Of a stretch of 31,226 bases of DNA, positions 1 through 31,226 are shown piece by piece. Under the pieces are notes generated by a model. It did not search any database and was not told the origin of the DNA. It was given only the letters and a program-made list of their open reading frames with translations. Source of the DNA: a virus; the IMG/VR virus record IMGVR_UViG_3300005264_001197, positions 1 to 31,226 of that record. One strand, 5' to 3'. Position numbers and translations under genes: made by a program. The first letter of the stretch is position 1, and each line of letters begins with the position of its first letter.

Positions 1-600
1 GATGAAAGACCTTCAACAGGTTTAAAAAACAAAGTTGTTGGTTGGCAATTTAGTAATGTAATAGAAATGATAGATCCTATTACATTTGAAAAAACTAAAA
101 AGCCTATGAAACCATTTATGGTTACACAATTACAAATTGCTTTCGAAAGAAATCAAATGATATTATCAGAATTTGATGAAGTTCTTCATAAACAATTAAT
201 TGATTATGAAGTAATAAGATTAGGAAAAGACAAACAACCTGTATTTTCTTCAAAAGATGAACACTTTATTGATGCTCTAGGATTAAGTTATTTAGCATTT
301 GTTTTGAAATTTCCAGAATTAACAAAAACAATTAAAAAACCTAAAACGTCTACAAAAATTGAAATAACCAATACTCAATTAGGTCAAACTGGAATAAAAA
401 GAATGCTAAAAGATATAAGTCAAGGATTTACAAATCCTTGGAAATCTCAAAAAAACAGCCCTGAATTTGATCCAACAGATCTTCCTGGAGATAGACCTGT
501 TTGGCAAAAAGTATCTACAAACTATCGGAGCTCATCATCAAATAGTTGGGGAGCAAGGTCAGCAGGGATCAACAGGAATAATGGTAGATCAACGTGGTAG
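1..600 (+). CDS. Terminase large subunit, C-terminal part (5' end outside window)
   Basis: The reading frame is open from base 1, so this is the 3' end of a longer gene; the first ATG at 67 is internal. The visible part looks like the C-terminal RNase H-like nuclease domain of a large terminase, the motor that cuts and packages phage DNA into the prohead. The motif EHFIDALGLSYLAF, with its Asp codon at 271-273, matches the late acidic metal-binding residue followed by Ala-Leu that ends this nuclease fold. The last 50 or so residues are rich in Ser, Asn, Gly and Arg and look like a flexible tail. The upstream ATPase domain is outside the window. The position ahead of portal, protease and capsid genes supports the call. 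The family is inferred from motif and order, without alignment. Confidence 0.72.
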   Translation, partial: DERPSTGLKNKVVGWQFSNVIEMIDPITFEKTKKPMKPFMVTQLQIAFERNQMILSEFDEVLHKQLIDYEVIRLGKDKQPVFSSKDEHFIDALGLSYLAFVLKFPELTKTIKKPKTSTKIEITNTQLGQTGIKRMLKDISQGFTNPWKSQKNSPEFDPTDLPGDRPVWQKVSTNYRSSSSNSWGARSAGINRNNGRSTW

Positions 601-604
601 TTCA

Positions 605-620
605 CGAATTATATAATTCG
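605..620. other. 16-bp perfect palindrome after the terminase stop
   Basis: CGAATTATATAATTCG is fully self-complementary and lies five bases after the terminase stop codon, followed by TTTTCTATAT. It could be a weak transcription terminator, an RNA processing hairpin or a protein-binding palindrome. AT-rich DNA makes such palindromes fairly common, so its function is uncertain. Confidence 0.4.
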
Positions 621-653
621 TTTTCTATATAAATCCCTTCTCTTTTTTTCTTT

Positions 654-699
654 CTAGAAATGTTAGAGCTCTCCCCCCTACTCTAACATTTCTAGTTTT
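654..699 (+). terminator. Strong hairpin with C-rich loop between terminase and next gene
   Basis: Bases 654-668 (CTAGAAATGTTAGAG) and 681-695 (CTCTAACATTTCTAG) form a perfect 15-bp stem around a 12-base loop containing six consecutive C residues, followed by TTTT. It fits an intrinsic terminator, although the U-tract is short. A run of six C is striking in such AT-rich DNA. Bases 675-679 (CCCCT) could pair with AGGGG at 718-722, the ribosome binding site of the next gene, so a role in translation control is also possible. Confidence 0.65.
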
Positions 700-732
700 A
701 TTCAAAAACTATAAAAAAGGGGTTGAAAATGA

Positions 733-1788
733 TTGAAAAAAAGTATTTTGTATAAACCGAGTTTTGATTATAAAAAGAAATATGAATCTGAAGGAACAAT
801 TATTAATACAAGTATTTCTACCAATAACAATACGTTAAATACAAACACAATAAATAATACAGATATAAATAATACAGAAGTAGATAATACAGAAGTAAAT
901 AATACAGAAACAAACACTGAAGATAATGATATAGGTAACTTATTAAATCAAATTCAAAATAATATAAATACATCAAAAACTTCATTTGATTTATTGCCTG
1001 AAAACTTATCAAAATTATTAACACCTGTATTTGATAATATAGAACTATTTATAAAAACTATTCCTGAAGATGAATATAAAACAAACACTCTAAATTACCC
1101 AACAAAGCCTAAAATGATAATAACAAAAGATTATGTTGTTGACAACAACTCTGCAATAGATGAAGATTCTATAATAGATATCTTTTCAGACACAATAACA
1201 AGAGATATAAAAGATACTTATGATAATGATATAAATACAATATTACAATCAACTTTTAATAAAAACTTGATTGATATTTTTTTAAATTACTCAAAGGATA
1301 TTAACGAAGTAACATTGAAATACATGAGAACTATATATATATATTTAAATGACTTAACGGAAGAAGAAATAAAAACATCATTAAGTAAATATACAAAAGC
1401 AACAAAGGATATAAAAAGTTTTGATTTAAAACCATTATCAGATTTTATAATAAAATCACAAATAGAAAAAGGTCAAAAAGCTAGACTATTTAATAAAATA
1501 ATTACACCAACAGCTATAATTCAATATTTAAGAGCATGTAAAATGTCTTTCGAATTGATGTCAAGATATTCAAAAGCTAATTTTGTAGAAGAATATGATT
1601 TACTTGACACTTATCAAAATGAAATAATTAATAATTTAAAGACAGAATATACAGAAAAATATGAAAAAAATTTATTAAATCTGTATAAATACTTAAATAC
1701 AATAGTAATATTTATTGATGAGTATTTAAGTAAAAACGCAAAAGAAATTCAAGCTAAAACAAAATTAATAAAAGAGGGGGCTATATAA
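733..1788 (+). CDS. Hypothetical helical protein with Asn/Thr-rich N-terminus
   Basis: I do not recognise this 351-residue protein. The start is a TTG codon ten bases after AAGGGG at 717-722, directly preceded by an in-frame TGA (730-732). An ATG at 729 lies nearer the SD but opens only an eight-residue frame. Residues 20-70 are low complexity, rich in Asn, Thr, Glu and Asp, with four tandem pentapeptides of the NNTEV type. The remaining 280 residues are charged, Lys/Glu/Ile-rich and look mostly helical, without signal peptide or membrane segment. The gene ends two bases before the GroES gene and lies between terminase and portal, so a head or packaging role is possible from position only. 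An in-frame TTG at 748 is an alternative start. Confidence 0.6.
   Translation: MKKSILYKPSFDYKKKYESEGTIINTSISTNNNTLNTNTINNTDINNTEVDNTEVNNTETNTEDNDIGNLLNQIQNNINTSKTSFDLLPENLSKLLTPVFDNIELFIKTIPEDEYKTNTLNYPTKPKMIITKDYVVDNNSAIDEDSIIDIFSDTITRDIKDTYDNDINTILQSTFNKNLIDIFLNYSKDINEVTLKYMRTIYIYLNDLTEEEIKTSLSKYTKATKDIKSFDLKPLSDFIIKSQIEKGQKARLFNKIITPTAIIQYLRACKMSFELMSRYSKANFVEEYDLLDTYQNEIINNLKTEYTEKYEKNLLNLYKYLNTIVIFIDEYLSKNAKEIQAKTKLIKEGAI
853..912 (+). repeat. Four tandem 15-bp units coding for Asn-Asn-Thr pentapeptides
   Basis: Four in-frame 15-base units start at 853, 868, 883 and 898, each close to AATAATACAGAAGTA, and encode NNTDI, NNTEV, DNTEV and NNTET. The array lies in the low-complexity N-terminus of the protein starting at 733 and looks like replication-slippage expansion. 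Confidence 0.75.
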
Positions 1789-1790
1789 TA

Positions 1791-2087
1791 ATGGTAATAA
1801 AACCATCAAACGATAACATTGTAATAAAACCAGAAATTGAGGACACAAGTAAAACTAGTAGTGGGATAGTATTAGCTACAACTAAAACAGTATCAAGACC
1901 TACAAGAGGTCATGTAGTTGCTATTGGGAAAGGGAGAGTTCTCCAAAATGGAGATGTATTACCTACAGATCTAAAAGTAAATGACTATGTAATATTTAAT
2001 CAATTTGCAGGTTCAGAAATTGTAATTAACAAAGAGAAATATTTAATAGTAAAAGAGAATGATATCTTAGCGACTATAACAGAGTAA
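1791..2087 (+). CDS. groES: GroES-type 10 kDa co-chaperonin
   Basis: This 98-residue protein has the length and full layout of bacterial GroES. It starts with the IKP...D..VIKPE segment. A mobile loop at about residues 17-34 contains the GroEL-binding tripeptide Ile-Val-Leu at 26-28, preceded by Ser-Ser-Gly. Then come RPTRGHVVAIGKGRVLQNGD, which includes the roof hairpin, the VKVGD-like segment LKVNDYVIFNQFAGSE, and a C-terminal KENDILATI. GroES caps the GroEL folding chamber; phages such as T4 (gp31) encode a version that lets host GroEL fold the capsid protein. Unlike gp31 as I know it, this one keeps the roof hairpin and looks close to cellular GroES, which suggests acquisition from a host. 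GAGGGGG at 1774-1780 is the SD. It sits between the helical protein and the portal; no GroEL is in the window. Confidence 0.93.
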   Translation: MVIKPSNDNIVIKPEIEDTSKTSSGIVLATTKTVSRPTRGHVVAIGKGRVLQNGDVLPTDLKVNDYVIFNQFAGSEIVINKEKYLIVKENDILATITE

Positions 2088-2100
2088 AGACGGTGAGAAA

Positions 2101-4140
2101 ATGCAAATAGGAACTTTTAATTTCGGATTTAAGCGAGTAACAAATACTAATGAAGGTTCTACTACTAAAATAAATCAAAAGAATTATAAAAATTTTTTAG
2201 TAAAAGCAATCGGTTTTATAGCAAATCAAGGAGCTTCTAGAAAAGAATTTTCTCCGCCAGAATTTAATTTGGAAGAAATAAAAATAGCATCTGAATCAGA
2301 TTCGTATATAAAAGCATCTTTTATAAAATATGAACAATTAATGTTTAAAGCGGGATATGAATTAAAAGGAGATAACGACAAAGCAATTGAATATCTCAAA
2401 ACTCGTTTTAGAATAATGAGTTTTTCAACAGGAAAACCAATTGATATTTTATGGCAAGAAGTCGGAAATGATTTAATAAAATATTCTAATGCTTTCCTTA
2501 TAAAATCTAGAGTTGATAATATTATGAACGGAATAAAAGCAACAGGTGTATTTAACAAAAAACCTGTTGGAGGATATTTTAGAGTTGATCCTTCTACAAT
2601 GGAAATACTTAGAGATAAAAATGGACAAATTCTAAAATATAAACAAGATACAGGGACAGATGAAAAATCTTTTGCTCCTACTGAAGTTATTCATATCTAT
2701 ATGGACAAAGATGCTAATAACGCATTTGGAACTCCTCGAATAATAGCAGCCCTAGAAGATGTAAAACTATTAAGAAGAATAGAAGGAAATATTATCAGTC
2801 TAATCTATAGATTTTCAATACCTATTTATCAATGGATTATCGGTTTACCAGAAGCAGGTTTTCAAGCAACAGACAAAGAAATTACAGAAGCTAAAAATGA
2901 AATAGAAAAAATACCTATGGATGGTGTTATTGTAACAAATGAAAAGACTAAAATAAAAGCTATTGGAGCAGAAGGACAAGCTTTGAATGCATCTCCATAT
3001 TTAAAATATTTTGAAGCAAGAGTTTTTTCGGCATTAAATATGTCTGAATCACAAATGGGAAGAGGTGGTTCAAAACAAGATGCTGATTCGATGGAAGCTC
3101 AAGCTCATAATACTGTTAAACATTTTCAAAGAATATTAAGTATTTTTTTTGAAAATTTCATAATAAGCGAATTATTATTAGAAGGAGGATTTAATCCTAT
3201 AACAAATGAAAAAGATATTGTCAAATTTCAATTCAATGAAATTTCTCTAGAAACAAAAATAAAACTTGAAAATCATGAAATGCTTAAATTCCAATCTAAT
3301 ATAAATACATTTGAAGAAGTTCGAAGATCACTGGGCAAGAAAACAGATACTGATGAAACTAGACTATATTTTAATATGATAGATAATTCAAATGAAATAC
3401 AGGAAATAGAAACGGAAGAAGAAAGTCCAGCCAAATCAACAGATATTAATGGAAATGGACAAAATACTAAAGTTAATAAAGATGTCGAAAGTAGAAATAG
3501 ACCTTCAAATCAATATGGAACAGGTTCTGTAAAAATAAAAGAATCTACTGTAAACAGAAAAACTTTTGATGTAACTTATGATAAGTTTGAAATGCTACGT
3601 AATAATATAGTAGATACATCAAATAAGAAAATAAGTTTAGATGATTTAATCATTTTAAACAAACAAGAAATAATGAATCAAATTAAGCTATTAATAAAAA
3701 GTAGTTCTCAATCAGGAATAAACCACGCTTTGTCCGAAATTGAAAAAATAAATTCATCTTTGCTTATTCCAGATTTAAATATAAATTTATATCATTTTGA
3801 ACAAGAAGCAAGTAAAACACTAGATAAGCTTTATAAAGACATAAAGAAAAGATTACAAGACAAAAGAGATGAAGATTCGGTAAAAACCGTCTTTGAAACT
3901 TTAGAATATAGATTAGAATATATGCTAGAATACATTCTACCTAAAACATATTGGTATTCATTTTTAAAAACTGGAGCAAAGTACAACATAAAAAAAGCAT
4001 ATATACAGTTTAGTAGTGAAAAAGATGAAGAAGGTCACCCAGACACTATTAATCCTAAATCCTTCAGAATCGAAGACATTCCCGCATACCATAGCTTTTG
4101 TAATAGCAAAATAACATTCAAGGCAGGTGAAAACGACTAA
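2101..4140 (+). CDS. Portal protein
   Basis: The 679-residue product resembles phage portal proteins, the dodecameric ring at one capsid vertex through which DNA enters and leaves and on which the neck is built. Supporting segments are FSTGKPIDILWQEVGNDLIK, a proline- and Arg-containing stretch reading RVDPSTMEI, then HIYMDKDANNAFGTPRIIAA followed by a helix of the EDVKLLRRIEGNI type. This matches the usual portal pattern of GxPR before a long helix. Later SALNMSESQMGRGGSKQDAD resembles the portal segment where the ring is completed. It is longer than the common 450-550 residues because of a Lys/Glu-rich C-terminal extension from about residue 430. GGTGA at 2092-2096 is the SD. Its stop overlaps the protease start as TAATG. 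Order (terminase, portal, protease, capsid) supports the call. Confidence 0.82.
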   Translation: MQIGTFNFGFKRVTNTNEGSTTKINQKNYKNFLVKAIGFIANQGASRKEFSPPEFNLEEIKIASESDSYIKASFIKYEQLMFKAGYELKGDNDKAIEYLKTRFRIMSFSTGKPIDILWQEVGNDLIKYSNAFLIKSRVDNIMNGIKATGVFNKKPVGGYFRVDPSTMEILRDKNGQILKYKQDTGTDEKSFAPTEVIHIYMDKDANNAFGTPRIIAALEDVKLLRRIEGNIISLIYRFSIPIYQWIIGLPEAGFQATDKEITEAKNEIEKIPMDGVIVTNEKTKIKAIGAEGQALNASPYLKYFEARVFSALNMSESQMGRGGSKQDADSMEAQAHNTVKHFQRILSIFFENFIISELLLEGGFNPITNEKDIVKFQFNEISLETKIKLENHEMLKFQSNINTFEEVRRSLGKKTDTDETRLYFNMIDNSNEIQEIETEEESPAKSTDINGNGQNTKVNKDVESRNRPSNQYGTGSVKIKESTVNRKTFDVTYDKFEMLRNNIVDTSNKKISLDDLIILNKQEIMNQIKLLIKSSSQSGINHALSEIEKINSSLLIPDLNINLYHFEQEASKTLDKLYKDIKKRLQDKRDEDSVKTVFETLEYRLEYMLEYILPKTYWYSFLKTGAKYNIKKAYIQFSSEKDEEGHPDTINPKSFRIEDIPAYHSFCNSKITFKAGEND

Positions 4141-5480
4141 TGACTATGATGATTAGAGAATTTTTTGGAGATAAAGGTTTTCAAGTCGCCTTTAATGTTC
4201 AAGAAAATTCAAAAGGAAAATTTGATTTAAACGAATCTTTAAAAGTCTTAAATGATAATCCTATATCTTCAAATTCAATAATGGTAGACATAGAAGGTAT
4301 TCATGTTGGACTAACAAGAAACTATACATGGTATACAGAAAAAGCATTAAGAGAAAGTGTTCCGTCATGGACAAAACCATACTTACGACCATTAATAATG
4401 CATCATAATGAAAATGATGGAAAGATAATAGGAAGAATTCAAAATGCAATTTATACGGATGTAAATACTTTATCAGGGACAGGTGCTTTACTGTTTACAA
4501 CTAACATTCCAGACAAAGAGGGAATGGAACAAGTTAAAGATGGAAGATTAAAAACGACTTCTATTGGAGCAATTGTTCATGATGCAACTTGTTCAATATG
4601 TGGACACAATATTGCACAAGAAGGACCTTGTGAACATGAAAGAGGTCAACAGTATGAAGGACAAACTTGTTATTGGATAATAAATAGTATGGAAGCAAAA
4701 GAATTGTCTTATGTAATTGTGCCTTCAGACATTTACGCTCAAAACATTCGTATATATAGTCCAGAAAAAAAGGACAACGATATGCATCAAAAAATGATGA
4801 ATAATGTAAAAGAAAATAATGAAAAAGGAGTGTTTAATATGAATAAAGGAATTGAACAAGCAGAAAATGCCATTATTGATGAAGAAGTAAAAATAGAAAA
4901 AGTGGATAATACAGAAATGACAGAAACGTCAAAAGAACAAGAAGATCAAATAGAACAAGAAGATCAAATAGAACAAGAAGATTATAAAAAACTTTATGAA
5001 GACATAAAAGCAAAACATGACAAAATCATTTTAAAGTTAGAAGCTGTTACAGCCGATTTGAAAAAAGTTCAAGATGAATTAGTAATTAAAACAGGAGAAT
5101 TAAAGCAAGAAATTGCAACTAAAGAAGCCTTAGAAAATGATTTGTTTAATAGCAAAAATCAACTTAAAGAAGCTATTATTGATAAAATCACAATCATAAA
5201 AGAAAACTTAGGCAAAAAAACGAATACAATTTCACTTCAAGAGAGAAGTATTGAATCTCTTAATGATACAGTTTTAGATTTAAAAGAAGAACTAAATAAT
5301 TCAAAAACCATATCAAATAATATAACTAAAACAACAAATCCTACATTACCTACAAATTTTCAAGAAAAAAAAGATAAAAATGTTAAAGACTCTAATAAGA
5401 CAAGTAATATTGATTTGACTGAAGAATTTAGCAATTTATTTTCTTCAATAGTAAGAAGTAGATCAATAAATAATTATTAA
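4140..5480 (+). CDS. Prohead maturation protease with C-terminal scaffold region
   Basis: Residues 1-200 look like a prohead serine protease, which cleaves scaffold and capsid subunits during head maturation. The candidate catalytic set is His88 or His89 in RPLIMHHNENDGKIIGRI, Ser141 in LKTTSIGAIVHD, and an acidic residue around Glu185-Glu188 in MEAKELSYVIVPSD. Between the last two lies a likely zinc site: Cys151, Cys154, Cys164 and His166. The remaining 210 residues are charged and predicted coiled coil (repeated EQEDQI, then long Lys/Glu/Leu heptads), typical of scaffold. An internal SD and ATG at 4839 would yield the scaffold part alone, as with lambda C and Nu3. The start overlaps the portal stop (TAATG), with AGGTGA nine bases upstream. 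The exact catalytic residues are inferred by pattern only. Confidence 0.8.
   Translation: MTMMIREFFGDKGFQVAFNVQENSKGKFDLNESLKVLNDNPISSNSIMVDIEGIHVGLTRNYTWYTEKALRESVPSWTKPYLRPLIMHHNENDGKIIGRIQNAIYTDVNTLSGTGALLFTTNIPDKEGMEQVKDGRLKTTSIGAIVHDATCSICGHNIAQEGPCEHERGQQYEGQTCYWIINSMEAKELSYVIVPSDIYAQNIRIYSPEKKDNDMHQKMMNNVKENNEKGVFNMNKGIEQAENAIIDEEVKIEKVDNTEMTETSKEQEDQIEQEDQIEQEDYKKLYEDIKAKHDKIILKLEAVTADLKKVQDELVIKTGELKQEIATKEALENDLFNSKNQLKEAIIDKITIIKENLGKKTNTISLQERSIESLNDTVLDLKEELNNSKTISNNITKTTNPTLPTNFQEKKDKNVKDSNKTSNIDLTEEFSNLFSSIVRSRSINNY
4825..4830 (+). promoter_or_regulatory. Internal ribosome binding site for nested scaffold gene
   Basis: AAGGAG lies eight bases before the in-frame ATG at 4839, inside the protease gene. 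Its strength and spacing equal those of the independent genes here, and it falls exactly at the boundary between the protease domain and the coiled-coil region. Confidence 0.75.
4839..5480 (+). CDS. Nested, in-frame scaffold protein
   Basis: Starting at the internal ATG (residue 234 of the protease), this would give a 213-residue protein beginning MNKGIEQAENA. It is highly charged, with acidic repeats at its start followed by a long coiled-coil segment (LEAVTADLKKVQDELVIKTG and onward), and it ends in a Ser/Arg-rich tail, RSRSINNY, which may be the capsid-contacting end. Scaffolds of this kind fill the prohead and organise capsid subunits, then are removed by the protease. The same arrangement, a scaffold coded by the 3' part of the protease gene with its own start, is known for lambda C/Nu3 and several other phages. 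No other gene between portal and capsid looks like a scaffold, which strengthens the inference. Confidence 0.7.
   Translation: MNKGIEQAENAIIDEEVKIEKVDNTEMTETSKEQEDQIEQEDQIEQEDYKKLYEDIKAKHDKIILKLEAVTADLKKVQDELVIKTGELKQEIATKEALENDLFNSKNQLKEAIIDKITIIKENLGKKTNTISLQERSIESLNDTVLDLKEELNNSKTISNNITKTTNPTLPTNFQEKKDKNVKDSNKTSNIDLTEEFSNLFSSIVRSRSINNY
4935..4985 (+). repeat. 18-bp tandem repeat in scaffold region (2.8 copies)
   Basis: The unit GAACAAGAAGATCAAATA is repeated at 4935 and 4953 and partially at 4971, coding for EQEDQI EQEDQI EQED. It lies in the acidic linker just after the internal scaffold start. Confidence 0.8.
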
Positions 5481-5510
5481 GTTCAAAAATAAAAAGGAGC
5501 GTGAATAACA

Positions 5511-7178
5511 ATGGCATTACAACCAAATACGTTTACAGGGCAAGATAGGCTTCAATCAGGAGCTAGAGGTCAAAAATTCGAATCAAATTTTCCTGGATAC
5601 AGTAATTCAGGAGACAATAGAATTAATAGAACTAATAACAAATTAAATACAAATGCACATGATGTGCCTAATATCAAATATGAATTTGATAGAAGACTTC
5701 CAGTATTATTTAAATATGGATTTGCATTCGGATATAACCAAATAGTAATTCCTAAAGGAAGACTAGTAGCAGTAGATCCAAACATGGATTTAGTTGACTT
5801 TGATATGCATCATGCACATAGTACTTTAACTTTAGCTAATGGAGGTGCTCCAGTAAGACTAAGAGAAATAACTGATAAATATACTGATATATCGACAGGA
5901 GCACAAGGATTAGTAAATGATACATCTTTAGTAGCTGCTAATACAGGAATAGAATGGATGCCTATAAGAGGATTTGCTAAAACTTACGCAGGTAAATCTT
6001 ATAGAGCATTTCATGATAAAGATACAAATTCAAACGATATATGTGTTGGACCAAAAAAACAATTAATAGATGCATCTTACTCAATAGATGAGAATACAGG
6101 AAAAATAAAAAAAGGCACAACAATTACTAATGATGTTAGACCAGGAAATGTTCCTATAGGAATATTACAAAGAAATGAATATACTAGAGATGATGACGCA
6201 TATAATGGAATTATGCCAGGAGCTGTTTTAACAGATGCTATGATAGAAATGCCATGGTTCTCTCACAAAGATAAAGCAGAAGGAAATCCTTGGGGTTCAG
6301 CATATGGAATATTAAAACCAGGTATGTTAGTTAAATCAGACGAAAATGGAAGAATCGTACCTTCTCCATTGTCTTTTGAATCAGAATTAGAAACTATGAC
6401 TACAATGGAAATAGAACTTGAAAGACAACAAGTCGTTGGACAAGTTTATGCCATAGATAATAGTTTAATTCCTGAAGGTTCAGCAAAATGGGCACAATGG
6501 GCATTAAGTGAAAGAATGAACTTTAACGAAATCAATCCTAGCATATATCCTCAAAACAACAGAACAGGTGAAGATGCTATTAATAATTCTCCTTACAAAT
6601 CTAATGGAGAATATCCAGGATATCCATATGATAGAAATGCAAGCAATCATGATTTACATATGATATCTCAAAGAAGTGCTTATGATTTAAGAATGCAAGA
6701 AAAATATATTTATGACAATGGAATACCTGGCCTTACTGACGGAAAGAATGCTGTTAACATTGCAAAAGATCCGTTCAAAGCTTATTCTGTAAAAAAACTT
6801 ACTGCTGAACAAATAGCAGCAGGAGAAAAACATGATTTAGATATTTATATAAGAACATTAGATGTTGATATAAATAACTTATGCATTGCGACATCTAAGC
6901 CAGATGGAACATGGGACGAATCAACTAAGAAATTCACAGATACTATAAAAGCAGAATTAGGAGCTACTTTAGATGGTTTAACAATTAAGTATGTTGATGA
7001 ATTACAAGGCTTATTAACACTTGAAGTAACAGATGAAGCAGCATTAGCAACAGCTATGGGAGGGCAAGAAGAATTACCTATCTGGATTGTTTATAAGAAA
7101 AGAGGAAAAGCAGGAGTTCCAACATTCTTAGATTGGGATGGAGTAGTTGGAAGTGTCAAAATATTATTAACTAAATAA
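5511..7178 (+). CDS. Probable capsid decoration or structural protein
   Basis: This 555-residue protein sits between protease/scaffold and major capsid protein, the usual place for a head-stabilising (cement) protein. It has no membrane segment or signal. The N-terminal 50 residues are Asn/Gly/Arg-rich and probably flexible. Then come beta-rich segments such as YGFAFGYNQIVIPKGRLVAV and GILKPGMLVKSDENGRIVPS followed by QQVVGQVYAIDN. These resemble the small-barrel pattern (entry, G.l..G.lV..d..G, then vGqV) found in decoration proteins. The C-terminus, ending GVVGSVKILLTK, is a further mixed domain. AAGGAG upstream (about 5494-5499) gives a strong SD, in keeping with an abundant protein. It could also be a second capsid-lattice component. 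The family is not firmly recognised. Confidence 0.5.
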   Translation: MALQPNTFTGQDRLQSGARGQKFESNFPGYSNSGDNRINRTNNKLNTNAHDVPNIKYEFDRRLPVLFKYGFAFGYNQIVIPKGRLVAVDPNMDLVDFDMHHAHSTLTLANGGAPVRLREITDKYTDISTGAQGLVNDTSLVAANTGIEWMPIRGFAKTYAGKSYRAFHDKDTNSNDICVGPKKQLIDASYSIDENTGKIKKGTTITNDVRPGNVPIGILQRNEYTRDDDAYNGIMPGAVLTDAMIEMPWFSHKDKAEGNPWGSAYGILKPGMLVKSDENGRIVPSPLSFESELETMTTMEIELERQQVVGQVYAIDNSLIPEGSAKWAQWALSERMNFNEINPSIYPQNNRTGEDAINNSPYKSNGEYPGYPYDRNASNHDLHMISQRSAYDLRMQEKYIYDNGIPGLTDGKNAVNIAKDPFKAYSVKKLTAEQIAAGEKHDLDIYIRTLDVDINNLCIATSKPDGTWDESTKKFTDTIKAELGATLDGLTIKYVDELQGLLTLEVTDEAALATAMGGQEELPIWIVYKKRGKAGVPTFLDWDGVVGSVKILLTK

Positions 7179-7184
7179 ATTAAT

Positions 7185-7206
7185 AGAGAAGAATATTTTC
7201 TTCTCT
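7185..7206 (+). other. Hairpin upstream of major capsid gene
   Basis: AGAGAAGAA (7185-7193) and TTCTTCTCT (7198-7206) form a perfect 9-bp stem with loop TATT. No U-tract follows, so it is more likely an mRNA stabilising or processing hairpin than a full terminator. Its core GAGAAGAATATT recurs at 16128-16139 in the terminator after the tail tube gene. Confidence 0.6.
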
Positions 7207-7241
7207 TGATAAAATAAAAAATGCCGAGGAGGAACAACATA

Positions 7242-8477
7242 ATGTTATATTTTAAAGAATCTTTAGATAGAATAGAGAAATTAAAGGTGGCATCACAAAA
7301 ACAGTTACAAGAATTTAATGAAGGTAAGGCAGGAGTAAAACGTCCTTCGATTTTACCTGAATCTTTTGATTTAATGGAAAAAATGACAAGAAATATATTT
7401 GGTGATTACAGTAAAGGAAGAACAAATATATCTGAAGCTTTAACTTCTACAGATGCAATTAGAATGATTCCTAAAGTAATAGAAGGACAATTAAGAGAAG
7501 CAGCAGAACCTGAATACCTTGGAACTAGATTTATGCAACATGTAAATGTAGATAGTGGTAACAGTACAGTCTACGTTATTCCAATAGTCGGAGAACTAGT
7601 AGCAGGAGAAGTAGGAGAAGGTTCTAGATATAATGAAGATTATGTAGACTTCAATACTATTGAAAATAGTTCTTTAGAAATTAGAGTTAAAAAAATAGGT
7701 ATTAAAGTTTCTATCACAGAAGAAGCTATTTCTGATTCTAGTTGGGACATTTTAGGAATAAATATCCGTAAAATGGGTAAAGCAATGGCTAGATATAAAG
7801 AAGAATGGATTTTCAATACATTTTCAGATCATGGACATGTTATATTTGATAACAATTTAAGATCACAAGCTCCTGAAGCAGGTACAACAGGTTTAGGTCC
7901 TGATGGTGTTTATAACAATACTTTATCTGTAGAAGATTTCTTAGATATGGTATTAGGATTGATGGGAAATGGATTTGTTCCATCGGACGTAATAATGCAC
8001 CCGTTAACATGGGTAGTATTTGCTAGAAATAGTATGATAGGTAATGGCTTAAGTTTCGGAGCATTCGGAGGACAAGGAGTACATCCGAATGGAAGTGTTC
8101 AAGGAACAGGCGGATTTGCTGGACTAAGTAATGATGGATCAGGTCAAAAATTCATAATGAAACCAGAACAAGTTCAAAATAGATTACCAATGCCTTTAAC
8201 TTTAAACTTCTCACCATTTGTTCATTTTGACAAAGTATCTAAACAATTTGACATGTATTGCTTAGATAGAAATGAAGTTGGAGTTATAGCTCAAAAAGAA
8301 GGTCTTTCTACCGAAAATTGGACAGATCCAGAAAAAGATATAAGAGCATTAAAAGCTAAAGAAAGATATGGTGTTGGTATGTTAAATAACGGAGCAGCAG
8401 TAACTGTAGCTAGAAATATCGCAGTAGATACATCTTATCCAAAACCACCAACTATCAATATTAACACTAATAATTAA
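7242..8477 (+). CDS. Major capsid protein
   Basis: The 411-residue product looks like an HK97-fold major capsid protein, the shell subunit of the head. A helical, charged N-terminal region (about residues 1-70) resembles the delta or scaffold-like domain removed by the prohead protease. The core includes GTRFMQHVNVDSGNSTVYVI, then VKKIGIKVSITEEAISDS followed by a helix running into ARYKEEWIFNTF. This is the E-loop, spine-helix and P-domain pattern of phage capsid proteins. The later Gly-rich stretch GGQGVHPNGSVQGTGGF may be an A-domain loop. I chose ATG 7242 because GAGGAGG at 7226-7232 lies nine bases before it; the in-frame ATG at 7221 would put that SD inside the gene and has no SD of its own. 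It is the likely client of the GroES encoded upstream. Confidence 0.83.
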   Translation: MLYFKESLDRIEKLKVASQKQLQEFNEGKAGVKRPSILPESFDLMEKMTRNIFGDYSKGRTNISEALTSTDAIRMIPKVIEGQLREAAEPEYLGTRFMQHVNVDSGNSTVYVIPIVGELVAGEVGEGSRYNEDYVDFNTIENSSLEIRVKKIGIKVSITEEAISDSSWDILGINIRKMGKAMARYKEEWIFNTFSDHGHVIFDNNLRSQAPEAGTTGLGPDGVYNNTLSVEDFLDMVLGLMGNGFVPSDVIMHPLTWVVFARNSMIGNGLSFGAFGGQGVHPNGSVQGTGGFAGLSNDGSGQKFIMKPEQVQNRLPMPLTLNFSPFVHFDKVSKQFDMYCLDRNEVGVIAQKEGLSTENWTDPEKDIRALKAKERYGVGMLNNGAAVTVARNIAVDTSYPKPPTININTNN

Positions 8478-8495
8478 TAGAGAAGGAGTGTTTCT

Positions 8496-8930
8496 ATGAA
8501 AATCTTAGGACGAGTAAAATTATCACCTGGGCAAGCAGGTTTTTATGATAATCTTACAAATATATATTTAACAATTCCTTCTCCTGAAGGAATCATAGTA
8601 GAAGGAATGAATTTAACAAATATCAAAAGATCACTTCGTTCTAAAAGACTTATGTTAGTATCAGGCTCATTAGAGCCTAATACTGATGTAATAACTAAAG
8701 GTCCAAAAGAAGAAGTTAAAGAAGAAACTAAAAAAGAAGTTATAGAAGAAGTTGCAGAAGAAGTTGTAGAAGAAATTGTAGAAGAAAAAATAACTTTAGA
8801 ACAATTCAACGAACTAACTTGGAGACAGCAAAAAGAAATGATAGAACAAAAAAAGGTTAGTAAAGAAATTTTAGCAGCAGTGTTAGAAGGAGATTATTCA
8901 AACTCTGTAAAAAAGGCTGCTATTAAATAA
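8496..8930 (+). CDS. Small acidic head-region protein
   Basis: This 144-residue protein is not recognised with certainty. Residues 1-60 form a small possibly beta domain ending in NIKRSLRSKRLMLVSGS. The middle is a highly acidic repeat-like stretch of Glu-Glu-Val units (about residues 70-98). The last 40 residues, TLEQFNELTWRQQKEMIEQK and onward, look like a compact helix-extension-helix module. Genes in this place, directly after the capsid gene and before the connector, are often small head-completion or capsid-associated proteins, as with yqbF in PBSX/skin-type elements; this is a positional analogy only. SD GGAG lies before ATG 8496, 18 bases after the capsid stop, so it is almost certainly co-transcribed with the capsid gene. 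Confidence 0.5.
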   Translation: MKILGRVKLSPGQAGFYDNLTNIYLTIPSPEGIIVEGMNLTNIKRSLRSKRLMLVSGSLEPNTDVITKGPKEEVKEETKKEVIEEVAEEVVEEIVEEKITLEQFNELTWRQQKEMIEQKKVSKEILAAVLEGDYSNSVKKAAIK

Positions 8931-8950
8931 AAAAGATGGTAGGTGGCAAA

Positions 8951-9715
8951 ATGTATCAAGACTTTAGAATAATATCAATAGATACTAGTTACACACAAAA
9001 AACTATATATATAACTACAAGTTTTGATATAGACGCTACCTCTGTTAATTCGTCAAACATACAAGTTTACGATAGAGTTACAAAACAAGAGGTAGGTCTT
9101 GCGTACAAAGTACAAGAAAATCAATTAATTATAGAATTAACAGAATGGCCAACACCAGAAATAGATTATATAGTTGCAATATCAAAAATCAAAAGTATAA
9201 TAGATGATGATTTAATAGCAGTAGATAAAAATAAAATTAGTTTTAAAAATGCTATAGTAAACACAGTACAAATAACATCTCCAACACCTATGCAAGTCAT
9301 ATCTGACGTAAACATCGAATGGATAGAAAAATGTCCTTTACCTAATATTATTTCTTATAACAATTATAGAATTCAAATCTCTACAGAGAATGTTTTTCAT
9401 AATATAATAAAAGATATCAACATTAAATCTCAATTAAACACAATTATTACAGATTTAGATTATGGACAATATTATATTCGAATGCGAGTAGAAAATAACG
9501 AAGAAACTGGCTTATGGAGTGATATTATAACTTTTTATTTACAAGAAGAAGTTGAATCTATTTCTGAAGATGATACTCCTATCTATATAACTCCTATAGA
9601 AATCATATCCTCTCCTTTCTCAGGAGAAACTCCTTCATCCATATTAATAGAATTAAATACAGAGATTGATCCTTCAACTGTAGAAGATATTATTGTTATA
9701 AGGAGGGATATTTAA
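8951..9715 (+). CDS. Ig-like/FN3 domain protein of the neck region
   Basis: The protein (254 residues) is made of beta-sandwich modules. About residues 1-95 resemble a Big_5-type Ig-like domain (TSFDIDATSVNSSNIQVYDR ... YIVAISKIKSIIDDDL). About 100-195 resemble a fibronectin type III domain (NYRIQISTE ... DLDYGQYYIRMRVENNEETG). From about 210 a further Ig-like domain begins (SPFSGETPSSILIELNTEID) but stops half way. The missing second half appears at the start of the next gene. Such domains decorate phage virions and may bind the cell surface or sugars. I prefer ATG 8951, preceded by AGGTGG at 8941-8946, over the in-frame ATG 8936, which lacks an SD. The stop overlaps the next start as TAATG, with AGGAGGG inside the last codons. 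Confidence 0.6.
   Translation: MYQDFRIISIDTSYTQKTIYITTSFDIDATSVNSSNIQVYDRVTKQEVGLAYKVQENQLIIELTEWPTPEIDYIVAISKIKSIIDDDLIAVDKNKISFKNAIVNTVQITSPTPMQVISDVNIEWIEKCPLPNIISYNNYRIQISTENVFHNIIKDINIKSQLNTIITDLDYGQYYIRMRVENNEETGLWSDIITFYLQEEVESISEDDTPIYITPIEIISSPFSGETPSSILIELNTEIDPSTVEDIIVIRRDI
9701..9707 (+). promoter_or_regulatory. Ribosome binding site embedded in end of Ig-domain gene
   Basis: AGGAGGG lies seven bases before ATG 9715 and is read as Arg-Arg-Asp in the upstream gene. With the TAATG overlap it indicates translational coupling between the two halves of the split Ig domain. Confidence 0.75.
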
Positions 9716-10335
9716 TGACTGAAAAAGTCGAATATTCTATACAAGTTTTTGATAACTTCATAGAAATTATTCCTAATGATGGAGTAAAAGATAATTCTAC
9801 TTATGAAATAATATTAAAAGGAATTAAAAGTTTAGATGCTACTAAAGAATTGGATTTTGAAAAAATAAAATTTTCTACTAAATTTTCCCCAATGTATGCT
9901 TCTTTATCATCAGTTCAATCCTTAATAGGAGAATGTCATGTGGATGATGAAATACTTCTATATCATATAAGAGAAGCTTCTAAATTTGTAAACTATATAA
10001 AAGGAACAACAACATCAGAAGAAGATATTCCTTTTGAAGTAGAACAATATGTAAAATATAAAGCTGCTCATGATGGTTTGTTAGTATTCTATATAAACAA
10101 AGCTTCTGTTAGTAAAGAAAAAGGTTCTTTAGGAGATATATCTTATGAAAAAAATATAAAATTAACAGACATTGCATTGTTACTTAGATACTTAGAATCA
10201 GAATCTTTGAAATGGAAAGAAAATTTACGAGGTTATAAGTTTGAAGGAAGAGCGAAGCCATTATATGCATTAAAAGGCGGGAATGCTCAACCTGCAATGA
10301 CAAGTTTAAATCTAGACTTCTCAAGAGGTGTTTAA
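9715..10335 (+). CDS. Head-tail connector (adaptor-like) with half Ig domain
   Basis: The 206-residue product has two parts. Residues 1-60 read like the second half of the Ig-like domain begun in the upstream gene (VFDNFIEIIPNDGVKDNSTY ... ILKGIKSLDATKELDF). Residues 65-206 are mostly helical (SSVQSLIGECHVDDEILLYH, an Ala-Ser helix, EVEQYVKYKAAHDGLLVFY) and match the general pattern of head-tail adaptor proteins that form the ring under the portal. The neighbouring genes (capsid before, zinc-motif neck protein after) support this. The C-terminus, TSLNLDFSRGV, may be an extended arm. The start overlaps the upstream stop with a strong SD at 9701-9707. The combination of half an Ig domain and an adaptor in one gene is unusual. 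The adaptor call is moderate, based on pattern and position. Confidence 0.52.
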   Translation: MTEKVEYSIQVFDNFIEIIPNDGVKDNSTYEIILKGIKSLDATKELDFEKIKFSTKFSPMYASLSSVQSLIGECHVDDEILLYHIREASKFVNYIKGTTTSEEDIPFEVEQYVKYKAAHDGLLVFYINKASVSKEKGSLGDISYEKNIKLTDIALLLRYLESESLKWKENLRGYKFEGRAKPLYALKGGNAQPAMTSLNLDFSRGV

Positions 10336-10336
10336 T

Positions 10337-10801
10337 ATGAAAAATTTTTTTGATTCATTTGAAAATCAGATATCACATATAATAGATTTATTTAATCATA
10401 GTTTTTTTATTGTTCAACAAGACTTCAATATTGCTTGCGACTGTGTTGATTTTAACACGAAAGATCCAGATCCTAATTGTAAAAAATGCTTAGGAACTGG
10501 AAATAAAATAAAGATAAAAAAAATTTTTGGAGTAAGACAAGATACAACAGTCCCTTCTACTTTACGCCCTTCAAATTCGTTCTTTGTAGCAAAAAATTAT
10601 TATACTAATGAACAACAAATAAAAATAAAAAAAGACAATATTATTGTTGATGGAGATGAAATTTTATATGTCTACCAGATACAAAATCATAACAGTTATA
10701 AAGGAAAAAGGGTATTTCAAAAAAGCTTAGCCGTAACAAAAAAAATAAATTCTGATGTGTTTTTAGAAAATTTTAATAGTATTATAGGTAGGAATAAATA
10801 A
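10337..10801 (+). CDS. Neck/head-closure protein with Cys4 zinc motif
   Basis: The 154-residue protein carries Cys34, Cys36, Cys48 and Cys51 in the arrangement CxC-x11-CxxCxGTG, a likely structural zinc knuckle resembling one half of a DnaJ zinc finger. The rest is a small beta-rich domain (KKIFGVRQDT ... DGDEILYVYQIQNHNSYKGK). Small proteins between adaptor and tail genes usually close the head or join it to the tail, so a head-closure or neck role is inferred from position. I chose ATG 10337, because AAGAGGTG at 10323-10330 is its SD; an in-frame GTG at 10328 is part of that SD. The gene starts one base after the connector stop and its own stop overlaps the next ATG as TAATG. Confidence 0.5.
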   Translation: MKNFFDSFENQISHIIDLFNHSFFIVQQDFNIACDCVDFNTKDPDPNCKKCLGTGNKIKIKKIFGVRQDTTVPSTLRPSNSFFVAKNYYTNEQQIKIKKDNIIVDGDEILYVYQIQNHNSYKGKRVFQKSLAVTKKINSDVFLENFNSIIGRNK

Positions 10802-11844
10802 TGATTATATTAGAGGACAACAATTCAAAAAAAATAGATTATAAATATATAGATAAAGAATCTAATATAGTCATATTAGGTCCAGCTACAACTGAGCAAT
10901 ACAAAGGAATACTAATGCAATTTTCTAGTGACGAAGAAGTATATAAAGCATACGGTTCTTCAATTTTATATGATGCTTTTAAATATGCTAAATTAGCATC
11001 TATTAAAAGTATATTTTTAATAAATACCTTAACTCCTCAAGACTATATAAAAGCTGCAAATAAACTACAATATCATGATTTTGTTTTTATTGTTCCTATT
11101 GGAATAAATTTCTCAGATATGTTTTATAATAAAATTGAAAAAAGAAATATGTATTATTGCGAATATTTCTTAAATAGATTAAGCAATTCAAGATCAAGTA
11201 TTATAATGACAGATGCACATGCGTCTTTATATTATGACATTGATCATTATATAAATGATATGATGAATAAAATCGTAAAAGTTAGAATTAAAACAAAGAC
11301 TTCTTTAGTGCATGGGAATAATTTATATTTTGTAGGTAATCTTTTAGAAGATTATCCTTATGCAAACTTAGTTCTCGCAATAACGTTATTATCAACTAAT
11401 CTTAATGATTACCCTTCTTCAACAGAATTCGGAAAAGCAGTTTTTGATATAGACGATTTTGATATTTCTGAAGATGAATTTATTTATTTTAAAAATAATT
11501 TTTTAATCGATACTTCTATTGAAAATTTTAAAAATTTTTATTTTAAAAACGATGCTGTGAAAATAGGTACAGTTGATAGGGTAATAAAATATATAGAACG
11601 AAATTTAGACTTCTCGCAATATTATGGCCGTATATATACCAATCATATCAAACTTTCCTTATATAAGTTTTTGAATGATTTTTTACAACAATTAAAAGGC
11701 ACAGTTATCAAAAACTATCAAATCAATTCAATTCAAAATAGAAAAAAAAATAATAAAGAAATAATAAAAGGAAATTTGATTTTAGACTTTTCTATCGTGC
11801 CTTACAATTCTTTAGAAACTCATGTTGTAAAAATGGAGGTGTAA
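10801..11844 (+). CDS. Short tail-sheath-like protein
   Basis: This 347-residue protein looks like a reduced version of the tail sheath. Its N-terminal region (SNIVILGPATTEQYKG, then FSSDEEVYKAYGSS and AFKYAKLASIKSIFLIN) parallels the start of the large sheath at 12518 (DSIAIIGTAFNGPVG ... AEYVFGG ... VQDAWNAGARTIYAV). Its C-terminus (GTVDRVIKYIERNLDF, KLSLYKFLNDFLQQLKGTVI, then GNLILDFSIVPYNSLETHVV) has the order of elements of the sheath C-terminal domain that links neighbouring subunits. The large outer insertions of normal sheaths are missing. It may cap or initiate the sheath at the neck, as the sheath terminator does in T4; that role is inference. It overlaps the previous gene by TAATG and its stop lies five bases before the next gene. 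Confidence 0.58.
   Translation: MIILEDNNSKKIDYKYIDKESNIVILGPATTEQYKGILMQFSSDEEVYKAYGSSILYDAFKYAKLASIKSIFLINTLTPQDYIKAANKLQYHDFVFIVPIGINFSDMFYNKIEKRNMYYCEYFLNRLSNSRSSIIMTDAHASLYYDIDHYINDMMNKIVKVRIKTKTSLVHGNNLYFVGNLLEDYPYANLVLAITLLSTNLNDYPSSTEFGKAVFDIDDFDISEDEFIYFKNNFLIDTSIENFKNFYFKNDAVKIGTVDRVIKYIERNLDFSQYYGRIYTNHIKLSLYKFLNDFLQQLKGTVIKNYQINSIQNRKKNNKEIIKGNLILDFSIVPYNSLETHVVKMEV
11835..11841 (+). promoter_or_regulatory. Strong SD that points to an ATT start codon
   Basis: GGAGGTG lies at the end of the sheath-like gene, seven bases before an in-frame ATT at 11849. No ATG, GTG or TTG in the frame of the downstream gene lies near it; the first in-frame ATG is 137 bases away at 11978 and has no good SD. 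Confidence 0.6.
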
Positions 11845-11848
11845 AAAA

Positions 11849-12487
11849 ATTAATAATCTTGATGAATTATTAAAACGAAAAGAACAATATTCTCGTATTC
11901 ATACCTCTCCACTCCCAACGAAATCCACAGAGATACAAACTGCTAATAAAAATGCATCTCTTTTTGATTTAATAGAAATGATTCAAAAGATAGTTTCTCT
12001 GACCTTAAAAGAATCTAAAACAGAATTAATCCCTGATGATGGAAAAGATTTATTGTTAGAAGAAATGGATTTTCATATTGATCATCCATATATTACATAT
12101 AAAACAATTAGACGAGTATCAAAAGGAGAGAAAAAACCTCGTTTTAGAGAATCAATTAAAGGAGTTGGAAATGATGAAGGTAAAGTAGGTCAAATATATG
12201 GACAGAAATTCGAAAGTTTAATTCAGTTTAATATTATTGCTAGTACTTACAAAGAAGCAGAAACAATCATGCAAGATTTTGAAGAGTCAATGTTTAATTA
12301 CACAGGCTTTTTTAAAAAGAATGGTATCAGCGAAATAATCTTTGATAGTCAATTAACCGATGACTCATATGATTCTTATAGAAAAACATTATCTATAAGA
12401 AATATCAGATACTATGTTGAGGTTGAAAAGCTGTATGTCTTATTTAAAGAAAAGATTAAAGCAGTTGAGATTCATTCATTGAACTAA
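11849..12487 (+). CDS. Tail terminator/completion-like protein, probable ATT start
   Basis: The frame is open from ATT 11849 to the stop at 12487, giving 212 residues. Starting at ATG 11978 instead would give 169 residues and leave a 133-base coding-like gap with an orphan SD. The extra N-terminus (NNLDELLKRKEQYSRIHTSP ... ASLFDLIEM) is helical and charged. The core includes FRESIKGVGNDEGKVGQIYG, then a strand-helix unit FNIIASTYKEAETIMQDFEE, MFNYTGFFKKNGISEIIF and finally a strand RNIRYYVEVEKLYVLF. That layout resembles tail terminator or tail completion proteins, which cap the tube and bind the neck. The position just before the sheath gene fits. The functional call is moderate; the coding frame is solid. 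Confidence 0.55.
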   Translation: MNNLDELLKRKEQYSRIHTSPLPTKSTEIQTANKNASLFDLIEMIQKIVSLTLKESKTELIPDDGKDLLLEEMDFHIDHPYITYKTIRRVSKGEKKPRFRESIKGVGNDEGKVGQIYGQKFESLIQFNIIASTYKEAETIMQDFEESMFNYTGFFKKNGISEIIFDSQLTDDSYDSYRKTLSIRNIRYYVEVEKLYVLFKEKIKAVEIHSLN

Positions 12488-12517
12488 AGATTCAACAAAA
12501 TAAAGGAGGTCGCTTAA

Positions 12518-15349
12518 ATGGGCATATTTGATAAAGATTTAGTTTTACCAGGAGCAACTACAGAAATAGTCTTAGAAGGTAACAAAACTTATGATACTAG
12601 CTTATTTGGAACAACAGATTCAATCGCTATTATAGGTACTGCGTTCAACGGTCCTGTCGGAGTTCCAATACCTATCTACGCACCAGAACAAGCAGAATAT
12701 GTATTTGGAGGAATTTTCGATCCCTTAACAAGACAAGAAGCCACTCTTGTAGCTTCTGTGCAAGACGCTTGGAATGCTGGAGCTAGAACCATTTATGCTG
12801 TTCGTATGTCAGGCATATCAATTCATAAGGATTTTCAATTAGCTGTAGACACTACTTTGAAACTTAGAGTTTCTGGTATTTATCCATCGAACATGAATAA
12901 AGAAGTATGTATGTTATTTAGTGACGAAATGAATGTCATGCAAATCAAGATATTCAAACCAGCTAAAAGTGCTTCTTTAACAGAAAGAAAACAAGGATTA
13001 GTAGAAAATGAAACAGATATACTTGTTTCAACTATAGAATTAACAAATGGACAAGGATTAGATAAAAACTCTCCATTGGTAGATTTAATAAATCTTGTTA
13101 ATACAAATGCTTCTAACAACGTTTTAACATTGTCTATTGTTGATGCTGAAGGAAATGATGTAACATTAAACTCAATCGAAGCTAAAACTTTGTCAATAGG
13201 TGAGATGTTTACTGGAGCTTATTTCATAGGAAGAAATAAAACAAAAGGTTCTTCTAACACTGATTTGTCATGGGAGTTAGTCGATGAAAGCAATAAACCT
13301 TTTGAGAAGTTTGATAGATCATTAATAAAAAAATTAAGATTCAATACTGACATAAATCAAGATTTACCTATTGTCGGAATAGATTTTGACTTTTTAAATG
13401 TTCCTGGTAAATTAGATGAAGTATTTGAAAAAGATTCTATCGATTACGAAGAAGTGGATATAACTAATTTTGAGATGTATAAAAAAATGGGTTCTGGATT
13501 TGCTCAAACTGCAAAAATAGTAGAGAAGAAGCCTGGTGTTTTCAGAAGAATTCCAACTGCAACAGATGATGTTAATAGGGTAATGCCTTTAGAAAATGGA
13601 ATATATTCTATGTTAGAAAATTTAAATACTAATTATAGAACTATAGTTGCCCCTGCTGATGCAACTATAAAAGGAAAACTTCCTAAAAAAGAAGAATTTA
13701 AAATAGCATTAGGCCAATCACAATCTATACTAAATGACAATATAACGGTTGTTGCAAAAATTGATAAATCTGATTTATCAGCAATAAAACAATATAAATT
13801 CGAATTTGAAGCTACTCAAACTGATATAGATCTAGAAACAATTAAGAATAGTCTTTATACTGAAAAAGTCATAAAGAAGATTCCAGGTTTTATTGATTTA
13901 ACAGATTCTGATACAAAAAATAGCATCAAATCAATGCCTGATGGAACATTATTTATATCTAATGAAACTTTATATAGAACTGAAGAAGGTACAGCTAAAA
14001 AATTAAATATAGCTACAGAAAATCCAGAATTAATAGATAAACTTTTTGTAGTTGAAGACAATTTATCTTCAAAGTTATATAAAGGAGAACAAAGCGATAC
14101 TACAATTACATTCAAAGCAATTATAGATAACACAACAGTTATTAATAAAGAATATTTATTAGTTGAAAATGATGGAATTGTAATAGTAACAAGAACATCT
14201 GATATTACTCCAATAGGATCTCTTTCAGATATTTTTGACAATGAAGATGAAGATGAACTTACATTAGTAAGTACTCAAAGTTTACATGGAATTGTTAATA
14301 CGATAAGAATTAAATCTAACACTCTTGACTACACAACTTTAGAAGAATTTGTTGATATACTAAATGAACATCAAGATTTAAAAAAATATTTCACATTCAC
14401 AGTAGCTCAAGATGCTTTTGCAAAACGTTATAATGACATATATACAGAAGATGAAGATTCGTTAATAGATAATATAACTAAAAAAGCAATAAGTTCATCT
14501 TTTGAAGATAAAAAAATCACATATGATACAAATCTATATATTCCATACACAACTACAGACAATTTTGCAAGACAATTAGCACAACATTGTACTTATACGA
14601 GTCTAAAAACAGCACCAACTCATGGTATAATTGGTACTAGCAAATTAATAAATGTAGGATTAGATACTGTTGATGAAACTGTTACTAAAATTTTAAATAA
14701 AGATTTTGATTTGTATGCTAAAAAGAATAATGGAAAGAGCATGTTAAATGCTGAAAACTTACCTTATCCACTTGGTAAAGATCTATCAATAGTAGTATCT
14801 CAATATACTATGTCTAAGAATGGATATACTTTCGTATCAAATGGTGCAGCAGGATATGCAGGCATGGTTTCTGTCTTACCTCTTGATCAATCATCTACAA
14901 ATCAACCAATACAAATACCAACTCCTTCATTCGAGCTTAATAAAACACAACTTCAAAAATTAACAAAAAAAGGATTCGTCACTTTTAAACAAAGCTATAC
15001 GAAAAATTGGGTTGTTACAGATGGTACAACTATGGCTCCTTCAGATTCAATATATAGAAGATTATCAGCATCAAGAATTTCTTATTCTATTGAAGAAGTA
15101 ATAAGAGCAGCAGTTGAACCATTCATTGGTAAACAAAACCATCTAGCAAATAGAAATTCAATGCAAACAGCTATTAAATCTTCTTTAAATAAATTAGTAG
15201 GAAAAATAATCGAAGCATATGATTTCTCAATGATCATTGATTATTCAAAAGAAAAATTAGGAATTATTGAAATCGATTATAACATCATACCTATCTTTGA
15301 AATTAGAGAAGTTCGTAATAGAATATCTATTTCAGAAGACTTAAAATAA
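12518..15349 (+). CDS. Tail sheath protein, unusually large
   Basis: The 943-residue protein is the contractile tail sheath. The N-terminus (LPGATTEIVLEGNKTYDTSL, DSIAIIGTAFNGPVGVPIPI, EYVFGGIFDPLTRQEATLVA, VQDAWNAGARTIYAVRMSG) is the classic sheath start. The C-terminus holds the conserved core: GYTFVSNGAAGYAGMVSVLP, KKGFVTFKQSYTKNWVVTDG, SIYRRLSASRISYSIEEVIR, and the final strand region IIEIDYNIIPIFEIREVRNR. The sheath surrounds the tube and contracts to drive it into the cell. At 943 residues it is much longer than T4 gp18 (about 659). The middle third (roughly residues 150-650) is beta-rich with Glu/Lys/Thr and probably forms extra outer domains. The SD AAAGGAGG precedes ATG 12518, and a strong hairpin follows the gene. 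Confidence 0.9.
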   Translation: MGIFDKDLVLPGATTEIVLEGNKTYDTSLFGTTDSIAIIGTAFNGPVGVPIPIYAPEQAEYVFGGIFDPLTRQEATLVASVQDAWNAGARTIYAVRMSGISIHKDFQLAVDTTLKLRVSGIYPSNMNKEVCMLFSDEMNVMQIKIFKPAKSASLTERKQGLVENETDILVSTIELTNGQGLDKNSPLVDLINLVNTNASNNVLTLSIVDAEGNDVTLNSIEAKTLSIGEMFTGAYFIGRNKTKGSSNTDLSWELVDESNKPFEKFDRSLIKKLRFNTDINQDLPIVGIDFDFLNVPGKLDEVFEKDSIDYEEVDITNFEMYKKMGSGFAQTAKIVEKKPGVFRRIPTATDDVNRVMPLENGIYSMLENLNTNYRTIVAPADATIKGKLPKKEEFKIALGQSQSILNDNITVVAKIDKSDLSAIKQYKFEFEATQTDIDLETIKNSLYTEKVIKKIPGFIDLTDSDTKNSIKSMPDGTLFISNETLYRTEEGTAKKLNIATENPELIDKLFVVEDNLSSKLYKGEQSDTTITFKAIIDNTTVINKEYLLVENDGIVIVTRTSDITPIGSLSDIFDNEDEDELTLVSTQSLHGIVNTIRIKSNTLDYTTLEEFVDILNEHQDLKKYFTFTVAQDAFAKRYNDIYTEDEDSLIDNITKKAISSSFEDKKITYDTNLYIPYTTTDNFARQLAQHCTYTSLKTAPTHGIIGTSKLINVGLDTVDETVTKILNKDFDLYAKKNNGKSMLNAENLPYPLGKDLSIVVSQYTMSKNGYTFVSNGAAGYAGMVSVLPLDQSSTNQPIQIPTPSFELNKTQLQKLTKKGFVTFKQSYTKNWVVTDGTTMAPSDSIYRRLSASRISYSIEEVIRAAVEPFIGKQNHLANRNSMQTAIKSSLNKLVGKIIEAYDFSMIIDYSKEKLGIIEIDYNIIPIFEIREVRNRISISEDLK

Positions 15350-15351
15350 AC

Positions 15352-15409
15352 AAGAGAAACACATTGCTATTAAATTATAAACATTAATAGCAATGTCTCT
15401 TATTTGTTT
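15352..15409 (+). terminator. Hairpin between sheath and tube genes
   Basis: ACATTGCTATTAA (15361-15373) and TTAATAGCAATGT (15384-15396) form a perfect 13-bp stem with a ten-base loop. AAGAG (15352-15356) and CTCTT (15397-15401) can extend it below a small bulge, and TATTTGTTTA follows. The T-run is interrupted, so this may be a partial terminator or a stabilising hairpin that sets the sheath-to-tube ratio. Confidence 0.65.
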
Positions 15410-15438
15410 AATACAAATAAAAAGGAGTGAACTAGATT

Positions 15439-16104
15439 ATGGCAAATTCAGTAGAAAAATATACTAAGACATATACAACTTATAGTGGATGTGATATCGT
15501 TCCGACTTTTAATGGCGTAACGATAGGAGAACTACAAGCAATCACGTACAGTGTATCTCGTGAGAAAGCTCCTGTATACACAATGGGATCAGCCGAACCT
15601 CGTTCTTTTTCTAGAGGAAAAAGAGGTATCGCAGGTAATCTTGTTTTTACAATATTTGATAGAGATGCATTACTAGATGAATTTGCAGACTATTTGAATT
15701 CTGAAGGTACAACAGGAGTTCAAAAATTTGTAGCAAATACAGGTTCAGATGCAAGGTTCAAATCTATAGAAGATTGGAACGAAGAAATGACAGGACTTAT
15801 TAGACCTGATGGCAGTGATACATCTTCAAATGATTTAAACAACGTAAGTAAATTAATTACACGTTCAAAAGCTAAATATGCTGATGAAATATTACCTTTT
15901 GATATCACAATAACTTTTGCAAATGAATATGGGCAAAGAGCAGTATCTGTTATTTATGGTGTTGAATTATTAAATGAAGGTTCAGGTTTTTCTATTGATT
16001 CAGTAACTACAGAAAAAGCTTATACTTTCGTCGCTAGAAGCATAGATAGTATGAAAAGTCTTAATGGAGATGGTCAAGACCATAAAATTACAGCAACATT
16101 TTAA
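15439..16104 (+). CDS. Tail tube protein
   Basis: The 221-residue protein fits the inner tail tube: a small beta-barrel subunit that stacks in rings and is driven through the host envelope. Key segments are SGCDIVPTFNGVTIGELQAI, SREKAPVYTMGSAEPRSFSR, then GKRGIAGNLVFTIFDRDALL and, near the end, EILPFDITITFANEYGQRAV and EKAYTFVARSIDSMKSL. It directly follows the sheath gene, which is the standard order. A 40-residue loop in the middle (roughly 90-135) is polar and probably flexible. AAGGAG precedes ATG 15439, with strong hairpins on both sides, consistent with separately tuned high expression. Its core sequence recurs at the N-terminus of the next gene product and, more distantly, in the one after. 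Confidence 0.85.
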   Translation: MANSVEKYTKTYTTYSGCDIVPTFNGVTIGELQAITYSVSREKAPVYTMGSAEPRSFSRGKRGIAGNLVFTIFDRDALLDEFADYLNSEGTTGVQKFVANTGSDARFKSIEDWNEEMTGLIRPDGSDTSSNDLNNVSKLITRSKAKYADEILPFDITITFANEYGQRAVSVIYGVELLNEGSGFSIDSVTTEKAYTFVARSIDSMKSLNGDGQDHKITATF

Positions 16105-16120
16105 CTAATATCATACTAAA

Positions 16121-16159
16121 AATAAGCGAGAAGAATATTCTTTTTCGCTTATTTTTTTT
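16121..16159 (+). terminator. Intrinsic terminator after tail tube gene
   Basis: AATAAGCGA (16121-16129) pairs with TCGCTTATT (16145-16153). The inner palindrome AAGAATATTCTT extends the stem, and a run of T continues to 16159. This is a textbook Rho-independent terminator. The GAGAAGAATATT core is shared with the hairpin at 7185-7206 upstream of the capsid gene. Confidence 0.85.
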
Positions 16160-16182
16160 AAAAAAAGAAAGGGGGAATTATT

Positions 16183-18657
16183 TTGAGTGATATGCAATAT
16201 AAAAGTTTTTCAGGTACAGATATGATAGCAACTTGTCATTTGCCTACTTCAGATGGACAAGTAGCCACTCACTACTTAGCTTCTTTACAATCTTTTTCTT
16301 ATTCTTGCCATACAAATAGAATCCCAATAAGAAATATTGGTTCTATAAATGTAAGAGATTATGTATCAGGACCAAGAACTATTGCAGGTTCGCTAATTTT
16401 TACAGTTTTTAATAAGCATTTCGCATATGAAATTATAGATAGTATTAATTCCAATTATAAAACAAATAAATCTATTTTAGTTGATGAGTTACCTCCTTTT
16501 GATGTTACAATTTCTCTAGCAAATGAATATGGAGCAGCTTCAAGATTAGCTGTATATGGAATACAACTAGTCAATGAAGGACAAGTAATGTCTGTAAATG
16601 ACATCTACACGGAAAATACCTATCAATACGTCGCTAGAAGTATTGAATATTTAAATGATTCAACAGATTATTCATTACCTAATAACACTTTAGAAGAAAC
16701 ATTCTTAAATGAAGAAATTAACAACTCTCAAATAAGAAGTGAAGATGCAACTAATGCAATTACTGAAATATCAAAAACTCAAACAATACCAAGTTATATT
16801 AATACAAAACTACATAACGAAGTTTTGCAGTGTTCTCCAGCAATCGAATCAAGAGGAACTAATTATATAAAAGTTTCAACAAATAATTTCGATATAAAAA
16901 CAGTTGTATGTGAAAGCAGTATTGACAATAAAATTATAAAAACTGAATTCAATAAATATGGAATAGCTATAATAACTAATTTGCTTCCAGATACATTATA
17001 CACTATTAAACTGGTTACAGAACAAGATAAATTATCTATACCAATTTCAGTAACCACATTAAAAGATAAATATTATTTATATGATAAACTAACTAATTTA
17101 CTATTTAATGATATAACTATGTCATCTCAAGATGAAAATTTTTTTAACATAATAATGGAAGAAGCAAAAAAACAAAATGAAGATAATTTAATGAAAAATA
17201 TTTTTACAATAAAACAACAAAATTCTATTAAGTTAAAAAATGCAATTGCTAATAATGAAGATAAAATTATTATAGATACAATAATTAAAATCAATAGTTT
17301 GTATGAAACATTATTACCTTATGCTTTTAAAGTTCAACTTGATGAATTAAATTTGTTAAATAAAAACAATATTATAAAAATTCCTCTAATTGAAAGTATA
17401 GATAAACGAAAATTTCGTGCAGATGATAAAACTGAAGAAATTATAATATATAAATTTGAAACAGATTTGCAAGTAGAAGAAAATATAAATATTTCTAATT
17501 CGCAATCGAAAGTATTTTCTCTCAATAAAAATCAAGAAGGTTTATATGCTTTAAAAGCATTAGCTGCAGATAATGCTTCTTGCTTATTGTATTGTTATAC
17601 ATTAGACGCTACAAAAAAAAGAGAAGAAATCAATAAAATGAATTTATATAAAACAGAAAAAGCAACGAAACTAGATAGAATCTATAATAATAATAAAATG
17701 AGGATAGATTTGTATAGTGAAAATGCATTAGAAACATCAGAGATGATTTGGTATTTTTATCATGAAAGAAATAAGAATATTTTTCTTGATATGCCTATTA
17801 TAAAAGAAGCAGATTTTAATTCTTCTGATAATTATTTAATTATTCAATCTGACTTTAGCAATAATTTTAAAACTGTTCCTGACAAACTATATTTATGTTT
17901 CACTTCGTCAACAGATATCAACAATAAAGCACCTATTTATCGAAGAAAAATACAAGATATAATATCATCAATAAAATACTCAGGAAAAGATATATTATTT
18001 TTAGAACAAGATATATATATTTTTTGGTATGAACTAAATGGAGTAAGAGTATCTGATGTAACTACTTTTAATATTCAAAATTCTAAACAATTCGGAACAT
18101 ACAATGAAAATGTGAGAATATGTATCTTAGATAATTATGTTGCTATGCTTAATCAATATATTGACAAGACTACAGACACAACGAAATTAAATGATATTTT
18201 TGAAATGTTAATTAATTTTGAATTGTTAACACCTTACACAATGCCTGCAAAAATATTTGAATTTATTATGACATCTAACAATATTTCTAATAAAACAGAT
18301 TTAATTTTTTCTATTTTATACTCAATAAATAAAGTAAATAAATATGATTCTGAAGAACTAGTTTATTTTAACGAACTAGAATCTAAAGAAAAATATAAAT
18401 ATTTAACAATAGGAAATGAAAAGAGTTCATTAGTTTTTGATACTAAACAAAAAAATATTATTATAAAAACATCGAGAATATTAAAATCTGGAGAGATACA
18501 GCAAGAATTAGTTGAAATAGATAATGAATCTACTATGGTTATTCCTATAAATAAAGATAATCAGTTTATAATAATTCAAATATTTGATATTAAATCTACA
18601 TTAAAAACTCAAACTTTCTTCTTCGATATAACAAATAGACAAATCAAGTTAATATAA
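16183..18657 (+). CDS. Tube-like domain fused to large extension (baseplate/tail protein)
   Basis: The first 165 residues are clearly related to the tail tube encoded just upstream: INVRDYVSGPRTIAGSLIFT aligns with EPRSFSRGKRGIAGNLVFTI, and PPFDVTISLANEYG ... YGIQLVNEGQ ... YQYVARSIEYL aligns with PFDITITFANEYG ... YGVELLNEGS ... YTFVARSIDSM. About residues 216-295 look like an FN3-type domain (ITNLLPDTLYTIKLVTEQ). The remaining 500 residues are Asn/Lys/Ile-rich and unrecognised. The start is TTG 16183 with SD AAGGGGG at 16169-16175; no nearer ATG precedes residue 4. In T4, gp48 and gp54 are tube-fold proteins that cap the baseplate and start the tube, so a tube initiator or modified tube subunit is likely. 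The family relation is solid, the role inferred. Confidence 0.7.
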   Translation: MSDMQYKSFSGTDMIATCHLPTSDGQVATHYLASLQSFSYSCHTNRIPIRNIGSINVRDYVSGPRTIAGSLIFTVFNKHFAYEIIDSINSNYKTNKSILVDELPPFDVTISLANEYGAASRLAVYGIQLVNEGQVMSVNDIYTENTYQYVARSIEYLNDSTDYSLPNNTLEETFLNEEINNSQIRSEDATNAITEISKTQTIPSYINTKLHNEVLQCSPAIESRGTNYIKVSTNNFDIKTVVCESSIDNKIIKTEFNKYGIAIITNLLPDTLYTIKLVTEQDKLSIPISVTTLKDKYYLYDKLTNLLFNDITMSSQDENFFNIIMEEAKKQNEDNLMKNIFTIKQQNSIKLKNAIANNEDKIIIDTIIKINSLYETLLPYAFKVQLDELNLLNKNNIIKIPLIESIDKRKFRADDKTEEIIIYKFETDLQVEENINISNSQSKVFSLNKNQEGLYALKALAADNASCLLYCYTLDATKKREEINKMNLYKTEKATKLDRIYNNNKMRIDLYSENALETSEMIWYFYHERNKNIFLDMPIIKEADFNSSDNYLIIQSDFSNNFKTVPDKLYLCFTSSTDINNKAPIYRRKIQDIISSIKYSGKDILFLEQDIYIFWYELNGVRVSDVTTFNIQNSKQFGTYNENVRICILDNYVAMLNQYIDKTTDTTKLNDIFEMLINFELLTPYTMPAKIFEFIMTSNNISNKTDLIFSILYSINKVNKYDSEELVYFNELESKEKYKYLTIGNEKSSLVFDTKQKNIIIKTSRILKSGEIQQELVEIDNESTMVIPINKDNQFIIIQIFDIKSTLKTQTFFFDITNRQIKLI

Positions 18658-18673
18658 AAAAGGATGTGATGAA

Positions 18674-19657
18674 ATGGACGCTTCTAAAATAGGAATACCT
18701 ATATCTTACGACCAGTATGATAATAAACTGAGAAACACACCTTTGTTTTACAATACTTATAATGATCAGTTGAGTTCATTAAATACAAGATATTTTTCAA
18801 GTGCAGATGCTGAAATATGGTTTAATGATGAAATTTTCATTGATAACGTCGTTCAAATTACATGGCAATTGCAACAAAATGTTCAACCTTTAATCGGGTT
18901 TAATTCATATACTATTGATGATTATTCTATTGGATCTAGACTTATAACAGGAACTTTTGCTGTTAATTTTACTAAAGCAAACTACTTAGAAGAAGTTTTA
19001 AGTAAGTTGCGAACAATAACTATGATTCAAGCTGATTCAACAGAATACAATGATAATGAATATTTAGACTCTACAGAAACTCCTTTATGGAAAAAGAATT
19101 TTGATATAGTCGTATCTTATGGTGGAACAAAAACACAAAATGCAATTGCTTCTACTTCAATGACATTAGTGGATGTTCAAATAACAGGTTGCTCACAACA
19201 AATTGATTCTAATGGAATAGCAATAATTGAAAATTATTCTTTTATGGCAAAAGATATTCAACACGCTCCTGTTGACAAAATAGCATCAAATCAAGTTACT
19301 CCTGAAACAACAGAAATCATTAATGTTATTGATAGTAGATACTATGAAGAAATAGTAAGCTCCGTTTCAACAGGTTATACTCGAAATATAATAAATAATA
19401 TTATAGAAATGAAATTAAATAGTTTATATGAAATAACAAGTGTAAAATGGAGTCCAATCATCAATACAAAAAAAGTATTTTATTCTATGAACAAAAATGG
19501 AGATAAGTGGACTTCAATAATTCATGAAGAAATTAAAGATGATATACAAGACTATATACAAACAACAGGTTCAATTACAGCAATGTTACAAATAAAATTG
19601 CTTATAAATAATAAAGAAATTATGCAAGAAATAAAAACAACAATTGTCGCAAAATAA
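18674..19657 (+). CDS. Third tube-like domain protein
   Basis: This 327-residue protein appears to share the tube fold with the two genes before it. DNVVQITWQLQQNVQPLIGF, YTIDDYSIGSRLITGTFAVN, FDIVVSYGG, then VDVQITGCSQQIDSNGIAII and ENYSFMAKDIQHA follow the same order as the tube core (strand, Y-G-R-IaG-l-f, PFDI.i, ygv.l..eG, y.fvArsi). The similarity is weaker than between the first two. The last 100 residues form a separate small beta domain (SLYEITSVKWSPIINTKKVF). With the preceding gene it would make a pair comparable to T4 gp48/gp54, which join tube to baseplate; this is inference. An SD-like AAGGATGTGA precedes ATG 18674. The gene ends 98 bases before the tail chaperone genes. Confidence 0.55.
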   Translation: MDASKIGIPISYDQYDNKLRNTPLFYNTYNDQLSSLNTRYFSSADAEIWFNDEIFIDNVVQITWQLQQNVQPLIGFNSYTIDDYSIGSRLITGTFAVNFTKANYLEEVLSKLRTITMIQADSTEYNDNEYLDSTETPLWKKNFDIVVSYGGTKTQNAIASTSMTLVDVQITGCSQQIDSNGIAIIENYSFMAKDIQHAPVDKIASNQVTPETTEIINVIDSRYYEEIVSSVSTGYTRNIINNIIEMKLNSLYEITSVKWSPIINTKKVFYSMNKNGDKWTSIIHEEIKDDIQDYIQTTGSITAMLQIKLLINNKEIMQEIKTTIVAK

Positions 19658-19661
19658 TATT

Positions 19662-19685
19662 TTTATTACGTTGTAATAAAGTTTT
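19662..19685 (+). terminator. Weak terminator-like hairpin after third tube-like gene
   Basis: TTTATTAC (19662-19669) and GTAATAAA (19673-19680) form an 8-bp stem with loop GTT, followed by GTTTT. The stem is AT-rich and the U-tract short, so it may attenuate rather than stop transcription. Confidence 0.4.
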
Positions 19686-19698
19686 ATCATAGTATTAT
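19671..19698 (+). promoter_or_regulatory. Possible sigma-70-type promoter before tail chaperone genes
   Basis: TTGTAA (19671-19676) and TATTAT (19693-19698) are spaced by 16 bases and resemble -35 and -10 boxes. They lie in the longest gap of the tail region. In DNA this AT-rich such matches arise easily by chance, so this is only a candidate. Confidence 0.22.
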
Positions 19699-19714
19699 TA
19701 ATATAGATAAAAAA

Positions 19715-19758
19715 AAGGGAGGTGAACCGTTACAAAAAATATGTAACGGGAATATATG
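19715..19758 (+). promoter_or_regulatory. Hairpin-bridged ribosome binding site
   Basis: A very strong SD, AAGGGAGGTGA (19715-19725), lies 30 bases before the start ATG 19756, too far for direct use. Between them CCGTTACA (19727-19734) and TGTAACGG (19742-19749) form a perfect 8-bp hairpin with a seven-base loop. Folding leaves seven unpaired bases between the SD end and ATG, a normal distance. The frame has a TAA at 19744-19746 and no other start before 19756. An ATG-TAA start-stop pair at 19741-19746 lies inside the hairpin and is an alternative control element. Confidence 0.65.
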
Positions 19759-20352
19759 AGACCAATACAATCAAGAAATTTTTCAGAAGCATCTAGAAAT
19801 GCATCAAGAGCAAGAGAAGGAGTAGAACAACATATTAAAAAAGCAATAAATTATAATATTCAAAATAATGATGAAGCTACAATCATGCAAGAAAATGTAA
19901 TACAAGAAAATGTAATGCAAGAAAATGTAATACAAGAAGATGTAATACAAGAAAATGTAATACAAGAAGATGTAATGCAAGAAAATGTAATACAAAAGGA
20001 TGTAATGCAAGAGGATGTAATGCAAGAGGATGTAATGCAAGAAGAATCTTCTTACAAAGATAAAATTCCAGAATGGAAAAAATTACATGGGAAAATATTT
20101 AAAAGTACAATTGATGGACAAGATTATGTATGGATGAAAATTAAAAGATCTGTCTATGTGGAAATAATGAATCATAAAGAAGAAAGTGAAGATGCATTTT
20201 ATAAAAGACAAGAATTAATAGTTCGCAAATGTGTTTTATTCCCTAAAAATATAGATACTTTAATAGAAACAAATGGAGGATTAGCAACGACTCTTTCAGA
20301 TGAAATTATTTTCAAATCAGGCTTTGATATTCAAAGCACAATAGAACTATAA
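19756..20352 (+). CDS. Tail assembly chaperone 1 with pentapeptide repeats
   Basis: The 198-residue protein lies two genes before the tape measure, where tail assembly chaperones are expected; these coat the tape measure during tail growth. Its C-terminal 100 residues (IPEWKKLHGKIFKSTIDGQD, VWMKIKRSVYVEIMNH, QELIVRKCVLFPKNIDTLIE, GGLATTLSDEIIFKSGF) run parallel to the next gene product, including the C..FP/WP turn and the final L...I...SgF helix. This pairing is typical of such chaperones. Residues 44-97 are ten tandem pentapeptides plus a partial copy (MQENV/IQEDV type), probably a flexible or coiled linker. Start ATG 19756 is the first possible in frame; its SD is joined through a hairpin. 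No slippery site links it to the next gene. Confidence 0.6.
   Translation: MRPIQSRNFSEASRNASRAREGVEQHIKKAINYNIQNNDEATIMQENVIQENVMQENVIQEDVIQENVIQEDVMQENVIQKDVMQEDVMQEDVMQEESSYKDKIPEWKKLHGKIFKSTIDGQDYVWMKIKRSVYVEIMNHKEESEDAFYKRQELIVRKCVLFPKNIDTLIETNGGLATTLSDEIIFKSGFDIQSTIEL
19885..20046 (+). repeat. 15-bp tandem repeat array, ten full copies plus part
   Basis: Units of the form ATGCAAGAAAATGTA start every 15 bases from 19885 to 20020, with a shortened unit at 20035-20046. Variation is confined to ATG/ATA, GAA/GAG/AAG and AAT/GAT positions. All copies stay in frame. Sequence identity between neighbours is high enough for replication slippage to change copy number. Confidence 0.92.
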
Positions 20353-20365
20353 AAGTGGTGAAAAA

Positions 20366-21115
20366 ATGAGAATCAAAAAAGAAAAAACTAATATAAGTAA
20401 TATAACTGATATAAGTGAAATATATGAAATTTTTCAAGAAGAATATCGTAATGTATTTTTTACTAAATTAGAAGATTACTTTTTCATTTATAGATCATTG
20501 AATAGAAAAGAACATAAAGCATTACTAGAAAATAAAAATTTTAGTGATATAGAAAAAGAAGATATTATATGCGAATCTTGCTTACTGTGGCCAGAAAAAT
20601 TCGACTTCGATAATTGTGAAGCAGGTGTACCTACTCAACTTGCTAAAAAAATTATTAAAGATTCTTTTTTAGCAAGTACAGATGATAGAGCATCTGTTAT
20701 AACTTACTATCGAAATCAAATGTTCAATACTGATTATCAAATTAATTGTATTATTAACGAAGCTTTTCCTCAATTTGATATAGAAGAAATTGAGGAATGG
20801 GATATAGAAAAAACTTCAAAATACCTTTCTCGTGCTGAATGGAAACTTCAGAATTTAAGAGGTATGAAGATGAATTATGATCCTTATGAAACATCTCCTC
20901 TAAAAGAGGACAAGACAGAAGTAGTTACAGAAGAATTAACAGACACTTCTCAAAACACTAAAAAGAAAGATAAGCTAACACCAGAAAAGTTAGCAGAACT
21001 TCAAGCTAAATTTCCTGAAATTAATTGGGCTGAAGACTCAATTTTAAAAGAAGGAATATCAGCTATGAAAGGAAGTGTTGACACAAAGGCGGTTGCATTA
21101 AGAACAGGAATATAA
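20366..21115 (+). CDS. Tail assembly chaperone 2
   Basis: The 249-residue protein immediately precedes the tape-measure-like gene. Its first 110 residues mirror the C-terminal part of the preceding protein: FFTKLEDYFFIYRSLNRKEH against FKSTIDGQDYVWMKIKRSVY, EDIICESCLLWPEKFDFDN against QELIVRKCVLFPKNIDTLI, and VPTQLAKKIIKDSFLAS against LATTLSDEIIFKSGFDI. It continues with an acidic helical part (FPQFDIEEIEEWDIEKTSKY) and a Lys/Glu-rich C-terminus. In many phages the two chaperones come from one gene by frameshift; here they are separate genes with separate SD sites (AAAGTGGTG before ATG 20366) and look like an ancient duplication. Function is inferred from position and the paired homology. Confidence 0.6.
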   Translation: MRIKKEKTNISNITDISEIYEIFQEEYRNVFFTKLEDYFFIYRSLNRKEHKALLENKNFSDIEKEDIICESCLLWPEKFDFDNCEAGVPTQLAKKIIKDSFLASTDDRASVITYYRNQMFNTDYQINCIINEAFPQFDIEEIEEWDIEKTSKYLSRAEWKLQNLRGMKMNYDPYETSPLKEDKTEVVTEELTDTSQNTKKKDKLTPEKLAELQAKFPEINWAEDSILKEGISAMKGSVDTKAVALRTGI

Positions 21116-21143
21116 TAGCTTAATAGAGAGGAGTTGAATAAGC

Positions 21144-24100
21144 GTGTCTAATAGAAGGGAACAAGATTCTTCTAACTCTATCAGAGCTATAGGAGAGGCT
21201 GCTTTAGCTGTTGGGGCTGGAGTAGCCTTATTCTATAGGAGTGGAGGATCGCAATTACTAGAAAGAGGATTAAGAAAAACAGATAGATTCTTAGGTGAAA
21301 TACAAAATGATATTGCTGGACGAGCTATAAAAGAATTTGACGCACAAGAAATAAAGAGACTTTATAAAAAACATGTTACTTCAGCAGATAGCTCTTGGAA
21401 TAAATTAAGTGATGAACTTGATGATAAAATCCAACTTTTTACTGGTAAAGATGATCTTATAAGTGAAATCGTAAAACGAACTCAACTCTTACGAAATCCC
21501 TCTCAAATGCTTGCTTCTGAATTCAATGCAACTTTAAAAAATCAATTAAAACAAAATTTAGCAACATCTCTAAATATCACCGATGAAAATGCTTTAGGAA
21601 AACTACATTCCTTTGTTGATGATGGATTTACAAATTTCTATGAAAAAGTAATAAAATATTCAGACGGACAAAATTTATATTTTAATGAAGATTTTCGAAA
21701 TAAACATTTTAGTAATAATTTATTCAGTACAGAGCAACAAGACGTAATGATGCAAGCTTTGAATGAAGTAATGAATATCAAAGCAAATAGAAAAAAACAA
21801 TTTACTGAAAATAATATGATGCTAGCAAATAATATTGCAAATACTATTATTACCGATATAGAAGGATTAAAAAAACGTTTTGGAAAAAAAGGAGACAAAA
21901 CTTTAACAGAACAAGCATTAGGTTTTTCTAGAGTTACTTTGCAAGAATTAATAGACAATGAAGACAAAATAATAAATTCAGAAGTGGTTACTAGAAGTTC
22001 TAATGGAGATATGATTACAGAAAATGCTATTGAAATAGCTAAAAAAGCAATTGAAAAGAATCCTGATTTAGGAGATATTTACGTTGGGAGTCATATAAGA
22101 AAAGATAATTTAGGTAGAATTATCTCTGTTACAAAGACAAAAGAATACAAACAAAAAATAGCAAATAGTTTTGCAAATACCCTTCCTGGAAAGCTATTAA
22201 AAACTAGAGATATATTAAACATAAAAGAAGCTCCTTCCCTTCATTTTTCCCCATCAGGAACTATAGATCCTATATTAGCTGCCCATGAAAGAAGAAAAGC
22301 AAAGATAAATAATACAAAATCATCAACTTCTAAAATAAGCAATAGTTATGTCCGCATTCATGATAAAACATATAAAATAAATGGTTCAGAGTTAGAACAT
22401 ATAAAAGAATTTGATAATTTATATTTAGTTTCTGGAAAACATGGATCTTTACCTAGATCTATTAAAATGTTAGCAGGAGATGCAAATGTAAAAAACAAAA
22501 CAGGTTTTCTCGGCTGGGCTGATATAGGAACAACTGAAACACCTACAAAGTTCACAGAGTTTCGTTCTATTTTTACAAAAACAAATGCAAATTCTGATTG
22601 GGGCCGTAACTTAATTAACAATTTACTTTATAAAGATATTCCTGAAAATATTTCAAATGATGAAGCATTTAAAATATTTGAACAATTAAAAAAGACAAAT
22701 AAATTTTTTAATGAAACAACAAGCCAGTTAGACATATTAACAATAAAACAACTTAGAAAAGAAGCATCTAATAACTCAAAAAAATATTTTGAAGTATTAG
22801 AAATGCAAGATGATGAAATGTTTAATTCTATAGCTAAAATGTGGAGTCAAAATGATGGCTTTAAAAATGAAGATTTAAATGTACTTATAAAAAGATATAT
22901 TTCTAATCCGCAAAAAGCTCTCGAAGCTGTTAGTATAATAAGTGATAAAGGAGTAGGAATATCAGAAACAAAAAGCCTTAATTTTTCTGATATGATAAGA
23001 AAAGAAGTCGCAAAAGAAGCTTTTATTAAAGAAATGGAAGGTCCTAACGGAAAAAATTCTATAATAAATCTATTCAATCGTGCAGGAATTAAAGGTAGAA
23101 AATTAGACGAAGTGAAATATCTTGCTAATTATACTGTTTTTCAAAGTCAAACACTCTTACCTAATACTCCAGATAAAGGAGTTAGACATATCGAAAGTAT
23201 ATTCGATTCAATAGAAGCTGCAAACAAACTATTTAAATCAGATGTAAATAGTGTATATGATAATATAGATGCACTTTTCGTAAAACAGTTTCGACAAAAT
23301 ATGATTAAGATGTCTAAAGAAAAAGCACCTTTATTACAAAAGGGAGTTCAAGCAGCAGAATTAGATATGATGGATGGATTTGTTTACGGTAATCATATCC
23401 ACTTGCAAAAATCAGTAAGTATATTAGAAGCAATAAATAATAAAACAAAAAGAAAAGCTTACTTCAAGCAATTGACAGCTGGTAGAGATAATATGGCAGA
23501 TGTTACAACTGCGACTATGTTTCCTTATTTTTCTGCTATGAGATTAGTTCAACCTCTAGATTCTATAGGACTTGGTTTTTCGGTAAAAAACACAAGAAAT
23601 GTTAAAGACGTAGCTTTTAATATAATGTTAAAACGAGTCCTACCTGTTGCAGGAGGATTAACAGCTTTAAGCTATGTTGATTATAGGGCTAAAGCATATA
23701 CAGGAACAGGATTAAAAGGAGCCGCTGCAAACTCACTTGCTAGATTAGATATTGGAACTAGAAAAATAGCGAGTGCAACAGGAATAGGCTATATTCTAGA
23801 TCATGATAGAGATGTAAATCCTATAATGCAATACTGGTTTGGAAAAGATTATCAGAATGGAGAAGAACGTAGACAATATTATGAAAATGGATACACTCCT
23901 GTTCGACAAGGTAGATATTGGTCATTCGGATCAGCTTCAGAATTCAGAGGAGGAAAAATCAATTACTTTCAACCTAATATGTTAAAACGTGCTCATAGTG
24001 ATTATTCTGATATAGGGATTTATGGCTCAACAAAAGATAAATGGGCTCATTCTTGGATTCCTACACCGAGACATCCGTTTTCTACAATAAGAAGACTTGC

Positions 24101-27100
24101 AGATCCATATTATTTAGAACGTAAACATTATCTTGATAGACCTTATGCTGTTACAGGTAAAGCTTTTCAAGAAGGAACTCCGTGGGGAGCTATTTTAAAT
24201 CCTACTGTTGGAAAAATAATAAAGCCAGAAAGAAAAATGCATCAAAGAGAATTACAAGGAACAACTATAGATGTAAGAGATTTAATAGCAAGACAAAATG
24301 AAATTCAAAAAGTTAAAGCAAGCAATAAAAAAGGACTAATACGTATAGATAATACAGGGTTTACTCCTACTTCTTTCATTCCTGATCAAGCTCCTAACGA
24401 CAGTCAAAGAATCATTAATCTAAAAGTAGGTAATGGACAAATAAAAGCAAATTCTTTAAATTTAAAATATCATGCACCTACAATGACCAATGAATTATCA
24501 GAACAAATAATAATGGACAATGCTACAAACATTTCAAATAATATACAACATATGACTTATGAAATACCTATCATAGGAGAAGCTATTGATAAAACATTGT
24601 CTTTAAGAATGTCAACAGATAGTATCCGAAAAGTCAATGCTGCAATTTATGAAAAAGCTAATTCTCAACCTGAAGGTATGATAACAGAAGATTCTATTTT
24701 TAAAACTAGAAATTATGCTGGGAGTAGTGTGTTACAAAACGCAGAAGCAGTTGCTGATTTAAGAACTATAGAATCAGGACATAATTATCTAAGTGATATT
24801 AGTTATTCAGCAAAAGAGTTATCAGGTATTTATGGATTTGCTTTTGAATCGTTATTCCCAAACAAACAAAAATATACTATGCAAAATGCAGGAAGAATTG
24901 ATTCTTATTCACGAAAATTCTGGGATTCTTCAGTCGGAGGACTTGGTGGAGAATTCATGGAAATTGCTAGACGTTTCTTTCCTCATGAAGATCATTCAAT
25001 AACAAAAATTAATAATATACGAAACACAATGCCTAGTTGGATGCCAGAGAAATTCAGATATGGAGATCCTTATGAATCAATTCCTAAAGGGGAAATGAGA
25101 CTTCCAGGTAAAGGATATACTGATTTATATAAATTACATCCAGACCAGTACGGGAAGTATGGAGCTTTTGATAGAATGAAAATCCTAGGAGATATCGCAC
25201 CATGGTCAAGAGAATATAAGTATTGGAGAGATATTGCAAATCATTCAATCAAAGATCCTTATTTAAAAAAACAAATGCAAGGGATTAAAGATAGAGTTAT
25301 AAAACAATCAAAACAACATGATTTTTATCCATATAGATTTTTAGAATCAAAAGTAAAAACAATAGATGCTATCGTAGAAAACGTAACTCAAGGTGGCTCA
25401 TTCAATATCGTCGGAAGTAATGAAAAATATAAACTAGCAGGCATATCAGTAAAAGGAGATATTAGTCAATATTTACAAGATGGAATGCATGTTAGATTAG
25501 AAGTTGATGAAAATCAATATTCTGGGAAGAATCAAGATGGTAGTATAAATGCAAATGTAGAAACGTTTAATGGAAAGTTTTCAACAAAACTAAATAAAAA
25601 AATGTTAGATGATGAAATGGCAGTTCTTAGAAATGATAGCAGTGCAGCAGGAGTTCATGCTAGATTTTCAGATTTTCAAATATTAAGAGGTAAATTTTAT
25701 GAAACAATAGCTCATGCTCAAATACCATATATTCATGATAAATTTTTAAGAGTTAATAGCCCGTTAGAATCATATAAAAATGAACAAACTTATGGCACTA
25801 GCTATTCTAGTTGGGGACATCCAATACAAAGTTTTGTTTTACCATCTTTATATCGAGAATGGGAAACAGGGTATGCTGGTCAAAAAATAGGATTAGGTGC
25901 TATGATGTTATCAAATCATTTATCAAAAACTGGAGCTTCTCGAACTGCAAGAGCAGGAGCTAATATATTGGTAGCTGCAACTAATCGTTCAGCAGTAATT
26001 GGAGGAACAATTGGAGGGCTATTAAAAATTGGTAACAAAAATTGGATTTCAAAAGGGGCAAAATTAGGAAGTGCTGTCGGATTTGCAGGATACACTATTA
26101 CAAGATTAGATCATCCTATTGAATCAGCTCTGAATTTTGGTAAATTAGGAGCAGTAATAGGAAAACAACTATACCATACTCCTGGGAAGGGAGCTCTTGT
26201 AGGAATAGCAACTGGACTTGCACTATCAGGAACACAAAGTACTTATTTTGATAAAAACAAAACTTTGAAAAAATGGATACCTAAAAGCACCCGTAAAAAA
26301 TGGGAAATAGAAGAATATTATGACAGATTAAAATATATTAAATATACAGGGCTTTACAATAAAGCAGCTAGATTAGCAAAACAAAAAGAAGGCGTTGATA
26401 TAAAACGTCTTGTAAATAAATATGAATACAAACAAAAAAAAGACGAAAAAGAAAAAAGAAAATTACTTTATGAAAAAAGCAAGATTGAACATAGTAATAT
26501 ACAAGAGAAAAAGAAAGCCAACTTACTTAATACTATAGATTCAAAACTTCAAGCATTAACTATAATTCCTCAAACTCTTGAAGCAGGTGAATATACTAGA
26601 GCAGCATTAGCTTATAAACAAGCAGCAGAAGCTACTATCTATGGATTACAAGAAGATGCTTCTTGGGCTCAATTATTTAGAGCTGTGCCTAAAAATGAAA
26701 GAGACTATTTAATAGAGTTTTCTAAAGAAAGAGATCCAAAAAAACAAAAAAAGATACTAGAAGTTATGTCTCCATATCAAAGAAAAGTACTCAAAACAGC
26801 TTGGAAACAAGAAACAGAAGAACTTGAAAGTAATGCATCTTTTTTTTCTAGACATAAAATACCTACTTTGAATTGGGGCGGTTGGAATCCTTCTGTTGAT
26901 CTAGATAACGTAAAAATAAAAACTATTGAAAATGAAGGAATGATGTTATCTGACTTTGGTATATATGAATCTCAATTAAATGCTCCTGAAGTCATTTTAG
27001 CTCCAGAAATTGATAATTTCGACGAAGGAAGTTCTGGATTGAAACTCCAAACAAATTTAATTTCTGCTCTTCAAGGATATGGTCTTTTAGGTGTTAATGT

Positions 27101-27215
27101 TAGTATAGAACCTACAGTAGATCCAGGTATACATGTAGTAACAGATATAGTTAGAACGACTCAATACAAAATAAAAGAAACTTTGAATAGTTTTATAGGA
27201 AATATGTTTTTTTAA
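21144..27215 (+). CDS. Giant tape-measure-like virion protein
   Basis: The 2023-residue protein follows the tail chaperones, the standard place for the tape measure protein, which sets tail length and is ejected into the host. By the usual 1.5 angstrom per residue its length would match a tail near 300 nm (inference). It starts at GTG 21144 with GGAG at 21130-21133. A hydrophobic stretch lies at 14-32 (AIGEAALAVGAGVALFY). Residues 835-1010 are rich in aromatic and Arg residues (QYWFGKDYQNGEERRQYYEN, YYLERKHYLDRPYAVTGKAF, NPTVGKIIKPERKMH). Residues 1400-1500 resemble a degenerate staphylococcal-nuclease-like barrel. Gly/Ala-rich membrane-prone segments lie at about 1600-1700, followed by Lys-rich coiled coil. 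The aromatic region is not typical of tape measures, so it may instead be another large internal virion protein. Confidence 0.6.
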   Translation: MSNRREQDSSNSIRAIGEAALAVGAGVALFYRSGGSQLLERGLRKTDRFLGEIQNDIAGRAIKEFDAQEIKRLYKKHVTSADSSWNKLSDELDDKIQLFTGKDDLISEIVKRTQLLRNPSQMLASEFNATLKNQLKQNLATSLNITDENALGKLHSFVDDGFTNFYEKVIKYSDGQNLYFNEDFRNKHFSNNLFSTEQQDVMMQALNEVMNIKANRKKQFTENNMMLANNIANTIITDIEGLKKRFGKKGDKTLTEQALGFSRVTLQELIDNEDKIINSEVVTRSSNGDMITENAIEIAKKAIEKNPDLGDIYVGSHIRKDNLGRIISVTKTKEYKQKIANSFANTLPGKLLKTRDILNIKEAPSLHFSPSGTIDPILAAHERRKAKINNTKSSTSKISNSYVRIHDKTYKINGSELEHIKEFDNLYLVSGKHGSLPRSIKMLAGDANVKNKTGFLGWADIGTTETPTKFTEFRSIFTKTNANSDWGRNLINNLLYKDIPENISNDEAFKIFEQLKKTNKFFNETTSQLDILTIKQLRKEASNNSKKYFEVLEMQDDEMFNSIAKMWSQNDGFKNEDLNVLIKRYISNPQKALEAVSIISDKGVGISETKSLNFSDMIRKEVAKEAFIKEMEGPNGKNSIINLFNRAGIKGRKLDEVKYLANYTVFQSQTLLPNTPDKGVRHIESIFDSIEAANKLFKSDVNSVYDNIDALFVKQFRQNMIKMSKEKAPLLQKGVQAAELDMMDGFVYGNHIHLQKSVSILEAINNKTKRKAYFKQLTAGRDNMADVTTATMFPYFSAMRLVQPLDSIGLGFSVKNTRNVKDVAFNIMLKRVLPVAGGLTALSYVDYRAKAYTGTGLKGAAANSLARLDIGTRKIASATGIGYILDHDRDVNPIMQYWFGKDYQNGEERRQYYENGYTPVRQGRYWSFGSASEFRGGKINYFQPNMLKRAHSDYSDIGIYGSTKDKWAHSWIPTPRHPFSTIRRLADPYYLERKHYLDRPYAVTGKAFQEGTPWGAILNPTVGKIIKPERKMHQRELQGTTIDVRDLIARQNEIQKVKASNKKGLIRIDNTGFTPTSFIPDQAPNDSQRIINLKVGNGQIKANSLNLKYHAPTMTNELSEQIIMDNATNISNNIQHMTYEIPIIGEAIDKTLSLRMSTDSIRKVNAAIYEKANSQPEGMITEDSIFKTRNYAGSSVLQNAEAVADLRTIESGHNYLSDISYSAKELSGIYGFAFESLFPNKQKYTMQNAGRIDSYSRKFWDSSVGGLGGEFMEIARRFFPHEDHSITKINNIRNTMPSWMPEKFRYGDPYESIPKGEMRLPGKGYTDLYKLHPDQYGKYGAFDRMKILGDIAPWSREYKYWRDIANHSIKDPYLKKQMQGIKDRVIKQSKQHDFYPYRFLESKVKTIDAIVENVTQGGSFNIVGSNEKYKLAGISVKGDISQYLQDGMHVRLEVDENQYSGKNQDGSINANVETFNGKFSTKLNKKMLDDEMAVLRNDSSAAGVHARFSDFQILRGKFYETIAHAQIPYIHDKFLRVNSPLESYKNEQTYGTSYSSWGHPIQSFVLPSLYREWETGYAGQKIGLGAMMLSNHLSKTGASRTARAGANILVAATNRSAVIGGTIGGLLKIGNKNWISKGAKLGSAVGFAGYTITRLDHPIESALNFGKLGAVIGKQLYHTPGKGALVGIATGLALSGTQSTYFDKNKTLKKWIPKSTRKKWEIEEYYDRLKYIKYTGLYNKAARLAKQKEGVDIKRLVNKYEYKQKKDEKEKRKLLYEKSKIEHSNIQEKKKANLLNTIDSKLQALTIIPQTLEAGEYTRAALAYKQAAEATIYGLQEDASWAQLFRAVPKNERDYLIEFSKERDPKKQKKILEVMSPYQRKVLKTAWKQETEELESNASFFSRHKIPTLNWGGWNPSVDLDNVKIKTIENEGMMLSDFGIYESQLNAPEVILAPEIDNFDEGSSGLKLQTNLISALQGYGLLGVNVSIEPTVDPGIHVVTDIVRTTQYKIKETLNSFIGNMFF

Positions 27216-27233
27216 GAAAGGTGGAGATAAAAA

Positions 27234-28313
27234 ATGAAAAAAGCAAAACAATACAAAGATATGATAAGCTGGTTATTTATAATGCTTTTGATATTTCAGG
27301 TTTTTTTAATGACTAACATTTCAGATCTTAGTGAAAAGTTTGAAGCTGATTTTGAATTAGCTAAAGATATTGAAATAGCGACAAAAGAAGCTTTGATAGA
27401 AGAAACTATTCGACCTCAAATGCGATTAATGCTAGCAGGTATTAGACAATCTTGGATAAATTACTTGCAAATCCATCCTGAAGTTGAATTATTATTAAAA
27501 GATTCAGAAGGTAGATATATTTATCAAAATGAAAATAATAAGATGATTCATTATGATAATTCAACAATGTTTCGAAAAGTTAGAGCTGACAATTGGTATG
27601 ATATATATGATAGAACAACTTTAAATCTTATTTGCGAAAAAGTACGCCCTCAATGGAATAGAGAAACAATTATTGATATATTCAACATTATAGCTGTTCC
27701 AACAAAATCATTCGGTCCAACTAGCAGTGTTTTAATATATGATGCATACAATGGGGAAATTTTAATAGATAATTCAAGAATATATACTTCATCTAATAAT
27801 AATTCCCCTAATAACACTACCTATATGTCTTATTTGTATCTTTCTCCTAACAACAAAAATCCTGAAGCAACAAAAAAAATCATTGAAGATGAAATATTGC
27901 AACGTTATGATTCAATTCGAGGAACGAATATAATCTCATTTTTTTATGAGCCTATGAACATGGGAAACGAAGCAAGTAATTTTGAAAAATATCCATTAGG
28001 TCAATATAATAGAGAGTTTCAAGAAAAAATAATATTGCCTTATGAATCAGTTTCGCTTGATAATGAAGCTATGCAAATCGCTATTTTATTAAGTGCAAAA
28101 GAATCAGAAATAATTCAAGGATATGATAATATATTAAAACAAAACATTGACTTGCAAAATAGTTTACAAGAAACTATTAGAATAGGAATTCTGACTCCTA
28201 TTCTTAGTGTAGCTATATCATTGATAACTATATTTCTTGCAATGTTTGGTTTGAACACCTATGCACACTTTTTTTACAAACACACAAAACATTTAACGAA
28301 AGAAGGGGAATAA
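27234..28313 (+). CDS. Two-TM membrane protein with large external domain
   Basis: This 359-residue protein has a membrane segment near each end: residues 11-28 (ISWLFIMLLIFQVFLMTN) and about 318-344 (ILTPILSVAISLITIFLAMF). The N-terminal Lys residues and the Lys/His-rich tail suggest both ends are cytoplasmic, with about 290 residues outside. The external part starts and ends helical and contains VLIYDAYNGEILIDNS at about 166-181, a pattern like the Cache/PAS-type sensor domains of bacterial receptors. No kinase or HAMP domain follows. It lies 18 bases after the giant gene with SD AAAGGTGGAG, and 18 bases before the holin-like gene. It may assist DNA entry, exclude other phages or regulate lysis; the role is unknown. 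The topology is well supported. Confidence 0.6.
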   Translation: MKKAKQYKDMISWLFIMLLIFQVFLMTNISDLSEKFEADFELAKDIEIATKEALIEETIRPQMRLMLAGIRQSWINYLQIHPEVELLLKDSEGRYIYQNENNKMIHYDNSTMFRKVRADNWYDIYDRTTLNLICEKVRPQWNRETIIDIFNIIAVPTKSFGPTSSVLIYDAYNGEILIDNSRIYTSSNNNSPNNTTYMSYLYLSPNNKNPEATKKIIEDEILQRYDSIRGTNIISFFYEPMNMGNEASNFEKYPLGQYNREFQEKIILPYESVSLDNEAMQIAILLSAKESEIIQGYDNILKQNIDLQNSLQETIRIGILTPILSVAISLITIFLAMFGLNTYAHFFYKHTKHLTKEGE

Positions 28314-28331
28314 AAAAGGCGGTGAAGCAGT

Positions 28332-28676
28332 ATGAACTTTTTACTAGAGATGCTGCGACTATCTGTTATACAGATCATCATAGTTGCATATGCAGGAGCC
28401 TTATTTGGAGAAATGAATAAACGAATAGTTTCAGATGAACCTATTCGTTTTATAGAATACCTTGTTTCTTGGATAAGTTCTGGCTTTAGTGGCACAATGA
28501 TTGGGTTGTTTTTAAAAGGTTTAATAAACGATATTTCTAATCCATACATTGCGTTAAGTGGAGCAGGTTATGCTGGTTATGCAGGACAAAAATTTTCTTC
28601 TCAACTTATGAAGAAAGCCTTATTGTCTCTTATACAGCAAAGTGAAAAACTTCTAAATGACAATAAAGATAATTAG
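28332..28676 (+). CDS. Holin-like small membrane protein
   Basis: The 114-residue protein has two or three hydrophobic segments: residues 7-28 (MLRLSVIQIIIVAYAGALFG), 42-65 (YLVSWISSGFSGTMIGLFLK) and a Gly/Ala-rich stretch at 70-88 (NPYIALSGAGYAGYAGQKF). It ends in a charged tail (SEKLLNDNKDN). Length, topology and charged C-terminus match phage holins, which open the membrane to end infection. The Gly/Ala-rich third segment recalls LydA-type holins. No endolysin gene is visible in the window, so the lysis role is not confirmed; a membrane helper for the neighbouring two-TM protein is an alternative. The SD AAGGCGGTGA precedes ATG 28332. Confidence 0.5.
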   Translation: MNFLLEMLRLSVIQIIIVAYAGALFGEMNKRIVSDEPIRFIEYLVSWISSGFSGTMIGLFLKGLINDISNPYIALSGAGYAGYAGQKFSSQLMKKALLSLIQQSEKLLNDNKDN

Positions 28677-28678
28677 AT

Positions 28679-28707
28679 TTGACATTTATAGAAATATATA
28701 GTAAGCT
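28679..28707 (+). promoter_or_regulatory. Possible promoter with perfect -35 box
   Basis: TTGACA (28679-28684) is a perfect -35 box, but at 17 bases spacing the -10 position reads TAAGCT, a poor match. It lies in the 73-base gap before the short coiled-coil gene. A nearby small inverted repeat (ATATAG TAAG CTATAT, 28696-28711) overlaps it. Only a candidate. Confidence 0.2.
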
Positions 28708-28749
28708 ATATGTGACTATAAAAACAAAAAATAAAAAGGGGGGCGGAAA

Positions 28750-28956
28750 ATGGATATTCTAAAAAGAATAGATCAAGCATTTGAAAAAAATGAACAAATA
28801 AATAAAGGGATAGCAGAGCATCAAGGCTATATACAAGAATTACAACAAGAAGCATTGAAATTGCAAGGAGAATATAGATTGCTTGTTGAAATGGGGCAAG
28901 CTCAAGGAATACTTGATGAAAAAGGTCAAAAGATAGAACTAGAAACTTCTGAATAA
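28750..28956 (+). CDS. Short coiled-coil protein
   Basis: The 68-residue product is a single amphipathic helix by appearance (RIDQAFEKNEQINKGIAEHQ, then IQELQQEALKLQGEYRLLVE), followed by a short acidic tail. It has no membrane segment. The very strong SD AAGGGGGGCGG just before ATG 28750, and the terminator hairpin that begins in its stop codon, argue that it is a real and well-translated gene. Function is unknown; small coiled-coil proteins near holins can be lysis regulators, and those near tape measures can be tail factors. Neither can be shown from sequence. Confidence 0.62.
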   Translation: MDILKRIDQAFEKNEQINKGIAEHQGYIQELQQEALKLQGEYRLLVEMGQAQGILDEKGQKIELETSE

Positions 28957-29015
28957 TACTAATAAAAAAAAGCTTACAACATTTATCTTGTAGTAAGCTT
29001 TTTTTTATTAGTATT
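28955..29015. terminator. Long perfect bidirectional terminator
   Basis: Bases 28955-28977 and 28993-29015 are perfect inverted repeats of 23 bases around a 15-base loop. The GC-containing AAGCTTAC part is nearest the loop, and runs of eight A on the left and eight T on the right flank it. It can end transcription from either side. It starts in the stop codon of the coiled-coil gene and so closes the tail operon. Confidence 0.9.
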
Positions 29016-29044
29016 ATAATATAAAAGAAAAAAGGTGTGATAAA

Positions 29045-31226
29045 ATGTCTTTGTCTTCTCATGATATAAAAAATAATGTTAAAATTAACAAGAAAAGAGC
29101 TGGTTTTAATAAATCTGCAATTACACAAACATTAAAGAATCTAAATACCTCTACATATATAGAAACAGGATATTCAGATGCTTTAAATAATATTGCCGAA
29201 AAAGCAACAAAACAAAAAAATTTACCAGGGTTACTTCCTTTATTAGAAAATATCAATAATCAAGCTTTTTTTCAAACATTACATTCATTCAGTGATATAT
29301 CTCCAACGAAACAAACAGGTAAAGAATTATTACAACAAGTAATAAAAAAATCAGAAAATATAATAATAAAAAAAATGCCACTTGATACAGACATTATATT
29401 TCAAAATTCTAATTTAAACAATTCTACGAGTATACCCAGAATATTAAAAGCTGCTGAAAAATTCAAAGACATTCTCGATCAAGGCGGGGAATATTTATCT
29501 TTTGATACAGAAACTTTAGCAGGACAAAATGGAGCAGGAATACAGGTGTTAGATACTATAACAGAATATTCTTTTTCACTTCATAATAGTTCAGGGAAAG
29601 TAATCGATGAAATCAGAAACATAGTAGGATTCAATGAAAAAGAAGTAAACTATTGGCGAAACGAATTAGAAAGAATTGGACGAACTGGTCCTTTAAATAA
29701 TAGAGATCAAGTAATTCTTGATAGATTTAGTTTAGTCGGACATAGCAAAGTAAGCATAGAAGATATCGCAGGAGATGGATCTCAATGGGTTTTTACTAAT
29801 ATGCCTACTGAACAAGAAATTGCTAATACAAAATCTTCTCTTGCAGCTGCATATCGAGGTGTAGATTTGTATGAAAAAATAGGATCTGCACAAAGCAAAA
29901 CAGGTTTTTACAAAATAAGAGAAGATATGAAAAAAGTAGTTGGTATTATTAATGACGAAAAAACTGGTATAGTTGGACATAATAGTATAGAATACGATAT
30001 TCCTATCTTAAATCAATTTATTGCATCTCCAAAGACAGCTAAGAAAATAGGATTAGATAGTTATCTTCATATTGATACAACTAATAACACTCATTTAGAT
30101 ACATATTCATTAAAACGTTTTCTATCTGATATTCTTGGAAAAGATCATTTAGGTATTGATAATTCAAAATCAGACAAAGGACTTAATACATTAGAGCATA
30201 TAATGAAATCTACTCATCCTGAACTTTATGAAGGAAGACTTGCTCATATTGCATACGATGATGAACAAATAATGGCACAAGGATTTTTCCATGAAACTAT
30301 AAAAGGTAGTAATGAAACCTTATTTGATAGAATGTTTTCTCAACTTCAAACAGTAATGAAAGACTCAGCTAATGCTCCTATTCATAAATATAAAGGAGCT
30401 AATGAACAACTATTCTCTGTTAACTCTACTTATATGATAAATAATTTTAACAAAAAAGGTGGATTAGGATTTGTTTATGATCCTGTTTCTGCTACATACA
30501 AAACACTTAATGGGTATGAAGTGGGACAAAATGGAGTAAAAAAACAAAGTTTCAATCAAGTTGGTCCAAAAAAAAGAGGACTTTATACTCGACAAGTTGT
30601 AGCTTTAGATACAAAACAACTAAAAACATACTTTCAACCAGACTCTCCAGAATTAAAAACTTATGATAATATGGCCGTTAATGGTATGTACATGATAATA
30701 CATACACCTATTACCAGCCAAAAAGAGAGTGTCGAAACTTTAGGTGCAAAACAAATATTCACATTTCATGAAAGCTTAGATTCTGTAGCTTATATGTTAG
30801 GACAAGGTGAAGTAGTCGGAGAATACAATAATAAAGCAAAAAATACAAATGTTAGATACTTAGAAGATTTTTCAGAAATAAAAAACCATAATGTCAAAGT
30901 TGCAAAAGTAGATGCAAAAACAGGTGCTATAACTGTAAAAAAGGGAACAATTGATGATTTCGCTGAAATGAGTCGTCAAAAAATGTTCAATGATTCTGCT
31001 GCTAGATGGGTTAGAAATATAGATTATAAAAAATATAGCAAATTAAAATCACAATATGCTGCTATAGACAATACAATAAAAAAAATAACTCCAGCTGAGT
31101 ATTCCAAGAGAATAGCTCAAAATCTACCGTTAATAGATACAACACAAGGAGAGTTGTTTGATGCTTTTAAATTCTATTCTTTTGGTTTAAAAGAGCATAC
31201 AATTGCAACTGAATCGATTATTAATA
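29045..31226 (+). CDS. Large protein with DnaQ-like (DEDDh) exonuclease domain, 3' end outside window
   Basis: The frame is open from ATG 29045 to the window edge: 727 codons with no stop. All exonuclease motifs are visible in order and spacing. Motif I is Asp154 and Glu156 in YLSFDTETL. Motif II is VGHNSIEYDIPIL, with His312-Asn313 and Asp318. Motif III is AHIAYDDEQ, with His401 and Asp406, the H-x4-D that marks the DEDDh class. Enzymes of this type remove nucleotides from 3' ends of DNA or RNA. The domain (about 145-420) is wider than usual, with a 100-residue insert between motifs I and II. The first 140 residues and the 300 after the domain are unrecognised and mixed helical/charged. AAAGGTGTGA is the SD. 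The gene follows a terminator, so it probably has its own promoter; TATAAT at 29015-29020 is a possible -10 box. Confidence 0.8.
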   Translation, partial: MSLSSHDIKNNVKINKKRAGFNKSAITQTLKNLNTSTYIETGYSDALNNIAEKATKQKNLPGLLPLLENINNQAFFQTLHSFSDISPTKQTGKELLQQVIKKSENIIIKKMPLDTDIIFQNSNLNNSTSIPRILKAAEKFKDILDQGGEYLSFDTETLAGQNGAGIQVLDTITEYSFSLHNSSGKVIDEIRNIVGFNEKEVNYWRNELERIGRTGPLNNRDQVILDRFSLVGHSKVSIEDIAGDGSQWVFTNMPTEQEIANTKSSLAAAYRGVDLYEKIGSAQSKTGFYKIREDMKKVVGIINDEKTGIVGHNSIEYDIPILNQFIASPKTAKKIGLDSYLHIDTTNNTHLDTYSLKRFLSDILGKDHLGIDNSKSDKGLNTLEHIMKSTHPELYEGRLAHIAYDDEQIMAQGFFHETIKGSNETLFDRMFSQLQTVMKDSANAPIHKYKGANEQLFSVNSTYMINNFNKKGGLGFVYDPVSATYKTLNGYEVGQNGVKKQSFNQVGPKKRGLYTRQVVALDTKQLKTYFQPDSPELKTYDNMAVNGMYMIIHTPITSQKESVETLGAKQIFTFHESLDSVAYMLGQGEVVGEYNNKAKNTNVRYLEDFSEIKNHNVKVAKVDAKTGAITVKKGTIDDFAEMSRQKMFNDSAARWVRNIDYKKYSKLKSQYAAIDNTIKKITPAEYSKRIAQNLPLIDTTQGELFDAFKFYSFGLKEHTIATESIIN

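Follow-up and report, generated by a model that had tools for sequence, protein, structure and literature searches.

An IMG/VR virus fragment of 31226 bases, referred to here as the window, was analyzed; it carries a tailed-phage structural module on its + strand, with the following genes and features:

1791-2087, + strand, GroES-like gene
2101-4140, + strand, portal
7221-8477, + strand, capsid
12518-15349, + strand, tail sheath
21144..27215, + strand, conserved giant structural protein of 2023 aa, homologue of ME3_35
27234..28676, + strand, two membrane-protein genes (359 aa; 114 aa, holin-like) between the two giant genes
28964..29008, + strand, terminator-like hairpin with flanking A and T runs, just upstream of the second giant gene
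29045..31226, + strand, 5′ part of the second giant gene (727 codons, ATG start, open at the contig end)

Because the window is a contig fragment, the 3′ end of the second giant gene lies outside it. Judged by its sequence, ORF 29045..31226 is the N-terminal exonuclease region of an exonuclease-RNA polymerase (RNAP) fusion seen in relatives, and the window's own gene presumably continues into the RNAP region, as suggested by contig L002, the sole close relative found. The 114-aa holin-like protein matches phrog_6384 (E 3.4e-6); in contig L069, the two giant genes adjoin directly, with no membrane-protein genes between them. The hairpin is kept in L002, where its stem is perfect, and in the window and L002 alike its stability has a z of about -7, with 0 of 200 shuffles equally stable; a consensus terminator scan returned no terminator at 28964..29008.

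The 2023-aa giant protein was used as a marker (bait) for finding relatives and led to 57 viral loci and two genome loci, L069 and L070. Only L069, on a contig binned as Acholeplasmataceae, is phage-like; L070, where ordinary bacterial genes surround an 80-residue match, was rejected. From 40 of the 57 viral loci, the first ORF to reach 500 aa or more after the 2023-aa homologue was collected, the other 17 being near-copies of used loci or having contig ends too near the gene, and the set also included L069, ME3, KLEB27-3, MTATph1, the window and L002. Counts of downstream ORFs refer to 43 sequences, i.e., 47 minus 4 cut pieces, with the RNAP ORF of L002 counted once. A set of 913 ORFs left out L001, L003, L006, and L009, which are copies of the window, L002 or MTATph1. 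Searches of annotated phages by tblastn with the window protein and the L002 RNAP ORF gave no match. Viral scans with the L002 RNAP ORF retrieved its own contig only, those with KLEB27-3 gp034 nothing, those with ME3_36 ME3 itself only, and those with an alignment of L014, L015, and L020 these three contigs only. A tree of the 2023-aa homologues retained 10 rows after a length filter, and the gain of the exonuclease is not datable from it.

The surroundings of the second giant gene were compared among annotated relatives. ME3_35, the 2023-aa homologue of ME3, is followed by ME3_36 and by a gene annotated as baseplate hub. In KLEB27-3, the homologue is split into gp031 and gp033, after which come gp034, annotated “structural protein” on a basis that is not stated, and a “putative baseplate protein.” The order in MTATph1 is the homologue (CDS26), the exonuclease gene (CDS27), four other genes and a large protein annotated as endolysin. 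In the window, KLEB27-3 and MTATph1, the exonuclease gene belongs to the tail module, and in L069, L014, L015, and L020 it lies downstream of the 2023-aa homologue; its place outside any replication module, as read in the first-pass annotation, is borne out.

The ME3 record relates ME3_35 to YP_001429636 and the hub to YP_001429638, both proteins of phage 0305phi8-36, so that ME3_36 matches the protein between them, orf146 by numbering. According to the available portion of the source, orf146 adjoins the hub gene orf147 and was assigned as tape measure mainly from tail length (PMC2147016). By synteny, the exonuclease gene would hold the place of this assigned tape measure. The first-pass annotation had set the ORF after tape measure and holin-like genes; the holin-like gene remains, whereas the tape-measure place appears, by synteny, to belong to the exonuclease gene itself. 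The giant protein is presumably in the virion.

The exonuclease domain

The following features were placed in the window ORF on the strength of profile, alignment and PDB matches:

29462..30349, + strand, DEDDh (DnaQ-like) 3′-5′ exonuclease domain, residues ~140-435
29504..29512, + strand, motif I, D154-x-E156
29981..29998, + strand, motif II, N313...D318
30245..30262, + strand, motif III, H401-x4-D406

A profile built from six relatives (L069, KLEB27-3 gp034, L014, L015, L020, and MTATph1 CDS27), with the window and L002 excluded, matched residues 124-435 of the window protein with E 2.9e-12 in a search of 47 proteins. The same profile found L002 at E 1.8e-7, and the next best value among the 47 proteins was 0.17. 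As the profile was built without the window, a chance motif match is ruled out. D154, E156, D318, H401, and D406, which had been reported as intact and are the residues then named, are together with N313 invariant in 7/7 aligned divergent sequences (L002 not included). In an earlier alignment of 6 sequences, motif III was unaligned in some rows. Compared with the PDB, the 7-sequence profile had a best E of 3.2e-5. Up to E 10 it gave 28 matches, 26 of them named as exonucleases or DNA polymerases; three of the 28 are named “exodeoxyribonuclease III,” two of which, among the alignments listed, align at the DLETTG motif I. Pfam RNase_T is above cut-off in the homologue of Moorella phage MTATph1; scanned on its own against Pfam and PHROGs, the window protein yielded nothing significant.

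Structure comparison relied on a low-confidence AlphaFold model (pLDDT 40.5), for which none of the Foldseek matches fell below E 0.001; the Foldseek list, headed by Exonuclease I (E 0.0096), mixes in unrelated chains. In VIA-align, the best 50 rows are by title all DnaQ-fold proteins (Z 5.2-7.2, a range covered by the program's warning that Z under 8 may reflect a mere common arrangement), and the top row is again Exonuclease I (Z 7.2). The profile, PDB and VIA-align matches together support the DnaQ fold first proposed for residues 145-420. By profile and alignment, the ORF is confirmed to carry a real DEDDh exonuclease domain at residues ~140-435, for which metal-dependent 3′-5′ exonuclease activity is predicted. 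E. coli Exonuclease I, TREX2, and oligoribonuclease have the same motif residues and, in a second look with VIA-align, a similar fold. These three are stand-alone enzymes, whereas the domain described here lies inside a giant phage protein.

The L002 and window proteins share 89% identity across 672 aligned residues. Of the three parts of the gene that were compared between them, the exonuclease part is the most constrained, with a dN/dS of 0.078 (241 codons), against 0.199 before it and 0.136 after it. L002 is devoid of residues 275-329 through an in-frame deletion of 55 residues that takes out motif II, so that the exonuclease looks broken in that genome or assembly.

The RNA-polymerase-type region of the relatives

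Exonuclease and RNAP motif occur in one uninterrupted frame in five relatives, with lengths of 2300-3258 aa:

L069, intact fusion of 2300 aa
KLEB27-3 gp034, intact fusion of 2434 aa
L014, intact fusion of 3258 aa
L015, intact fusion of 3134 aa
L020, intact fusion of 3148 aa

The exonuclease forms the N-terminus of the RNAP chain in all five, and these lengths accord with the initial description of the domain as a part of a very large protein of more than 727 residues. A stand-alone nuclease gene was considered and rejected. In L002, the exonuclease ORF is followed by a 229-aa ORF and then by an RNAP-type ORF of 1821 aa, each in another frame, which makes two frame changes between the exonuclease and RNAP ORFs; single-sequence Pfam and PHROGs scans of the L002 ORFs gave nothing significant.

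The RNAP signature consists of R-x-P and, 34-57 residues further on, D-x-D-x-D (RxP...DxDGD type), which we take to be the substrate-binding arginine and the catalytic aspartate triad of bacterial β′. It is present in L002, L069, L014, L015, L020, and KLEB27-3, and in ORFs that show the strict pattern it lies 69-82% along the chain; the window ORF ends before it. The strict RxP-DxDxD pattern was found in 26/43 downstream ORFs, compared with a mean of 0.9 and a maximum of 5 in 200 rounds of shuffling, and in 9/202 other ORFs of at least 500 aa, five of these nine being copies of the L019 downstream ORF. The looser DxDxD is found in 35/43 downstream ORFs. In an alignment of 14 sequences, nine picked for the motif and five by profile score alone, the proline and the three aspartates of RxP...DxDxD are invariant and the arginine nearly so.

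Conceivably, an RNAP domain has decayed or been repurposed in the DxDGD region and is retained for a structural (tape-measure) role. The strict pattern is missing from 17/43 downstream ORFs that are not cut by a contig end, and both scans left L012, L018, L028, L033, and L034 without the motif. This reading is nevertheless distinctly improbable in our judgment, because the five sequences picked by score keep the proline and all three aspartates, and four of the five the arginine, despite a mean column identity of 21% in the alignment.

Profile searches point in the same direction, with variable strength. A profile of eight relatives that excluded L002, tried at four lengths among 913 ORFs, hit the 1821-aa ORF of L002 right where the motif is (E 1e-6 to 4e-5). 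Of the 8 PDB matches of the 14-sequence profile, 7 are RNAP large subunits (best E 0.004); the P23-45 “tape tail measure protein” also appears, with E 0.25-0.29. An 11-sequence profile of 1033 positions gave four PDB matches, of which the best was an unrelated designed binder (0.026), followed by two matches to the P23-45 tape measure (0.032, 0.044) and one to an RNAP subunit of phiKZ (0.075). A third profile was made from 29/33 motif-bearing segments, leaving out L041 and L053 (near-copies), L049 (where a second DxDxD had been picked), and L046. The best 60 of its 109 PDB matches are all RNAP large subunits (best E 4e-4), and the match sits at residues 394-485 of E. coli β′; since the 29 segments were chosen by DxDxD, the invariance of that motif is by construction and these PDB matches lean on the pattern. 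DxDxD-like patterns are common in other proteins, e.g., in calcium-binding loops. No other kind of protein with such a pattern is among the best 60 of the 109 matches.

Comparison of whole giants by hhalign was significant for the exonuclease part; the RNAP regions of L002, KLEB27-3, L014/L015/L020, and ME3 aligned mostly in register and weakly (E 0.002-0.3). When entire giants were compared with the PDB, L015 had no match and the L014/L015/L020 alignment a single weak one, with an unrelated protein. For the RNAP region of L002, the AlphaFold model (pLDDT 37.4) gave Foldseek matches that amount to noise, and a second barrel was not located in that model. A single hydrophobic segment lies 115-121 residues from the C-terminus in L002, L069, and L020, and at the same threshold it is absent from KLEB27-3, L014, L015, L059, and L060. 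The last 70 residues are common to the subfamily, with L002 included only at E 0.025. Altogether, the rear part of the giant looks like an RNA polymerase with a β′-type catalytic loop, and RNA synthesis is predicted for it.

A proofreading exonuclease of the phage DNA replication machinery would account for the PHROGs label “DNA polymerase exonuclease subunit” given to MTATph1 CDS27 (E 5e-11), and ME3 is reported, in the available part of the source, to encode its own DNA polymerase (PMC5000817). This explanation was rejected as very improbable: the gene forms part of the tail module of the window, KLEB27-3, and MTATph1 and follows the 2023-aa homologue in the four other intact fusions, and the polymerase signature on the same chain in relatives is of the RNA-polymerase type. 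This RNA-polymerase type also speaks against a DNA polymerase domain in the gene, the discovery of which would have told against the first-pass reading.

Roles of the giant protein and comparison with known systems

A PF05183-type RNAP is encoded elsewhere in the genomes of L014, L015, and L020 (about 210 kb each), separate from the tail-module giant; none was found in KLEB27-3, MTATph1, or ME3, i.e., 3/6 of the records searched were positive. The 14-sequence tail-gene profile matches the PF05183-type RNAP of the L020 genome (E 4.3e-4) and misses the other two.

The first-pass annotation envisaged a virion or injected protein acting as a nuclease on host or competing nucleic acid. Presence in the virion and injection are still plausible; the nuclease has given way to a virion RNAP with a built-in exonuclease, since the RNAP signature in the same protein of relatives, which had been missed, changes the reading. 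We consider it likely that the giant tail-module gene encodes a virion RNA polymerase fused to a DEDDh exonuclease, which is injected and transcribes the first phage genes. The giant would have its exonuclease near the N-terminus, followed by a two-barrel (cell-type) single-chain RNAP with the catalytic loop ~70-80% along; its rear would include a hydrophobic segment in some members and a C-terminal tail common to much of the subfamily. Its probable place is in the tail, where it would be the tape measure or accompany it, and it would enter the cell ahead of or together with the DNA. The injected RNAP would then transcribe the first phage genes, after which the second, separate RNAP of three relatives could take over. 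Beside the polymerase, the exonuclease would act on the nucleic acid that occupies the entry channel; the simplest case is trimming of nascent RNA or entering DNA at the 3′ end. In these phages, a single injected protein would therefore probably serve for RNA synthesis as well as for trimming nucleic acid ends, if, as we infer, the polymerase is complete, both enzymes are active and the exonuclease has such a substrate.

The two domains are separable, as the RNAP motif of ME3 comes without an exonuclease and MTATph1 has the exonuclease, in the 1309-aa CDS27, with no RNAP match; this weakens a claim of obligate joint action. In MTATph1, CDS27 is followed by a transposase gene and later by a 313-aa protein that bears the C-terminal tail of the giant (E 1.2e-4), so that the RNAP part may have been lost. 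The exonuclease may instead be an independent injected effector directed at host RNA, host DNA or defence signals, the RNAP chain serving merely for delivery as in a polyvalent protein. This view, which overlaps with that of a virion RNAP with a built-in exonuclease on all but the role of the exonuclease, is possible and in our estimation somewhat unlikely. It would suit MTATph1, where the exonuclease and a separate C-terminal-tail protein are kept with no detectable RNAP, and the 39/47 proteins searched in which the exonuclease was undetected (best E 0.17) and a good many of which have the RNAP motif; multi-domain injected proteins, virion RNAPs included, are described in the accessible text of PMC5512222. 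What tells against it is the N-terminal position of the exonuclease on the RNAP chain in 5/5 intact fusions found, and that it is the most constrained of the parts of the window gene compared, as reported above.

Returning to the RNAP with a built-in exonuclease, a bolder version would make the tape measure a machine that injects, resects and transcribes, thereby coupling DNA entry to first transcription. After tail opening, the exonuclease would chew back the 3′ strand at the leading end of the linear genome, and the exposed single-stranded template or promoter would offer a start site to the RNAP of the same chain. We hold this version to be speculative and quite unlikely.

If the preferred reading is correct, a virion RNAP would occupy a fixed place in the tail module of a much broader set of phages, given the strict motif in 26 of the 43 downstream ORFs, and a subfamily of these phages would have an exonuclease on the RNAP chain. 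RxP...DxDxD at 69-82% along the large ORF that follows a 2023-aa homologue provides a search handle. The start of transcription in 0305phi8-36-like phages and a role of the tape measure after injection would also become testable, for which Bacillus phage KLEB27-3 is an isolated member.

A literature search of open-licence PMC papers found no description of an exonuclease fused to a two-barrel RNAP, nor does such a fusion appear in the portions available of PMC7824862, PMC2147016, PMC10770324, PMC5512222, PMC12619734, and PMC5000817. Among known single-chain two-barrel phage RNAPs are gp66 of the crAss-like phage phi14:2 and YonO, for which the available parts of the sources describe no tail-module exonuclease fusion (PMC10770324, PMC7824862). 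Phage 0305phi8-36 is similar by synteny, orf146 being found at the same place before the hub (PMC2147016, as available). It also encodes a QDE/YonO-like RNAP, orf99/gp99, comparable to the separate PF05183-type RNAP of three relatives (PMC7824862, in the portion available). In what is available of both sources, orf146 is called neither an RNAP nor an exonuclease (PMC2147016, PMC7824862).

A close parallel would be P23-45 and its near relatives, for which the available part of the source describes a two-barrel virion RNAP inside the tape measure (PMC10770324). As far as that part goes, P23-45 gp96 is a giant tail-module protein with a DxDGD motif, like the giants examined here, and with a two-barrel RNAP of the kind proposed for them (PMC10770324), and its structures (8h2m, 8h2n) are weakly matched by the family profiles (E 0.03-0.3). 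The second RNAP of three relatives likewise resembles the pair of virion and non-virion RNAPs reported in the same excerpt for P23-45 (PMC10770324). On the other hand, the phage of the window differs from P23-45 in encoding a tail sheath, and the words “exonuclease” and “nuclease” are absent from the P23-45 main text (PMC10770324). Finally, the RNAP of P23-45 is N-terminal according to the available part of the source (PMC10770324), whereas here the RNAP motif of the relatives lies towards the C-terminus and the N-terminal position is taken by the DEDDh exonuclease.

Structural genes of the window

The structural module of the window also includes the following features:

1791-2087, gene for a GroES-like co-chaperonin (phrog_3188, E 5.8e-23), with the portal gene directly after it
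15439-19657, three proteins in a row, all matching phrog_9206 (labelled major head protein)

One of the three phrog_9206-matching proteins is 824 aa long, and their position is that of the tail tube proteins in Bacillus phage KLEB27-3; the three are probably tube paralogues. Short C-terminal stretches of the 2023-aa protein (21144-27215) and of the exonuclease/RNA polymerase giants look alike by eye, a likeness unsupported by profile: homologues of the 2023-aa protein were absent from the matches listed by the profile of the giants' shared C-terminal tail.

Apparently damaged exonuclease gene of a close relative

In L002, a contig closely related to the window, exonuclease motif II is gone through a 55-residue in-frame deletion, and two frame changes precede the downstream RNA polymerase ORF (L002:10001-12683). 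No more than about 15 bases separate the end of the window contig from the point of the first frame change. The deletion and frame changes may reflect an assembly fault, a population variant or real decay.

Giant genes in related phages

Moorella phage MTATph1, 30012-37383, counterpart of the exonuclease-RNA polymerase fusion: exonuclease protein, transposase gene and separate C-terminal tail protein
KLEB27-3, 23625-30778, homologue of the 2023-aa protein in two pieces, gp031 and gp033

In MTATph1, the polymerase part seems to have been lost, separate genes standing where the fusion would be expected. The genomes of three relatives with an intact fusion (L014, L015 and L020) each encode a second RNA polymerase, of PF05183 type, at a locus that is not part of the tail module. 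In KLEB27-3, an HNH endonuclease gene, gp032, lies between gp031 and gp033 and is possibly an intron-like insertion.
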